Origin: Hymenobacter qilianensis
Lineage (GTDB): Bacteria > Bacteroidota > Bacteroidia > Cytophagales > Hymenobacteraceae
DNA: 64,000 nucleotides
Assembly: GCF_014489555.1 (NCBI RefSeq)
Contig: NZ_CP060784.1
Coordinates: 3,224,001-3,288,000, forward strand
Reading direction: 5' to 3'
Shown here: positions 1 through 64,000 of the stretch, in pieces
How the letters are laid out: the number at the start of each line of letters is the position of its first letter
Position numbering within the stretch: the stretch's first letter is position 1
Notes under the pieces: generated by a model
The model's input: only the letters and a program-made list of their open reading frames with translations
Database searches by the model: none
What the model was told of the DNA's origin: nothing
Translations under genes and position numbers: made by a program

Positions 1-748
1 TTTTGGGGTGGCGGGGGCAAAACTTGTGCAGCTCCGAGCCCGGCGTGGCGGAGTCGTCCCACTCGCGGGCGTGAATGAGGAAAGAAGCCGGAAAGTGGCG
101 GTAGGTGGCCTCATGCTGAATGGCTGTTTGCAGCACCAGCTGAATGGCAACACTTAAGGCGTTGAATTCTTTGTCCGTCAGCGAGTTGGCAATTCGCTCG
201 GGATGAAGCTTCGCCTGGAACAACACTTCATCTACAATCCAATTGCCCAAGCCCGCCGTGATACGCTGATCGAGAAGGAGGGGCTTGAGAATGGTTTTTT
301 TGCCCCCCAGGGCTTGCTTGAGATAATCGGCGCTGACGTCGAGGGCATCCGGGCCGAGCTTTTTGGCTTTTTGGTACGCTTCTACGCTAGCAGCCAGACG
401 GATGCGCCCGAACTTGCGAGGGTCGATGAAAGCCACGCGCAGGCCGTCGGCCAAATGCAGGGCTACGCGAGTGAAGCGGGGCGCGTCGTGGTCGTCGCGG
501 TAGGCGCCTACGTCGCCGGTCATGCCGAAGTGCAGGGCCAGTACGGCACCGTCGTTCAGCTCCAGAAAGCAGTTTTTGCCGATGCGGCGAGTGGCAGCTA
601 CCTGCCGGCCGACCACGCCTTGGCGTAGCGTGTCTTCGTCGGTGCCCAGCACGTGCGCGTCACGCACTTCGAACGCAGTAATCGGTTGATGGAGAATAAT
701 ATCGTCGAGAAAGCGACGGTAGGTTTCTACTTCGGGTAGTTCGGGCAC
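1..748 (-). CDS. mutM: Formamidopyrimidine-DNA glycosylase (Fpg/MutM family), 3' end cut by window
   Basis: Base-excision repair glycosylase that removes oxidised purines and nicks the abasic site. The gene enters on the minus strand from a GTG start at 746-748, giving MPELPEVETYRR, the family N-terminus in which Pro2 is the catalytic nucleophile and Glu3 assists. A helix-two-turn-helix segment follows (LLLDQRITAGLGNWIVDE, about residues 155-172). About 249 codons lie in the window against a usual 270-290, so only the C-terminus is missing. The last visible residues (HKFCPRHP) are where the zinc finger should begin, but a G5 run at 13-17 makes the exact frame there uncertain. The start is chosen because no ATG fits and the PELPEVE motif must be N-terminal. 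Confidence 0.88.
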   Translation of the reverse strand, partial: MPELPEVETYRRFLDDIILHQPITAFEVRDAHVLGTDEDTLRQGVVGRQVAATRRIGKNCFLELNDGAVLALHFGMTGDVGAYRDDHDAPRFTRVALHLADGLRVAFIDPRKFGRIRLAASVEAYQKAKKLGPDALDVSADYLKQALGGKKTILKPLLLDQRITAGLGNWIVDEVLFQAKLHPERIANSLTDKEFNALSVAIQLVLQTAIQHEATYRHFPASFLIHAREWDDSATPGSELHKFCPRHPK

Positions 749-779
749 TGAGGTAGCGGCTTAGGAAGAATAAGAATCG

Positions 780-803
780 AAAAATGCCCTTGGGGGCATT
801 TTT
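780..803 (-). terminator. Short hairpin with flanking A/T tracts
   Basis: AAAAATGCCC and GGGCATTTTT arms are separated by a very short loop. On the minus strand the hairpin ends in a T run. It lies about 190 bases beyond the end of the phzF-like gene, so it could terminate that transcript. The arm contains one of the G-run/A-T motifs that recur across the window. Confidence 0.5.
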
Positions 804-869
804 CAGAAGGAAGTTTAATCCCGTATTCCTAACCAAATTCCCTCTCCGAAGTTCAGTCAATAGCAAGCG

Positions 870-967
870 CTTTAACGCAGCAGAGACGCAATAATATGCG
901 CCTCTGCGTTGAACGGCCGGCATTACTAAACAACATCAGCAGCGACGAGACGCAAGTATGCATCTCC
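870..967. repeat. Intergenic repeat, family B, copy 1
   Basis: Two small imperfect hairpins (GAGACGCAA...GCATCTC type) flank a core. Read on the minus strand the core is GCGTCTCGTCGCTGCTGATG, then TTGTTTAGTAA, then GTTCAACG. The same core order appears on the plus strand at 58756-58818. It lies between the phzF-like gene and mutM and has no coding potential. Confidence 0.6.
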
Positions 968-995
968 ACACCGTTCGAAGGGCTAAAGGTCTGCC

Positions 996-1895
996 TTAAA
1001 TTCGCATGGTGCCTACGGCCACCACTACGGCTGTGCCACCAATCTGCACCATCTCAATGGATTCATGCGAGCCCCGGACACTGACTTGCACGGTGCCGGG
1101 CCGATCGAGCCAATGACCCTGCTCGGCCACAAAATTGAGCGTATCGAGGTAGCGATAGTGCCACAGATAAGCTGCCATGCCACCCGTGGCGGAGCCCGTA
1201 ACGGGATCTTCGATGGTATCCGGGGGCACGCCGAAGTGGCGGGCGAAAGTGTGGCCGGCTTTTGTAGCGCCCCCCAGACAGAACAAATGGGGACTAAAGA
1301 AGTCGCTGGAGGCGCGGTACTTACGGAATGCAGCCGGCTCGGGGGGAGTGGCGCGGCGCAGGGCGTCGTGGTTGCGCAGCAGCACCATAAGCTGCGGTGT
1401 GCCGGTACTCACCGTCTGGATAAGAGCGCCGGGGTAAAGGTCGTCGGGGGTGAGGCCAAAGAAGGGCATTACCACTTCTGGATCGTGCACGGCACCAAAT
1501 ACCGGGCGGCGCTGGGTCATCACGACGTGCGTCGGTTTTTGCCCCCCAGGGGCCAGTACATCAATCTGAATCGGGCCTTCCTGCAACTCCATTTGCAGAG
1601 TGGTATGGATGCCCGCCAATGGCAGTCGGCCCGCATAAATAAGGGCCGTGACGGCGGCAATGGTAGGGTGGCCCGCCAGCGGCAATTCTTCAGCCGGAGT
1701 AAAGTAGCGCAGCCCAAAATCGGCCGTAGCTGAGTGGCGCACAAATACTGTTTCCGATTGGTTGAACTCGCGGGCTACCTTCTGCATGGTTTCCGGGGAA
1801 AGTTCATCAGCATCAAACACCACCGCACACGGATTGCCGCTTAGCGCTGTTTGGGTAAAAGCATCAACAAGCAAAAAGGGGTAAGAAACGGGCAT
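996..1895 (-). CDS. PhzF-family isomerase/epimerase-like protein
   Basis: A 299-residue protein of the PhzF/YddE family, two-lobed enzymes related to diaminopimelate epimerase. Visible hallmarks are the N-terminal VDAFTQTALSGNPCAVV, the conserved acidic residue in NQSETVFV (Glu48, equivalent to the PhzF catalytic Glu), and the C-terminal signature EDPVTGSATGG (about residue 231). The length is typical of the family. Only one PhzF-like gene is present and no phenazine genes are nearby, so phenazine synthesis is not implied. Most such genes have unknown substrates. The frame is intact, including a G6 run at about 1548-1553. It is probably monocistronic. Confidence 0.88.
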   Translation of the reverse strand: MPVSYPFLLVDAFTQTALSGNPCAVVFDADELSPETMQKVAREFNQSETVFVRHSATADFGLRYFTPAEELPLAGHPTIAAVTALIYAGRLPLAGIHTTLQMELQEGPIQIDVLAPGGQKPTHVVMTQRRPVFGAVHDPEVVMPFFGLTPDDLYPGALIQTVSTGTPQLMVLLRNHDALRRATPPEPAAFRKYRASSDFFSPHLFCLGGATKAGHTFARHFGVPPDTIEDPVTGSATGGMAAYLWHYRYLDTLNFVAEQGHWLDRPGTVQVSVRGSHESIEMVQIGGTAVVVAVGTMRI

Positions 1896-1954
1896 AGGCG
1901 CGGCAAGAACGGAACCTCTAAGGTAGGAAGAGTACGGGGAGTTAGATATAAAAA

Positions 1955-1986
1955 AAAGCTAATTCCCCGGGGGAGGAATTAGCTTT
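1955..1986 (-). terminator. Rho-independent terminator of the metalloprotease gene
   Basis: Perfect 12-bp arms AAAGCTAATTCC and GGAATTAGCTTT enclose a GC-rich loop. On the minus strand a run of eight T follows. It lies about 20 bases beyond the stop of the M48-like gene and upstream of the phzF-like gene. Confidence 0.85.
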
Positions 1987-2007
1987 AGACAAAAACTCAA
2001 CCAATAC

Positions 2008-2894
2008 TTACGAAGGGTCGGAGAGGCGGCCCACCTGCTCGCCGTCGGTGTCATATACGCCGCCATTAGCGCTTACATATAAGCGGCGCTGCTGCCCATC
2101 AGTGAGTACATAGGGAAATGTGCGGCTGCTGGAGCGGGTGAGGCGACCGACTACCTCAGCCGAGCGGCTGTTGCGCCCCAGGCGCACTACACTCAGCCGA
2201 TCCGTGAGATAGTACTGCTCGTCGGGGTTATCGCGGAAGGTAATTTTGCCAATCACGCTGACCGTATTGCTGGCCGTATGCACCGGAGTAGAAGGCGGGG
2301 TGCGCTGGGTTAAAACGGCCGGAGCAGCAGAAGGAGCAGAAGCGTTTCTGCTGGCTGCAATCTGCCCGTTGGCGCGCTGCCAGCCCTCGCCAATGGCTTT
2401 GAGGCGGGTAGGGCGGCCAGGGTGCGTGGCCGAAGCCTGATCGTCGGCAATGACGGCCATGGCAGCCTGAGCCTGGGCTAAGCTAGCGCCCATTTTGCGC
2501 AGCACGAACCCCGAAAACTCATCGGCCTCCAACTCATCGGTGGGGTTGCTGCCGCCGGCACGCAGGGTGTGGCCATTGAGGTGGTGCCCCATCTCGTGGG
2601 CAAGGATGCTAATGCCAGCCCAGTCGGTGCGGCCCGCTTGGTTCACGGCACCCACAAACTGCGGGTTGTATAGCAAGTAGCGCTGCCCGTTGTAGACGAC
2701 AGCCGCCGCATTCTGCACATCCGATGTGGAGCGCAGCTCGAAGCGGGGCTTCAATCCGACCACATCCGTGATTTCGCGCAGCACGTCGCGCTGGCCGCCA
2801 TTACTCGATTGGGCGGAAGCTGCGTTACCAGATAAAAAAAGCCCCCAGCAAGCAACAGGCCTGCAAAACGGCGGAAGATGCGGTTGGTTTTCAT
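2008..2894 (-). CDS. Exported M48-like metalloprotease (frame break in signal peptide)
   Basis: A zinc-metalloprotease-like exported protein of about 295 residues. The core motif SILAHEMGHHLNGH gives HExxH at about residues 100-104, with a downstream ELEADEF acidic ligand motif as in M48 peptidases. The C-terminal 100 residues carry no motif I recognise. As written, the frame from the ATG at 2894 breaks at the C5 run 2842-2846. Adding one base yields MKTNRIFRRFAGLLLAGG followed by LFLSGNAASAQ, an excellent signal peptide joined in frame to the catalytic domain. The alternative upstream start in the uninterrupted frame gives a non-signal N-terminus and is less credible. The protein probably acts in the periplasm or on the surface; its substrate is unknown. 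Confidence 0.8.
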
Positions 2895-3255
2895 AGACAA
2901 AGTTTGATAAAGTTGACGCTTTACAAAGGCAACTTTCCGGCCAGAGGCACAAAGCAGTCAGCTTGTCAGCGGTTCGAAATCATAACGTCGTCTGGGGGCT
3001 TTTCGTTTGAAAAACGTAGAAAAAGTAAAATTTAGTTGTCGAGCTATAAGGCGGTTACGTGAGAGAAGCCTATAGTACGCATATCATCATTAGCAAGGCC
3101 GTTGTCATAAATGAGGCGATCATGCAGAGGCAGAGCCGAAGCATCTCGCGTGAGTGGGATTAGTAATCCCGCATCAGCACGCGAGATGCTTCGCTGCGCT
3201 CTGCATGACGGTATTTATTAGTTACATACTTGAATGATTAATCTGTGTTCTAAGA
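2895..3255. other. Intergenic stretch with one long palindrome
   Basis: No gene was found in this 361-base gap between the metalloprotease start and the ABC exporter end, both on the minus strand. It holds copy 1 of the family A palindrome (3120-3209) and presumably the metalloprotease promoter. I could not identify a convincing promoter motif. Confidence 0.6.
3120..3209. repeat. Intergenic palindrome, family A, copy 1
   Basis: Outer arms TCATGCAGAG and CTCTGCATGA and inner arms GAAGCATCTCGCG and CGCGAGATGCTTC surround a loop containing TTAGTAATC. The segment between outer and inner arms differs from the other copies (GCAGAGCC on the left, GCTGCG on the right). It could fold as a hairpin about 90 bases long. 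It lies downstream of the ABC exporter gene. Confidence 0.85.
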
Positions 3256-5045
3256 TTACGCTAATGCCGGGATGCCTTCGGTGGGTGTAGAGGTTGTGCG
3301 TTCGCCAATCTGCTGACGCCACATGGCGTAATACAATCCTTTGGTAGCCAGCAGTTCGGCGTGGCGGCCTTGCTCTGCGATGCGGCCGCGCTCCAGCACA
3401 TAAATGCGGTCGGCGTGAAGCACGGTGCTCAGGCGGTGGGCAATGAGAATAGTAATGTGCTGGCGCGAGCCCGATAGCTCCCGCACGGTCTGGCTGATTT
3501 CTTCTTCGGTGAGTGAATCGAGGGAAGAGGTAGCTTCGTCGAAAACCAGCAGAGTTGGGCGGCGCAACAGGGCCCTGGCGATGCTCAGGCGCTGCTTTTC
3601 GCCCCCCGACACCTTCACGCCGCCTTCCCCAATAACGGTGTCCAGACCTTGCGGAGCGCGGGCCAGCAGCGAGTCGGCGGCGGCTTGGTGCAGGGCGCGC
3701 ACGCACTCTTCGTCGGTGGCCTGGGGCGCCACAAACAGGAGGTTTTCGCGGATGGTGCCAGCGAAAAGCTGAGTATCCTGCGTTACAAATCCGATCTGTT
3801 CGCGCAATTGGTCGAGGTCCAGTTCGGTACCGGGCAAGTCGTTATATAAGATCTGACCGCTGGCGGGCGGATAAAGGCCCACGAGCAGCTTCACCAGCGT
3901 GGTTTTGCCTGAGCCAGAAGGCCCCACGAACGCAATGGTTTCACCGAGCTTGGTATCGAAGGAAATACCATCCAGCGCCGCGTTATTGGCCGATAAATGC
4001 TGAAACCGGACATCAGCAAATCGGAGCGTCTGGATTTGCTCAATGCGTTTTGGGTTGGTGGGCTTCACTTCCTTGGGCGTGTCCAGAATCTGCTGGTAGT
4101 TAGCCAGCGAAGCCTCCGTTTCGCGATAGATATTGATGATGTTGCCCAACTCCTGCAACGGGCCAAAAATGAAGAACGAATAAATAAAGAGCGAGAAAAA
4201 CTCGCCCACCGTAATGCGCCCGTTCACCACCAGAAACAGCATAAGCAGCAGAATGCCATTGCGCAGCAGATTCACGAACGTGCCCTGAATAAACGATAAA
4301 GAGCGGATGTAGCGCACCTTCTTCAGCTCCAGCTTCAGAATCTTATCGGTGGTGGCATTGAGGCGCAGCGTTTCCTGCTGACCTAGCCCGAGGCTTTTGA
4401 CCAGCTCAATGTTGCGCAGGCTCTCGGTGGTAGCCCCAGCCAAGGCGGTGGTTTCGGCCACGATGGTCTTCTGTATTACCTTGATTTTCTTGCTCAATAC
4501 AGAGCTCAGAATACCCAGCAGCGGAATGGTGAGAAAGTACACCGGGGCAATAACCCAGTACACCGTAATGGCATATACGACCACGAAAATAATGCCCACC
4601 AGCGAGGTAAACAGCACGTTTACAAAGCTTTGAATCAGCTTCTCCACGTCGGAGCGCACCTTCTGAAGCTTGCCCAGAGTCTCCCCGAGCGTTGATCTTC
4701 GAATACCTGATAAGGCAGCTCCAACGAGTGGCGAAGACCATCGGAATACAGCTGAGCGCCCAGGCGCTGGGTGATGACGTTGACGTAGTAATCCTGGAAG
4801 TTTTTGGCGATGCGCGACACCATAGCCACGCCCATTGCGGCCAGAATCAGCAGGCCTGCCCCCCGGATAAAAGTGCTTGGATTGATGTCGTGCAGCTCGC
4901 CGCCGGGCTGCACCACGTACTGGTCAATGATTTTGCGAAAAATCCAGGGGTCGAGGAGGGAGAAGATCTGGTTGACGGCCGCCAGCGCTAAGGCCAAGGC
5001 CAATAAGCCTCGATATTGGCGCAGATATGAGTAGAGTAGGCGCAT
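3256..5045 (-). CDS. ABC-type multidrug/lipid exporter, fused membrane and ATPase domains (frame break)
   Basis: A half-size type I ABC exporter of about 596 residues after repair. The N-terminal half has six predicted membrane segments. The C-terminal ATPase has Walker A GPSGSGKTTL (about residue 375), the signature VSGGEKQRLS (about 480), Walker B LLVFDEATSSLD (about 500) and the H-loop IAHRL (about 535). The frame breaks at the C4 run 4683-4686. Adding one base joins EDQRSG to ETLGKLQKVRSDVEKL, as expected for the family. It follows the outer-membrane lipoprotein gene by 75 bases on the same strand and may share its transcript. The substrate cannot be read from sequence; an MsbA-like or drug exporter is equally possible. 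Confidence 0.88.
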
Positions 5046-5120
5046 GGGAGGGGGAGAGTTATGACAGAAAAGCCTCGAGCCTGCGTAGAAGTTTAAGAAA
5101 AGCCTCAGGCAATACCCAAT

Positions 5121-6594
5121 TTACTCCCAATTTCCGCCTAAAGCCCGCACCAGCTGTACGGTATAGCGCAGCTGATTAGCCTGCGTCTGAACCCGCTGGC
5201 GGGCCGCATTCAGCGTAATGCGGTCGGCATCGACCACTTGAAAATAATCGGCCAGACCGCGGCGGTAGCGCTCCAGGGTGAGGCGCCCCGCCTGACGGGC
5301 GGCCGTGAGGGCGCGCTGCTGAGCGGCCAGCTGAGCAGCGGTTTGCTGCACATCGGCCAGCGCCGTTTCCACTTCCTTAAAAGCCACCAGGGCCCTCTGA
5401 CGATATTCGGCCGCCTGCGCATCGTAGCGAGCCTGCGCAATCTGTTGGTTGGCCCGCAAGCGGCCGCCGTTGAAAACCGGAATCGAAATGCCGCCGCCCA
5501 GGTAGTAGGTGTAGTTGTCCGAAATCCGGGGCAAATCACGCAGGTCGGCGGCCTGGGGCCCAATGAAGCCGTTGAGGAGCAGTGTAGGCAGGCGGGCGAG
5601 GCGGGCCGCATCCAGGCGCGAGTCGGTGGCGGCAAGCAGGCGCTCAGCCTGTAGCAGGTCGGGGCGGGTAGTGAGCAGCGCGGCCGGAACGGAAGCCGGA
5701 ACCTGGGGGGCATTTAGAGGCCCGCGCCGGGGCGCCAACGTAAACGCGCTGGCGGTTTGGCCGGTGACGGTGGCCAAGGCGGCTTCAAGCCCTTTGCGCT
5801 GGCGCTGCGCCTCAAACAAGCTGGCCTCCACGGTGGCCAATTCGGTTTCGGCACGGCGCACGGCTATCTCATTGTCGACGCCGGCGGTAAAGCGGGCGTT
5901 GGTAAGGGCCAGACTTTGCCGCCGAGCCAGCAGCGTGCTGTCGAGCACGGCCAGCTCCGCATCGAGGCCGCGAATGCCGAAGTAGTAGGTAGCCCCATCG
6001 GCCGTGAGGCTGAGCTGCACGGTGCGTAGCTCGGCTTCGCTGGCCTCCGATTCGGCCCTGGCGGCTTGCACACCACGGCGCAAACGGCCCCATACATCTA
6101 CCTCATAACTCACATTGAGCGGCACATAATACTGCGTTTGGGTAATGCCGTTGGTTGGGGTGGCACCACCATTTTCGCCCCCAGGGCAAAGGGCACGGGC
6201 CGCAAACCGGAGAGGCGGGTGATATAGGCCTGCGGATCGAGCGTGACTTCGGGCTGGCGCGTGGACGTGGCTACCCGGATGGCAGCGCGGGCTTCATCAA
6301 CGCGGGCCACCGCAGATTTGAGGCTAAAATTGCCCCCCAGCGTCTGTTCAGCCAGCTTGGTCAGTTCGGGGTCATTAAACACCGTCCACCAGGCTGGTAT
6401 GGCTGGCTGCTGGGCCACGGTGGCGGGTGCTGGAGCTGGCAGCGGCGCGGCGGCGGCCTGGGGGCATTTTTCCAGGCGGGGGGAGAAGCTACGTCGGGGG
6501 CCTGGTAGCGCGGGGCGCGGGTGCAGCCGGCCAAGCTACTGAGTAACAGTAACGTCAGAAGGTAACAGCTATATGAGTAGAGCAGGGGCCTCAT
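5121..6594 (-). CDS. TolC/NodT-type outer-membrane efflux lipoprotein (two frame breaks)
   Basis: The outer-membrane channel of a tripartite efflux pump, about 491 residues after repair. The N-terminus ends in LLLLSSLAGC, a lipobox with Cys24, as in the OprM/NodT group. Two outer-membrane efflux repeats follow, with long Ala/Gln-rich coiled-coil helices typical of the periplasmic tunnel. The frame breaks at the G5 run 6460-6464 and the C5 run 6178-6182. One added base at each gives KNAPQAAAAPLPAPAP and FALGGENGGATPTNG and restores one continuous protein. It starts 40 bases after the membrane-fusion gene, in the same operon as the pump. Confidence 0.9.
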
Positions 6595-6634
6595 GCAGAA
6601 TGGACAGGAAAAAGGTATGAACCCAGGCAGGCGG

Positions 6635-8130
6635 TTACTTATCTGATTTCTTATCGGCGGGCGTTTCCACGCGGGGCCGGTCGGGGTCGTAGGGGCGCTC
6701 GGGCGCTTTGGGCTTTGACTGGCTACCGGGTTTCTCGTCTTCTTTCTTGGGCTTACGGGCCTCTACCTGTTGGCCGTCGCGCAGACTTTCGATAGGATTC
6801 ACAACCAGCATTTCTCCACCTTTCAACCCCTTTGTTACTTCTATCTGGTCGCCAAAATCCCGGCCGGGTACGATTGTCTGGTACCGAATCTTATTGTTGG
6901 CGACCACCACCACGCGTGGCTCGATGCCGCTAGGCACCAAGGCATTAGCTGATATGACAACGCTGGGCCGGGTGCGCGGCAGCTGAAACCGAACCTGCGC
7001 AAACATGCCGGGCCGCAGCAGCTTATCAGTGTTGGGTACCTGTACCTGGGTGAGCAGGGTGCGCGTTTCCTCGTTCAGCGCCCCCGCATCGCGGGCTACG
7101 CGGCCGGCGAAGGTGCGGTTGGGATATTCGGGCACCAAAATCTCGGTTGTCATGCCGGGCTCGATGCCGGGAACAAAGTTCTGGGGAATGTTGACGAAGG
7201 CGCGCAGGGTGTCCGTCTGCTCAATCTTGAAGAGCTGGGTGCCCTCCGCGTTGCTGGCTGATACCAAGGACCCGACCTCCACGTTTCGCTGGGTAACAAT
7301 ACCCCCAAATGGGGCCGTAACCCGCCGGAACCCTTGCTGCGCGAGCAACCCGTTGAGCACCGCTTGCTGGGCTTCGTATTGGGCGCGACCTTCATCCAGC
7401 TCCTGCTGCGAAATGGCCCCCGGCAGCTCAATACTGCGTAGCCGCTCGAAGCTAGTGCGCGCCAGGTTAAGACTGGCCCGCGCCTGCGCTACCTGTTGGT
7501 CGAGCTCGGGAGTGGAGAGCAGCGCCAAAATCTGGCCGCGCTTTACGCGGGCGCCGATATCTGTGTACCAGGTTTTTACAAAGCCATTGGCACGGGCAAA
7601 TACAAAGGTCTCGCGGTTGGAGCGGGTGTCGGCGGGCAGCTCTACGCGGGTGGTGTCGGGGGCGGCAGCAGCAGGCTCCACGGTTACGATGGTCAGCGCG
7701 TTGGCGTCTTTTTCGGCTTGTTCTTTCCGCTTTTTGTCTTTGCTCAGGCGTGGTAATAAACCAGTCAGCAGCAAGGCCCCAAACACGGCCCCGATGCCGA
7801 GCATGATCAGCCAGATGCGGCGCTTTTTCTTGCCGGGAGGCTTTTTTTCGTGGTCTTCCTCATCCGAATCGTGTGGTTCTGCCTGCTTATCATCCTTCAA
7901 CTCACTCGCTTCTTTTTTGCCATCTTCCGCTTTGGGGCTGGGCGGCGAAGACCTCTTCCAATCTCCCTCCGACGGTGCCTGGGGGCTTTTTTACCCTCAA
8001 ACGTGTCGACTGGCTCCGCCTGCTGTTGAACGTTTTTAGGCCGATTATCCTGGTCAGAGTCCGCAGTTGGCTCGTCGGGGCGCGGGTCGTCCTTGGGCGG
8101 GTCTTTATAGTCGTCGGAGATAATAGCCAT
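6635..8130 (-). CDS. RND efflux membrane-fusion protein with long charged N-terminal tail (frame break)
   Basis: The periplasmic adaptor (HlyD/AcrA family) linking the RND pump to the outer-membrane channel, about 498 residues after repair. A single membrane anchor (IWLIMLGIGAVFGALLL, about residues 106-122) precedes lipoyl/barrel-sandwich halves (FVKTWYTDIGARVKRGQIL and GIVTQRNVEVGSLVS), a coiled-coil hairpin and beta-barrel domains. Before the anchor lies an unusual cytoplasmic tail of about 105 residues rich in Asp, Glu, Lys and Pro. The frame breaks at the G5 run 7981-7985. One added base joins the tail (starting MAIISDDYKDPP at 8130) to the rest. A shorter start at 7900 would still give an anchored adaptor, so the tail depends on the repair. 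Confidence 0.87.
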
Positions 8131-8198
8131 AGGGGCGGAGAGCGTTATTTGAAGCGGCGAGCTTCAGGTATCATGATAAGTGCTTGACTATTGCGCGC

Positions 8199-11100
8199 TT
8201 AAGCGGCTACGCGGTCTTGTTCGGCTTCTTTTTCTTCGGCTACCAGCTGCTTCTTTTTGAAGTAGCTAAATACGACCGGCACGAAAAACAAGGTGGTAAA
8301 CGTGGCCAGGATCAGGCCGCCAATAACTGCGCGGCCCAGGGGGGCGTTTTGTTCACCACCCTCGCCCAGCGCCAACGACAACGGCAGCAGACCGATGATG
8401 GCGGCCAGCGCCGTCATCAGCACCGGGCGCAGACGGGTAACACCCGCATCGATGGCCGCGTCGCGGGGGCTGAGGTCGGGTTGGGCCTCGCGCCGCTCGT
8501 TGGCAAATGACACGACGAGAATACTGTTGGCCGTGGCAATGCCGATACACATAATGGCGCCCATGAGCGAAGGCACACTGAAGGTGGTTTGGGTAACAAA
8601 CAGCATCCATAGCATACCCGAAATGGCCCCCGGCAGCGCCGTGATGATGATAAACGGATCGAGCCAGCTCTGAAAGTTGACTACCATCAGCAGGTAGAGC
8701 AGCAGGATAGCGCCCGCCAAACCAATGCCCAGACCCGTGAAGGAAGTTTTCATGCTTTCCACCTGTCCGCGCAGCTCGATGGTGGTGCCTTTCGGCAGAT
8801 TTTCGCTCGCTTCCTTAATGATTTTGCGGATTTCCGTGGCCACGCCGCCCAAGTCGCGGCCCTCCACGCTGGCGTAGATATCTACCACGCGCTGAATGTC
8901 ATAGTCGCTTACCACGGCATCGGTCTGGTCGCGGCGGGTTTGGGCAAAGCTGCTTAAAAGCTGAGCCTGGGTTTGCGTAGGGCTGGTGATGCCGATGGTG
9001 CGCACATCATCCAGCGTGGTAAGCTCTCTGGGGGCGTTTGCACGGCCACCGTGTAGTTCACGCCGCTCTCTGGGTTAAGCCATTGGTTGGGGTCGGTTTG
9101 AGTGCTGGAGCTGAGGTTAACCAGCACATTGTCAGCAATGTCGGCCTGGCTGAGGCCGGCCCGCTGGGCCCGCACCCGATCCACGTCCAGGCGAATCTGG
9201 GGGGCTTTTATTTGAAAGATAAACGCATCAACCACACCCGGAATAGCCGCGATTTTCTGCTGAAGCTGCTTGGCTACCTTCTCGTTTACCTCCATGTCGC
9301 GGCCTGTCACTTGCACGTCGATGGGGCGGGCAGACCGAAGTTCAAGGTCTGGTTCACGATGTCGGCGGGCTGAAAGAAGATGGTCAGGTCGGGGTGCTCG
9401 CGCTGCACGCGCCGCCTGATTTCGGTGATATAATCCTGGGTTGGACCGTGGCCTTTTTTCAGCGAAGCCAGAATCTCCCCATCAGCCGAGCTGATAACGG
9501 GGTTGTCGCTCAGCAGCAGATTTACCGGAATGCTCGGCAAGCCAATATTGGATAGTACCAGCTCCAGCTCTTCGGCTGGAACTACCTCCCGAATAATACC
9601 TTCCACCTCCCGAAACCGCCGTTCGGTTTCTTCCAGGCGGGTGCCGGTAGGAGCGCGCACATGCAGGCGCATTTGGCCGGCATCTACTTTAGGAAAGAAA
9701 TCCTGCCCAATAAAAGGATATAAGCAACCAGAGCCAATAAACAGCACCGTAAATCCAATAACCACGGTTTTGCGGTGGTCGAGCGCCCAGTTTAGCGTAC
9801 TTTGGTAAGCCTCGCGCACCCTATCAAACCGTTTTTCAAAGGCCTGATGCGCCCGCCAGACCCAGCTTTTCTGGATGGTTTTGGCACCCTCCTTTTCCTC
9901 GGCCGTGAGGGGCTGTTCTTCGTCTTCACCATCGAGATTGGCGGCCTGCTCCTCATCTACTTGCTGACGGCGCAGCTGGGCCAGCTCTTTTTCTCGCTCA
10001 CTTACTTTTTTGCCGTTGCGTAGGTGGTCGCTGGGCACTTCCTCAGGGCCTTGCTCGTGGTAAATGGGCAGTTCCTTGCGCAGCAGCACGCGGGCCAGCG
10101 TGGGCAACAGCGTCCGGGAAAGGAAATACGACACGAACAGCACGAAAATAACCGTGAGCGCCAGCGGCGTAAAAATGTCGGCCGATACGCCCGAGAGAAA
10201 GAAAATCGGGACAAACACAATGGCCAGACCCAGCGTGGAAACCAGCGCTGGCAGTGCCACCTGGGAGGCACTGTCCAGAATAGATTTCTTCACTCCTTTG
10301 CCCATGCCCATGTTGCGGTGAATGTTCTCGATTTCCACCGTCGCGTCGTCCACCAGATTGCCGATGGAAAGGGCAATGCCGCTCAGGGTCATGATGTTAA
10401 GCGTCTGCCCAAAGGCGCGGAGCAGCATAATGGTCACCAGCACCGAAAGCGGAATTGAGATGGTAATAATGAGCGTGGAGCGCCACGAGCCTAGAAACAG
10501 CAGAATCATGATGCCGGTGAGAGCCGCCGCCACGCAGCCTTCTACCGCCACCCCCGAAATGGACGAGCGCACGAAGAAAGATTGATCAAACAGCAGCTTC
10601 ACATTCAAGCCTTCCGGCGAAGTGGCCACTACATCAGGCAGCTCTTTTTTGATACCATCAATTACATCAAGCGTGCTGGCAAGTCCGCTTTTCAGGATGG
10701 GAATAACGGCAGTGCGCAGCCCATCCTGGCGCACAATATTGGTTTGAACGGCCGCGCCCTCGTGCACAAACGCCACGTCGCGGATATACACCGTGATGCC
10801 GTTTACCACCTTCACGGGCAGATCGTTGAGGGTAGCAATCAGCTCGGGGCTGCTGTTGAGGCGCACGTCGTATTCCCGGTCCCCGATTTTGGCCGTGCCA
10901 GCGGGCAGAATCACGTTCTGCGCGGTCAGCGCATTCACCACATCATTGCCGGAAAGGCCTTTGCCTGCCAGCGCATCAGGCTTCAGATCAACCATGATCT
11001 GCTTGGATCGGCCCCCATTGGGCACCAGCAGCGAGGCACCTTTCACTACCGCCAGGCCCGGCCGCACGAAGGAGCGGCTGGCATCGTAGAGGTCGGCTTC

Positions 11101-11549
11101 ACCGAGGGTTTGGGACGAAAGGCTGGCCTGGGCGATGGGCACGTTGGCCGCCGAGTAGCGAATAATCAGCGGGGGCCAATTCCCTGGGGCAAGCCCCGAA
11201 TGAGGGTTGCCGTAATGGCCGTGAGCTGGGCTACGCCCGCGTCAGGGTCGGTGCCGGGCTGGAAGAATACTTTGATGATGCCAACGCCTTTAATAGCGCG
11301 CGATTCGAGGTGCTCAATGTTGTTGACCGTAGTCGTGTACACGCGCTGATTCACGTTGAGCACGCGCTGGTTCATTTCTTCGGCGCTCATGCCCGAATAG
11401 CTCCACACCACGCCCACCACTGGAATGTTGACTTCGGGAAAAATATCCACCGCCATGGTGAAGATGGTCAAAATGCCCCCCGCCAGAATCACTAGGGCCA
11501 TAACGATAAAGGTATACGGACGCGAAAGCGCCAAACGAACCATCCACAT
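8199..11549 (-). CDS. RND-family efflux pump, inner-membrane permease (three frame breaks)
   Basis: A proton-driven RND permease (AcrB/MdtB-like), about 1117 residues after repair. The N-terminus MWMVRLALSRPYTFIVM is the usual first segment. It is followed by the periplasmic porter domain, a block of membrane segments with GIALSIGNLVDDATVEIENI (the conserved Asp pair of the proton relay), the second porter domain and a final membrane block. Between membrane halves is a charged cytoplasmic insert (about nt 9890-10060). The frame breaks at 11171-11175 (G5), 9323-9326 (G4) and 9030-9034 (G5). One added base at each gives a continuous protein (for example GLPQGIGPPLIIRYSAANV). It is the first gene of the operon, with the adaptor 68 bases downstream. 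Confidence 0.9.
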
Positions 11550-11999
11550 AGGCTAGACTATAGAATAAGGAATAAGCAAGGCCCCGATAAATAGCAGTGG
11601 CGGTGGGCCGTGCTGTCGAGGTATGTATTCGTAGCTGTTCAGACCAATAGAAATAGCTTATGGGGGGCAAATTCAGATTACCAACCCCTTACAGGCCGGA
11701 AGGTTGGAGATGAAGCTAAAACGTGAGTATCTCTCCTCCCTACTTTAACTTTGAAAAATGCAAAAATGATTACGTGGCTGTAGTCTTACCTGCGCCGTGT
11801 TTGCTCGTGCTTGTTTAAGGCGCGTAGGCCCCTGCTAACTGTCTGTAAATTTTTTTATTGATAAAAACCTTCCTATGATCTAACTTTAAAAAGTTAAACG
11901 TCAACTGATTATCGTCTTATAAAAAATAATATTTCCAAAGAACCATATTTAACCCTTATTTAGAGGAAAAATTATAACTGTTAGGTTAATAATATAACT
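11550..11999. other. AT-rich intergenic region between divergent genes
   Basis: A 450-base gap between the RND operon (leftward) and the OpgC-like gene (rightward). It becomes strongly AT-rich after about 11700, matching the gene that follows. It contains a G6-C-AAATT motif at about 11664 and a TAACTTTG string (about 11746-11753) resembling the Bacteroidota -7 element. No matching -33 element was evident. No gene was seen. Confidence 0.55.
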
Positions 12000-13181
12000 A
12001 TGAGAAGGAGTCTTCAACTCGATTTCTTTAGAGGTATTCTATTGATATTGATAACGGTAGATCATTTTCTATCCGGAAATGACGTAATCAAATACTTTAC
12101 ATACGAGTTTGTTGGGTGGGTAACTGCGGCTGAGGGCTTCGTGTTTTTATCAGGATTAACGGCAGGTATAGTCTATACCCGTAAAATGAATGATAAGGGC
12201 GAAGCTTTTGTCAATGAAGCAGTAAAGAAAAGAGCCTGGTTAATCTACAAGAATCATACAGGTATATTGCTTTGTGCTCTAGTTGCTCTACTGTTTGGCT
12301 ATGGTTTGAATGAATACTGGATAAATGATTACGGCTTGTTATCTCAAAAGCCCTTTATTGCTATTGCCCTAAGTGCGCTATTATTATATCAGCCTGCTCA
12401 GATGGATATATTGCCTATGTATATGATTTTTATACTGTTTGTGCCAATGGTGATTAAATATCTTAAAAGAGGATATAAGTGGCAATTAGTGACATGTTCA
12501 ATTGCGATTTACCTGCTTCCTGTCATTAAAGGGTTAACTTCTTTAGATACTATAACACAAATCGGAGATGTAAATACCGGCTTCTTTAATCTTTTGTCAT
12601 GGCAACTCCTTTTCTTTTTAGGCGTGTTTGCTGGATTTGCTTATTGTTCTGGTAAGGCAAAGCAGCTCATGCAAAGCAAAGTCACACTTGTGCTGTCATT
12701 AGCCATTTGTTTGACGCTTTTTGCAATAAAACGTAGTCATATTGATTTAAGTGGATTTGAAAATTTGTTTTTGAGAGATGTATTGGGACCAGTAAGGCTT
12801 CTTAATTGTTTAGCACTTATTTCAATTATAATATTAGTTTGCTCCAAAAAAAGCGAATGGTTTACGTTTAAACCTATTTGTTATTTAGGGCAATATTCAC
12901 TGGAAGTGTTTTCATTTCATGTAGTTTTCATAGTTGTCTTTAAGCCTTTAAATGAAGTGTTAAGCAATATTTACTTTTATCAAATATCTAATCATTTATT
13001 TATCTACCCATTATCTTCGATAATGCTTCTTTTTATCGCGTTGCCTGCCTTGTACTTAGCTCCTATTCTTTTAAGTAAAAAGGCTTATAGATTTAATAGA
13101 AGTGATATAAAGCCTGCACCCAGCGAAGATTGGTTGACAAGTGCTAGTGTTTTAACACAGGACTATAAACAGATGGTCTAG
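12000..13181 (+). CDS. OpgC-like integral membrane acyltransferase
   Basis: A 393-residue multi-pass membrane protein resembling OpgC, which succinylates periplasmic glucans in proteobacteria. It opens LQLDFFRGILLILITVDHFL and continues VGWVTAAEGFVFLSGLTAG, matching the family's DxxRG..L...H start and the AEGFVFLSG segment. About ten hydrophobic segments follow. The acceptor in this organism is unknown. Base composition is markedly AT-rich, with many ATA, TTA and AGA codons, unlike every neighbour, which points to recent transfer. No mobile-element gene flanks it. The start at 12000 directly precedes the conserved LDFFRG motif, so little N-terminal extension is possible. Confidence 0.8.
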   Translation: MRRSLQLDFFRGILLILITVDHFLSGNDVIKYFTYEFVGWVTAAEGFVFLSGLTAGIVYTRKMNDKGEAFVNEAVKKRAWLIYKNHTGILLCALVALLFGYGLNEYWINDYGLLSQKPFIAIALSALLLYQPAQMDILPMYMIFILFVPMVIKYLKRGYKWQLVTCSIAIYLLPVIKGLTSLDTITQIGDVNTGFFNLLSWQLLFFLGVFAGFAYCSGKAKQLMQSKVTLVLSLAICLTLFAIKRSHIDLSGFENLFLRDVLGPVRLLNCLALISIIILVCSKKSEWFTFKPICYLGQYSLEVFSFHVVFIVVFKPLNEVLSNIYFYQISNHLFIYPLSSIMLLFIALPALYLAPILLSKKAYRFNRSDIKPAPSEDWLTSASVLTQDYKQMV

Positions 13182-13254
13182 AGAGGTCATATTTCAAAGT
13201 CATTTGCTTTGTGTAGAAAATTGAAAAAACAGGCGGCGTAGATGCTTTGAATGA

Positions 13255-14949
13255 CTAAGCCGACGTCTCGCCGGCGGTGCTGGCGATGTGGCGGGTGCTG
13301 CCCGGCACCATTACGCGGAGTGGCTGGGCCGGCTCGGGGTGCTGAGCCAGCAAACGGGCTACATAGGGCATGTCGGGGCCGATATGCAGCTCCCGGGCAC
13401 GATTCTTTATTTCGGCCTCTTCCCGGCTTACACCCCGGTCGTGAAGCTGCTCATACTCTTCCCACGACTCCACCATAAAGTATTCTACCATGCGGGTGGG
13501 GTCGGCCAGATCGGCGTAGAGACCAACGCGGATAGCCCCTTCACGGCGGCGGATACGGCTTAGCTCCTCCATGAGAGCCGCGAAAGCGGCGCGGTCGGAG
13601 GGGGCAACGCGGTAGGTGGTCGTGATGATGATGGGGCCGGCATCCGGGGCCGGCTCATCTTCGGCCAGCACGGGCGTTGGGCGCTGGCGCGCGGGAGTGA
13701 AGTCGAGGCTTTCCGGAGCATTGATAAGTGAATACCGGAACACCAGCAGCGTGCTCAGTCCCAGCCAGATAGCCGCCCCGGATAATGCAACAGGCAGACC
13801 CCACTGCGAAGCCACCGTTCCCCATACCACGCTGCCCAGAGCCATACCGCCCTGAATAGTAAGCAAGTACAGGCTGATGGTGCGGGCCTGAACCCAGCGC
13901 GGCACCACGGTTTGTACGCCCACGCTGAAGGAATTAAGCACCAGCATCCAAGCCAGTCCTACCAGCACCAGCAAGCCATAAAGCAGCCAGTAGTTATCAG
14001 CAAAAGCCAGCCCCAGCAAGCCCATCGCAAAGGCAATAGTAGCAAGCGTCACGCGGTGGTCGATGGTGAGGCCACGGTTGAGACGAGGCAGCACAACCGC
14101 CCCAATAACGGCTCCCAGGCCCATGCACGAAAGCAGCGTGGAGTAGAAAGAAGTAGGCAGCTGAAGCCGTTGGGAAACTACGGCCGGCATGAGCGCCAGC
14201 AGGGCGCTGGCCCCGAAAGTAAAGCTGACGCCCCGCACCAGAATACGCTGCACCGGCGGCGCAAACCGGGCGTAGCGGATACCACCCCGAATAGCAGCTA
14301 CTACCCGCTCCGTGGCCAGCGTGGAGGTGGCTTGGGGCTCGCGCTTCCAGCGCCACACCATATAGATAGTAGCCAGAAAGGATAGTCCGTTAATCAAAAA
14401 AGCCCCCCCGGCTGAGTAATAGCCAATTACAATGCCCCCTAAAGCCGGCCCAAACGCCCGCGCCAGATTGAAGCTCACGCTATTCAGGGCAATGGCCTGG
14501 GGCAGCTCGGAGCGGGGCACCAGCTCGGGCGTTACGGTCTGCCACACCGGATTATTCAGCGCGCCGCCCAGGCCCAGCATAAACGTAAGCAGCAACAGCA
14601 GCCAGGGCGTGGTCAGGCCCATGAGCGTGAGCAGGGCCAGAAGCAGTCCTACCGATGCCATCCAGGTTTGAGTGAAAAGCAGCATCCGCCGCCGATCCAC
14701 GAGATCGGCCAGAGCGCCGGCCGGCAGGCTGAGCAGGAATACGGGCAGGGCCGAAGCCGTTTGGAGTAAGGCAACCAGCACGGGCGAAGGCGTCAGGTCC
14801 GTCATCAGGCCCACGGCGCCCACGTTCTGCATCCAGGTACCGATGTTGGACACAAACGACGCTATCCAGAGCATCCGAAAAAACGGAATCCGCAGGGGCG
14901 CGAAGGGAGACGTAGGCGTAGGCTGGGTGAGCGTAGTGGAAGCAGGCAT
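13255..14949 (-). CDS. MFS exporter of the MFS_3 family with C-terminal monooxygenase-like domain
   Basis: A 564-residue major-facilitator protein. Residues about 20-420 carry 10-12 membrane segments of the 'transmembrane secretion effector' group (MFS_3, related to the enterobactin exporter EntS), with ALADLVDRRRMLLFTQ as the loop 2-3 motif. The last 130 residues are soluble and resemble an antibiotic-biosynthesis-monooxygenase/dimeric alpha-beta-barrel fold (IIITTTYRVAPSDRAAFAA, then GLYADLADPTRMVEYFMVE). This domain pairing is known for the family, but its role is unclear. The frame is intact across a C7 run at 14403-14409. The substrate is unknown. Confidence 0.85.
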   Translation of the reverse strand: MPASTTLTQPTPTSPFAPLRIPFFRMLWIASFVSNIGTWMQNVGAVGLMTDLTPSPVLVALLQTASALPVFLLSLPAGALADLVDRRRMLLFTQTWMASVGLLLALLTLMGLTTPWLLLLLTFMLGLGGALNNPVWQTVTPELVPRSELPQAIALNSVSFNLARAFGPALGGIVIGYYSAGGAFLINGLSFLATIYMVWRWKREPQATSTLATERVVAAIRGGIRYARFAPPVQRILVRGVSFTFGASALLALMPAVVSQRLQLPTSFYSTLLSCMGLGAVIGAVVLPRLNRGLTIDHRVTLATIAFAMGLLGLAFADNYWLLYGLLVLVGLAWMLVLNSFSVGVQTVVPRWVQARTISLYLLTIQGGMALGSVVWGTVASQWGLPVALSGAAIWLGLSTLLVFRYSLINAPESLDFTPARQRPTPVLAEDEPAPDAGPIIITTTYRVAPSDRAAFAALMEELSRIRRREGAIRVGLYADLADPTRMVEYFMVESWEEYEQLHDRGVSREEAEIKNRARELHIGPDMPYVARLLAQHPEPAQPLRVMVPGSTRHIASTAGETSA

Positions 14950-15245
14950 GGGGGCAAATCTGAAGCTAAGCCGGGCGCAGGCGAACCTGTCAGCTTACGT
15001 ACGGCTGCCGAAAACTGCCGGTCTCATTTGCCCGCCAAAAAAGCCCCCCACGGCCAAAGCGCCGCAACTGCAAGAGCCCCAGACTTTTCCTGCACACGGC
15101 GGCGCTCCTCCCCGCCGCGCGCTGTTAACGCAAGGTTTCTGAGTTAACCGTAAGGCAACTTATTCTACATGTTTTCATAGTCCTGGCTTAATCTCCCGGT
15201 AACCTCACGCTTCTAGTTTTGCGGCCACATCGATCAGGCAAAACT
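14950..15245. other. Intergenic region upstream of first SusC gene
   Basis: A 296-base gap between divergently transcribed genes. It contains two G-run motifs (about 14952 and 15037-15049). I see no clear operator or promoter, though it must hold the promoters for both the MFS gene and the SusC gene. Confidence 0.5.
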
Positions 15246-18200
15246 ATGAAACACAATTACTTGGCTTCGCTGCTCAGGCTGTGCGCGGTCTTCGCGCTTC
15301 TCCTCTGGCACAGCGCCGCCCTAGCTCAGGGCCAACCCGTTACCGGCACCGTAACCGACGACAAGGGCGAAGGCCTGCCAGGCGCTACCGTCGTCGTGAA
15401 AGGCACCACCACCGGCACCTCCACCGACGTGGGGGCAAATTTGCTATTACGGTGGCCTCAGATGCTACGCTACAAGTTACTTACATCGGCTTTCTGGCCC
15501 AGGAAGTGCGCGTGGATGGCAAGTCGGAACTCAACGTGCGTCTGGCCCCCGACAGCCGGCAGCTGAACGAGGTAGTGGTAACGGCCCTCAATATCAAGCG
15601 CGAGCAGAAATCTCTGGGCTATGCAACCCAGACCATCAACGGCGATGCGCTGCTGGAAGCGCGGCCCAACAACTTCGCCCAGGCCTTATCGGGTAAAGTG
15701 GCGGGCCTGAATCTGATTTCGCCCGGTTCGGGGCCGGTCAACTCCACGCGTATTTCGCTGCGCGGTGATAACTCGCTGAACCCCAATGGCAACAATGCGC
15801 TCATCGTGCTTGATGGCGTGCCCCTGAACAGCGGCCTGACCAGCTCCGGCGTGGGCAGCGCCTACGGAGCCGGCTCCGGCAACGACGTGCCCGTGGACTT
15901 CGGCAACGGCATTGCCGACATCAACCCTGATGATATTGCCAGCATCACAGTGCTGAAAGGGGCCAGCGCCACGGCCCTCTACGGCAGCCGTGCCGCCAAC
16001 GGTGCCCTCATTATCACCACCAAAACCGGCGCCCGCAAACCTAAAGGTCTCGGCGTGACGGTGAATACCAACTACAGCGTGAACACCGTGCTCCGGTGGC
16101 CCGACTTCCAGTACGAGTACGGTCAGGGCACGGGCGCTCCTTCAATGCGGCCGGCGAGCCATATTATTCCTACGGCGCTTCCCCCGACGGGGCCAGCACG
16201 GGCGGCACCAGCAGCGCCTTCGGCCCCGCTTCGAGGGGCAGGAGTATTTTCAGTACGACCCGGTGACGCAGGCCCAGTCGGCGGAGCGGCTGCTGTGGCG
16301 GCCTTATGAGGACAACGTGACGGGCTTTTTTCGCACGGGTTCCACGCTCACCAACAGCGTGGCCCTGGAAGGCGGCACCGAAACGACCTCGGCGCGGGCC
16401 TCCGTTACCCACTCCAAAAACGAGTGGATTATGCCCAACACCGGCTTCGAGCGCCTGACCGCCGCCCTGAGTTTGAACCACGCCGTGTCAGCTAAACTGA
16501 AGCTGGGGGCAAAGTGAACTTCACCAATCGCACCAGCGACAACCTGCCCGCCACTGGCTACAACAACCAGTCGATATCGTACTTCATGATTTTCCAGAAC
16601 CCGAATGTGCCGCTCGACGCCTACCGCACCATCTGGAAAAACGGGCAGGAGCAGCTCGATCAGGTTCACCCGTTCAGCTCCTTCATCGACAATCCATATT
16701 TGATTGCCCAGGAGATGACCAACTCGGTGAACAACCGCACCACGGTCGGCAACCTGTCGGCCACCTACGAGTTTTCGCCCAAGTTCGACCTGCTGGTGCG
16801 CTCCGGCATTGCCATGACCCAGGAGGAGCGCGAGCAGCGCCGCCCTTACAGCACCGCCAACTTCCAGCGCGGCTACTATAAGCAGCAGGATATCAGCCAA
16901 TACGAGGTAAACACCGACGCTCTGTTTACTTACTACGAGCCCCTGGGCGAGCACTTTGACGTGCGCGCCTCGGTGGGCGCCAACCGCATGGACCGCCGCT
17001 TCCGGGGCATCGACGGCGTGGTGCGCGACCTCGTGATTCCGGGCGTGTACAAGCTCACCAACGGCGTGAGCAGCCCGATTTTGTCGGCTACCACCACTGC
17101 CCGGCGCATCAATAGCGTGTACGCCCTGACCTCGTTTTCCTTCGACGACAAGATTTTTCTGGACCTGACCGGCCGCAACGACTGGTCGAGCACGCTGCCC
17201 AGCCAGAACAACTCTTTTTTCTACCCGTCAGTCAGCACCAGCTTTATTCTGAATGAGCTGCTGCCCATGCCCACGTCGATTTCGCTGGCTAAGCTGCGCC
17301 TGTCCGCCGCCCAGGTCGGCAACGATACGGAGCCCTACCGCACCCGCAAGTACTACGGCCGCAGCGACTTTCCCGGCGCGGGTTCTCTGCCCGCCACGCT
17401 CTACAACACGAACTTCAAGCCCGAAATCACGACCAGCTTCGAGGCGGGCGTGGAATACTTGATGTTTCAGGGCCGCATCGGTGCCGACGTGACAGTATAC
17501 CAGAACACGACCCGCAACCAGATTCTGGAAGTGCCTCTCGACCCGACCACTGGCTACAGCCGGGCCGTGCTCAACGCCGGGGAGGTGCGCAACCGCGGCG
17601 TGGAAGTGGTGCTCAACGCGCGCCCCATCGACAACAGCGCCTTTAAGTGGCGCAACACCGTTACCTGGGCCCGCAACCGCAATAAGGTGCTGAGCTTAGC
17701 CGATGGCCTGGAAGATCAGCAGGTAATCGGGGCGGGTGGCACGGCCACGCTGCTGGCCACCGTGGGCGGCACCACCGGCGACATCTACGGCTTCGGCTTT
17801 GCGCGCAGCCCCGATGGGCAGATCATCTACAACAAGGACGGCCTGCCCGTGCAGCCGGCCGCTATCCAGTACATCGGGAGGGCCTTCGCCGACTGGAAGG
17901 GGGGCTTTCTGAACGAGTTCAGCTACAAGAATTTCCGGTTCAGCGTGCTGGTCGATGGGCAGTATGGAGGCCGCATCTACTCCCAGACCCACCACAAAAT
18001 GATGGAGCAGGGCAAGCTCAAATCTACGCTGCCGGGCCGGGAAGAAGGCTTTATCATCGGCGACGGCGTAGTGCTGAACGCCGATGGCACCTACTCGCCC
18101 AATGAAACCAAGGTGATTCCGGCGGCCTACTACGCCGAGTACTACCGCCGCGCCAACATCGAGAGCAACTCCTTCGACGCGTCGTTTCTGAAGCTGCGCG

Positions 18201-18426
18201 AGATGCGGCTGGAGTTCAATTTGCCCCCGCGCTGCTGGCTCGCACCAAGGCTCTGACCGGGGCCACCATCGGCCTCTACGGCCGCGATCTGGCCATGTGG
18301 ACCAAGTTCCCCATGTTTGACCCCGAGACGGCAGCCCTCAACGGCGGCACCATTCTGCCCGGCGTGGAAATTGGCCAGCTGCCCAGCACCCGCACCATGG
18401 GCGTGAACCTCACCTTACAGTTCTAG
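15246..18426 (+). CDS. SusC/RagA TonB-dependent outer-membrane transporter (five frame breaks)
   Basis: A TonB-dependent beta-barrel importer of about 1061 residues after repair. It has a signal peptide (MKHNYLASLLRLCAVFALLL, cleavage after ALAQ), a carboxypeptidase-regulatory-like domain (VTGTVTDDKGEGLPGATVVV), a plug domain (NEVVVTALNIKREQ, ALSGKVAGLNLIS, VLKGASATALYGSRAANG) and a barrel ending TMGVNLTLQF. Five single-base losses break it, at 15431-15435, 16132-16134, 16224-16227, 16505-16509 and 18224-18228. Adding one base at each gives one uninterrupted protein. It pairs with the SusD gene downstream. The linked phosphoesterase genes suggest phosphate-ester cargo rather than a plain glycan. 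Confidence 0.9.
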
Positions 18427-18473
18427 CGCTGGAAAATGCCCCCCAGACGGTCATGCCGCCGCTTTATTAGAAC

Positions 18474-18601
18474 GTCATGCAGAGCATGTGGCGCATCAAA
18501 CCAGGGACGAAGCATCTCGCTCGCGCCGGTAGAGTAGTAATCCGGCGTCAGCACGCGAGATGCTTCGTCCCTGGCTTGATGCGCCACATGCTCTGCATGA
18601 C
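18474..18601. repeat. Intergenic palindrome, family A, copy 2 (long form)
   Basis: Arms GTCATGCAGAGC and GCTCTGCATGAC enclose GAAGCATCTCGC and GCGAGATGCTTC. Between outer and inner arms each side has a 23-base insert (ATGTGGCGCATC... on the left, ...GATGCGCCACAT on the right). The two inserts are nearly perfect complements of each other, though unrelated to the other copies. The loop contains TAGTAATC. It sits between SusC and SusD of one operon, so it is probably transcribed as a long hairpin. Confidence 0.9.
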
Positions 18602-18653
18602 CGCCTGGAATACTTTCCATCATCATCCTTTCGGATCAGACATTCCTTCTCCT

Positions 18654-20099
18654 ATGAAAAAATATATAGCTCTAGTAATCTTCGCTTTAGGTGGCAGCCT
18701 CGTTTCGTGTACCAAGGATTTTGATGAACTGAACCTCGACCCCAACCGCATCGAGCGCATCAGCCCTGGCACCCTGCTGAACCCCATTATTTACGAGCTA
18801 GCTGCCTTCAATACTGAGCGGGCCGACGCGTTTACCTTCGATATTATGCAGGTGGCGCTGCCGTTTCCGAGTGTGTCGGGGGGCGTGCACCGCTACGTGG
18901 TAAGCGAAAGCGCCGGCAACTCCACCTGGACGACGTACTACCGCCTGCTGGCTAATATCCGGGAGATGCGCCTTGCCGCCCAAGCCGCCCAGGACCCCAA
19001 CTACGAGGCCATTGCCCTGACCCTGAACGCCTGGACCTACGCCAACCTCACCGACTGCTTCGGCGACGTGCCCATGACCCAGGCCAGCCAGGCCGAGGAA
19101 GGCGTGCTTTACCCCAAGTTCGACACTCAGCCCGAGATCTACGCCCAACTGCTCGCCGATCTGGAAACGGCCAATGGGATGTTCGACAAAAGCCGCACCA
19201 TGCCCTACGGCAGCGACATTCTCTTCAACAACAACGTGGACGCCTGGCGGCGCTTCTGCAACTCATTGCGGATGCGCCTGCTGCTGCGCATCTCCAAGCG
19301 CACCGAAACCAACGCAACCACTCAGCTGGCGGCCATGATCAACGACCCCGCTACGTACCCCGTGTTTACTCAAAACAGTGAAGCGGCCATTCTGCGCATT
19401 ACCGGCGTCACGCCCACGGTGTCGCCCTGGGGCCGGGCCGTCGATTTTACCACGTTCCGGGCTGCGGGGGGCTTTTTTATTGATAACCTGAATACTCTGG
19501 CCGACCCGCGTTTGGCTAAATTTAACAGTCAGGCCCGGTCGAGCGACGGGCGCACTACCATTGGTTACCGTGGCATTCCGAGCGCCTACGCCGGCAGCGA
19601 CGCCCAGTTTCAGTACCAGCCTTCCAACTTCAATGTATCGTTGGTAACGGCCACAGTGGCGGCGCCCATGCCGCTGGTAATCTTGACCTACGCGGAGGTG
19701 GAGTTCATCAAGGCCGAAGCTGCGCAGCGCGGCTACACCACCGCCGATGCCCGCCTGCACTACGAGCGCGGCGTGAAGGCGGCGGTGGAGCAGTGGGGGG
19801 CAATTTTGCCGGCTACCTATTTCCAGAACCCCGCCGCAGCCTACAACGGCACGCTGGCGCGCATCATGCTGCAAAAGTATTACGCGCTGTTTTTCAACGA
19901 TTACCAGCAGTGGTTCGAATACCGCCGCACGGGCCTGCCGGTGTTGCCTCGCGGCCAGGATTTGCAGAATGGCGGCGTGATGCCCGTGCGCTTTCGCTAC
20001 CCGCTCATCGTGCAAACCAATAACGGCGACAACTACCGCGCCGCCGTGCAGGCCCAGGGCCCCGACGACGTGAACACTAAAGTGTGGTGGGAGAAGTAG
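18654..20099 (+). CDS. SusD/RagB-like outer-membrane binding lipoprotein
   Basis: A surface lipoprotein that lids the SusC barrel and delivers substrate, 481 residues. The start at 18654 gives MKKYIALVIFALGGSLVSC, a lipoprotein signal with Cys19 in the lipobox. The mature protein begins TKDFDELNLDPN, typical of the second SusD-like Pfam group. Helical TPR-like segments follow, for example YRLLANIREMRLAAQAA and ALTLNAWTYANLTDCFGDVPM. An upstream in-frame start at 18477 would run through the family A palindrome and hide the signal peptide, so it is rejected. The frame is intact across G6 runs at about 19466 and 19794. It lies 227 bases after SusC. Confidence 0.92.
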   Translation: MKKYIALVIFALGGSLVSCTKDFDELNLDPNRIERISPGTLLNPIIYELAAFNTERADAFTFDIMQVALPFPSVSGGVHRYVVSESAGNSTWTTYYRLLANIREMRLAAQAAQDPNYEAIALTLNAWTYANLTDCFGDVPMTQASQAEEGVLYPKFDTQPEIYAQLLADLETANGMFDKSRTMPYGSDILFNNNVDAWRRFCNSLRMRLLLRISKRTETNATTQLAAMINDPATYPVFTQNSEAAILRITGVTPTVSPWGRAVDFTTFRAAGGFFIDNLNTLADPRLAKFNSQARSSDGRTTIGYRGIPSAYAGSDAQFQYQPSNFNVSLVTATVAAPMPLVILTYAEVEFIKAEAAQRGYTTADARLHYERGVKAAVEQWGAILPATYFQNPAAAYNGTLARIMLQKYYALFFNDYQQWFEYRRTGLPVLPRGQDLQNGGVMPVRFRYPLIVQTNNGDNYRAAVQAQGPDDVNTKVWWEK

Positions 20100-20128
20100 G
20101 TCGATGTGACGCCTGCTACCACTAGTCC

Positions 20129-20221
20129 GTCATGCAGAGCGGTAGCGAAGCATCTCGCGTGTTTAGTAGAATTAGTAATCAGACGACCGAGAGCGAGATG
20201 CTTCGCTCTGCTCTGCATGAC
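20129..20221. repeat. Intergenic palindrome, family A, copy 3
   Basis: Outer arms GTCATGCAGAGC and GCTCTGCATGAC and inner arms GAAGCATCTCGC and GCGAGATGCTTC surround a loop with TTAGTAATC. The variable stem segment is GGTAGC on the left and GCTCT on the right, so pairing is imperfect here. It sits between the SusD gene and the phosphoesterase gene. Confidence 0.88.
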
Positions 20222-20326
20222 GTTCTTTTTAGGTTATGCAGACTGCCATAAATGCCCTAAAAAGCCCCCTAAAGGCCATTCTGAGGACGCCGATTTACCC
20301 TTCTCTAAGAATCAAACCATTACCGC

Positions 20327-21829
20327 ATGTCACAACAACGCCGCACGTTTCTCAAAGCAATCGGCCTGGCCGGGCTGGGCACTACCCTGGACTGGACCCA
20401 GGCTGTAGCCCGCCCGAAGGCGCCTGTCCGCGCCGGCAAGGAAGTAAGCGCAGCTACACTCAGCGGCCGGGTGCACGCGGGCGGGCAGGGCCTGGCGGGC
20501 GTGGCCGTCACGGACGGCACCACCGTCACGCTCACCGATGCCAGGGGGCAGTACGAGCTGGAAAGCAGCGGCGCCACCGAGTTCGTGTACATCTCGGTGC
20601 CGCGCGGCTACGAGTTTCCGCAGGAGCAGGGCGTGGCCCGCTTCTACCGCCGCAAAGAGCCCGTGCGCGGCCGCTTCAAGGCCGATTTCGAGCTGCGCAA
20701 GCTCAGCCGAGACGATACCCAGCACAACTTCGTGGTATGGGCCGATCCGCAGATGATTTCCAAGGCCGATGCCGCCGAGTTCAAGGCTACCGCCGTCCCT
20801 GATACTCAAAAGCTCATTGCCAGCTACCCGGCCGGCACCCTCTTCCACGGCATCGGCTGCGGCGACCTGGTCTGGGACCATTTCGAGTTGTTTGAGGACT
20901 ACCAGCAGGGCGTGGCTGCCACGGGCATCCCTTTTTTCCAGGTTATCGGCAACCACGACATGGACCTCACGGCCCGCACCGACGAAGGCTCGGCAGATAC
21001 TTTTCGCAAGCTGTTCGGGCCCACGTACTACTCGTTTAATCGAGGCGAAATTCACTACGTAGTGCTCGACGACGTGTTTTTCATCGGCGCGGCCAAAAAG
21101 TACATCGGCTACCTCACTGAGCAGCAGCTGGCCTGGCTGGAGCAGGATTTGAGCTACGTGAAGCCCGGCTCAACCGTGGTGGTGAGCCTGCACATTCCGC
21201 CCACTACCCGCCAGCATTTGCGCAACAAGGAAAAGGAGGAGTCGATGGGCGGCTCGGTGGCCAACCGCCGCGAGCTATACCGGTTGCTCAAGCCTTTCAA
21301 AACCCATATTATGTCGGGCCACACCCACTTCAACGAAACCCTCGTGACCGAGCAGAACGTGGTGGAGCACGTGCACGGCACCATCTGCGGGGCCTGGTGG
21401 ACGGGCCCCATCTGCACCGACGGCACGCCCGCCGGCTACGGCGTGTACGAGGCGCGCGGCGGCGAGCTGAAGTGGTACTACAAAGCCATCGGGCAGGAGC
21501 GTACCCACCAGTTTCGCATGTACCCAAAAGGCAGCCTACCCGAGCGCCCCGAGGCCGTAGTGGTGAACGTCTGGAACTGGGACCCGGCCTGGAAAGTGGT
21601 GTGGTTTGAAGACGGGGTGCGCCGCGGCGACATGGAGCAATACACCGGCCTCGATCCGTTGTCGGTGCAGCTGCACGCGGGCCCGGCGCTGCCTGCCAAG
21701 CACAAATGGGTTGACCCCACGCTGACCGAGCATTTGTTTGTGGCCAACGTAACGGGCGCGGCGCGGGAAATGCGGGTGGAAGTCACCGACCGGTTTGGGC
21801 AAGTATACTCGGATACGCTGTCGGCCTAA
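20327..21829 (+). CDS. Exported calcineurin-like metallophosphoesterase (Tat signal)
   Basis: A metal-dependent phosphoesterase of 500 residues. The N-terminus QQRRTFLKAIGLAG is a twin-arginine signal, implying folded export with metal bound. An N-terminal beta domain (about 45-130, GRVHAGGQGLAGVAV) precedes the metallophosphoesterase core. Core motifs are WADPQM (first metal Asp, with Gln where many relatives have His), GCGDLVWD, IGNHD, SLHIPP and SGHTHF. A C-terminal calcineurin-like accessory domain completes it. This three-domain layout is common in Bacteroidota. Its place just after a SusC/SusD pair and before a glycerophosphodiesterase suggests it cleaves phosphomonoesters or diesters captured by that pair; the exact substrate is inferred, not shown. 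Confidence 0.88.
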   Translation: MSQQRRTFLKAIGLAGLGTTLDWTQAVARPKAPVRAGKEVSAATLSGRVHAGGQGLAGVAVTDGTTVTLTDARGQYELESSGATEFVYISVPRGYEFPQEQGVARFYRRKEPVRGRFKADFELRKLSRDDTQHNFVVWADPQMISKADAAEFKATAVPDTQKLIASYPAGTLFHGIGCGDLVWDHFELFEDYQQGVAATGIPFFQVIGNHDMDLTARTDEGSADTFRKLFGPTYYSFNRGEIHYVVLDDVFFIGAAKKYIGYLTEQQLAWLEQDLSYVKPGSTVVVSLHIPPTTRQHLRNKEKEESMGGSVANRRELYRLLKPFKTHIMSGHTHFNETLVTEQNVVEHVHGTICGAWWTGPICTDGTPAGYGVYEARGGELKWYYKAIGQERTHQFRMYPKGSLPERPEAVVVNVWNWDPAWKVVWFEDGVRRGDMEQYTGLDPLSVQLHAGPALPAKHKWVDPTLTEHLFVANVTGAAREMRVEVTDRFGQVYSDTLSA

Positions 21830-21956
21830 AGCTACTGAGCCCTCCGCCTGCTGGTGCCCAAGCGCTGCCGGGGGGCTTTTTTGCGCCCTTCATCACACCG
21901 GAAAACGCAGCCGGTAGGGTGGGGGGCTTTTTTTGAATTCGCGTATGTTTACCCCG

Positions 21957-22838
21957 ATGCTACGAACTATCCTTTCCTTGCTGATTGCCGCTTTCACGAC
22001 GCTCGGCGCTTCGGCCCAGCGCCCGCCAATCGATTGGCAGGGCCACCGCGGCTGCCGCGGGCTGATGCCCGAAAATACCATTCCGGCCATGCGCAAGGCC
22101 CTTGATCTGGGCGTGACGACCCTGGAAATGGACGTGGTCATCAGCCAAGACCGGCAGGTGCTGCTTTCCCACGACCCTTACCTGAACGCCGATTTTGTGC
22201 GCACGCCGCAGGGTCAGCCCCTCAGTAAAGCCCAAGAGAAAAGCCTGCGCCTGTACGCCATGCCCTACGCCGACATCCGACGCTATGACGTGGGCAGCCA
22301 GGGCAACGCCAAGTTTCCGCGCCAGCAGAAGCTGCGCACCTACAAGCCCCTGCTGGCCGAAGTCATCGACTCGGCTGAGGCGTATGCGAAACGCAAAGGG
22401 CGGCCCGCGCCGCGCTACAACATCGAAACGAAAATGGCCCCCACCGGCGACGGCACCCTTCATCCGGCTCCCGCCGAGTTTGTGCAGCTCCTGCTGGCCG
22501 TCATCAACGCCAAAGGCATTCAGGACCGGGTTACGATTCAGTCCTTCGACCCGCGGGCTCTGGAGGAATTGCACCGGCTGCGCCCCGCGCTGCCGACGGC
22601 TTTGCTGGTAGATAACACCTCGGGCCTTGCGGCCAACTTGCAGCGCCTGAGCTTCCGGCCCACGCTGTATAGCCCCCATTACCGGCTGGTAACCAGCAAC
22701 CTGGTGAAGGCCTGCCAGCAGCAAGGAATAAAGATTGTTCCCTGGACCGTGAATACGGCCGCCGAGATTGAGCGGCTGCTCCAGCTCGGCGTAGACGGCA
22801 TCATCACGGATTACCCCGATTTACGAACTGGCCAGTAA
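21957..22838 (+). CDS. Exported glycerophosphodiester phosphodiesterase
   Basis: Hydrolyses glycerophosphodiesters to glycerol-3-phosphate and an alcohol. The 293-residue protein has a signal peptide (MLRTILSLLIAAFTTLGASA) and the GDPD motifs WQGHRGCRG (His30), PENT (Glu39-Asn40), LEMDVV (Glu57, Asp59) and LLSHDP (His72). The C-terminus VDGIITDYPD is the usual barrel end. An ATG at 21945 would add four residues. A G6-C-T7 motif sits about 25 bases upstream of the start. With the phosphoesterase and SusC/SusD upstream it completes a plausible set for taking up and breaking down phospholipid head groups or teichoic-acid-like phosphodiesters. Confidence 0.88.
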   Translation: MLRTILSLLIAAFTTLGASAQRPPIDWQGHRGCRGLMPENTIPAMRKALDLGVTTLEMDVVISQDRQVLLSHDPYLNADFVRTPQGQPLSKAQEKSLRLYAMPYADIRRYDVGSQGNAKFPRQQKLRTYKPLLAEVIDSAEAYAKRKGRPAPRYNIETKMAPTGDGTLHPAPAEFVQLLLAVINAKGIQDRVTIQSFDPRALEELHRLRPALPTALLVDNTSGLAANLQRLSFRPTLYSPHYRLVTSNLVKACQQQGIKIVPWTVNTAAEIERLLQLGVDGIITDYPDLRTGQ

Positions 22839-22888
22839 GGAGGGTATGCTTAAGGACAGCACATTTGGCCAATCATCTTTTGCCGGAC

Positions 22889-23218
22889 TCAGGCAGTGGC
22901 CGTCCAGCGGTTTGCTTCGTCGCTACGCTTGTTTGAAGGCTTGAGCACTTCAAAAACGGTATCCAGCCGGAGAAGATGCAGGACGCGGAATAGGGTAGGG
23001 CTCACGTTATAGAGCTGCACTTTGCCTCCACCTTGGTGCAATAGAAGCAATTGGGAAGCAAGGTGCGCCACGCCGTGTGTACGCAGGCAAGCAAGGTGCT
23101 CACAGTTGACGTGCAAGCGGGGCTCGCGCATGGTGGCAACGCGTACGAGGGTGCGGCCAAAATGCGCCGGATTGCTCGGATCAATGGTCAGCTTGACTGC
23201 GCGAGGAATCCAAGTCAT
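22889..23218 (-). CDS. STAS-domain protein, anti-sigma-factor-antagonist-like
   Basis: A small 109-residue protein from the ATG at 23218 (MTWIPRAVKLTI). The segment REPRLHVNCEHLACLRTHGV and the following LYNVSPTLFRVLHLLRLDTVFEV match the strand-helix pattern of STAS domains, including the switch-helix region. The usual phosphorylatable Ser/Thr of SpoIIAA-like proteins is not evident at the expected site, so it may be a scaffold or a degenerate member. A longer in-frame start at 23317 adds a hydrophobic stretch that does not fit. It is close to other signalling genes but not clearly in an operon. Confidence 0.6.
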   Translation of the reverse strand: MTWIPRAVKLTIDPSNPAHFGRTLVRVATMREPRLHVNCEHLACLRTHGVAHLASQLLLLHQGGGKVQLYNVSPTLFRVLHLLRLDTVFEVLKPSNKRSDEANRWTATA

Positions 23219-23441
23219 GTGCCGAGAAGAGTGCGCTTGCATGAGTGGCTGGAATAAGGGGAGAGAATGAATAATTACTAGGTGCAGAGTTAGATACGGT
23301 AATAGGGCATGAAACAAATCTAAGCAGAACCGCTCCTGTTTATTACCGTAAAATCACGCATTTTCAACCCCCGTATTTCTAACTGCTCACTACGTAAGTG
23401 TGTACAGAGCGCCGCTCAATCTATTAACCAAATGCCGTTCC

Positions 23442-23846
23442 TCACTGCTTCAGCGTGATAGTGTGCGGCATGGAATGCCCCAGGCTAAACCGCCAGATGT
23501 GACTGTTAGAACTCAGACGGGCCAGGGTAAAATCGCCCTCCAGGCGGTGGCCATGCAGGTGCAGGAGCAAGTGCCCCGCTTCGATGTGGTGGCGCAAGGC
23601 TTCAGTTGGGTTTTCTTCCGACGCCTGGGTTATCGTACACTCGCCTGTATCTACCTCAACTTCGGGTAGGGATGCCGAATCGGATGCTTCACATAAATAG
23701 TAATAAGGAACCTCGATAAGTAAGCGCTGAGCGGGGCCCGGCAGCACCCAATGCATCAGCTGGCGCGTAGGCGAACACAGCGCCATGTGCTGAAAAACAG
23801 CACCTTCTGCTGCTTGTCGCAAAACAAACCGGAGTGGGAAGGACAT
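23442..23846 (-). CDS. Small protein resembling the LigD 3'-phosphoesterase domain
   Basis: A 134-residue protein. The C-terminal part HHIEAGHLLLHLHGHRLEGDFTLARL resembles the end of the LigD phosphoesterase (PE) domain, in which a strand reading LxGxxLxGxFxLxR closes the barrel. The N-terminal part (PLRFVLRQAA, then QLMHWVLPGP) resembles its first strands and the WAVPKGP motif. The His and Asp/Glu ligands of the PE active site are not clearly preserved. No ligase or Ku gene is near. A degenerate or specialised stand-alone PE domain is my best reading; an unrelated fold is possible. Confidence 0.45.
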   Translation of the reverse strand: MSFPLRFVLRQAAEGAVFQHMALCSPTRQLMHWVLPGPAQRLLIEVPYYYLCEASDSASLPEVEVDTGECTITQASEENPTEALRHHIEAGHLLLHLHGHRLEGDFTLARLSSNSHIWRFSLGHSMPHTITLKQ

Positions 23847-24284
23847 AACCTGGGTAGTATTCTGTGCAAATGGGGCCGTATAGAAGTAAGAATTAAGCTA
23901 AATCCAGACGAGCTGTAAGTGGCCACTAAACCGAATTTAGCGTGCTCATGCAGTGGAGCAGTGAGGACTGCCCCACCGATGAGGAGCGACGGAGAGCAGA
24001 GGTAGCCCAAACGGCTACTTCAGTGGCGTTGCCCGGCAAAGTCAGAGGATTATACTCCCCGGCCGCAGTTCTTCACATTCCGAGCAGCCCACTCGCTTTC
24101 TTTAACGCCATTCAGGCCCACAAATACACTTGCATCATACGGAAAAACCATGGCGCGAACACGTAATTAGGCAAACGTATTTTTCGGACCTGCTCGTAGT
24201 TTATACGGATTGCTTAACACCCAAAAAGCCCCCTAGATAATCCTCTGGGGGCTTTTTTGGCTGAATTATGCAGTAGCCGTCCGG
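23847..24284. other. Intergenic stretch ending in a terminator
   Basis: A 438-base gap between two minus-strand genes. The only structure seen is the terminator at 24223-24258. The rest shows no convincing coding potential, repeat or operator. Confidence 0.5.
24223..24258. terminator. Bidirectional hairpin terminator
   Basis: AAAAAGCCCCCTAGA and TCTGGGGGCTTTTTT arms flank a short loop, with T runs on both strands. It lies just past the stop of the CheB-like gene (minus strand). The stem is built from the same G-run/A-T motif that recurs through the window. Confidence 0.85.
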
Positions 24285-25301
24285 CTAGCTTTGCTCTTCC
24301 TCCGGAGCCGTCACGGCAGTGCTGCTTTTCACGCCGTTGAGCAAAAACTCACGCAGGCGGTTGATATGACCCTTTATTTCCTCAATACGCTCTTCCTGCT
24401 GCACCGAATACAAGCCTTCGCCCCGGCTGGCCATGCTTGTAAGCAGGTTTTTGCGCTCCTCCATCATGCGCAGCGCTACCCACAGGGTTTCCTCAAGGCT
24501 GTGCTGGCTGCTTTTGAGCAGTGCATCGGCGGTGAAAGCGTGGCCCGTGTGGCAGCGGTAGCGCAGGAGCTTACCATGCTTTAGCTCAAATAAGGCCCCA
24601 CCACAGTCGGGGCAGGTCATTGTGCTGGGAGTACCCAAGCGCAGTACTTCATCCATAGTTCCCACAACTCTTTCCGCAATAGCGGCCTCCAGTTTAATAT
24701 CATCTGGCACATTGCTATTGCCCGAGGACGGTATTTGTACCAATCTTGTCAGCAAGTCGCCCATGCGTGATATGGGCAGTACATAGTCGATGGGAACGTT
24801 GCTGAGCGCACTTTCAGGCATGCTCGGAAACTCCGCCTCGTTGGGGTCCTGCACCACGGCCAAGCCGCCAGCGCGCTTAATCAGCTCTAAGCCAGCGGTG
24901 CCGTCGTGGAGCATGCCCGTGAGCACCACTCCAATTACGGCCGTACCGTAGTACGCCGCGGCCGAGCGAAACAGGGCGTCGGCGGCGGGGCGGTAGTGGT
25001 TTTCGCGGGGGCCTTTGGTCACGAGCAGATGGCCGTCTTTCACCAGCAGATGGCGGTCGGGTGGAGCTAGGTACACAGTGCCGGGCTCAATGGGGTCGCC
25101 ATCATTGGGTAGGCGACAACTAAGGCCTGTGTGACGCGACAGGCGCTCTACCAGATGCCAGCCCAGCGAATCGGGGGCAAAATGCTGCACAATCAGCACG
25201 GCAGCCGGCAAAGAGTCAGGCAGTTGCTCAACCAGGCGGCACAGAGCTGGCATTCCGCCGGCTGAGGCGCCAATCACGATAAGATGAGAGGGACTTTTCA
25301 C
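24285..25301 (-). CDS. CheB-type methylesterase without receiver domain, with C-terminal zinc-ribbon-like region
   Basis: A protein-glutamate methylesterase of 338 residues. The catalytic triad is visible as Ser13 (VIGASAGG), His40 (IVQHFAPDS) and Asp133 (MLHDGTAG). No response-receiver domain is present, so it is not controlled by direct phosphorylation of its own receiver. After the esterase domain a CPDCGGALFEL...YRCHTGHAF stretch (about residues 228-258) forms a CxxC...C..H ribbon, then a helical tail. It is transcribed divergently from the CheB/CheR/PAS hybrid, and no classical chemotaxis cluster (CheA, CheW, MCP) is present. A sensory rather than flagellar role is likely. Confidence 0.88.
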   Translation of the reverse strand: MKSPSHLIVIGASAGGMPALCRLVEQLPDSLPAAVLIVQHFAPDSLGWHLVERLSRHTGLSCRLPNDGDPIEPGTVYLAPPDRHLLVKDGHLLVTKGPRENHYRPAADALFRSAAAYYGTAVIGVVLTGMLHDGTAGLELIKRAGGLAVVQDPNEAEFPSMPESALSNVPIDYVLPISRMGDLLTRLVQIPSSGNSNVPDDIKLEAAIAERVVGTMDEVLRLGTPSTMTCPDCGGALFELKHGKLLRYRCHTGHAFTADALLKSSQHSLEETLWVALRMMEERKNLLTSMASRGEGLYSVQQEERIEEIKGHINRLREFLLNGVKSSTAVTAPEEEQS

Positions 25302-25623
25302 AGAGGAAGAACGAAAAAGCAGCGTTACTGCGCCGAAGATTTACTTTAAGGTACGAGGTATGAAGTATTTAGTCGGTTGCTGAGTTTAAAAATGAAATCA
25401 CTAGGCTACATACACAGTGATTCAAGCTGGTAGTTGGTCTTATCAAAAGAGGCAAGCAGCAAACACGGTTTTACTCGTCAAACATTCCTAAAAACAGGAG
25501 AGAAATGACCAAGCTGCTTGAGTCGATTAGTATAAACTTGACACTATTCATCGGCTTAGGAAAACCGTAACTTTACCTTAGTATACCTTTGGCCTTGCCC
25601 AAGCAACGCCCACTATCCTTAGT
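25302..25623. other. Divergent promoter region of two CheB-type genes
   Basis: A 322-base gap between the minus-strand CheB gene and the plus-strand hybrid gene. It is richer in A/T than its flanks and must hold both promoters. A CGTAACTTTACC string near 25566 resembles a -7 element, but its -33 partner is not obvious. Confidence 0.45.
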
Positions 25624-28600
25624 ATGGATTCTCTTCAAGACGACCACGCCAGCGAGCCCGGCATTATTGTTAACTCCCACGACCTGGCTCAAATACCGGC
25701 TAACGTAACGCCGGATCAGTTGCGGCGCGCGGGTAGCCAGGAAAACCCGGCCGAGAAGTTCACTATTGTGGCGTTGGGCGGCTCGGCGGGCTCGCTGAAT
25801 GCGTTTGAGCGGTTCTTCAAAAATATGCCCCCGACAGCGGCATGGCCTTCGTGGTAGTAACGCACCTCTCGCCGGAGCAGGAAGGAACGCTGGCGCAGGT
25901 GTTGCAGCAGTACACGCCCATGCCCGTGCACGAAGTCACCGATGGGATGAGAGTGCGGCCCAATCAGGTGTATGTGATTCCGCCCAACAAGGATATGAGC
26001 TTGTTGCACGGCACGCTGCTGCTGTTTGCGCCTACTCAGGCGCGGGGTAAGCGCATGCCCATCGACTTCTTTTTTCAGAGCCTGGCTAAAGATTCGCGCG
26101 AGCGGGCCGTGTGCATTATCTGCTCGGGCATGGGCTCTGATGGCACCATTGGGCTGAAGATGATCATGGAAAACTTCGGGATGGTGATGGTGCAGTCGCC
26201 CGAAACGGCTGAGTACGACTCCATGCCGCGCTCGGCCATCGCCACCGAGTTTGTCGACTACGTGCTGCCCGCCGAGCAACTGCCGGCCAAGCTGCTCGAA
26301 TACGTAAACAAGCCCCTGACCAGCCGGCCCCAGCGCGAGTCGGCCGAGTCGGCGGCCAAGCCGGCCCACGCCCTCCAGAAAATCTTCCTGCTCATCCGGG
26401 CCCATACCGGCCACGACTTTTCCTACTATAAGCGCAACACGGTAATGCGGCGCATTGAGCGGCGCATGAACTCTCACCAAATCAAGGACTTCACCCATTA
26501 CGTGCGCTATTTGCAGGAAAACGTATCGGAAGTGGAAGCGCTGTTTAAAGAGCTGCTCATCGGCGTAACCAAGTTTTTCCGCGATGCGGAAGCCTTTGAG
26601 TCGTTCAAACAACACTTACTGCCGCTGCTGCGCACGAAGCCCGAGGGCAGCACGGTGCGGGCCTGGGCACCGGGCTGCTCTACTGGCGAGGAAGCGTATT
26701 CGTTGGCGATTACGCTGCTCGAATGCCTCGAAAATATTGCGCCCGGCCGCTACCTGAAAGTTCAGATTTTTGCCACCGACATCAACACAGACGGCATCGA
26801 GTATGCTCGCGCGGGCCTTTACCCCGACAACATCGTGGCCGACGTGAGCCCCGAGCGGCTGCGGCGCTACTTTACTAAGGTGGAAGGCGGCTATCAGATA
26901 CGGAAGGACGTACGCGACCTGGTCGTATTTGCCCCCACAACATCAACAAGGATGCGCCCTTCACCAAGCTCGACGTGCTGGTGTGCCGCAACCTGCTGAT
27001 TTACTTGTCGTCGGAGCTACAGCGCACCCTGCTGCCGGTATTCCACTATTCTCTCAACCCCGGCGGAATCCTGTTTTTGGGGCCCAGCGAAAACCTGACC
27101 GGCTTCCAGGATTTATTTGCCCCCCTGGATATAAAGTGGAAGATTTCGCGGCGCCTGGAAGGAACGGCCACGATGCCGCGCCTCCTCAATTTTCCGTCGG
27201 GTTTGCTGGTGCCCACGCCGCACAGTGCACCCATCAGCTCGCGGCTGGAACAGATCCGCAAAGACGGCCCCTTCGCTACGCTGGTTCAGAAAGCACTGCT
27301 GCACTATTTTGCCCCCCGGCCGTGGTGATTAACCCAAAGGGCGAAATCCTGTATGTGAATGGGCGCACAGGCCGCTTCCTGGAGCCGGCACCCGGCCTGA
27401 GCAACCTGAATATCTTCGAGATGGTGCGCGGGGAACTGCGCTATGAGCTGAGCGCCTCCATTCATCAGGCTAACACCAACCACAAGGATGTAGTGGTGGA
27501 GGATGTGAAGCTGGCCACCGAAGGCGGCTTTCAGCTGCTGCGTCTCAGTGTCAGGCATTTAGCCGAGCCCGAGCACTTGCAGGGGCTGCTGCTGGTGTCG
27601 TTTGAGGAGCAGCCCACCCCCCGCAGAGTGCGCAAGGGCAAGTCCGGCATTCAGGGCGAAGAATTGGGCCGCGACGCGGTGGTGGCGGCCCTGGAAAAGG
27701 AGCTGCAATACACCAAGCTACGCCTGCAAACCACCATTGAGGAAATGGATAGCAGTGTGGAAGAGCTGAAAAGCACCAACGAGGAGCTGCAAAGCGCCAA
27801 CGAGGAGCTGCAAAGCACCAACGAGGAGGCCATGACCAATAAGGAGGAAATGCAGAGCATGAACGAGGAGCTGCTGACCCTAAATATGCAGTACGTGAGC
27901 CGGACGGAGGAGCTAACTCAGTCGGCCAACGACATGAAAAACCTGCTCGATGCCACTCAAATCGCTACTGTATTTCTTGATAATGATCTTGTAATCAAGC
28001 GTTTTACGCCGCCGGTAGGCCGCATTTTTAAGCTGGTGCCTTCGGACGTGGGACGCCCCATCACCGACTTTGCCAATACGCTACGCTACGACCACCTGGC
28101 CCGCGATGTGCAGCAGGTAATCGACCGCTTGGTGAGTACTGAGACCAACATCCAGACCACTACCGGCGAGTGGTACGCCATGCGCATTCTGCCCTATCGC
28201 ACCCTCGATAACTATATCAATGGGGCCGTCATCACCTTCAATGACGTAACCCAACTCAAACATTTGGAAGAAAAGCTGCAGGCCAGCACCAGCTTTGCCG
28301 AGAGCATTATCGAGACGGTGCGGGAGCCCATGCTCGTGCTCAACAACGACTTGCGCATCCTTACCATTAGCCAGGCCTTCGCCAAGCGATATAATCTGAA
28401 TATTGCCGACGTCAAAAACCAACTCCTCATCGAGCTGAACGGCGGCGCCTGGAACGTACCCGCGCTGCATACGCTGTTGCTGAATTTGGTAAGCGATAAG
28501 AAGGAAGAGTTTGACGAAGTGCCCCTGGAAATAAAGCTGCCCCAACTGGGCGTCCGCCAGGTGCTCGTGTATGGCCGGCGCCTGCTCAACCACGGCTCGG

Positions 28601-28659
28601 AAATGGATTGTTTGCTGCTAGGAGTAAGCGACGATAGCAGCAACGCGCCAGCGCAGTAA
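25624..28659 (+). CDS. CheB-CheR-PAS hybrid signalling protein (three frame breaks)
   Basis: A fusion of methylesterase, methyltransferase and PAS sensor domains, about 1012 residues after repair. The CheB part (about 45-240) shows ALGGSAGS, VVVTHLSPEQ and GMGSDGTIG. The CheR part (about 255-520) has YKRNTVMRRIERRM, a SAM-binding APGCSTGEEAYSLA and the motif LDVLVCRNLLIYL. A long coiled coil (ELKSTNEELQSANEELQ) links to two PAS domains. There is no kinase domain; it probably signals through a partner such as the histidine kinase just downstream. Frame breaks at 25828-25832 (C5), 26932-26936 (C5) and 27312-27317 (C6) each need one added base, for example restoring VVFAPHNINKDAPF. Confidence 0.9.
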
Positions 28660-28712
28660 CTGTTACCACTTAAAAGACCAATACGATTACTTTACTTTGG
28701 CTTGTCTGTTAC

Positions 28713-28808
28713 AAAAAAGCCCCCCACCATGCTACCATATTTGCTACTTTGCGTACCACAATAACAGTTCAGCGAAAAGGCCGGCAATAATAGACTGGGG
28801 GCTTTTTT
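28713..28808. terminator. Long-loop hairpin from paired G-run motifs
   Basis: AAAAAAGCCCCCC on the left pairs with GGGGGCTTTTTT on the right, with a loop of about 70 bases. It lies between the hybrid gene and the histidine kinase gene. The long loop makes terminator function less certain than for the compact hairpins. Confidence 0.5.
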
Positions 28809-28870
28809 GAGCGCTAAAGCGCTCTGCTTTTTGCTTTTGAGAATTAGGTCTATTTAATTCCTTTTGCGCT

Positions 28871-30840
28871 ATGAACGACGAGCACCTGCATTCCGTGCAC
28901 CAAGCTTTGCAGCAGCTACGCGACCGCGCCGAAATGCGCCAGCATCTGGTAACGCAAAGTGTAAGTGATGCCGTGCCGCCCGATATGCGGCGCCTCGTGC
29001 AGGAGCTGCAAGTGCACCAGATAGAACTAGAAATGCAGTACGAGGAGCTGCTGTTGACGCAAGCCTCGGCCGAAGCTGCTACCAGGCAATACATTGATCT
29101 CTATGACTTTGCGCCCGTTGGCTACTTTACGCTCACCGCGGATGGCCTGATTCAACAGCTCAATCTGCGGGCGGCACAGCTACTAGGCACGGTGCGTCAG
29201 CGCCTGCAAGACCGGCGCTTTGCCCTGTTCGTGACGATGGAATGCCGGTCTAAGTTTCTGGAGTTTCTGGTCAAAACCATGAGCTCTGACTCGCGCCATA
29301 CCTGTGAGCTGGATATGTTGCGGGAGGATGGCTCGCACTTCTTCGCCCGGCTGGAGGGCCTGGCTATGCTGTCGGCGGCGGGGATAAAGTGCTGCCGTCT
29401 GGCAGTCATCGATATGACCGAGTCGAAGGAGGCCAGCCGGGCGCTGGAGGCCAGCGAGGCCCGTTTTCGGCTGCTGTTTGAGCAAAGCCGCGATGCCACC
29501 CTGCTCATCCAGGACAATTATATTATTGATTGCAACGACTCAGCCCTGAAGCTCTTTAACATTCATTACAAAGGCGAGCTACAGGGCCAGCACATCACGA
29601 TTTTTGCCCCCCTACGCAGCCCAATGGCAAACCCTCTGCGGAGGCCGCCGCTGCTCACACCGCCGAGGCCTTAAGCAAAGGTTGGAGCCGGTTTGAGTGG
29701 CTGATGGTTGGGCCGAATGAGGAGGAAATGTGGGCAGAAATCTCCCTAACTTCCTTCTCGCTGGATGGGCAATCGATACTGCACTCCGTAGTGCGCGACA
29801 TTACCGTTCAGCGGGGCGCGCGCGAGCAGCTGCGCCGGGAGAAAGAGTTCTCTGAAAGCCTGCTCGATAATAGCGTCGATGGCATTATAGCCTTCGACGC
29901 CCAGCATCGGGTCACGGCCTGGAACCAGGTGATGGAGCAGAACACTCACAAAACCGAAGCCGAGGTGCTGGGTAAGGATATATTTGACCTGTTTCCGCGC
30001 CACCGCGAAGGACTCGAAGGAGAAGCCGTATGCAGGGTGCTGGCGGGTGAGCGCGTCACGCACTACAATCTGAAGCTGTATGGGCGCCCCGGCCACTTTG
30101 AGTCCTATTTTGTGCCCCTGCTGAATACTGAGGCCGAAGTAGAAGGAGGCCTGGTGCTGATTCGCGACGTGACCGAGCGCGTCCGGCTGGCCGAAGAGGC
30201 TACCCAGCTGAAGCTGCGCCAGCAGCAGGAGGTGCATTCTGCCATCCTCACCACCCAGGAAGAAGAGCGCAAGCGCATCGCGGAAGCCTTACACAACGGC
30301 GTTGGACAGCTGCTTTATGCTACCAAGCTAAATCTGGAAAACCGCGCGGGGGGCAATTCTTCCCGCGTGTCGGCGCTGGCCTTGCTGGAAGAAGCCATCA
30401 AAGCCACGCGCACCATCTCGTTTGAGCTGACGCCCGGCATACTCCAGGATTTTGGCTTGAAATCGGCGCTGGAGGAGCTGGTAAAACGCATTCCGCACGC
30501 GGGTTTGCACGTGCATCTGTATATGAAAGGCGACTTCGATAAATTGCCTCAGCAGCTCGAAGTATCGGTGTATCGTATTGTGCAGGAGCTGCTTAACAAC
30601 ATTATCAAGCACGCAAAAGCCCGCGAAACCTTTGTGCACGTAGTACATGAAGACGGCCACATATTCATATCCGTGGAAGATGATGGCCAAGGCTTCGAAC
30701 CTGCTCAGGCAAAGGCCAAACACTCCGGTATCGGCCTCACCAGCATCCGCAACCGAGTCGATCTGCTGGCGGGCACCCTCTCTATAGACTCCCGCCCCGG
30801 CCGTGGTACTATAGTGAGTATTGAGCTGCGGGTAAAGTAA
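28871..30840 (+). CDS. PAS-domain sensor histidine kinase, NarX/LHN-type (frame break)
   Basis: A soluble multi-PAS histidine kinase, about 656 residues after repair. After an N-terminal helical segment come three PAS-type domains (YDFAPVGYFTLTADGLI; ARFRLLFEQSRDATLLIQD; LLDNSVDGIIAFDAQHRV). A dimerisation/phosphoacceptor segment follows, with EEERKRIAEALHNGVGQLL (His in LHNGVGQ), and an ATPase with VQELLNNIIKHA and VEDDGQGF. The H-box has Asn where many relatives have Asp, a variant seen in Bacteroidota. No membrane segment is visible. The frame breaks at the C6 run 29607-29612; one added base gives TIFAPPTQPNGKPS. No cognate response regulator is adjacent. It likely partners with the CheB/CheR/PAS protein. 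Confidence 0.88.
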
Positions 30841-31153
30841 ATGTAATAGTAGATAAGCAAGCAGCGCCGGCACTATGCTTTCAGCATGGTGCCGGCGCTG
30901 CTTGCTATTAGTGACTTCGGTAAAGCAGCCGAGCAATTAAGCTCGTGCGGAATGAGATTTCTACCCTTTGGGTAAAACAGACGAAGAACCCCAATTCTTC
31001 CGTCGTCTAAACTGCATAGTAGCTAATTGAATAAATTGTCTTTAATATAAATAATACAAGTATGATTATGTCTTTAATTATTATTAGTTAAAAAATTTAT
31101 AAATTAGATTATAGGAAATTACATGATCTACCACCCTCTAAACCCTTGCAGCC
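30841..31153. other. AT-rich leader upstream of the LruC gene
   Basis: A 313-base gap. The first part holds the hairpin at 30856-30906. From about 31010 to 31110 the sequence is very AT-rich and probably contains the promoter of the LruC-domain gene. No gene was seen. Confidence 0.5.
30856..30906 (+). terminator. Strong GC-rich hairpin after the histidine kinase gene
   Basis: Perfect 18-bp arms AGCAAGCAGCGCCGGCAC and GTGCCGGCGCTGCTTGCT surround a 15-base loop. There is no clear T run, so it could be a factor-dependent terminator or an mRNA-stabilising hairpin. It starts 15 bases after the stop codon. Confidence 0.6.
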
Positions 31154-32440
31154 ATGAGAACTCAACCTCTACAGCAGAAGCTAACCTGGCTATTTTCGGT
31201 TGTAGCGCTGATGCTGACCTTCCAAAGTTGTTCGGATAAAGAAAACATTGCATCTCCTCGCACAACCAGCCAAGCGAGCACCCAGGACGTTGTTCTTCCT
31301 CCAGCCTGTCAGTCAGTATGTCTGGTAGCAGGTCAGCACAATCAAGTTGGAACAGTGGACGTGGCGATGGATGGTGGTGACGTATTGGTGACGTATAATC
31401 TGACGGCACCCGGTGTTACTCTCAAAGAGATACATCTGGATGTATTTACCAGTCTGCAAGAATTAAGAGATGAAAAGAAACTGAGCAATGGGGGAGCAAT
31501 ACCTGGCAAATTTACTTACAAACAGTCATTTAAGACTGGCGTAACATCTTATACCGTAAGAATTCCTGCCGCGCAGGTTCCAGACATTAACTGCTTTTTC
31601 ATAGCATCACATGCTGCTCTTTCCAATGGCGAAACAGCTTGGGGTGGTGTATGCGACAACACAAGCAAAGGCGTGTCCTTAGCCAATGCCAACCAGTTCC
31701 CAGGTAATAATTGGTCAGTCTATTTCGAGTTCTGCAAGAGCAGATGCAGCCAAGAGATCGACTTCACGTATGCTTGGGAGGACATTAACAACACCAGCCC
31801 CGACCAAAACGACCGTGATTACAATGATTTGGTAGTACAATCAGATGTAATAAAAACTCCTACTCAGCTGATCATTAATTTCTTGGCAACAGCTAGAGGC
31901 GCTGCTTATGATCATAAGTTCAGCTTTAGGATTCCAATGGCAGGAATAACTAGTATTTCAGGGTCGCCTAGCGTTACGAATGACGGTACTTATTACTATG
32001 TCACCGTTTTCGAGAGCACGAAGGCAGCATTACCTGGCACGGGAACCGATGGATTTGCTAATACGGTGCAAGGTGAGCCATGCGTTCCTTTCGCTACAGA
32101 ACAAATAACGCTCAATATCAACAGCGAATTCTCCTACAACCCCAGCGAGCCTTACGAACCTTATATTACGGTTTATCCATCTGGCTCCGTGAATGTTGGC
32201 TCTTCCTATGACTTATACATTTGGGAGGTTTCGAACAGGGATACCTATACTGTTGGAGGGAAGGTGTATCCAAATGGCATCCTGATTTCTGATGACTGGA
32301 GATGGCCTCTGGAAAGAGTTTCGGTTAATAATCCCTACTCTAGTTTCACCAGCATAACAGATGGATTCACCTACGGCTGGTTCAACTCCCCAGACCCTGG
32401 TTATGAGGCTGAAACGTTCAACAAAGCTACTTGCCTATAA
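31154..32440 (+). CDS. LruC-domain lipoprotein
   Basis: A 428-residue exported protein. The N-terminus (TWLFSVVALMLTFQSC) is a lipoprotein signal with Cys near residue 26. The centre has FTYAWEDINNTSPDQNDRDY followed by NDLVV, the acidic 'DxDxNDLV' signature of LruC domains, thought to bind calcium. Regions before and after are beta-rich with no other motif I recognise. LruC proteins are surface or matrix-associated, but their function is poorly known. The gene is richer in A/T than its neighbours and lacks the G-run motif inside it. It is followed by a bidirectional terminator and appears monocistronic. Confidence 0.78.
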   Translation: MRTQPLQQKLTWLFSVVALMLTFQSCSDKENIASPRTTSQASTQDVVLPPACQSVCLVAGQHNQVGTVDVAMDGGDVLVTYNLTAPGVTLKEIHLDVFTSLQELRDEKKLSNGGAIPGKFTYKQSFKTGVTSYTVRIPAAQVPDINCFFIASHAALSNGETAWGGVCDNTSKGVSLANANQFPGNNWSVYFEFCKSRCSQEIDFTYAWEDINNTSPDQNDRDYNDLVVQSDVIKTPTQLIINFLATARGAAYDHKFSFRIPMAGITSISGSPSVTNDGTYYYVTVFESTKAALPGTGTDGFANTVQGEPCVPFATEQITLNINSEFSYNPSEPYEPYITVYPSGSVNVGSSYDLYIWEVSNRDTYTVGGKVYPNGILISDDWRWPLERVSVNNPYSSFTSITDGFTYGWFNSPDPGYEAETFNKATCL

Positions 32441-32472
32441 TGCGTGCTAAGTATCAGGCGTAAGCACGCCTG

Positions 32473-32522
32473 AGCATCAAAAAAGCCCCCAGACGGATGT
32501 CTGGGGGGCTTTTTTGATGCTC
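32473..32522. terminator. Bidirectional terminator between convergent genes
   Basis: GAGCATCAAAAAAGCCCCC and GGGGGGCTTTTTTGATGCTC arms form an almost perfect palindrome around AGACGGATGTCT. It serves the LruC gene (plus) and the unknown exported gene (minus). The left arm has five C and the right six G, a mismatch that is itself consistent with a lost base in the C run. Confidence 0.92.
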
Positions 32523-32527
32523 AAGAC

Positions 32528-34691
32528 TTACAACCGGATGCCGATACCCGGCCCGAGCAGGAAGAACAACTTGCCGCCGTTGAGCAGATAGCCGCCGCCC
32601 AGATACAGCGGAAAAGTAAGCTTGGCGTCGCTGCGCGTGGGGTAAACGGAGCCCAGAATCACGATGCCCAGGTTGCGGGCGCTGTTGGCGTCGGGGTTGA
32701 GGTTGAAGGCATTCAGTGCCACGAAGCCCGCACCGACCTTGTAGGGGCGCAGCTTGTTGATTTTGTTGGGGTTGTAGAAGCTGAACTGCGCCAGTGTAGC
32801 CAGACTGATACCGTTGAAGGTACCTACGCCCTGCACGTCGCTGTTCACCTGCTTAGTCAGCAAGCCCGCCGGGAAGCTCACGTCGATATCGAACTTTACG
32901 CGGCGCTGAAGCACGATGTCGAGCTTCTGCTGGAAGCCGGGCTCCGAGTACTTATCCGTGGCGTGCTTCACCGTAATCTGAATGCGGGCCCAGTCGTCGA
33001 GGTCGTAGGTTTTGCGGGTGCTGAGGTGGGTGTTGAGGCTAAGGTTGCCCACCTGGCACTGCTTATCCTGATAAAAAGCCCCCCGGATGGAGTTTTCGCC
33101 GGGACAGATCACGACGTTGTCGAGGGTGCGCATCTCAATCAACTCGCCCTTGCTGTTCAGAGTCCGGATCTCGAAGCTCAGGTATTGCTTGCCGTAGAGC
33201 TGAGCGTCGGTGTCGATGGCATCGGCGTTGAAGCTAAACACCACGTCGCGGATGGACTTGTCGTAGAGCACGGGGCCGTTGAGGCGGGTGATGGGGCGGG
33301 GTGCTTCGCCAAAGGTTACGCTTACAAAGTCGAGCGGGTGGGGCGCTGAAACTCCCGCACATTCAGAACGTGGCTCGTTGGTTGGCCAGCATTGAAAATG
33401 GTCAGCCGTTTCTTGTCGATGTTCAAAGGCACCTGCACCCGATACACCACTGCCGTCTCGGAGCGAACGGAAGAATCGGAAGGCACTACCAGCACATCCT
33501 CAAAGTGGAAGCGCGCTTTCTGCAACGATTCGCCCTCCAGGCGCACGTCCACAGTTTCGCCGGGATTCACGGTTTGATTGCCTGTCCAGTCGCCACCGCG
33601 GTGCCGCACCTGCACGCCTGTAATGCTGGTTTTGGGCGACACGTTGAAGTTGGTGAGGTACTTGGGCTGGTCATTTTCCTTGATGTAGAGGTAGCTATCG
33701 GTTTGGCGGTGGGTGTTGTACACGCGCAGCCAGCACAGCACCCGGTCGTTGGAAAGGTAGCTGCGGGTCACCAGCTCAGCAATCAATGGTCCGCCCTGTT
33801 CTTCCTGGTCTTCAATGCGATAGGTGCGCTTAAGGTCGAAGCTGCGGCCATTGTCCAGTATAATTTCCACGCCTTGCCGGCGCGACGCTTCATTGAGCGT
33901 AATCTCCTTTTTATCGACGCTCAGAAACCGCAAACGGCTGGACTTCACCGTGAAATCCTGACGGAGCGGAGCCAGACTGTAGCTAAGGCGGCGGTTATTT
34001 TCGATGAGAAACGGCCGCTCCGTCTGGGGCCGCACCATCAGCGTGCGGTTGCCCGGCACATTGGGCAGCACATGCAGGCGCAAGGTGCCATTCTGCTGAC
34101 TGAGCCGGTAGTCAATGTCCTGGCCCCGGGTCCAGTCGGTGCTCACACGCACGTTTTTGGGGTTGTTGCTGGTCAGGTCAAACACCTTTTCTTCCCCCAC
34201 ATACAGCTCCGTATCGTTAGGCCGGAAGGCCAGCGTGGTGCGCGTAACGGGCAATGCATTCACCGACTGCGTCTGCAAAATGCCCCCGTGTTTTCAGGAT
34301 CCTGGGTGAAAGTGAGCCGGAGGAAGCGCGTAGCAGTCAGGTCGCGGAAACGGATTTTGGCCCGATAAAAGGCATTGTCTACGGCCGTGAGCGAGTCGAG
34401 GAGCTGAAAGTCGGCGGAGCGCTGGAGGCGGAGCGGGCGCTGGGAGGCAAATTGGGTGGGGTAAACCAGCAGCTCGGCCGTCTCGTCGTCTTGGCGGTAA
34501 TAGAAATACAGGTGCGGCTCATTCTCGACCGTTACTACCTGACGGCTAAGGTGGTAGCGGGCCGTATCGACGTGCAGCACCACCTCACGCAACAGGGGCG
34601 CCTGCGCGAAAGCGGCAGAGCCGGTTCCCAGGAAAGGCAACAGTAAAAACGCGGTGCCGACAATGCGGCCGAAGTCTGGAAGAATGCGCAC
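32528..34691 (-). CDS. Large exported protein of unknown function (two frame breaks)
   Basis: I do not recognise this protein. After repair of 34283-34287 (C5) and 33340-33343 (G4), each needing one base, it reads continuously for about 721 residues from a GTG at 34691. That start gives a clean signal peptide (FGRIVGTAFLLLPFLG, then TGSAAFAQ). The first 250 residues are beta-rich (LREVVLHVDTARYHLS; LRFLSVDKKEITLNEAS). The middle contains GVQVRHRGGDWTGNQTVNPG. The C-terminal 120 residues alternate hydrophobic strands and glycine turns (FPLYLGGGYLLNGGKLFFLL, then GPGIGIRL), like an outer-membrane barrel end. An outer-membrane or surface location is inferred. An upstream ATG at 34832 would hide the signal sequence, so I prefer the GTG. 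Confidence 0.6.
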
Positions 34692-34901
34692 GGAGCGGTT
34701 CAGGTCAGAGAGTGAGCAGCCGGAAGCCAGAAGCGCGAACCACCCAAGCAGTCCACAACAGGACAAAGGTAGAAGGGTAGAAGCGTCTGGCGAAAGCAAA
34801 AAACGGTTTTTTCCGCCTTCTCCCGCCTGCATCCGGTAGGATGAATCAGTTCTGGAAAAGCCCCTACAATGACTGTGCTATTTTACCCTCGAAGCGTTGT
34901 T

Positions 34902-35601
34902 TTAAGCTTTTTGCCGGCGCTTGTCCCACCACACATACCAGCCAAACAGCACCAGGCTCACGCCCGATACCCACAGCAACCCGCTTTTGAGGCGGTCATT
35001 CTCTTCGCCCAAGTACGCCAGCAGCGCGATGAGTGGTAAAATGCCCCCCGTGGTAGCTATCAGGAACTTTAGGTAGCCCATGCGTGCCAGGCCCGCCACG
35101 AAGCTCACAGCATCGTTGGAGATGATGGGGAGATGCGGGCAATAACCACGGCCCATATACCATAGCGCTGTACCTGATCTACCACTTTCTTCTCGTTTTT
35201 CTCGCCCAATAAGCCCCCACGAAGTTTGAGCCCAGCACGTGCCCTAGCCCGTAGCCCACCGACGAGGCCACCACTACCCCCACAAAGGACCACATCGAAC
35301 CCCACCACGGCCCATACGCCAGAATAGCCACTAGAATCAACAGGACCACGTTAATCACTACCAAAAACATCTGGATGATGAAGGCTAATATCAGCCAGAT
35401 TGGCCCCCACGGACCAAATTGCTGCACCCACTTAGCGATGCGCGGCCGCTCGCCGCTGGTCAGAATATCGAAAGCTTCGCGTATGGCGTTTTGAAATGCC
35501 GGCCACAAAAAATAACAGCCCACTAATAAGACGATTGCCCCCGCCGATACATACAAGGGTACATGGTTGGATGCAGGTTGAGCGGAAGCGTTGTCTTTCA
35601 A
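34902..35601 (-). CDS. VTT-domain (TVP38/TMEM64, DedA-like) membrane protein (two frame breaks)
   Basis: A polytopic inner-membrane protein of about 233 residues after repair. The VTT core is visible as a hydrophobic GPWWGSMWSFVGVVVASS, then GYGLGHVLGSNFVGG, then a cytosolic helix GEKNEKKVVDQVQRYG, followed by ISPIISNDAVSFVAGLARM, the family's proline/asparagine re-entrant motif. Relatives act as lipid scramblases or flippases (for example of undecaprenyl phosphate), but the cargo here is unknown. The frame breaks at 35214-35218 (C5) and 35127-35130 (G4); one base added at each makes it continuous. It stands alone, divergent from the GH15 gene. Confidence 0.82.
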
Positions 35602-35832
35602 GGCTTTAAAGCTGTTTGTGAGGTGATGGAAATGGCACGCTGAAGATTTATCGCAGATCGCTTAGCACAGTGAAAAATAGATTTTCGGGTGGGTTCAGCA
35701 TAGCGTAGCTGCCATTACGCAGAACTGCCTGCACGCGGTCGGCGGCAACCTGAGCGGCGCCAATAAGGTACACTACTGCTGAGTGGCGTCTAACATGCCT
35801 TTGAGCCGCTTTCATCACCTATTCCCCTCTCC

Positions 35833-37617
35833 ATGACGACAAAGCACACCTACGATATGGGCGTGATTGGCAACTGCGCCTTTCTAGCCTTGGTAAAACA
35901 AGACACTTCTATTTCCTGGCTTTGCTGGCCCCGCTTTGATAGCAGCTTCGTGTTTGGCAGCCTGCTCGATACGCGCAAAGGCGGCGAGTTCAGCATCAAG
36001 CCGTCCACCGAAGAGTTTAGCTCGCACCAGTTCTACCAGGAAAATACCAACGTACTCTGCACTGAAATCGAGAACGAGGACGGGCGCTACCGGGTCACGG
36101 ATTTTGCCCCCCGCTTCCCGCAGTACGACCGCTATTACAAGCCCCTGATGCTGATTCGGAAGATAGAGCCGCTATCGGGCACGCCCCGGGTGAAGGTGGT
36201 TTGCTCGCCGGTGGGTAACTACGGTGAGCTGCCTCTGAGCCGTCGGCGTAGCTCCAACCATATCGCCTTTCTGGGCTTGGAGGAGGAAATTCGTCTTACC
36301 ACTAATATTCCCCTGACCTATATCTTGGATGAGGAGTTTTTTGTGCTCAACGAGCCAAAATACTTGGTGCTCACCTATGGAGCACCATTGGAAGCCCCGT
36401 TGGAAAGCACCGCCGAGCGGTTTTTGCGCAGCACGGTGCAGTACTGGCAGAAATGGGTGAAAAGTACCAGCATCAGCAGCTTCTATCAGGAGGCCGTTAT
36501 CCGGTCGGCGCTGGCGCTCAAAATTCACCAGTACGAGGATACGGGGGCTATTATTGCGGCTAGCACCACTAGCTTGCCCGAGGCGCCCGGCAGCACCCGC
36601 AACTGGGATTACCGCTTCTGCTGGATGCGTGATACGTACTACATCCTCACGGCCTTCAACAACATTGGTCACTTTGAGGAGATGGAGCAGTATTTCCACT
36701 ACATCGCCAACATTTCCACGAAGGTTAAAGAAAAGTATCAGCCGCTCTACAGCATTAGCGGCGGCACAGAACTGATTGAGCGTGAGCTGGATCTGGAAGG
36801 ATACCTCGGCAATAAGCCCGTACGCATTGGCAACGACGCTTACACGCACATTCAGAACGACGTGTATGGGCAGGTGCTAGTGGCCTTGCTGCCGCTCTAT
36901 GTCGACCGCCGCTTTATCGATGGTGAGCGGACTGACTCGCAAAAGCTGATCTACGACGCGCTGCGCATGATCGACAAAACCATGAATATGCCCGACGCTG
37001 GTTTGTGGGAATTCAGAACGCTGGCGCAGTATCACAGCTATACTTACCTCTTCCATTGGGCCGGTGCGCACGCCGCGCGTCACGTAGCCCGCCGCCTAAG
37101 AAACCCTGAGATGGAAGCTCTGGCGACGCGCCTCATAGAGGAAGCAAGTCAAAAAATCGAAGAATGCTTTGATACCAAGCGCGGGGTGTACACCAACGCC
37201 ATCGGCTCGCCCCACCTCGATGCCAGCACTATGCAGCTCATCATGATGGGCTACCTCGACCCAGCCTCAGAAGTTGCCAAAACCCACCTCATAGAGCTGG
37301 AAAAGGAGCTGAAAACGCCCGAAGGCCTCTTCTACCGCTACCGCCACGCCGACGACTTCGGCACACCCGAAACCACCTTCCTCATCTGCTCTTTCTGGTA
37401 CGTGGAAGCTCTGGCCTGCGTAGGCCGCGTAGATGACGCCATTCGCGAGTTCGAGTCACTACTGACGTACACCAACCATCTGGGCTTGCTCTCGGAAGAT
37501 GTGGATGCGCGCACCGGTTCGCAGTGGGGCAATTTCCCACAGGCTTATAGCCACGTAGGTTTAGTGAATGCAGCTTATCGTATTGCCAAAAAGCTGGACC
37601 AGCCGAACTTTGTGTAA
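35833..37617 (+). CDS. GH15 family glycoside hydrolase (glucoamylase/trehalase-like)
   Basis: A 594-residue cytoplasmic GH15 protein with no signal peptide. It opens DMGVIGNCAFLALVKQDTSI, then SWLCWPRFDSS, the usual N-terminal beta domain. The (alpha/alpha)6 barrel contains STRNWDYRFCWMRDTYY and, further on, GLWEFR, the region of the general acid Glu. The C-terminus has LSEDVDARTGSQWGNFPQAY, typical of bacterial GH15. Some GH15 members are trehalases. Here it faces a trehalose-phosphate synthase/phosphatase gene across a shared terminator, so a role in trehalose or storage-glucan turnover is likely; the substrate is inferred from context. The frame is intact across a C6 run at 36106-36111. 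Confidence 0.88.
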   Translation: MTTKHTYDMGVIGNCAFLALVKQDTSISWLCWPRFDSSFVFGSLLDTRKGGEFSIKPSTEEFSSHQFYQENTNVLCTEIENEDGRYRVTDFAPRFPQYDRYYKPLMLIRKIEPLSGTPRVKVVCSPVGNYGELPLSRRRSSNHIAFLGLEEEIRLTTNIPLTYILDEEFFVLNEPKYLVLTYGAPLEAPLESTAERFLRSTVQYWQKWVKSTSISSFYQEAVIRSALALKIHQYEDTGAIIAASTTSLPEAPGSTRNWDYRFCWMRDTYYILTAFNNIGHFEEMEQYFHYIANISTKVKEKYQPLYSISGGTELIERELDLEGYLGNKPVRIGNDAYTHIQNDVYGQVLVALLPLYVDRRFIDGERTDSQKLIYDALRMIDKTMNMPDAGLWEFRTLAQYHSYTYLFHWAGAHAARHVARRLRNPEMEALATRLIEEASQKIEECFDTKRGVYTNAIGSPHLDASTMQLIMMGYLDPASEVAKTHLIELEKELKTPEGLFYRYRHADDFGTPETTFLICSFWYVEALACVGRVDDAIREFESLLTYTNHLGLLSEDVDARTGSQWGNFPQAYSHVGLVNAAYRIAKKLDQPNFV

Positions 37618-37648
37618 CACTTACACAAGCCTCTGACTTGTTTAAACT

Positions 37649-37683
37649 AAAAAAGCCCCCGGAATACATTCGGGGGCTTTTTT
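37649..37683. terminator. Bidirectional terminator between convergent GH15 and trehalose genes
   Basis: AAAAAAGCCCCCGGAAT and ATTCGGGGGCTTTTTTT arms with a three-base loop and T runs on both strands. It lies 30 bases past the GH15 stop and 20 bases before the stop of the minus-strand gene. Confidence 0.92.
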
Positions 37684-37702
37684 GTAATCATATAAAGCTA
37701 GG

Positions 37703-39877
37703 CTACGCCTCTACCAAAGCCCGTAACACGCGCCGTACATCGTGGTGGGTATCAAGGTGGAAGCGGGCCAGGGAGCGGTGGGTGCTGCCTACTTTTACGG
37801 TGTAGGCGTGGGAGGGCATAGCACCAAAGGTATCCTCATCGGTACGGTCGTCGCCGATGGCGATGATAAAGTCGGCGGGGTAGCTGGCAAGCCAGCGTGC
37901 GGCCCCGCGCCTTTGTTTACGCCGGCGCTTTTTACTTCCACCACCTTATTGCCTTCCATCACTTGCAGGTCGCTGTTGGAGGCCAAAAAGTGCAGATGGC
38001 TGGTCAGCTCACGCGCCCGTACTTCGCCAAGCTCTATGTCGGCGCGTCGGTAGTGCCACACCAGCGAGTATTCTTTTTCCTCTACAAAGGAGCCCGCCGT
38101 GCGGCTTACATGCAGGTCGAGAATAGGCCGAATTTCGTGCATCCAGTCGTTGGTAAGCGGCCGCAGCATGGTCCACTCTTCGCCCAGCGCCCGCAGCCAC
38201 ACCCCGTGTTCCACAATGAAGTCGAGGGGCAAATGGCCGAGCCATTTCTCCAAGGTAGCCCGGTCGCGGCCACTCACGATAACTACCCGGTTGCGCTTAT
38301 CGGCGCTCAGCTCGGCTAGCAGCATAAGCAGCTCCTGATCGGGACCAGCCAGTTGGGGGTTGGAGTTGAAACCCGACAGCGTGCCATCATAATCCAGAAA
38401 TAAAAGCCGCTGGGAGGCATTTTGGTATTCGCTGGTCATGCGCTGCAGCTCATCTGCATTTAGTGTGGTAGTAGCCAAGGTTTCTTGTTTTAACTTGCTG
38501 TAGGTGAGGCGGTCCATGAATAGATTTACCCAGTGGTGAATGTTATACTTCTTTACCAGCGCCTGCATGGCGCCCATGCGTTGCCGCTGTTCGTCCTCAG
38601 GCATCATCAGCGCCTCGTGCATGGCCTCGGCCAGCTGGTTGGTGTCGGTGGGGTTGATGATGATTGCATCTGATAACTCGCGGGCGGCTCCGGCGCGCTC
38701 ACTCAGAATAAGGACCCCGGGGTTATCAATCTTGCTGGCTATAAATTCTTTAGCTACCAAATTCATGCCGTCACGCATCGGCGTAACCAGCGCCACTTCG
38801 GCCATCCGATACAAAGCCGACAACTCCTCAATAGGAAAGGAGCGGTAGAAATACTGAATCGGATTCCAGGAAATAGTACGGTACATGCTGTTGATGCGGC
38901 CTACCAGCTCGTCAATTTCCTCTTTCAGCTCCTTATATTGATCCACCTGGTCGCGGGAGGGCACCACCACCATCAGCAGCGTCGCCCGCTCGCGCCACTC
39001 GGGGTAGGTTTGCAGCAACAGCTCGTAGGCCCGCAGCCGCTGGGCAATGCCTTTGGTATAGTCGAGGCGGTCGATGGACAGGATAATGCGCTCGTTGCGG
39101 AGCGCGTCGCGGTAGGTTTGCTCGTGCTTGCGGGCCTCCTCCGACTGCGCCACCTCCGCGTATTTGGCCTGATCGATGCCCATCGGGAAGGCGTCAACCA
39201 GCACACTGCGCGTGCCCACTTCCACCAGTCCGTTCTGGCTTTGGTAGCCCAGCAACTGCGACACCGAGCTCAGGAAGTGACGCATGTAGCCGTAGGTATG
39301 AAAGCCAATCAAATCGGCCCCCAGCATACCTTCCAGCAGTTGGCGCCGCCAGGGCAGCACCCGAATCAGCTCGTAGGAGGGAAATGGAATGTGCAAAAAG
39401 AAGCCAATGCTGCTTTTGGGCCGAGCTTTCCGTAGCATCTGCGGCAACAGCAGCAGCTGATAATCGTGCACCCAAATGGTATCATCGGGGCCAGCCAGCT
39501 CCAGCACGGCGCGGCAGAATTTCTCATTCACGGCCACGTACGCATCCCAGTGCGATTGGTCGTAGATGGCGTACTGGGCAAAATAATGGAAGGTCGGCCA
39601 GAGCGTTTCGTTGCTGAAGCCTTCGTAAAAATCCCGGATTTCACTTTCCGTCAGAAATACGGGTCGCATGCTGTCGGCGCGGAGCTTTTCGCGCACTTCC
39701 TGTTCTTCTTCTTCGTCGACAGAGATGCCGGGCCAGCCCACCCAAACGTTATTATCAGCCCGATAAATAGAGCCCAAGCCGGTGGCTAAGCCCCTTCGCT
39801 GGGGAAAAAGACAGGCCCTCTTCACTGCGTAATACTTTAGTTGGTAGGCGGTTAGAAACGATAATCGTTCGGGACAT
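37703..39877 (-). CDS. Bifunctional trehalose-6-phosphate synthase/phosphatase (two frame breaks)
   Basis: Makes trehalose-6-phosphate from UDP-glucose and glucose-6-phosphate, then removes the phosphate. The GT20 half (about 1-470) shows MSRTIIVSNRLPTK, WVGWPG, WVHDYQLLLLP, GFFLHIPFPS and DRLDYTKGI. The phosphatase half has LFLDYDGTL, VSGRDRATL and the C-terminal IAIGDDRTDEDTF, a HAD-type layout. Total about 725 residues after repair. Two breaks: C4 at 39791-39794, where two G must be added to give the family motif AKGGLATGLGS, and C4 at 37903-37906, where one gives VNKGAGAARWLASY. The two-base deficit at the first site is exceptional in this window. Fused OtsA-OtsB proteins are known in Bacteroidota. 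Confidence 0.9.
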
Positions 39878-40205
39878 AGGGTATTCACTTCGTACACAAA
39901 TAGGTTTTCTTACGGTAAAAAGAACCGTTTCGGCGAAAGTGTTTGTAATCAAACCGTGAAGCAACGCGCCCAAATCGGGGCGGTAACCAGCGAGAATGCC
40001 AAAAAAGCTCCCCAGTCGGCACCTGGCGGCGGACAGTCGGATAGAGAGTTGCAATCAATGGGCTTTCTGCCAATAAAGTGCGTCACGGTGTGCGGCTAGG
40101 GGAGAAGTCAGTCGGGAAAGGCGCCGCGCCAGCCGAACAATACCAAATCTTTCCTCAGGTATCTGCATCTTTGATTACTCCACGCCACCCAGCCCACCCG
40201 CTCGA
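39878..40205. other. Divergent promoter region, trehalose gene and fructan sensor
   Basis: A 328-base gap between divergently transcribed genes. No repeat or palindrome was found. I could not identify confident promoter elements. Confidence 0.5.
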
Positions 40206-43000
40206 ATGATTATTAATTTCTCAAAACGATGGAATGAGCGCTTGGCCTCTTGCCTGGGAGGCACGGTGCTTTGGCTGCTCGTATTCGTTTTGCTGAGCGG
40301 CTGCGCTGAGCCGGCTCCCGCTGATCGGGTCAAGATTGGGTTCTCGCAGTGTACCAACGGCGACGCGTGGCGGCAGGCCATGCTGGCTGGCATGAAGAAG
40401 GAGCTGAGCTTTCACCCCGAAGTGGAGTTCAAAATGAAAGACGCCCACGACAACAGCACCCTCCAGCGCCAGCAGATTCAGGAATTCCTGCAAGAGGATA
40501 TTGACCTGCTCATCGTGTCGGCCAATGAGGCGGAGCCCATTACGCCCATTGTGGAAGAAGTGTTCAACCGGGGTATTCCGGTCGTAATTCTCGACCGCCG
40601 CACCACTTCCAAGCTGTATACGGCGTATGTGGGGGGCAATAATGTGGAAGTAGGCCAGACGGCGGCCAACTACATCAGCACGCTGCTGCGGCAGCGAGGC
40701 AACGTGTTGGAAATCAAGGGCGCATCTGGCGCTTCGCCTGCCCTCGACCGCCACAAAGGCTTCGCCGAAACGCTGGCCGCGTACCCCGGCATGCGCTTGG
40801 TAGCGCAGATGCACGGCGACTGGAAGCGGCCCTCCGTGATGCAGAACCTTCCTGCCTTACTCAAAGCTCACCCCGAAGTCGATCTGATTTTTGCCCACAA
40901 CGACCGTATGGCCCTGGGCGCCTACCAGGTGTGTAAGCAGCTGGGCCTCGACCGCCGCATTAAGGTGGTGGGCGTAGATGGTCTGCCCGGTCCGCACGGC
41001 GGCATTCAGTTCGTGCAGGATGGCATCCTGGCGGCCACTATTCTCTATTCGCCGGGTGGGGAGGAGGCCATTCGGACGGCCATGAAAATTATCAAAGGGC
41101 AGCCGTACGAAAAGGAAAACATGCTCGGCACCATGGTCATCGACTCGACCAACGCGCTGACTATGAAGATGCAGACCGAAAAGCTGACCAGCCAGCAGCA
41201 GGATATTCAGCGTCAGCAGCAGCTTCTGCAACAGCAGCGCGATACCTACGCCAGCCAGCGCACCGTACTATATATCCTGCTCGCGGCGCTGCTGGGGGCT
41301 GCCATATTAGGCTTGGTGGCGTGGCGGGCTTTTCAGGTAAACCGCCGCCTGATCAAGCGATTAGAAAGGCAAAATGAGGAAATCAGCTCCCAGCGCAACC
41401 AGATAGCCGAGTTGGCCGAGCAAGCCCGCATCGAGACGGAAGCCAAGCTCCGCTTCTTTACCAACTTCTCCCATGAGCTGCGCACGCCGCTCACCCTCAT
41501 TCTGGGCCCGGTAGAAGAAATGCTGACCGCCAGCGCCGATTTATCGGCCGGGCAGCGCCACGACTTAACGCTGGTTCACCGCAACACTCAGCGGTTGCTG
41601 CAATTGGTGAATCAGCTCATGGATTTCCGAAAAATCGAGGTCGGAAAAATGCCCGTGCGGGCGTCGGAGGGCAATATTGTGGCCTTCGTGCGCGAGATTA
41701 TGGACGTATTTGAGAAGTCGGCGAGGCAGCGCGGCATACTGCTTCGTTTTCTGCCCTCTGAGCCGGTTCTTCCCCTGTGGTTTGATGTTAATATTCTGGA
41801 TAAGGTTTTCTTCAACCTGTTATCCAACGCCCTGAAATTCACCCCCGACCGGGGCCAGATTACGGTCAGCATCCAGCGCGTACCCACCGACAACACCGTG
41901 CGCGTGAGTGTAGAGGACACGGGCTGCGGAATCTCGGAGCAAGACCGGGAACACATCTTTGAGTGGTTTTACCAAGGGCACCAGCCGGCCGCCAAAGGCT
42001 CGGGTATGGGGCTGGCGTTGGCCATGGGCCTTGTGCGCCTGCACCAAGGGCAACTATCGTTTACCAGCCAGCCGGGGCAAGGCAGCACATTTGTCGTGAC
42101 ACTGCCCCTGGAGTTGCCGGTGGCCCTTCGGAGCGATACGCCCTATTCGGCCCTGCCCGCCAGCTTCGCTCAGGAGGACGAAATGCCCCCAGATCGAAAG
42201 AAGAACCAGCGCCCACGCCTATTTCCGCAAGCGAATCCTTGATATTGGTGATTGAGGATAATGAGGATGTGCGCGACTTTGTCGTTCAGAAACTAGCGCC
42301 GCACTTCCAGGTGTCATCGGCGGCTGATGGCGATACGGGCTTGCGCCTAGCCGCCGAAACCATCCCTGACCTTATTGTGTGCGATGTAATGTTGCCCGGC
42401 CTCACCGGCTTGGAAGTAGTGACGCAACTGCGCGCCGATTGGCGCACCTCTCATATTCCGGTGGTTATGCTCACGGCCCGCAACGCGCCTGAGCAGCAGC
42501 TGGAAGGGGTGCAGTCGGGCGCCGACCTATACCTGACCAAGCCTTTCAACCCAACCTTCCTGCTGGAAAGCATCCGGACTTTGCTGGCCAACCGAGCCCA
42601 CCTGCGCGAGCACTTCCGCCGCGAGTTGTCAGTGGACACCGCCACCGTAGCGCCTCAGCGTGTCGACCAGAAATTCCTGGCTGAACTCACCGCCATCGTG
42701 GAGGCCAACCTTACTCGCACCGATCTGAGCGTGGAGGATGTGGCGCGCAGCTTGGGCATCTCGCGGGTGCAGCTCTACCGCAAGGTGAAGGCCCTGCTGG
42801 GCACCGGCGTCACCGACTTTATTCAGGGCATCCGCCTGACCAAAGCCCGGCAGATTTTGCTCGATGATAGCCTGACTATTGCCGAAGTAGCCTACCAAAC
42901 TGGCTTCTCTTCACCCTCCTATTTCTCCACCGCCTTCAAAGCCAAGTACCAGATTTCGCCTTCCGAGTTCAAGGCCTTGCACGTGACGCCCCAAAGCTGA
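40206..43000 (+). CDS. Hybrid two-component sensor/regulator with periplasmic sugar-binding domain (frame break)
   Basis: A single-chain signalling protein, about 931 residues after repair. A lipoprotein-like N-terminus (LLVFVLLSGCAEP) leads into a periplasmic type I sugar-binding domain (about 38-330: KIGFSQCTNGDAWRQAM, GVDGLPGPHGG). Next come a membrane segment (TVLYILLAALLGAAIL), a histidine kinase (FTNFSHELRTPLTLIL; NALKFTPDRG; GMGLALAMGLV), a receiver (DVMLPG as phosphoacceptor site, KPF) and an AraC-type DNA-binding domain. This architecture matches the fructose sensor BT1754 of Bacteroides thetaiotaomicron, where the periplasmic domain binds fructose. The fructan genes immediately downstream support the same role. 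The frame breaks at the C5 run 42186-42190; one base restores EMPPRSKEEPAPT. Confidence 0.92.
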
Positions 43001-43190
43001 ATCAAATTCGAAAGTCAGGTATCATGAGCGAAACTTTAGCTTTAAAAATGAAGCGGGTTCAATAGTTAAATGGTTGATTATAACACCTTTAAGTATTACG
43101 TAAACGTTGTATCAAAAATGGAAGACTTTGGAATAATAGAGCACGCTTAGGCAGCCTCCACGACCGAATTTTGAAGAAAAAAAAACGGTC

Positions 43191-44513
43191 GTGAAAAACA
43201 GCAAAGTATTCTTCTGGTCCATTGTCATTGCCCTGGGGGCTTTTTGTTTGGCTTTGATACGGCCGTTATATCCGGCGCGGAAAAAGCGATTCAGCAGCTC
43301 TGGCAACTCACCGCTTTCGAGCACGGGTTCACCATATCTATTGCGCTTATAGGTACGGTGCTCGGCGCCTTGCTGGGGGCATTCCTTCCGATAGGCTAGG
43401 TCGCCGCAAGACGCTGATTTGGATTGCGGTCCTCTATTTCATCTCGGCTTTGGGCGCGGCATTGGCGCCGAGTTGGGTGCCTTTTCTAATCTTCCGCTTC
43501 CTCGGTGGGCTGGGCGTGGGGGCCTCCTCCGTCACGGCGCCGCTCTACATTTCTGAGATTTCGCCGGCCGCCTCGCGGGGTCGCATGGTGGCGCTGTTTC
43601 AGTTCAACATCGTCTTCGGAATCCTGATTGCTTATCTCTCCAATTACCTGCTGGCCGGCAGCGGCGACGCGGCCTGGCGCTGGATGCTTGGCGTACAGGT
43701 GTTCCCGGCCGCCGCGTTTTTACTTCTGCTCTTCCGCGTGCCCGAAAGCCCCCGTTGGCTGATCACCAAGAAGGGGCGGGTAGAAGAAGGCCGCGAGATT
43801 CTGCGCATCATCAACCCCACCTCATTTGACAGCGACGTCACGGCGATCCTGACCTCACAGGCGCAGGAAGGCGCGGGCGGCGAGTCGCTCTTTACCCGCA
43901 AGCACATGAGCCCGGTGATGCTGGCAGTGCTGTTCGCCGTCTTCAACCAAGTGTCTGGCATCAACGCCATCCTGTATTATGCCCCCCGCATCTTTGAAAT
44001 GACGGGTTTGGGCACCAACTCGGCGCTGCTTTCGTCGGCGGGCCTGGGGCTGATCAACTTCGCCTTTACGCTGCTGGCCATGAACTTCATCGACCGTTTT
44101 GGCCGGCGTAAACTCATGCTCATTGGCTCGTTCGGCCTGATTGTCACGCTCGGTTTGGTAGCCCGTTCCTTCTACACCGAGCAGTTTACGGGCTTCACGG
44201 TACCTATCCTCCTGTTCGTGTACATCGCCTTTTTCGCCTTCTCGCAGGGGCTGTTATCTGGGTGTTTATCTCCGAAATCTTCCCCAACAGTGTGCGCGCC
44301 AAAGGGCAAGCGCTCGGTAGCTCCACACACTGGATTATGGCGACCATCATCGCCTTCACCTTCCCTTATTTCGCCGAGCACCTAGGCGGGGGCCACACCT
44401 TCCTGTTTTTCTGCCTGATGATGGTGCTGCAATTAATCTTCGTGTGGCGCTTCATGCCCGAAACCAAAGGCACGAGCCTGGAGCAAGTCGAAAAGATCTT
44501 GGTGATCCACTAA
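43191..44513 (+). CDS. Sugar porter of the MFS, probable fructose importer (three frame breaks)
   Basis: An inner-membrane sugar porter, about 441 residues after repair. Family motifs are ALGGFLFGFDTAVISG in segment 1, GGIPSDRLGRRKTL between segments 2 and 3, VPESPRWL after segment 6, QVSGINAILYYAP in segment 7 and PETKGTSLEQ at the C-terminus. Three single-base losses interrupt it: 43235-43239, 43375-43379 and 44247-44250. Each is repaired by one G. The start is uncertain: GTG at 43191 is in frame, and a TTG at 43171 would fit only if the A run at 43177-43185 were one base longer. Its place between the fructan sensor and SusC suggests fructose import, like BT1758. Confidence 0.88.
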
Positions 44514-44551
44514 GAGTCTATTCAAAGACATAAAAAGCCCCCCACAAGAAC

Positions 44552-44643
44552 GTCATGCAGAGCGGCGCGAAGCATCTCGCGTGCTGACGAGAGGTTAGTA
44601 ATCTTACTAAACACGCGAGATGTTTCGCGCCGCTCTGCATGAC
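44552..44643. repeat. Intergenic palindrome, family A, copy 4
   Basis: Outer arms GTCATGCAGAGC and GCTCTGCATGAC; inner arms GAAGCATCTCGC and GCGAGATGTTTC (one mismatch); variable stem GGCGC on the left and GCGCC on the right, perfectly complementary. The loop holds TTAGTAATC. It lies between the sugar porter and SusC genes, inside the fructan locus. Confidence 0.9.
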
Positions 44644-44774
44644 CATCTGATTGGATTGTGGCAATGACCGCCTGATTTAAAAGCGTCTTTCCGAAAACGA
44701 TTACAGCTCCTTAGCAGACTTTTTTGCCCCCCAGAGCTGACCAACCTATACTCCCTCCACTTTACACAACACCC

Positions 44775-47700
44775 ATGAAAAAGATTGTACTCATGCGCCG
44801 CCGGACACTCTTGCCCACGGCGCTGGCTGCTCTGCTACTTGCGGCTCCAAGCTTGGTAGTAGCGCACACCCGGATAGAACGAATCAGCGCGTACCAAGCT
44901 GATATACAAGTGACTGGTCAAGTTGTGGACGACAAGGGTGCCGGAATACCCGGCGTAACGGTGCTAGTGAAAGGCACTACCAACGGCACCTCTACCGACC
45001 CCGATGGCCGCTTCAGCCTCACCGTGCCCGACAATGCCGTGCTGACCTTTTCTTCTATCGGGTTTTTGTCGCAGGAAATTGTACTCGGTGGCCGCACCAG
45101 TATCAATGTGACGATGTCTGTCGATACTAAGACCCTGGACGAAGTAGTGGTGACAGGCTACCAAACCCAGCGCAAAGCCGACCTAACCGGTGCCGTGTCG
45201 GTAGTTAAAACGGAGGAAATCAAGGATATGGCCTCCAATGATGTAACCCGCAACCTGCAAGGCCGGGTGCCGGGCGTGAACATCACCACCGACGGCGCGC
45301 CGGGCAGCTCTGCTACCGTGCGTATTCGGGCATAGGCACGCTGGGCAACAACGACCCACTCTACGTCATCGACGGCATCCCGACGCGGGAAGGCATCAAC
45401 CAGATCAACCAGAACGATATCGAGTCGATTCAGGTGCTGAAAGACGCTTCCGCCGCCAGCATCTATGGCTCTCGGGCCAGTAACGGCGTCATTATCATCA
45501 CAACCAAAAAGGCCAAGCAGGGCGCCACGCGGGTAGACTTTTCGACCTTCTTTACGCTCCAGACGCCGGGCCCGCACATTCAGATGCTCAACACCCAGGA
45601 CTATGGCCGGGTGTACTGGCAAGCGGCCACTAACGACGGCGCCGTACCCAGCCGCCCTTTCTACACCTTCCAAACGCGCACCGGCACCGATGGACGGCCC
45701 GTGCTCGACCAGGTGCTGGTGCCTGAGTTCATCGACAAGGAGCAAACCATGCGCGCTGCCGACACCGACTGGTTTAAAGAAACTGAGCAGAATGCCCTGA
45801 TTCAGAGCTACAACCTGAGTGTGAGCAGCGGCGGCGAGCGGGGTGGGGCGTTGTTTTCGCTGAACTACTACGATAATAGCGGCACCCTAAAACACACCGA
45901 TTTCAACCGCTACACGGCCCGCCTCAACTCCGACTATAACTTCCTGGGGGGCAAATTAAAGATTGGCGAAAACCTGACCGTCGTGAAGTCGCAGCGGGCG
46001 GAGTTCGATCTGAACCTAGTGCGCGACCGGACCACTCAGCTGCCGTCTATTGTGCCTGTGCGGACGGTGGATGGAATAGGCTGGGGCGGCCCCGTGGAAG
46101 GTATGAGCGACCGTGATAACCCGTTGCGCCTGCTCTCTGATAACCGCCAGAACCGCTCCAACACGGGTCGGGCCTTCGGTAACGTGTTTGCCGACGCCGA
46201 GCTGCTGCCGGGCCTGCACCTGCGTACCAGCTTCGGCATCGATTACAGCATGTACAAGTTCCGCCAGATTTATAAAACCTATAAGGCGGGTTTCCTCTCC
46301 GAAGCGAACAATCGGGTAACCGACAACCAGCGTTTTTATGGTAACTGGGTGTGGCAGAATACGTTGAACTACGACATGACGCTGGGGGCAAACATCAGCT
46401 GAACTTCGTGGCCGGTACCGAGCGCATCAGCTACTACGATGAGAGCAGCTACGCCTCCCGTACCAATTTCGCCAGCGAAGACCCCACCTACGCCTACCTC
46501 GATGCGGGCGCCGCCAACAAAGACAACGGTGGCTCCGGCACTGCCTACAAACTGGCTTCGTACTTCAGCAAATTCAACTACTCGCTGGCCGACAAGTACT
46601 TGGCCTCCGTTACAATTCGCCGCGATGGTTCCTCCCGCTTCGGCGAAGACAACCGGTTCGGGGTATTTCCGGCCGCGTCGGTGGGCTGGCGCTTGAGCGA
46701 AGAGAACTTCGTGAAAAACACCGCGCCGTTCTTTTCCGACCTGAAGCTGCGCGCCGGCTGGGGCCAAACTGGCAACCAGGACATCGCCAACTTTGCCTCC
46801 CGCGGCCTTTACCAATCGTTGCTGGGCACCCTTGATCCCAACTTTGAGTACGACCGCGGCACCGCTTACGACATCTTCGGCAACGACACTAATTTGCCCT
46901 CCGGCTACCGCCGCGTACAGCAGGCCAATCCTGACCTGAAGTGGGAAACCACGACCCAAACCAACCTCGGTGTTGACTTCGGCTTGCTGGATAACCGCCT
47001 CACGGGCTCGGTCGATTACTTCATCAAGAAAAGCGAAGACATCCTCGTGAATCTGCCTTACCTAGCCGTAGTGGGCGAGGGTGGCGACAAGTTTGTGAAC
47101 GGTGCTTCTATCGAAAACAAGGGCTGGGAATTTCTGGTAGGTTATCAGAACGAATTGGCTAACGGCCTGACTTACAGCGTTACGGGCAACCTGTCTACGT
47201 ACCGCAACAAGCTCACCTTCCTGCCCGACGAGGTAATCAACGCCTACGGCGGCAACGGCCAAGACGTAACTCGCTTGGGCCACTCCATCAACGCGGTGTA
47301 CGGCTACGTGGCCGACGGCTTGTACCAGAATGCCACCGAAGTGAGCGAAGGCCCCACACAAGTAGGCGCCGCTCCCGGTCGTATCCGCTACAAAGACCTG
47401 AATGGCGACGGCAAAGTCGACAACTTCGACCAGACCTGGATTACCGAAGGCGTGCCGGATTTCAACTACGGTCTCAACCTAGGCGCTGGCTACAAAGGCT
47501 TCGACGTGCAAGTGTTCCTGCAAGGGGTACAGGGCCTGGAGGCTTACAACAACGCCAAATTCCGGACTGACTTCGCGTCTATTGCCTCGGGTGAGAACTG
47601 GGGTGAGCGGCTGCTCGACGCTTGGTCGCCGACCAACACGGGCTCTTCCATTCCGGCCCTTACCCTGCAAAACTCCAACAACGAAGGCCGCGCTTCGACC

Positions 47701-47931
47701 TACTTCATCGAAAACGCTTCTTACCTGAAGCTGCGCAACATTCAGCTGGGTTACTCGCTGCCCGCCACCTTGGTAAGCAAAATCAAGCTGCAAGGAGTGC
47801 GCGTGTATGTGCAGAGCCAGAACCTGTTCACCGTCAAGAGCAAGGAGTACACTGGCCCAGACCCCGAGGTGACCAACTACCAGTACCCGGTTCCCCGCAT
47901 TTTCACCACCGGCCTCAACGTTTCCTTCTAA
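44775..47931 (+). CDS. SusC/RagA TonB-dependent transporter, fructan locus (two frame breaks)
   Basis: An outer-membrane importer, about 1052 residues after repair. The start at 44775 gives [20 protein letters not shown], a signal peptide ending near VVAHT. Then come the regulatory-like domain ([20 protein letters not shown]), the plug ([39 protein letters not shown]) and a barrel ending [10 protein letters not shown]. Breaks are at 45328-45330 (G3; one base restores [13 protein letters not shown]) and 46384-46388 (G5; one base restores [12 protein letters not shown]). Other G6 runs (for example 45945) are intact. It is directly followed by SusD after 21 bases. By locus content it should import fructo-oligosaccharides; the closest analogue by position is BT1763. 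Confidence 0.92.
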
Positions 47932-47952
47932 TCATCCGCCAGCCTACCTACC

Positions 47953-49674
47953 ATGAAAATCCTGAAAACCAGCGCACTGGCGATTTCGCTGCTCGCCCTT
48001 TCCTCTGGCTGCAACGACAAAGAATTCCTGAATGTGCAGCCCACTGGCGCCCTCAGCGACGACCAGCTGAATACCGCCGCCAATATTGAAAAGCAGGTTA
48101 TTGCCACCTACTCCCAACTGGGCAACGACGTGTACCGGGCTCCTTACACCTCCCTGTGGCCCTACGGCAACGTGCGCGCCGGCGACGCCTACAAGGGTGG
48201 CAATGGCACGGCCGACGTGGATGCGTTTCACTTCTACGAAACCTTCACCTTCAACCGCGTCGACGTGGGCAACACCGACGAGCTGTGGTTCCTGATCTAC
48301 ATAGGCATCTCGCGCGCCAACGACGCCCTGCGCCGCCTGGAGACCATCAACGCTACGGCCATGCCCAACAAGGCCATTCGTCAGGGCGAGATGCGCTTTC
48401 TGCGCGGCCACTTCTACTTTATGCTGAAGGAGCTGTTCAAGCGAGTGCCTTATATAGATGAAACCATCCCCACTGAGCAGTATGCTTCGGTATCAAACGT
48501 AGCCCTGAGTAACGACGAGCTGTGGACCAAGATTGCTGATGACTTCCGCTTTGCCGTGGCGAATCTGCCCGATACCCAGCCGGAAATCGGGCGGGCCAAC
48601 AAGTCGGCGGCGCAGGCTTATCTGGCCAAAACGCTGCTTTTCCAAGCCTATGTGCAGAGCGACAATAATGCTGTGACGTCGGTGGATCAGGCCAAGCTTC
48701 AAGAAGTGGTGACGTTGACCAATCAGGTCATTGCCTCGGGTAAATATTCGCTGCACTCTGATTTTGCTACCAACTTCCTCACGGCCGGCGACAACGGGGT
48801 AGAATCGGTATTTGCCATCCAGTTTTCGCGCAACGACGGCACGCCCAAAGGCCGCACGGACCGGGGCAATGCCCTGAACTACCCGATGAATCCGGACTAC
48901 GGCTGCTGCGGGTTTCATCAGCCCAGCCAGAACCTGGTCAACGCCTTCAAGACGGACGCCCAGGGTCTGCCCCAGTTTGAAACTTTCAACAACTCGGACC
49001 TAAGCGCCCCCGCTGATTTCCAGACGAACACCGTCGATCCGCGCCTCGACCACTCTGTTGGTATTCCCTCGCACCCTTACAAATATTCTCCATCGTTCAT
49101 CTTCGAAACCTCCTGGCTGCGCGACCAGAACACGTACGGAGTGTACATGTCGATGAAGGAAAACGTGCTGCCTTCGGACCCAAGCTTCCAGAAAACGCCC
49201 CCCTTCATGAGCTCATCGAAGAACTGGACCATCATCCGCTACGCTGATGTATTGCTCTGGAAAGCGGAGGCCCTGATTGAGCTGAACCGCCCGGCCGAAG
49301 CTCTGCCCATCGTTAACCAGATCCGGCAGCGCGCTCAGAACAGCACCGCCCGGTTGAAAACTACTACTGGTGCCAACATCTCCAACTATCGTATCGGCCA
49401 GTATTCGGCCGGGGTTTGGAACCAAGCGTACGCCCGCCAGGCGCTGCGCTTCGAGCGTCGCTTAGAGTTTGCGCTGGAAGGTCAGCGCTTCTTCGACCTA
49501 GTGCGCTGGGGAATTGCGGCCGATTATCTGAACACTTACTTCGAAAAGGAAAAAACAAAGCGTCAGCACCTGAAGGACGCCCGCTTCACCCGCGGCCGCG
49601 ACGAATACTTGCCAATTCCGTTAAATCAGATCAACTTCAGTAAGGGCCTGTATCAGCAGAATCCGGGTTGGTAG
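47953..49674 (+). CDS. SusD/RagB-like lipoprotein, fructan locus
   Basis: The surface glycan-binding partner of the preceding SusC, 573 residues. The N-terminus MKILKTSALAISLLALSSGC is a lipoprotein signal with Cys20 in the lipobox, then NDKEFLNVQPTG as in RagB/SusD. TPR-type helices (RGHFYFMLKELFKRVPY; NKSAAQAYLAKTLLFQ) and the C-terminal YARQALRFERRLEFALEGQR, then FFDLVRWG are family hallmarks. The frame is intact. It is translationally close to SusC (21 bases) and about 40 bases upstream of fructokinase. No SusE/SusF-type accessory lipoprotein follows. Confidence 0.94.
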   Translation: MKILKTSALAISLLALSSGCNDKEFLNVQPTGALSDDQLNTAANIEKQVIATYSQLGNDVYRAPYTSLWPYGNVRAGDAYKGGNGTADVDAFHFYETFTFNRVDVGNTDELWFLIYIGISRANDALRRLETINATAMPNKAIRQGEMRFLRGHFYFMLKELFKRVPYIDETIPTEQYASVSNVALSNDELWTKIADDFRFAVANLPDTQPEIGRANKSAAQAYLAKTLLFQAYVQSDNNAVTSVDQAKLQEVVTLTNQVIASGKYSLHSDFATNFLTAGDNGVESVFAIQFSRNDGTPKGRTDRGNALNYPMNPDYGCCGFHQPSQNLVNAFKTDAQGLPQFETFNNSDLSAPADFQTNTVDPRLDHSVGIPSHPYKYSPSFIFETSWLRDQNTYGVYMSMKENVLPSDPSFQKTPPFMSSSKNWTIIRYADVLLWKAEALIELNRPAEALPIVNQIRQRAQNSTARLKTTTGANISNYRIGQYSAGVWNQAYARQALRFERRLEFALEGQRFFDLVRWGIAADYLNTYFEKEKTKRQHLKDARFTRGRDEYLPIPLNQINFSKGLYQQNPGW

Positions 49675-49716
49675 ACACACGGTTGAATGCCACAAAAATC
49701 ATCAAATCAGCTTCTT

Positions 49717-50610
49717 ATGAAAGATACAGTTGTGTGTTTCGGCGAAACGCTCTGGGATGTGCTGCCTTCGGGCAAGCAGCCTGGTGGGGCGCCCTTCAAT
49801 GTGGCGGTGCACTTGCACCAGTTTGGGCAACCTGTGGAGCTTATCAGCCGCGTTGGCGACGACGATCTGGGGGGCGAATTACTGACCTTTCTCGAAAGCC
49901 GGGGCGTTAGCACGAAGTATGTGCAGCGCGGCAAAACCCACCTGACTGGCGTAGTGAAGGCCAACGTGGACGACCGCAATGAGGTGGTTTACAAGATTGT
50001 GCAGCCCGTGGCCTGGGACTACATTCAGTACGACAACGACGTGCGCGACCTGGTAGCCAACGCCAAAGTATTTGTGTATGGGAGTCTGGCTGCGCGTAGC
50101 CAGGCCACGCGCGAAACCTTGTATCGGCTGCTGCAAAGCGCCCAACTCAAGGTGTTCGACGTAAACATGCGCCCCCCGCACTACACCCGCGAGGTCATTA
50201 AATACCTGCTGGAGCAGGCCGATGTGGTAAAGATGAACCACCATGAGCTGGCCGAAATCCTGGATTGGTTTGGCGGCAGCACCGACGACGAAGCTGCCCT
50301 AGCTGGCCTGGCTAGTCGTTTCGGTTTGAAAGCCGTGTGCGTCACGCTTGGCGCTGATGGGGCTATGCTGTGGGCTGGGGGGCAAATTTACCGCTCACCC
50401 GGTATCAAAGTCGAAGTAGTGGATACCATCGGCAGCGGTGACGCATTCTTAGCGGCTTTCCTACGAGCTTGGCTGAGCGGTCGGCCCTACGACGAATGCC
50501 TGCGCATTGCCTGCGCGAGTGGAGCGTTGGTTGCCACCTATCAGGGAGCCACCCCGGCGCTTAGCGAATCGCATATTGCGGAGCTGCTGGGAGTAGGACG
50601 CCACGCCTAA
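49717..50610 (+). CDS. PfkB-family fructokinase
   Basis: Phosphorylates fructose released from fructans. A 297-residue ribokinase/PfkB protein: N-terminal CFGETLWDVLPSG and PGGAPFNVAVHL substrate-binding signature, RVGDDDLGGELL, and the C-terminal VDTIGSGDAFLAAFL with the catalytic Asp and anion hole. The start at 49717 (MKDTVVCFGE) is chosen over 49687 because it directly precedes the first strand. Location after SusD and before GH32 fits the fructan pathway (compare BT1757). The frame is intact through G6 runs at 49870 and 50378. Confidence 0.9.
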   Translation: MKDTVVCFGETLWDVLPSGKQPGGAPFNVAVHLHQFGQPVELISRVGDDDLGGELLTFLESRGVSTKYVQRGKTHLTGVVKANVDDRNEVVYKIVQPVAWDYIQYDNDVRDLVANAKVFVYGSLAARSQATRETLYRLLQSAQLKVFDVNMRPPHYTREVIKYLLEQADVVKMNHHELAEILDWFGGSTDDEAALAGLASRFGLKAVCVTLGADGAMLWAGGQIYRSPGIKVEVVDTIGSGDAFLAAFLRAWLSGRPYDECLRIACASGALVATYQGATPALSESHIAELLGVGRHA

Positions 50611-50626
50611 ATTCACTTACATGAAC

Positions 50627-50719
50627 GTCATGCAGAGCAAAGCGAAGCATCTCGCTCGCTTCGTTGCAATGCTAATCCTGACGATTGCACGCGAGATGCT
50701 TCGCTTTGCTCTGCATGAC
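50627..50719. repeat. Intergenic palindrome, family A, copy 5
   Basis: Outer arms GTCATGCAGAGC and GCTCTGCATGAC (the match extends two bases further each side); inner arms GAAGCATCTCGC and GCGAGATGCTTC; variable stem AAAGC on the left and GCTTT on the right, fully complementary. The loop holds GCTAATCC. It lies between fructokinase and GH32 genes. Confidence 0.92.
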
Positions 50720-50757
50720 GTTCTTTTTTATACAGTAAGCTTTAATCGCCTCTCCCT

Positions 50758-52266
50758 ATGAAAAAACTGTTTTTACTGACTGTAAGCTTGCTGGGCCTGA
50801 CGCTCAGCGGCTGGGCCCAACGGCCGCAGGCCACCGAGCAGTACCGCCCCAAGTTTCACTTCACCCCGAAGGCCAACTGGATGAACGACCCGAACGGAAT
50901 GGTCTTCCATAAGGGCACCTACCACTTGTTCTATCAATATTACCCCGACAGCACCATCTGGGGGCCGATGCACTGGGGCCACGCCACCAGCAAGGATCTG
51001 GTGAGCTGGCAGCACCAGCCTGTTGCCTTGTACCCCGACAGCCTGGGCTATATCTTCTCGGGCAGCGCCGTGCTGGACGTGAACAATACTTCTGGCTTCG
51101 GTAAAAACGGGCAGGTGCCGATGGTGGCCATTTTTACGCATCACGATCCGAAGCTGGAGAAGCTGGGGGGCAATAAGCACCAGAACCAAAGCATTGCCTA
51201 TAGCCTGGACGAAGGCAAAACATGGACGAAGTACGCCCAGAACCCGGTGCTGAAAAATCCTGGTATTCAGGACTTCCGCGACCCGAAGGTGAGTTGGTAC
51301 GAGAAGGACAAGAAGTGGATTATGACCCTAGCCACCAAAGACCGCATCACGTTCTATTCCTCGCCCAACCTGAAGGACTGGACCAAGCAAAGTGAGTTTG
51401 GCGAGAAGGTAGGCGCCCACGGCGGCGTGTGGGAGTGCCCCGATCTGTTTCCGCTGACGCTGGGGGGCAAAACGCAGTGGGTGTTGCTGGTCAGCATCAA
51501 CCCCGGCGGACCCAACAAAGGCTCGGCCACGCAGTACTTTGTAGGCGACTTCGACGGCAAGAAGTTTACGCCGCTTTCCACCGACACCAAATGGGTGGAC
51601 TACGGCCCCGACAACTACGCGGGCGTCACGTGGTCGAACACCGGCGACCGGAAGATTTTTCTGGGTTGGATGAGCAATTGGGAATATGCCAACCAAGTGC
51701 CCACGCATCCTTGGCGCAGCGCCATGACCATCCCCCGCGACTTGTCGCTGCGCAAAGTAGGAACGCAAGTGCTGTTGGTGTCGCAGCCATCGAAGGAGGT
51801 AAGCAAGCTGGGATCAAGCGAAATTACGCTTGATAATGTGGCGGTGAAAGGGGAGATGAACCTCTCGGACAAAACCAAAAACACGGGCCCATTTCAGTTG
51901 AAACTAACTGCTGATCAGCTCGCTGATTTTGCTGTAGTCTTGACCAATGACCGCAAGGAAGAAGTGCTGATTGGCTACGACAAAAAAGCCAACCAATACT
52001 ACATCGACCGCACCAAGTCGGGCAAGTTTGACTTCAGCAATAAATTTGCGATGCGCGCCACTGCGCCCCGCCTTACCACCAGCGCCAAGATGGACCTCAC
52101 GCTTATTGTAGACGCGGCTTCGGTGGAAGTATTTGCCGATGAAGGCCTGACCGCCATGACGGGCATTTTCTTTCCCACTGATGAATTTAAAACCATCAAG
52201 GTTCGGGCAGCGAATCCGCTTACGCTGCGCAAAGTCACTTACAAGCGCATGGGTGTCGGAATTTGA
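50758..52266 (+). CDS. Exported GH32 fructan hydrolase (levanase/inulinase-type)
   Basis: Cleaves beta-fructosidic bonds in levan, inulin or sucrose. A 502-residue protein with signal peptide (MKKLFLLTVSLLGLTLSGWA). The catalytic nucleophile is in NWMNDPNG (Asp44), the transition-state stabiliser in DFRDPKVSW (about residue 174) and the acid/base in WECPDLF (Glu, about 224). The C-terminal beta-sandwich (about 360-500) has LIVDAASVEVFADEGLTAM, typical of GH32. Exo or endo action and levan versus inulin preference cannot be told from sequence. It completes the fructan locus and is followed by a strong hairpin. Confidence 0.94.
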   Translation: MKKLFLLTVSLLGLTLSGWAQRPQATEQYRPKFHFTPKANWMNDPNGMVFHKGTYHLFYQYYPDSTIWGPMHWGHATSKDLVSWQHQPVALYPDSLGYIFSGSAVLDVNNTSGFGKNGQVPMVAIFTHHDPKLEKLGGNKHQNQSIAYSLDEGKTWTKYAQNPVLKNPGIQDFRDPKVSWYEKDKKWIMTLATKDRITFYSSPNLKDWTKQSEFGEKVGAHGGVWECPDLFPLTLGGKTQWVLLVSINPGGPNKGSATQYFVGDFDGKKFTPLSTDTKWVDYGPDNYAGVTWSNTGDRKIFLGWMSNWEYANQVPTHPWRSAMTIPRDLSLRKVGTQVLLVSQPSKEVSKLGSSEITLDNVAVKGEMNLSDKTKNTGPFQLKLTADQLADFAVVLTNDRKEEVLIGYDKKANQYYIDRTKSGKFDFSNKFAMRATAPRLTTSAKMDLTLIVDAASVEVFADEGLTAMTGIFFPTDEFKTIKVRAANPLTLRKVTYKRMGVGI

Positions 52267-52304
52267 TTGCTCCGTAACAGCTTCATCGTAGGAGCCGCGG
52301 AGTG

Positions 52305-52359
52305 AAAGCCAATCGGGTAGCAGACGGAGCGAAACTTCGACTGCTACCCGATTGGCTTT
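52305..52359 (+). terminator. Strong hairpin ending the fructan locus
   Basis: Perfect 18-bp arms AAAGCCAATCGGGTAGCA and TGCTACCCGATTGGCTTT around a 19-base loop. The T run is short. It starts about 40 bases after the GH32 stop. Confidence 0.75.
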
Positions 52360-52487
52360 AGATGCATCATCATAAAATGCAACAATGGCGTAGACTCGCC
52401 GGCTTTGCGTACTGCTACGAACCACCCAAATCGGCATCAGAAGCGCGATAATGGAGTACAGCGAAGGGCACAGAACCGAGGAATGAG

Positions 52488-52517
52488 AACGTTCCCGGTA
52501 ACGATTGCGCAAATAAA
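52488..52517. promoter_or_regulatory. Probable LacI-family operator upstream of the pectin genes
   Basis: GAACGTTCCCGGTAACGATT followed by GCGCAAATAAA. It matches the site at 60134-60162 at most positions, including spacing between the two AACG(T/A)T units and the GCGC(A/G)AATAAA tail. It lies about 140 bases before the esterase-GH28 start. GAACGTTC is a perfect 8-bp palindrome, as LacI-type half sites often are. Confidence 0.6.
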
Positions 52518-52652
52518 CTCTTCGCTAAGTCCGTTTCCCTCACGGCTCCGTCTGTAGCTTAAGCTATTGCTCAATAGCTGCTGAAGCGGCCGTATCAGGA
52601 AAGAATTACACTCCAGCCGGTGCTGGGGGCTTTTTTCCCTAACGCTCATTCG

Positions 52653-55013
52653 ATGAAAAAATACGCTGTATTGCTGCTGTCACTGGTAGCCCTGGCTTTC
52701 CGCCCGGCCGAGGAAAAGAAGGTTCAAGTGTTTCTGGTCGGCGACTCTACCATGTCGGAGAAGCCGGACCGCAGCAAGCCCGAGCGCGGCTGGGGCATGT
52801 ACTTCGACCAGTTTTTTGACGGCGAAACCGTCGTGCAGAATCACGCCATGAACGGGCGCAGCACCCGCAACTTTCGCCACGAAGGCCGCTGGGCCAAGGT
52901 GATGGAGCAGGTGAAGCCCGGCGACTGGGTGCTCATCCAATTTGGCCACAACGACCAGAAAAAAGAAGACACCGCCCGCTACGCCGCGCCCCAAACCGAC
53001 TACCGCAAAAACCTGACGCGCTACGTGCAGGAAGCCAGGCAGCGGGGGGCAAATCCGGTGCTGCTCACGCCCGTTGGCCGCCGCTACTTCGATGAGCAGG
53101 GCAAGCGCAAAGACGACCACGGCGAATACCCGGCGGTGGTGCGCGAGGTAGCCAAATCGCTGAAAGTGCCGCTGATTGATATGCACGAAAAAAGCTGGGC
53201 CTTGTACTCCCAGCTCGGCGAGAAAGGCAGCCGCGACCTTTTCTGGAGCTACCAGAACGGCTATTACCAGGAGAATCCGGTGGCCCCCGCCAAGAACGAC
53301 AACACGCACTTTTCGGCCTATGGCGCTGAGCTGATTGCGCAGCTAGTAGCACAGGACGTAAAAAAGCAAAACCTTGGCCTAGCTAGTCACCTGAAGCCGC
53401 TGGCCTTCGCGGGCAAGTATGCTTTCGATCTGCCGGTAGTGCTCCAGCCTTCATTCCGTGCCGATACCTTTAACATCACCAAGTTCGGGGCCGTGGCCGA
53501 TGGGCAAACGCTGAATACGGAGGCATTCCGCAAAGCCATTGAGGCTTGCAGCCAGCAAGGTGGTGTGGTATTGGTGCCACGCGGCCTGTGGCTCACGGGG
53601 CCTATTCAGCTGAAAAGCAACGTGAACCTGCATGTGCAGCGCGGGGCGCTGGTGCAGTTCAGCAACAAGCTTTCTGACTACAAACTCATTAAAACCAACT
53701 GGGAAGGCGAGGATGCCGTGCGCAATCAGTCGCCCATTTCGGGCTACGACCTCGTAAATATTGCCATCACCGGCGAAGGCACTTTCGACGGTGCCGGCGA
53801 CGCCTGGCGCATGGTGAAGAAGGAAAAGCTGAGCGAAGGCCAGTGGCAGAAGCTGGTGAAGTCGGGGGGCTTTTTGGATGAAAAAGGCACCACCTGGTAC
53901 CCGACGTCCAGCTCGCTGAAAGGCTCGCTCTCGCCCAAAATCTGGGTTATTCCGGCTGGTCAAGCCGAAGTAGATTTCAACCGCTACACTGAAGTAAAAG
54001 ACTTCCTGCGGCCCAACATGCTCAGCCTACAGCGCTGCAAGCAGATTCTGCTGGAAGGCTTTACCATTCAGAACTCGCCGGCCTGGACCATTCACCCGCT
54101 GCTCTGCGACAACATTACGCTGCGCAACGTGACGGCCAAGAACCCGTGGTACGGCCAAAACACCGACGCGCTGGACCTGGAATCTTGCCGCAATGGTTTG
54201 GTAGAAGGCTGCACCTTCGACGTGGGCGACGACGGCATTTGCATCAAGTCGGGCCGCGACGAGCAGGGCCGCAAGCGCGGTGTGCCGACCGAGAACTTCA
54301 TCATCCGCGACACCAAAGTATATCACGCCCACGGCGGCTTCGTAATCGGCTCGGAAATGTCGGGCGGCGCGCGTAATATCTACGTGACCAACTGCACTTT
54401 CATGGGTACTGATGTGGGGCTGCGCTTCAAAACGGCTCGCGGGCGGGGTGGGGTAGTGGAGAACATCTTCGTCGACGGAGTAGACATGACCGACATTGCC
54501 GGCGAAGCCATTCTGTTTGATATGTTTTACGCCGCCAAAGACCCCGTGCAAGTGAACGGCGAGGCGTTTGCCATTCCCGAAATTAAGGCTGAACCCCTGA
54601 ACGAAGGCACTCCGCAGTTCCGCGGCTTCCGCATCAAAAACGTAACCTGCAAGGGGGCCAATACGGGTATCCTGATTCGCGGGGTGCCCGAGATGAACAT
54701 CAAGGATATCGAGATAGAAAATACGGTGCTGGAAAGCAAAAAGGGCCTCGTGTGTCAGGAAGCCGACGGTATCCGGCTTAAAAATGTGGCCCTGTTTTCC
54801 ACCGAAACAAAGCCGGTGCTGGAAGTACAAAACAGCCGTAACATCGTGATGGACAACATCCGCTATACCAACGGCGCCGACCTGCTGCTGCGCGTAACCG
54901 GCGACCGTAGCAAGAATGTGAAGTTGGTAAACACTAACACGAAGGGCGCGAAGGAGGATGTGGAGTTCGGGAAGAAAGTGTCGAAAAAAGTGGTAACTGT
55001 TTCGAGCCGCTAA
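52653..55013 (+). CDS. Fusion of SGNH rhamnogalacturonan acetylesterase and GH28 polygalacturonase
   Basis: An exported two-enzyme protein of 786 residues. After a signal peptide (MKKYAVLLLSLVALAF) comes a CE12/SGNH esterase of about 230 residues with VFLVGDSTMSEKP (nucleophile Ser), NHAMNGRSTRNF, IQFGHNDQKKED and the Asp-His pair in NDNTHFSAYG. From about residue 270 a right-handed beta-helix GH28 begins (FNITKFGAVADGQTLNTEAF), with GQNTDALDLESC and VGDDGICIKSGRD holding the catalytic Asp residues and GGFVIGSEMSGG. The pairing lets one protein deacetylate and cut pectin. The start at 52653 is set by the signal peptide. It is the first gene of the pectin locus and is preceded by an operator-like site. 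The frame is intact through G6 runs at 53045 and 53867. Confidence 0.92.
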   Translation: MKKYAVLLLSLVALAFRPAEEKKVQVFLVGDSTMSEKPDRSKPERGWGMYFDQFFDGETVVQNHAMNGRSTRNFRHEGRWAKVMEQVKPGDWVLIQFGHNDQKKEDTARYAAPQTDYRKNLTRYVQEARQRGANPVLLTPVGRRYFDEQGKRKDDHGEYPAVVREVAKSLKVPLIDMHEKSWALYSQLGEKGSRDLFWSYQNGYYQENPVAPAKNDNTHFSAYGAELIAQLVAQDVKKQNLGLASHLKPLAFAGKYAFDLPVVLQPSFRADTFNITKFGAVADGQTLNTEAFRKAIEACSQQGGVVLVPRGLWLTGPIQLKSNVNLHVQRGALVQFSNKLSDYKLIKTNWEGEDAVRNQSPISGYDLVNIAITGEGTFDGAGDAWRMVKKEKLSEGQWQKLVKSGGFLDEKGTTWYPTSSSLKGSLSPKIWVIPAGQAEVDFNRYTEVKDFLRPNMLSLQRCKQILLEGFTIQNSPAWTIHPLLCDNITLRNVTAKNPWYGQNTDALDLESCRNGLVEGCTFDVGDDGICIKSGRDEQGRKRGVPTENFIIRDTKVYHAHGGFVIGSEMSGGARNIYVTNCTFMGTDVGLRFKTARGRGGVVENIFVDGVDMTDIAGEAILFDMFYAAKDPVQVNGEAFAIPEIKAEPLNEGTPQFRGFRIKNVTCKGANTGILIRGVPEMNIKDIEIENTVLESKKGLVCQEADGIRLKNVALFSTETKPVLEVQNSRNIVMDNIRYTNGADLLLRVTGDRSKNVKLVNTNTKGAKEDVEFGKKVSKKVVTVSSR

Positions 55014-55084
55014 CCAGTAAGAACATCAATCCCCGCCTCAGCCGAGGCGGGAAATCGTTTATCGCTTAAGCTCACGTATAGCCT

Positions 55085-57030
55085 ATGTTCCGAAGTCTCA
55101 TTCTTGTCGGTTTTCTGTTTTCGTTTGTTGCGGCGACGGCCCAAAAAGCCCCCCAGACGGCCACGCAGCCCATGTCGCAGCGCATGGCTGATTCGTTCAT
55201 CAAATGGCACCCCGATTCCATCCTTATCGGCAGCCGCAAAACGACTCGGTGGGACTACGAGCAGGGCTTAATGCTGAAGGCTCTGGAGCGGGTGTGGCAG
55301 CGCACCGGCGACCCCAAATACTTCACCTACATTCAGAAAGATATTGACTTGTTTGTGCAGCCTGATGGTAGCATTCGTACCTACAAAATCGAAGATTACA
55401 ACCTCGATAATCTGACTACCGGCCACGCGCTGCTGTTGCTGAGTCAGATGTCGTTGGGCAACTCGGCAGCGCAGCAGAAGTACGTGAAAGCCGCCCAACT
55501 GCTGCGCAAGCAGATCGCTGAGCAGCCCCGCACCAAGGCCGGCGGCTTTTGGCACAAGAAGATCTACCCCAACCAGATGTGGCTGGATGGCCTGTACATG
55601 GCTCAGCCCTTTTACGCCGAGTACAATAAGGTTTTCAACCAGCCTCAGGACTTCGACGACGTAGCCAAGCAGTTTGCGCTTATCGAGAAAAATCTGGTTG
55701 ATGCGAAGACTGGCTTGCTCTACCACGGCTACGACGAGAGCCGGGAGCAGCAGTGGGCCAACAAGCAAACCGGCCAATCGCCCAACTTCTGGGACCGGGG
55801 CATGGGCTGGTACGCTATGGCGCTTGTAGATGTGCTCGATTACTTCCCCAAAGAGCACAAAGAGTATGCGAACCTGGTGAAGTATGCACAGCGACTGGCG
55901 CCCGTGTTGGCTAAGTATCAGGATCAGAAAACGGGCACCTGGTCGTTGGTAGTAGATCAGGGTTCACGCAAAGGCAACTACGCTGAAGCCTCGGGCAGCA
56001 GCATGTTTGTGTATATGCTGGCCAAAGGCGTACGCATGGGCTATCTGGATAAATCGTATCAAAAGGTGGCTGATAAAGGCTATCAGGGCCTCCTCAAAAC
56101 CTTCGTAGCCAACGAGGCTGACGGGGCTCTGGCGTTCAATGGCACGGTGAGCGTAGGCGGTCTGGGGGCAAACCTTACCGCGACGGCAGCTTCGAGTACT
56201 ACCTGAGTGAGCCGCTGCGCAAGAACGATTTGAAAGGCGTCGGCCCGTTCATTCTGGCTAGCGTGGAAATGGAAATTGCCGCTGAAAATAAGCTCGGTCA
56301 AGGCAAAACCGTAGGTCTGGATACGTACTTCAATCACGAGTCGCGCAAGAGCCCGATTACCGGCGAAACAGAGCCGTTTCACTACACCTGGGAAGAGCGT
56401 ACCCACGGTGGTTTCTGGTTCTGGGGCAACCAGTTTCGTGAGCTGGGGGGCAAAACTATTTCGATTCCAACCGCGCCAACGGCTGCCGCACTCAAAGGCG
56501 TAGATGTCTACATTATCGTTGACCCGGACACGCGCAAGGAAACGCCGAATCCGAACTTTGTAGAAGCCGCGCACGTGCAGGCCATCAGCGACTGGGTGAA
56601 GGCTGGCGGCACGCTGGTAATGCTGGCGAATGATACGTCCAACTGCGAGATTCCGCGCTTCAACCAACTGGCTCAGGCCTTCGGAATGCGCTTCGCCAAC
56701 ACCAGCCTCAACATGGTGAAAGGTGACCAGTTTGAGCAAGGCAAAGTAGATTTGACGTCCGGCAAAACGGTGTTCAAAACTGCTAAAACTGCCTATGTAA
56801 AAGAGCTGGCTCCCCTGGAGATAAAGTCACCCGCACAGCCGCTGGTAAAGAACGGCAGCCACGTGATTATGGCCACGGCCAAAGTAGGCAAAGGAACGGT
56901 GTTCGCGCTGGGCGACCCATGGCTGTATAATGAGTACGTAGATGGCCGCAAAATCCCAGCTACCTACGAGAACTTTCAGGCCGGTAAAGACCTGGCTACC
57001 TGGCTGCTGCAGCAAACTGTCCGCAAGTAA
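55085..57030 (+). CDS. GH105 unsaturated rhamnogalacturonyl hydrolase fused to DUF4350 (frame break)
   Basis: Removes the unsaturated galacturonyl residue left by pectin lyases. About 648 residues after repair. Signal peptide FRSLILVGFLFSFVAATAQ; GH105 (alpha/alpha)6 barrel (about 30-385) with TTRWDYEQGLMLKAL, NQMWLDGLYMAQPF (catalytic Asp near 167) and FWDRGMGWYAMALVD. The C-terminal 240 residues resemble DUF4350 (VGLDTYFNHESRK; DVYIIVDPDTRKE; VKAGGTLVMLANDTSNCE; VFALGDPWLYNEYVDG), a GATase-like fold without catalytic residues I can see. The frame breaks at the G5 run 56164-56168, at the end of the hydrolase; one base restores VGGLGGKPYRDGSFEYY. Thus hydrolase and DUF4350 are one protein. 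Confidence 0.9.
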
Positions 57031-57056
57031 GGCTGAGCCATTTAGCTTTGCTTCTC

Positions 57057-58678
57057 ATGAAAATTCTTGGTCTTCTGTTTTTGCTGCTTCTGCCCGTTTT
57101 GGGTGCAGCGCAATCATCTTCTTTGTCGAAAGTGTGGGTGCCGGACTTGGGCAACGGCACCTACAAAAACCCGGTGCTGTACGCCGATTATTCCGACCCA
57201 GATGTCGTGCGCGTCGGCTCCGATTATTACCTCACTTCGTCGAGCTTTAATGCGGCGCCGGGCCTGCAGATTCTGCACTCGAAAGACCTAGTAAACTGGA
57301 CGATTATCAGCACTGTTTTTACGCAGCAGTCGCCGCTGGATGTATTCAGCAAACCTCAGCATGGCAATGGGGTTTGGGCCCCAGCCATTCGCTACCACAA
57401 AGGGCAGTTTTATATCTATTACCCCGACCCCGACTACGGCATTTATGTAACGCGGGCGAAGAACCCGGCAGGGCCGTGGGAGACGCCTATTCTGATTAAA
57501 GAAGCGAAAGGTTGGATTGACCCTTGCCCTCTCTGGGACTCGGACGGACAGGCCTATCTGGTGCATGCCTTTGCCGGCTCACGGGCCGGCTTTAAGAGCG
57601 TGCTGGCTGTGTCGCGCATGTCGCCCGACGGGCTGAAGCTGCTGGGTGATGAGGTGATCATTTTCGATGGCCACGAGAAACACCCGACTATCGAAGGCCC
57701 GAAGTTTTATAAGCGCAACGGTTACTACTACATTTTTGCGCCGGGCGGGGGCGTATCCACGGGCTGGCAGGTGGTGCTACGCTCCAAGAATGTATTTGGT
57801 CCCTATGAAGACCGGATTGTAATGGCCCAGGGCAATACGCCCATCAACGGGCCCCACCAAGGTGCGTGGGTGACCACGCCCGGCGACAAGGAAGACTGGT
57901 TTATGCATTTTCAGGACCAGGGGCCTTACGGGCGCGTGGTGCATTTGCAGCCCATGGTCTGGAAAAACGACTGGCCCGTCATCGGCAACGACCCGGACGG
58001 CGACGGCAAAGGCGAACCTGTACTAACGTATCGCAAGCCCGCTTACAAAGGCGCTGCGCAACCGCTGGCCACGCCCGCTACTTCCGATGAGTTTGATGCT
58101 ACCACGCTGGGTCTGCAATGGCAGTGGCACGCCAACCCGCAGCCAGGCTGGGCGTTCATAAATGCCCCCCAGAGCACGCTACGCCTCTACTCCGTGCCGC
58201 TGCCCACCGATTTTAAGAACTTCTGGCAAGTGCCGAATTTGCTGCTACAAAAGCTGCCCGCCGCGGCTTTCACGGCTACTACTAAACTCAGTTTTACCCC
58301 GCGTTTTGAGGGGAGCAAACGGGGCTGATTATGATGGGGATGGACTATGCGCGCCTGAGTCTGATCAACCAGAATGGCCGGATTTATCTGGCCCCAACGG
58401 TGTGCAAGAATGCGGACAAAGGAGAAGCAGAAGTAGCTGCCGCGCCTCCCGTAGAAGTTCCGACCAACCAGCCGATTTATCTGCGCATGGCCGTGCGCGA
58501 AGGCGCCAAATGCCAGTTCAGCTACAGCCTCGACGGCCAGCAGTTTCAGCCCATCGGCACCGAGTTTCAAGCCCGCGAAGGCCGCTGGATTGGTGCCAAA
58601 GTAGGCCTGTTCTGCACACGCGCCAGCAAAACCAACGACGCCGGCTCTGCCGATGTCGATTGGTTTCGGATTGAATAA
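57057..58678 (+). CDS. Exported GH43 glycosidase with C-terminal beta-sandwich (frame break)
   Basis: A five-bladed propeller hydrolase, about 540 residues after repair. Signal peptide MKILGLLFLLLLPVLGAAQ; catalytic base in YADYSDPDVVRVGSDYYL; pKa-modulating Asp in KGWIDPCPLWDSDGQAYL; general acid Glu in HPTIEGPKFYKRNGYYY. The C-terminal domain (about 355-540) is a beta-sandwich of the GH43 C2 type, ending VDWFRIE. The frame breaks at the G4 run 58310-58313; one base restores FEGEQTGLIMMGMDY. Likely activity is beta-xylosidase, arabinofuranosidase or galactosidase on pectin side chains; which one cannot be told. It lies 26 bases after GH105 and ends at a terminator. Confidence 0.9.
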
Positions 58679-58721
58679 AAAAAGCCCCCAGCGTTGCTAA
58701 GCTGACGCGGGGGGCTTTTTT
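58677..58721 (+). terminator. Terminator after the GH43 gene
   Basis: AAAAAAAGCCCCCAGCGT and ACGCGGGGGGCTTTTTTA arms with one mismatch around a short loop and a T run. It overlaps the GH43 stop and again uses the G-run/A-T motif as its stem. Confidence 0.9.
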
Positions 58722-58744
58722 ATTCGTCTGGTTTAACAGAACGA

Positions 58745-58860
58745 TGTATAGACGCGGCATTTCGCGTCTCGTCGTTGCTGATGTTGTTTGGTAAGTGCGG
58801 TTTTCGTCGTTCAACCGATGACGAGACGCGAAATGCCGCGTCTCGTCATCGGTTGAACGA
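58745..58860. repeat. Intergenic repeat, family B, copy 2
   Basis: GACGCGGCATTTCGCGTCTC, then GTC, is followed by GTTGCTGATGTTGTTTGGTAA and a right side GACGAGACGCGAAATGCCGC, then GTCTCGTC. The left part pairs with the right, so it can fold into a long hairpin. The core matches copy 1 (870-967) read on the other strand. It sits between the convergent GH43 and LacI genes. Confidence 0.65.
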
Positions 58861-58867
58861 TTTGCCC

Positions 58868-59962
58868 TTAAATAGACAGCACGAAATCACGCGGCTTTGA
58901 CTTCTGATCCTCGGGTGATGCCGTCGCTAAGCGCGCCATGATATGCTCTGGTAGCCGCGTAGAGTCGCGTGCGATGAGCTCGGTGGCAATACGCACGGTG
59001 CCTACGGGCTGCGCGCGGTGCTTGCGCTCAATCAAATCGATGAGGCGCTCGGCCGCCACCTGCCCGATTTCCTGGGCCGGCTGAACTACGGTGCTTAGCG
59101 AAGGCGACAAGAGCTCGGCTACGTTCAAATTGGTGAAGCCAATAAGCGAGACATCGTCGGGAATGGTGAGGTTGCGCTGGCGCAGGGCCGTGAGGCAGCC
59201 CACGGCCAGCCGGTCGCTGGCGGTAAAAAAGGCGTCGGGCGCGACGGGCAGCGCCATTAGCTCATCGACCATGGGGCCTACTTCATTGGGCCCGAAGGTG
59301 CCGTAGCGCACCAAGTTTTCATCGTAAGTCAGGCCGTACTTTTCCAGGGCCGCCCGGTAGCCGGCCAGGCGCTCCTGCGTAATGCTGAGCCAAGGCTGAA
59401 TGGTAAGATGAGCAATGCGCCGCCGCCCCGATTGAATCAGATGCTCGGTGGCAGCAAAAGCGCCCTTAAAGTTGTCGGCTACCACTTTGGTTACTTCCAG
59501 CTCCGACGAAACCCGGTCGAAAAGTACGATAGGAACGCCCTTATCGTGCAGCTCGCGCAGGTAAGTAACATCGGAAGTCTCGCTTGATAAGGACAGCAGC
59601 AAGCCATCCACGCGCCGCGACATAGCCTGCTCTACGTTAGCCACTTCCCGCTCGTAGGACTCGTGGCTCTGGAAAATGATAACGTGGTAGCCGCGGTTGT
59701 AGGCAATGGCCTCAATGCCATTGATAGCTTGAGAGAAAAAGTAGTTGGCAATCTGGGGAACAATAACGCCAATGGCGCGGGTGCCGCTACCTTTCAGGCT
59801 CAGCGCTATCGGATTAGGACGATAGTTGAGGCGCTCGGCGCATTCCATCACCAGCCGCTTGGTTTCGGGGTTGATTTCGTAGCTGCCGCGCAAGGCTCGC
59901 GAAACAGTGGAGGTGGAGATGTTCAGTTCGCGGGCAATATCCTTAATGGTGAATGTTTCCAA
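58868..59962 (-). CDS. LacI-family transcriptional regulator of the pectin locus
   Basis: A 364-residue repressor-type protein. The N-terminal helix-turn-helix FTIKDIARELNISTSTVSRA and hinge RLNYRPNPIALSLKGSGT are typical. The effector-binding domain runs to about 335 (AIGVIVPQIANYFFSQAING; FFTASDRLAVGCLTALRQ). A TTG at 59962 (LETFTIKDIA) is chosen because the DNA-binding domain must begin there; an upstream ATG at 60082 would add 40 unrelated residues. It lies between pectin genes on both sides and faces the kduD gene across an operator-like site, so it probably senses a pectin breakdown product and controls this locus. Confidence 0.9.
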   Translation of the reverse strand: METFTIKDIARELNISTSTVSRALRGSYEINPETKRLVMECAERLNYRPNPIALSLKGSGTRAIGVIVPQIANYFFSQAINGIEAIAYNRGYHVIIFQSHESYEREVANVEQAMSRRVDGLLLSLSSETSDVTYLRELHDKGVPIVLFDRVSSELEVTKVVADNFKGAFAATEHLIQSGRRRIAHLTIQPWLSITQERLAGYRAALEKYGLTYDENLVRYGTFGPNEVGPMVDELMALPVAPDAFFTASDRLAVGCLTALRQRNLTIPDDVSLIGFTNLNVAELLSPSLSTVVQPAQEIGQVAAERLIDLIERKHRAQPVGTVRIATELIARDSTRLPEHIMARLATASPEDQKSKPRDFVLSI

Positions 59963-60133
59963 GAAAGTAGCAGTGTAAGGGAGAGGAGTAAGGAGCGTCG
60001 TGAGGGGGCAAAACTGACTAAAGTTCAAGAACCATAAGCGTGCCGCCACTGCTTGTAGCACCTTGGCAGCAGAAATATCCACTTGTTTTCAGCGCAAATC
60101 CTAGTCGGGACCGGGGAGAGTCGGCTTTGTGGC

Positions 60134-60162
60134 AACGTTCCCGATAACGTTTGCGCGAATAA
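60134..60162. promoter_or_regulatory. Probable LacI-family operator in the lacI-kduD intergenic region
   Basis: AACGTTCCCGATAACGTTTG then CGCGAATAA, with two AACGTT units 12 bases apart. It matches the site at 52488-52517. It lies 172 bases upstream of the LacI start and about 120 bases before kduD, so it could serve autoregulation and control of kduD together. Confidence 0.65.
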
Positions 60163-60193
60163 AAACCGGGTTATACTTCCTGTTAAGCATCAC

Positions 60194-60224
60194 TTGATAT
60201 GATATTAACAGAGCGAATAATTTG
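60194..60224 (+). promoter_or_regulatory. Candidate promoter for kduD
   Basis: TTG at 60194-60196 and TAATTTG at 60218-60224 roughly fit the Bacteroidota TTG / TAnnTTTG pattern, one base short in the second element. Downstream of the operator-like site. Confidence 0.25.
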
Positions 60225-60282
60225 ATCAGTGTCTTAAAAGTACACTGAATTTCTTTGAAAAGTTTATAACAACAACACCTGC

Positions 60283-61052
60283 ATGAGTGCATCTTCTCTC
60301 TTCAGCTTGGCTGGCAAAGTGGCCTTGGTAACGGGTTGTAACCGCGGTATTGGGCAGGCAATGGCCCTCGGACTGGCTGAAGCCGGTGCCGATATTATCG
60401 GCGTGTCGGCCTCACTCGAAGCCAGCGGAAGTGAGACGGAACGGCAGGTGCGGGCCTTGGGCCGCAAGTTCACGGCCTACCAGGCCGACTTCAGCCAGCG
60501 CCCCCAGGTCGATGCCTTTATTCAGCAGGTGCAGCAGGACTTCCCCCGCATCGATATCCTGATCAACAACGCCGGCACCATCCGCCGCGCCCCCGCCGCC
60601 GAGCACTCCGATGCCGACTGGGACAACGTCCTGGCTATCAACCTCGACTCGCCTTTTCGCCTCGCTCGCGCTATTGGGGGCAAATGTTGCGGCAGGGCAG
60701 CGGCAAAATCATCTTCACGGCTTCGCTCTTGACGTTTCAGGGCGGTATCAATGTGCCCGGCTACGCGGCCAGCAAAGGTGCTATCGGCTCCTTAGTGAAA
60801 GCCCTGGCCAATGAATGGGCTGGCAAAGGTGTGAATGTAAACGCCATTGCCCCCGGCTACATCGCCACCGATAATACGGAGGCCCTACGCAACGACCCCG
60901 AACGGAGCCAAAGCATTCTGGGCCGCATTCCCGCCGGCCGCTGGGGAACGCCCGAGGACTTTAAAGGACCCACCGTTTTCCTGGCCTCCGAGGCCGGCAA
61001 CTACGTGCACGGCACCATCCTCACCGTCGATGGCGGCTGGATGGGCAGGTAA
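60283..61052 (+). CDS. kduD: 2-dehydro-3-deoxy-D-gluconate 5-dehydrogenase-type SDR (frame break)
   Basis: Reduces 2,5-diketo-3-deoxygluconate to 2-keto-3-deoxygluconate, the step after KduI in pectin uronate breakdown. A classical short-chain dehydrogenase of about 256 residues after repair: [16 protein letters not shown] nucleotide loop, [31 protein letters not shown] with the YxxxK pair, and ending [13 protein letters not shown]. The frame breaks at the G5 run 60676-60680; one base restores [14 protein letters not shown]. The KduD assignment rests on strong family resemblance and the adjacent kduI gene. Confidence 0.9.
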
Positions 61053-61181
61053 AGGTGAAATTGTGAAGTGGTGAAATGGTGAGTTTGTCGTTCGGCTGAA
61101 GCAGTAGTACAAGGAACCTCACCACCTCACCATTCCACTACCTTACCGCTTCACCATTTCACCACTTCACTAATTCACCTT
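61053..61181. repeat. Inverted repeat of TTCACCACTTCACC-type sequence, family C
   Basis: GTGAAGTGGTGAAATGGTGA (61063-61082) is the exact reverse complement of TCACCATTTCACCACTTCAC (61151-61170), and similarity extends to about 31 bases per arm. Further CTCACC/TTCACC units lie between the arms. It fills the whole kduD-kduI gap and would form a large hairpin in the transcript. Confidence 0.8.
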
Positions 61182-61998
61182 ATGATCCAGCGCCACGCCA
61201 GCAGCCCCCGCGAAACCGTTACCCTGACCACCGACCAGCTCCGCGAGCAGTTCCTGATCGAACAGCTCTTTGTCGAAGGTCAGATTGAACTCGTGTATTC
61301 CCACTACGACCGCATGATTGTAGGGGGCGCGGTTCCCGCCGGCCAGACGTTGACCTTGCCCAACCCCGCGAACCTGAAAGCGAACTACTTTCTGGAGCGC
61401 CGCGAACTGGGAATCCTCAATGTGGGCGGCGCGGGTCAGGTAACCGTGGATGGCACCAGCTACGAGCTAGGCAACCAAGACTGCCTATATGTCGGTAAGG
61501 GGCGCAAACCATTATGTTCAGCGGCCAGGAGGCCCGCTACTATCTGCTCTCCGCGCCAGCCCACGCCACGCACCCAACCACGCTGCGCACGCAAGCCGAA
61601 GCTACTCCGGTAGAAATGGGGGCCATGGAAACGGCTAACGAGCGCACCATTTACAAGTACATCTACAACGAAGGCATTCAGAGCTGCCAGCTCGTGATGG
61701 GCCTCACCCAGCTCAAGCCCGGCAACGTGTGGAACACCATGCCCGCGCACACACACGACCGGCGCATGGAGGCCTATCTGTATTTCAATTTGCCCCCCAA
61801 CCAGCGGGTGCTGCACCTGATGGGCGAGCCCAACCAGACCCGGCCGCTGTGGGTGAGCAACGAGCAGGCTATCATCTCGCCCCTTGGTCGGTGCACACGG
61901 GCTGCGGCACCAGCGCCTATGCCTTCATTTGGGGCATGGCCGGCGAAAACCTGGAATACACCGACATGGACGCTGTTGGCATTCATGATTTACGGTAA
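61182..61998 (+). CDS. kduI: 5-dehydro-4-deoxy-D-glucuronate isomerase (two frame breaks)
   Basis: Converts the keto form of unsaturated uronates to 2,5-diketo-3-deoxygluconate. A cupin enzyme of about 272 residues after repair. Family motifs are [59 protein letters not shown] (metal ligands) and [20 protein letters not shown]. Breaks at 61499-61502 (G4) and 61880-61883 (C4) each need one base; the second restores the conserved SPPWSVHTG. It ends GIHDLR as relatives do. It lies between kduD and a SusC gene in a pectin operon. Confidence 0.93.
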
Positions 61999-62032
61999 GT
62001 AAAAAGTAAAACCCACCATTCCCATTCCCACA

Positions 62033-64000
62033 ATGAAAAAATATCTATTCCTCTTCTGTCTGCTGCTGGGTGCGGTGACAGGGGCTTACGCGCAGGCCCA
62101 GCGAACCATTACGGGCGTGGTGCGGTCGGCAACCGAGGCCTTGCCCGGCGTAACCGTGCTCGTGAAAGGCACGACCAATGGCGCCTCTACTGATCCGGAA
62201 GGCCGCTTCACGCTGACCGTACCCGCCGACCAGGACGTGACTCTGACCGTCAGCTCCATTGGCTACCTCTCCCAGGACGTAGCCGTGGGCACCCGCGAAG
62301 CGGTGAACGTAACGCTGAAGGAAGATACGCAGCAGCTGAACGATGTAGTAGTAATTGGCTACCAGGAAGTAAACCGCCGCGACGTGACCGGCTCGGTGTC
62401 GTCGGTAAGTGCCCAGCAAATCAAGGATATTCCCGTCAACTCGGCCGCAGAGGCCTTGACTGGTCGCTTGGCGGGTGTGCAGCTGACCAGCGCCGAGGGT
62501 ACTCCCGGCAACCAGAACGTGCAGGTGCGGGTACGGGGCGGTGGCTCCATCACGCAAGACAACTCGCCGCTATATGTAGTGGACGGGGTGCAAATTGAAA
62601 ATGCGCTGAGCGTAATTGCCCCCCAGGATATTGCTTCCGTTGACGTGCTGAAAGATGCTTCGGCTACGGCCATCTATGGCGCACGCGGTGCTAACGGGGT
62701 AGTAATTATTACCACTAAGAAAGGAATTGAGGGCCGTACTGTAATCAGCTACAACGGATTTGCTGGTGTCCGGCGCCTTGCCAATAAACTAGGGGTGCTC
62801 AACCCCGAGCAATACTTAGACTACCAATTCGAGCGCGCCCAAATAGCGGGCTCTGGTACGGGCGGTTTGCCTTCTTTCCGCTCCCTCTTCGGGAGCAGCA
62901 ACTTCAACAGCGATACGCTGCAACGGGCTCGTAGTGCTCCGTTCATCGACTGGCAGGATGAAACCTTCGGCAGCGACGCGTTTCAGCAAACCCACAACGT
63001 ATCGGTGGCCGGGGGTGTGAAAGGCACCACCTACTCATTAAGTCTGACGCGCAACCTGGAGGATGGTATTCAGCGCGGCTCCGATTATGACCGTAAACTC
63101 GTCAACTTCCGCTTTGATACCAAAGCAAGTGAGCGGCTGCAAGTGGGGTTGAACGTACGTTTCAATGACCAAACCACCGACGGGGCCGGTACTTCCACTA
63201 CGGGTTCCAATACCACATCGCGGCTGCGCAACACGGTGCAGTATCAGCCCCTGTCGGTGCCCAGAGCATCCGGCGCGGTGCTCGATCCGAACACCTTCGA
63301 TGATGAGTTCCTCGCCATTTCTTCGCTGGTGAGCCCAATTGTGGCTATAGACAGTGAATACCGTCGTGATAAGCGCCAAACATTCAACATAAGCGCTAAT
63401 GCGGCTTTGAAAATCGTCGAGAATCTGACGTTCCGAACTACGGCTGGTTTCGATATCACGAATGCCAACCTCGGCACCTTTAATGGTCGTTTCTCACCGC
63501 TGCTGCGGCAGCCCGCCGGCAACTACCAGCAGCTGCCAACCGCTTCTATCACTACCGGCGTGCAAAACACGTTCAATAACTCCAACGTGTTGGACTACAA
63601 TTTCAAAAAAGACCTGCACTCAGTAGGGGTGTTGGTTGGCCAAGAAATTTACCAGCAGCGCAACACCCAGCAGTACATCCAAACCAACTTCCTGCCGCTG
63701 GATATCACGGCTGAGCGGGCTTTGGCTAACATAAACCAGGGCGTGCTGCCCGCTGGCCAGACGTCGCAGCCAGTGTTGCCACAAACCAGTATTCCACAAG
63801 ATTATCGTCTCCTTTCAGGGTTTGGCCGCGTCACATACTCTTACGACGACCGATATCTGTTTACGGGTACCTTCCGGGCAGATGGCTCATCGAAGTACCG
63901 GCCAGGCAACCGCTGGGGCTATTTCCCCGGTGCTTCGCTAGCCTGGCGTATCTCGCGCGAGAGCTTTTTCCAGGATATAGAAGCCGTTTCGGACCTAAAA
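62033..64000 (+). CDS. SusC/RagA TonB-dependent transporter, pectin locus (3' end outside window)
   Basis: An outer-membrane importer with about 656 residues in the window of an expected 1000-1100. The signal peptide MKKYLFLFCLLLGAVTGAYA is followed by the regulatory-like domain (TITGVVRSATEALPGVTVLV), the plug (NDVVVIGYQEVNRRDVTGSV; EALTGRLAGVQLTSAEG; DVLKDASATAIYGARGANG) and much of the barrel. The frame is intact to the edge, including a C6 run at 62619-62624. It starts 34 bases after kduI. By position it should import pectin or rhamnogalacturonan oligosaccharides; a SusD partner is expected just beyond the window. Confidence 0.93.
   Translation, partial: MKKYLFLFCLLLGAVTGAYAQAQRTITGVVRSATEALPGVTVLVKGTTNGASTDPEGRFTLTVPADQDVTLTVSSIGYLSQDVAVGTREAVNVTLKEDTQQLNDVVVIGYQEVNRRDVTGSVSSVSAQQIKDIPVNSAAEALTGRLAGVQLTSAEGTPGNQNVQVRVRGGGSITQDNSPLYVVDGVQIENALSVIAPQDIASVDVLKDASATAIYGARGANGVVIITTKKGIEGRTVISYNGFAGVRRLANKLGVLNPEQYLDYQFERAQIAGSGTGGLPSFRSLFGSSNFNSDTLQRARSAPFIDWQDETFGSDAFQQTHNVSVAGGVKGTTYSLSLTRNLEDGIQRGSDYDRKLVNFRFDTKASERLQVGLNVRFNDQTTDGAGTSTTGSNTTSRLRNTVQYQPLSVPRASGAVLDPNTFDDEFLAISSLVSPIVAIDSEYRRDKRQTFNISANAALKIVENLTFRTTAGFDITNANLGTFNGRFSPLLRQPAGNYQQLPTASITTGVQNTFNNSNVLDYNFKKDLHSVGVLVGQEIYQQRNTQQYIQTNFLPLDITAERALANINQGVLPAGQTSQPVLPQTSIPQDYRLLSGFGRVTYSYDDRYLFTGTFRADGSSKYRPGNRWGYFPGASLAWRISRESFFQDIEAVSDLK

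Follow-up and report, generated by a model that had tools for sequence, protein, structure and literature searches.

A probable phosphate-scavenging SusCD system for glycerophosphodiesters in Hymenobacter qilianensis

A gene cluster of Hymenobacter qilianensis, in which a SusCD pair stands beside two phosphoesterase genes, bears on the passage of organic phosphorus across the outer membrane of Bacteroidota. The cluster lies in a 64,000-nucleotide stretch of contig NZ_CP060784.1 (positions 3,224,001 to 3,288,000), hereafter the window. Judged from its sequence and that of its relatives, it is probably a phosphate-scavenging system for glycerophosphodiesters. Its features are as follows.

15178..15221, + strand, PHO-box-like promoter site, TAGT/TAAT/TAAC, 31.8 bits
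15246..18426, + strand, susC-like gene for a TonB-dependent importer, split into six frame pieces here and intact in relatives
18474..18601, no strand, palindromic repeat element with 47-nt arms, between susC and susD
18654..20099, + strand, SusD-like surface lipoprotein of the PF12771 class (profile match; Cys19 conserved)
20327..21829, + strand, Tat-exported metallophosphoesterase (MPE), PF16371-PF00149-PF16370 (profile matches, Tat-like start)
21945..22838, + strand, exported glycerophosphodiester phosphodiesterase, GDPD (PF03009 profile; a TTG also at 21933 in the open frame)

Cluster layout and protein families

The original prediction had described four genes running in one direction. 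They are indeed co-directional, and their coordinates and families agree with Pfam and TIGR profiles, but susC is not a single open frame. With the intact susC of locus L005 as a reference, six pieces in changing frames span 15192-18423, the barrel piece being 95% identical to its L005 counterpart. The pieces match the SusC/RagA family profiles TIGR04056 and TIGR04057; the TIGR04057 signature is reached at 59.6 bits (cut-off 46.2), while for TIGR04056 the scores of the largest two pieces, 226 and 243, stay below the cut-off of 368, the gene being split in the assembly. That only susC is broken, whereas susD, MPE and GDPD are intact, could mean that susC has decayed and that the remainder is a non-functional remnant in this strain. 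We consider this very unlikely, since the genes downstream of susC and the promoter are conserved, and since rpoB of the same genome is likewise split into two frames while the susC genes of relatives are intact. SusD-like_2 genes elsewhere in the genome and an RND-type gene in the window (family assigned by eye) are also in consecutive pieces, so that the errors seem genome-wide and the breaks likely reflect sequence error in an assembly that is 94% complete, rather than decay of susC.

The palindromic repeat is not thought to be part of the cluster function. A scan for sigma-70 promoters over 15100-23000 returned 0 sites against a mean of 2.4 in shuffles, and terminator-like sites were about as frequent as expected by chance (10 vs 8.3, sd 2.8).

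The SusD protein matches PF12771 (SusD-like_2) over the full profile with 444 bits (cut-off 27), while its PF14322 score of 26.9 bits falls just under the cut-off of 27. Cys19 is nearly invariant among relatives, of which 45 of 56 match a lipobox-like expression, and the AlphaFold2 model (mean pLDDT 84.4) is mostly helical. Profile score, lipobox cysteine and helical model together place the protein in the SusD-like_2 family. The GDPD belongs to PF03009 with 132.6 bits (cut-off 23.6).

The phosphoesterase was expected to carry a twin-arginine signal, and its N-terminus, MSQQRRTFLK, is Tat-like; RRx[FY][LIV] is kept near the N-terminus in 55 of 60 homologues and TatC is found in the same genome. 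Its three domains and intact ligand positions make it a MetallophosN-Metallophos-MetallophosC protein (PF16371, PF00149 and PF16370): the eight residues that a known motif marks as the likely metal ligands (D140, Q142, D180, N209, H210, H289, H332 and H334) are invariant in 41/41 sequences. A phmmer search of the PDB gave zero matches. The predicted structure (mean pLDDT 88.7) finds the class III metallophosphodiesterases Rv0805 and GpdQ, the latter a glycerophosphodiesterase, as its best PDB matches, with E 1e-11 to 2e-9 and TM-scores of 0.59-0.76 by target length. The MPE differs from both by extra N- and C-terminal domains, with a TM-score of just 0.37-0.38 by query length and 16-17% identity. 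The ligand pattern is like that of GpdQ and Rv0805, but with D-x-Q where GpdQ has D-x-H.

Linkage of SusD genes and phosphoesterases

In 55 of 60 related loci a SusD gene is located at most 9 kb from the phosphoesterase, and because these loci were retrieved with the phosphoesterase alone as query, the linkage is not due to chance. The MetallophosC family as such has no fixed tie to SusCD: among 15 other genomes of the phylum sample, own profiles found SusC and SusD in 3, SusC in 1 and neither in 11. The reverse survey started from SusD in 296 genomes (a sample of 40 of roughly 100 listed places), and in 7 of the 12 closest a MetallophosC, GDPD or PLC-type gene is among the next three genes. 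Our own queries detected no such gene in 38 control SusD loci (Fisher p=8e-6), these being listed PF14322 rows, about every fourth, hand-picked from 11 of 20 genomes searched, with a Pfam tally of the 25 commonest families in which single phosphoesterases outside those queries could be missed. Two more of the closest SusD loci, L100 and L101, both have a phosphoesterase and were left out of the count because they were first seen through a PF16370 search; including them gives 9/14. In the other 5 of the 12 no phosphoesterase is found among the next three genes, and two of these have a glycosidase-type neighbour, a fucosidase family gene downstream (L158) and a GH113 gene upstream (L150).

Loci lacking a same-strand neighbour were scored as misses in both groups (7/28 middle loci, 6/38 controls), and PF01663 was not counted where sulfatase scores alike (L165, L170). 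Among 83 control proteins 7 match PF01663 and 10 match sulfatase, and weak control matches to the L166 PF01663 protein occur in L218 (1e-7) and L215 (2.6e-4). Without any PF01663 the middle group stands at 7/28 vs 0/38 (p=0.0015); with weak PF01663 matches counted on both sides it stands at 10/28 vs at most 7/38 (p=0.16), and the contrast for the closest group weakens to 7/12 vs at most 7/38 (p=0.02). The SusC of one control locus, L223, matched the MPE profile at 3e-4 and was ignored.

In L151 and L152 the SusD is 58-60% identical to that of the window and the MPE only 26-27%. Such variation of the phosphoesterase while the SusD clade stays the same suggests repeated pairing.

Glycerol-phosphate genes and the proposed substrate

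GDPD-family genes are present in 35 of the 60 related loci, 28 of one family and 7 of another. In enterobacteria, Glp/Ugp-type catabolism of glycerophosphodiesters proceeds through GlpQ, GlpT and GlpK, and in a few relatives GDPD, GlpT, GlpK and MIP channel genes are likewise found beside the SusCD clade of the window, with glpT and/or glpK in four of its SusCD clusters. GlpT is above the cut-off in L149, L063 and L056, the only GlpT relatives in 120 loci searched. GlpK is above it in L157, L149 and L059, the last an MPE locus without SusCD, and the same 120 loci hold further GlpK relatives only in L063 and, cut, in L056. The linkage is thus rare. The window's system differs from the Glp/Ugp type in having a TonB-dependent SusCD pair for passage through the outer membrane and in that GlpT is not recognised in its own genome, where glycerol-kinase-family matches stay under the cut-off (the assembly being incomplete and with errors).

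We infer the substrate, the direction of import, the periplasmic site of cleavage and PhoB binding from sequence. Surface SusD and TonB-driven SusC would capture phosphodiesters, namely deacylated phospholipid head groups or fragments of glycerol-phosphate polymers, and bring them into the periplasm, where the Tat-exported MPE and the GDPD would cleave them, the GDPD freeing glycerol-3-phosphate. In some relatives glycerol-3-phosphate may enter the cell via GlpT and glycerol may be phosphorylated by GlpK; in the strain of the window, since its genome shows no GlpT, dephosphorylation of glycerol-3-phosphate probably yields glycerol and Pi. Lipid or cell-wall debris would probably serve the cell as its phosphate source. 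Phosphodiester capture had been suggested from gene content, and three independent computational lines now support it, namely the glpT/glpK linkage, the GpdQ/Rv0805-like enzyme and the PHO-box-like promoter.

A rival possibility is the utilisation of teichoic or lipoteichoic acid, in which SusCD would import polyglycerol-phosphate fragments, glycosidases would strip alpha-GlcNAc or alpha-galactose, and a PLD-like enzyme, the MPE and the GDPD would depolymerise the chain to glycerol-3-phosphate. GlpQ-type GDPDs are teichoicases in Gram-positives, and the Rufibacter versions of the locus carry a NAGLU alpha-N-acetylglucosaminidase (L052, L053, L057), a GH36 family gene (L052-L054) and a PLD-like gene (L051-L054, L057), the last also found in L041 of Arcticibacter. 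However, no NAGLU or GH36 relative lies in the flanks of the loci that share the window's architecture (0/12), the window proteins scanned include none either, and both alpha-GlcNAc and alpha-Gal are components of many other glycans, so that we regard this alternative as unlikely.

Most described SusCD pairs serve glycans, and the pair could belong to an ordinary glycan or peptide system whose phosphoesterases act on phosphate decorations or have an unrelated periplasmic role. Glycosidases do lie near some relatives, and a table in PMC10434189 lists Bacteroides thetaiotaomicron BT0446-49 with a similarly annotated enzyme and two family 10 glycosylhydrolases. In the window itself, as had been predicted, no glycosidase was found by a profile scan of the eight proteins in and around the cluster (12000-25301), and the cluster is not a polysaccharide utilisation locus in the sense of SusCD with CAZymes. 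Together with the glpT/glpK linkage in relatives, the PHO-box-like site and the repeated pairing suggested by L151 and L152, this makes an ordinary glycan or peptide system quite improbable, even slightly more so than teichoic-acid utilisation. The same table, an iron stimulon, also lists BT4724-25 (TonB receptor, SusD) and BT4727 (GDPD), the calcineurin-like phosphoesterase being in BT0446-49 (PMC10434189). Iron uptake was not adopted as the function, the listing giving no substrate test.

The promoter site and known phosphate-starvation systems

A search for PHO-box-like sites had been proposed, and one such site was found upstream of susC. Three TA-rich half-sites, TAGT, TAAT and TAAC, are spaced by 11 bp and lie 10 bp upstream of TAGTTTTG, an element of the TAnnTTTG form that resembles the -7 consensus of Bacteroidota; the site lies 24 bp before the susC ATG. 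A PHO regulon is defined by tandem PhoB-type repeats with 11-bp spacing upstream of a core promoter, and this arrangement is found at susC. The site scores at least 21.8 bits in 12/12 loci of the window's architecture, and at least 16 bits in 23/51 loci overall vs 2/300 other genes used as control; the 28/51 loci under 16 bits include those of Rufibacter in which there is a second GDPD. For 460-base pieces drawn at random from the same loci, possibly with cluster sites inside, the 99th percentile of the best score is 4.6 and the highest value 33.3.

In 100 genomes of the family the pattern occurs 194 times vs 30 for its reversed form. There it also precedes phoX-like genes, a PhoB-class regulator gene, nucleases and a porin, the PhoX-like and porin names being taken from plasmid annotation (PDB sequence searches with these two proteins gave no matches). 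Many of the sampled sites stand before genes that have no known role in phosphate supply, and in the window's own genome the one further strict site precedes a SulP-type gene (family by eye). The matrix was trained on 41 sites, leaving out two sampled stretches before SusC genes of the window's family (L277, L292). As these sites were found with a cluster-derived pattern, independent evidence comes only from the third half-site, from the count for the reversed pattern and from what the other genes are. Given the site at the susC promoter, we propose that a PhoB-type regulator probably turns the genes on when phosphate is scarce.

A phosphodiester version of SusCD had been hinted to be novel, a hint weakened by the Pi-starvation-induced SusCD pairs with phosphodiesterases (PusCD) already published for Flavobacterium (Lidbury et al. 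2020, PMC8115612). As described there, PUS I of Flavobacterium johnsoniae resembles the window cluster in having SusCD beside two predicted periplasmic phosphodiesterases, one of them pf00149, and no CAZymes, in its ECF sigma gene (also present in 15/60 relatives of the window's locus) and in the proposed capture of phosphodiesters under Pi starvation. It differs in its pf16670 enzyme, in place of the window's GDPD and MetallophosN/C protein, and in its SusD class, PusD1 and PusD2 being pf07980/pf14322 while the window SusD is PF12771; moreover, PUS induction was measured in Flavobacterium, whereas the window cluster is known from sequence, with a PHO-box-like site only. The main text of PMC8115612 contains none of the terms "teichoic", "PHO box" and "pf12771". 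The distinction concerns PusD1 and PusD2 only, and one of PusD3-6 could be of the window's SusD kind. PusD is called polyphyletic in the same paper, hence PUS in general is not bound to the pf07980/pf14322 class. With its SusCD co-located with phosphomono- or diesterases, as in PUS, the window cluster looks like a variant of this known kind.

A broader reading is that PF12771-class SusD marks an organophosphate SusCD branch across Bacteroidota, controlled by a PHO box not described before (TAAY repeats with 11-bp spacing, at 10 bp from TAnnTTTG), in which the window's branch would be specific for glycerophosphodiesters and the Rufibacter form would import and dismantle glycosylated teichoic acid. 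We hold this to be doubtful, as the part on a broad branch is no longer significant (p=0.16 in the middle-group comparison) with weak PF01663 matches on both sides.

Plant-associated Bacteroidota strains are said to be without the usual high-affinity PstSABC uptake (PMC8115612). For the window's clade, the glp linkage points to a concrete class of substrate and the promoter site to a concrete class of regulator, and both are thereby testable. A usable PHO-box pattern would make the phosphate regulon readable from sequence across Hymenobacteraceae and their relatives.

Gene arrangement and state of the sequence

As originally predicted, the four cluster genes are co-directional, all lying on the forward strand in the order susC, susD, metallophosphoesterase (MPE) and glycerophosphodiester phosphodiesterase (GDPD), and the family of each was checked with Pfam/NCBIfam.

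Features of the cluster and its flanks (window coordinates)
12000-13181, forward strand, OpgC-like acyltransferase gene, upstream flank
13255-14949, reverse strand, MFS gene, upstream flank
15246-18426, forward strand, susC, TonB-dependent importer gene
18654-20099, forward strand, susD
20327-21829, forward strand, metallophosphoesterase gene
21945 (ATG) to 22838 (end of stop), forward strand, GDPD gene
Downstream flank, reverse strand, open frames

The best relative in a single scan is Hymenobacter sp. BT188 (L005), with identities of 93% for the phosphoesterase, 95% for the susC barrel piece, 94% for SusD and 92% for GDPD. Measured against this locus, susC of the window falls into six frame pieces. 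Since in the same assembly (5.03 Mb in five contigs) rpoB is split over two frames (contig C1, 2207309-2211156) and three adjacent pieces make up a PF12771 gene of contig C4, we attribute the susC breaks, with moderate confidence, to sequence error rather than to decay. An RND-type efflux transporter gene (8199-11549, reverse strand, family by inspection) likewise shows four consecutive open-frame pieces, which is consistent with frequent sequence errors. Further SusC-like stretches are present at 44907-45967 (in two frames) and 62051-63181. A repeated palindromic element with arms like GTCATGCAGAGC...GAAGCATCTCGC is found at 18474-18601, 20131-20221 (by inspection only), 44547-44648 and 50623-50723, the gaps ahead of susD and of the phosphoesterase gene being among these places.

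Linkage of SusD with phosphoesterases

One scan with the phosphoesterase protein retrieved 60 loci from Hymenobacter, Pontibacter, Rufibacter, Spirosoma, Mucilaginibacter, Chitinophaga and other genera, with a SusC relative in 56 and a SusD relative in 55; two of the five SusD-less loci (L026, L055) end at a contig edge. Genes that recur alongside are those for DUF5689 lipoproteins (33 loci), GDPD (28), FecR (25), ECF sigma factors (15) and a second GDPD family (7). Three main architectures are observed, namely SusC-SusD-MPE(-GDPD) in the window and 12 loci (L005-L015, L045), ECF-FecR-SusC-SusD-DUF5689-MPE(-GDPD), and SusC-SusD-GDPD-MPE-ABC in Rufibacter, with exceptions such as Mucilaginibacter L039 and L040, where MPE precedes SusC. 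The DUF5689 lipoproteins sit after SusD in 33 loci (e.g. L022:7558-8847). In the reverse survey from the enzyme family, PF16370 was present in 16 of 118 genomes; among the 15 other than the window's, SusC and SusD accompany it at three loci (L100, L101, L103) and SusC alone at L112, while profile search detected neither at the remaining 11. The MPE family thus often stands alone, without SusCD.

A search with SusD only across 296 genomes of the phylum gave 75 matching genomes at 1e-40, and the next three same-strand genes were scored at 40 SusD places. In the closest group (12 loci with a SusD-HMM score above 500 bits), a MetallophosC, GDPD or PLC-type gene follows in seven; the remainder carry DUF5689 (L158, L160, L161) or genes without a Pfam name (L150, L156), with a GH113 gene upstream of SusC in L150 and a fucosidase family gene downstream in L158. 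In the middle group (the next 28), eight loci carry a phosphoesterase from a different family: PhoD-like (L159), Exo_endo_phos (L163, L164 by likeness to L163, and L178, also with a phospholipase-C-type gene), PF01663 (L166) or Metallophos_2 (L172, L187, and L174 by likeness to L172). The others show none or other genes, e.g. GH2/GH92 (L185), a peptidase (L167) or an FMN oxidoreductase (L175). As a control, 38 PF14322-type SusD loci out of 11 of the same surveyed genomes were used; sulfatase is their commonest neighbour family (10 of 83 proteins), and queries for MPE, GDPD, PLC, PhoD, Exo_endo_phos and Metallophos_2 matched nothing in these loci except one SusC at 3e-4. Compared with 0/38, Fisher tests give p=8e-6 for the closest group (7/12) and p=5e-4 for the middle group (8/28), or p=0.0015 when PF01663 is left out (7/28); when weak PF01663 matches are counted on both sides, the values are p=0.02 and p=0.16 respectively. 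Hence, we regard the association as firm in the window's clade and as tentative in the wider branch. More distant SusD-like_2 relatives precede metallophosphoesterases (L172, L174), aminotransferases (L177, and L184 by likeness) or an ABC transporter with weak 2-aminoethylphosphonate-permease similarity (L171).

Eight MPE positions which, from the known motif, we take to be metal ligands (D140, Q142, D180, N209, H210, H289, H332, H334) are invariant in 41/41 aligned sequences. A PDB sequence search with MPE found nothing; for its predicted structure, modelled with a mean pLDDT of 88.7, the best matches are Rv0805 (rank 1, E 1.1e-11) and GpdQ (rank 3, E 6.3e-10), followed by purple acid phosphatases and 5'-nucleotidases. 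The model favours a predicted phosphodiesterase activity, short of proof.

A putative PHO-box-like promoter site

Aligned susC upstream regions of the window and seven Hymenobacter loci share the block TAxx-N7-TAAY-N7-TAAY-N10-TAnnTTTG. The strict two-half-site pattern is found at 15189-15221 of the window, and 8/12 loci of its architecture have it upstream of susC, with a looser form in two further loci (L009, L012). Elsewhere in the scanned loci (2.4 Mb) the strict pattern occurs twice, in L159 and where the sigma-gene region of the L048 cluster starts, and shuffled versions of 60 loci contain none. A weight matrix built from 41 sites outside the cluster reveals a third half-site 11 bp upstream, absent from the original pattern. 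Characteristic of PhoB/OmpR-class sites are tandem 11-bp repeats immediately ahead of the core promoter, and for this reason the susC site may be termed PHO-box-like. A look for such sites had been suggested originally; the candidate upstream of susC scores 31.8 bits and is kept in all 12 same-architecture loci at 21.8 bits or more. Scores of at least 16 bits are found in 23/51 loci (leading SusC, FecR or ECF genes counted), including eight ECF genes and Spirosoma, Filimonas and Mucilaginibacter loci, compared with 2/300 other genes (26.2 and 18.1 bits). Keyword searches of an open-access library listed papers on Burkholderia lipids and on lipid remodelling, but none on a Bacteroidota PHO box.

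The window's own genome holds two strict matches, the cluster site and one before a SulP-type gene (family by inspection). In 100 family genomes, 194 matches were counted versus 30 for the reversed pattern, with at least one in 80 genomes. In 40 stretches, hand-picked among the matches listed, the genes after the pattern include three phoX-like genes, of which L285 takes its name from an annotated plasmid gene of 60% identity and the other two theirs by likeness. An OmpR/PhoB-class response regulator, two NucA-like nucleases (L269 tested), a porin and a metallophosphoesterase (E 5e-11 to the MPE profile) also follow the pattern, as do three SusC, two of them from the window's SusC family, and eight choice-of-anchor I proteins (L264 tested). 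By inspection, SulP-type genes (three), MarC-like genes (four) and TonB-receptor-like genes (five) were recognised as well; the remaining stretches show single genes or no open frame. The DUF5689 profile additionally finds two nucleases downstream of the site, those of L269 and L278.

Known systems, glp genes and the likely product

A phosphodiester version of SusC/SusD had originally been regarded as potentially notable. In Lidbury et al. 2020 (PMC8115612), Flavobacterium PusCD are described as SusCD pairs induced by Pi depletion and located beside phosphodiesterases or PhoA, polyphyletic with six forms, for which the suggested substrates are lipid head groups and nucleic acids; the kind itself is therefore not new. 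One of PusD3-6 may be of the same kind as the window's SusD. None of the matches listed by literature keyword searches showed the PF12771-MetallophosN/C-GDPD composition, the glp linkage or the promoter site.

Rufibacter clusters additionally carry PLD-like enzyme, NAGLU and GH36 genes. Polyglycerol-phosphate teichoic acid can bear alpha-GlcNAc or alpha-galactose, and as a lead only, this set together with GDPD would fit such a substrate.

Several related loci contain glp genes. L149 reads GlpD-like, GlpK, MIP channel, GDPD, SusC, SusD, MPE, GDPD, GlpT, GDSL esterase; in L063, GDPD and a GDSL gene flank GlpT, with converging MIP, GlpK-like and GlpD-like genes; in L056, SusC is preceded by a MIP-like gene and GlpT; in L157, GlpK and a MIP channel come after SusC-SusD-DUF5689-GDPD; and in L059, MPE without SusCD is placed after GlpD-like, GlpK and MIP. 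GlpT (L149, L063, L056), GlpK (L157, L149, L059) and MIP (L149, L063, L059, L157) exceed curated cut-offs, and the GlpD-like proteins stay below theirs (290-293 bits vs 360); for GlpK of L063 and MIP of L056 the names rest on likeness. Since GlpT/GlpK relatives are confined to these five among 120 loci searched, the linkage is rare, yet limited to this SusCD clade and enzyme, and it points to glycerol-3-phosphate as a product. As the window's own genome gives no GlpT match and no GlpK above cut-off, the more likely gain in this strain would be Pi.
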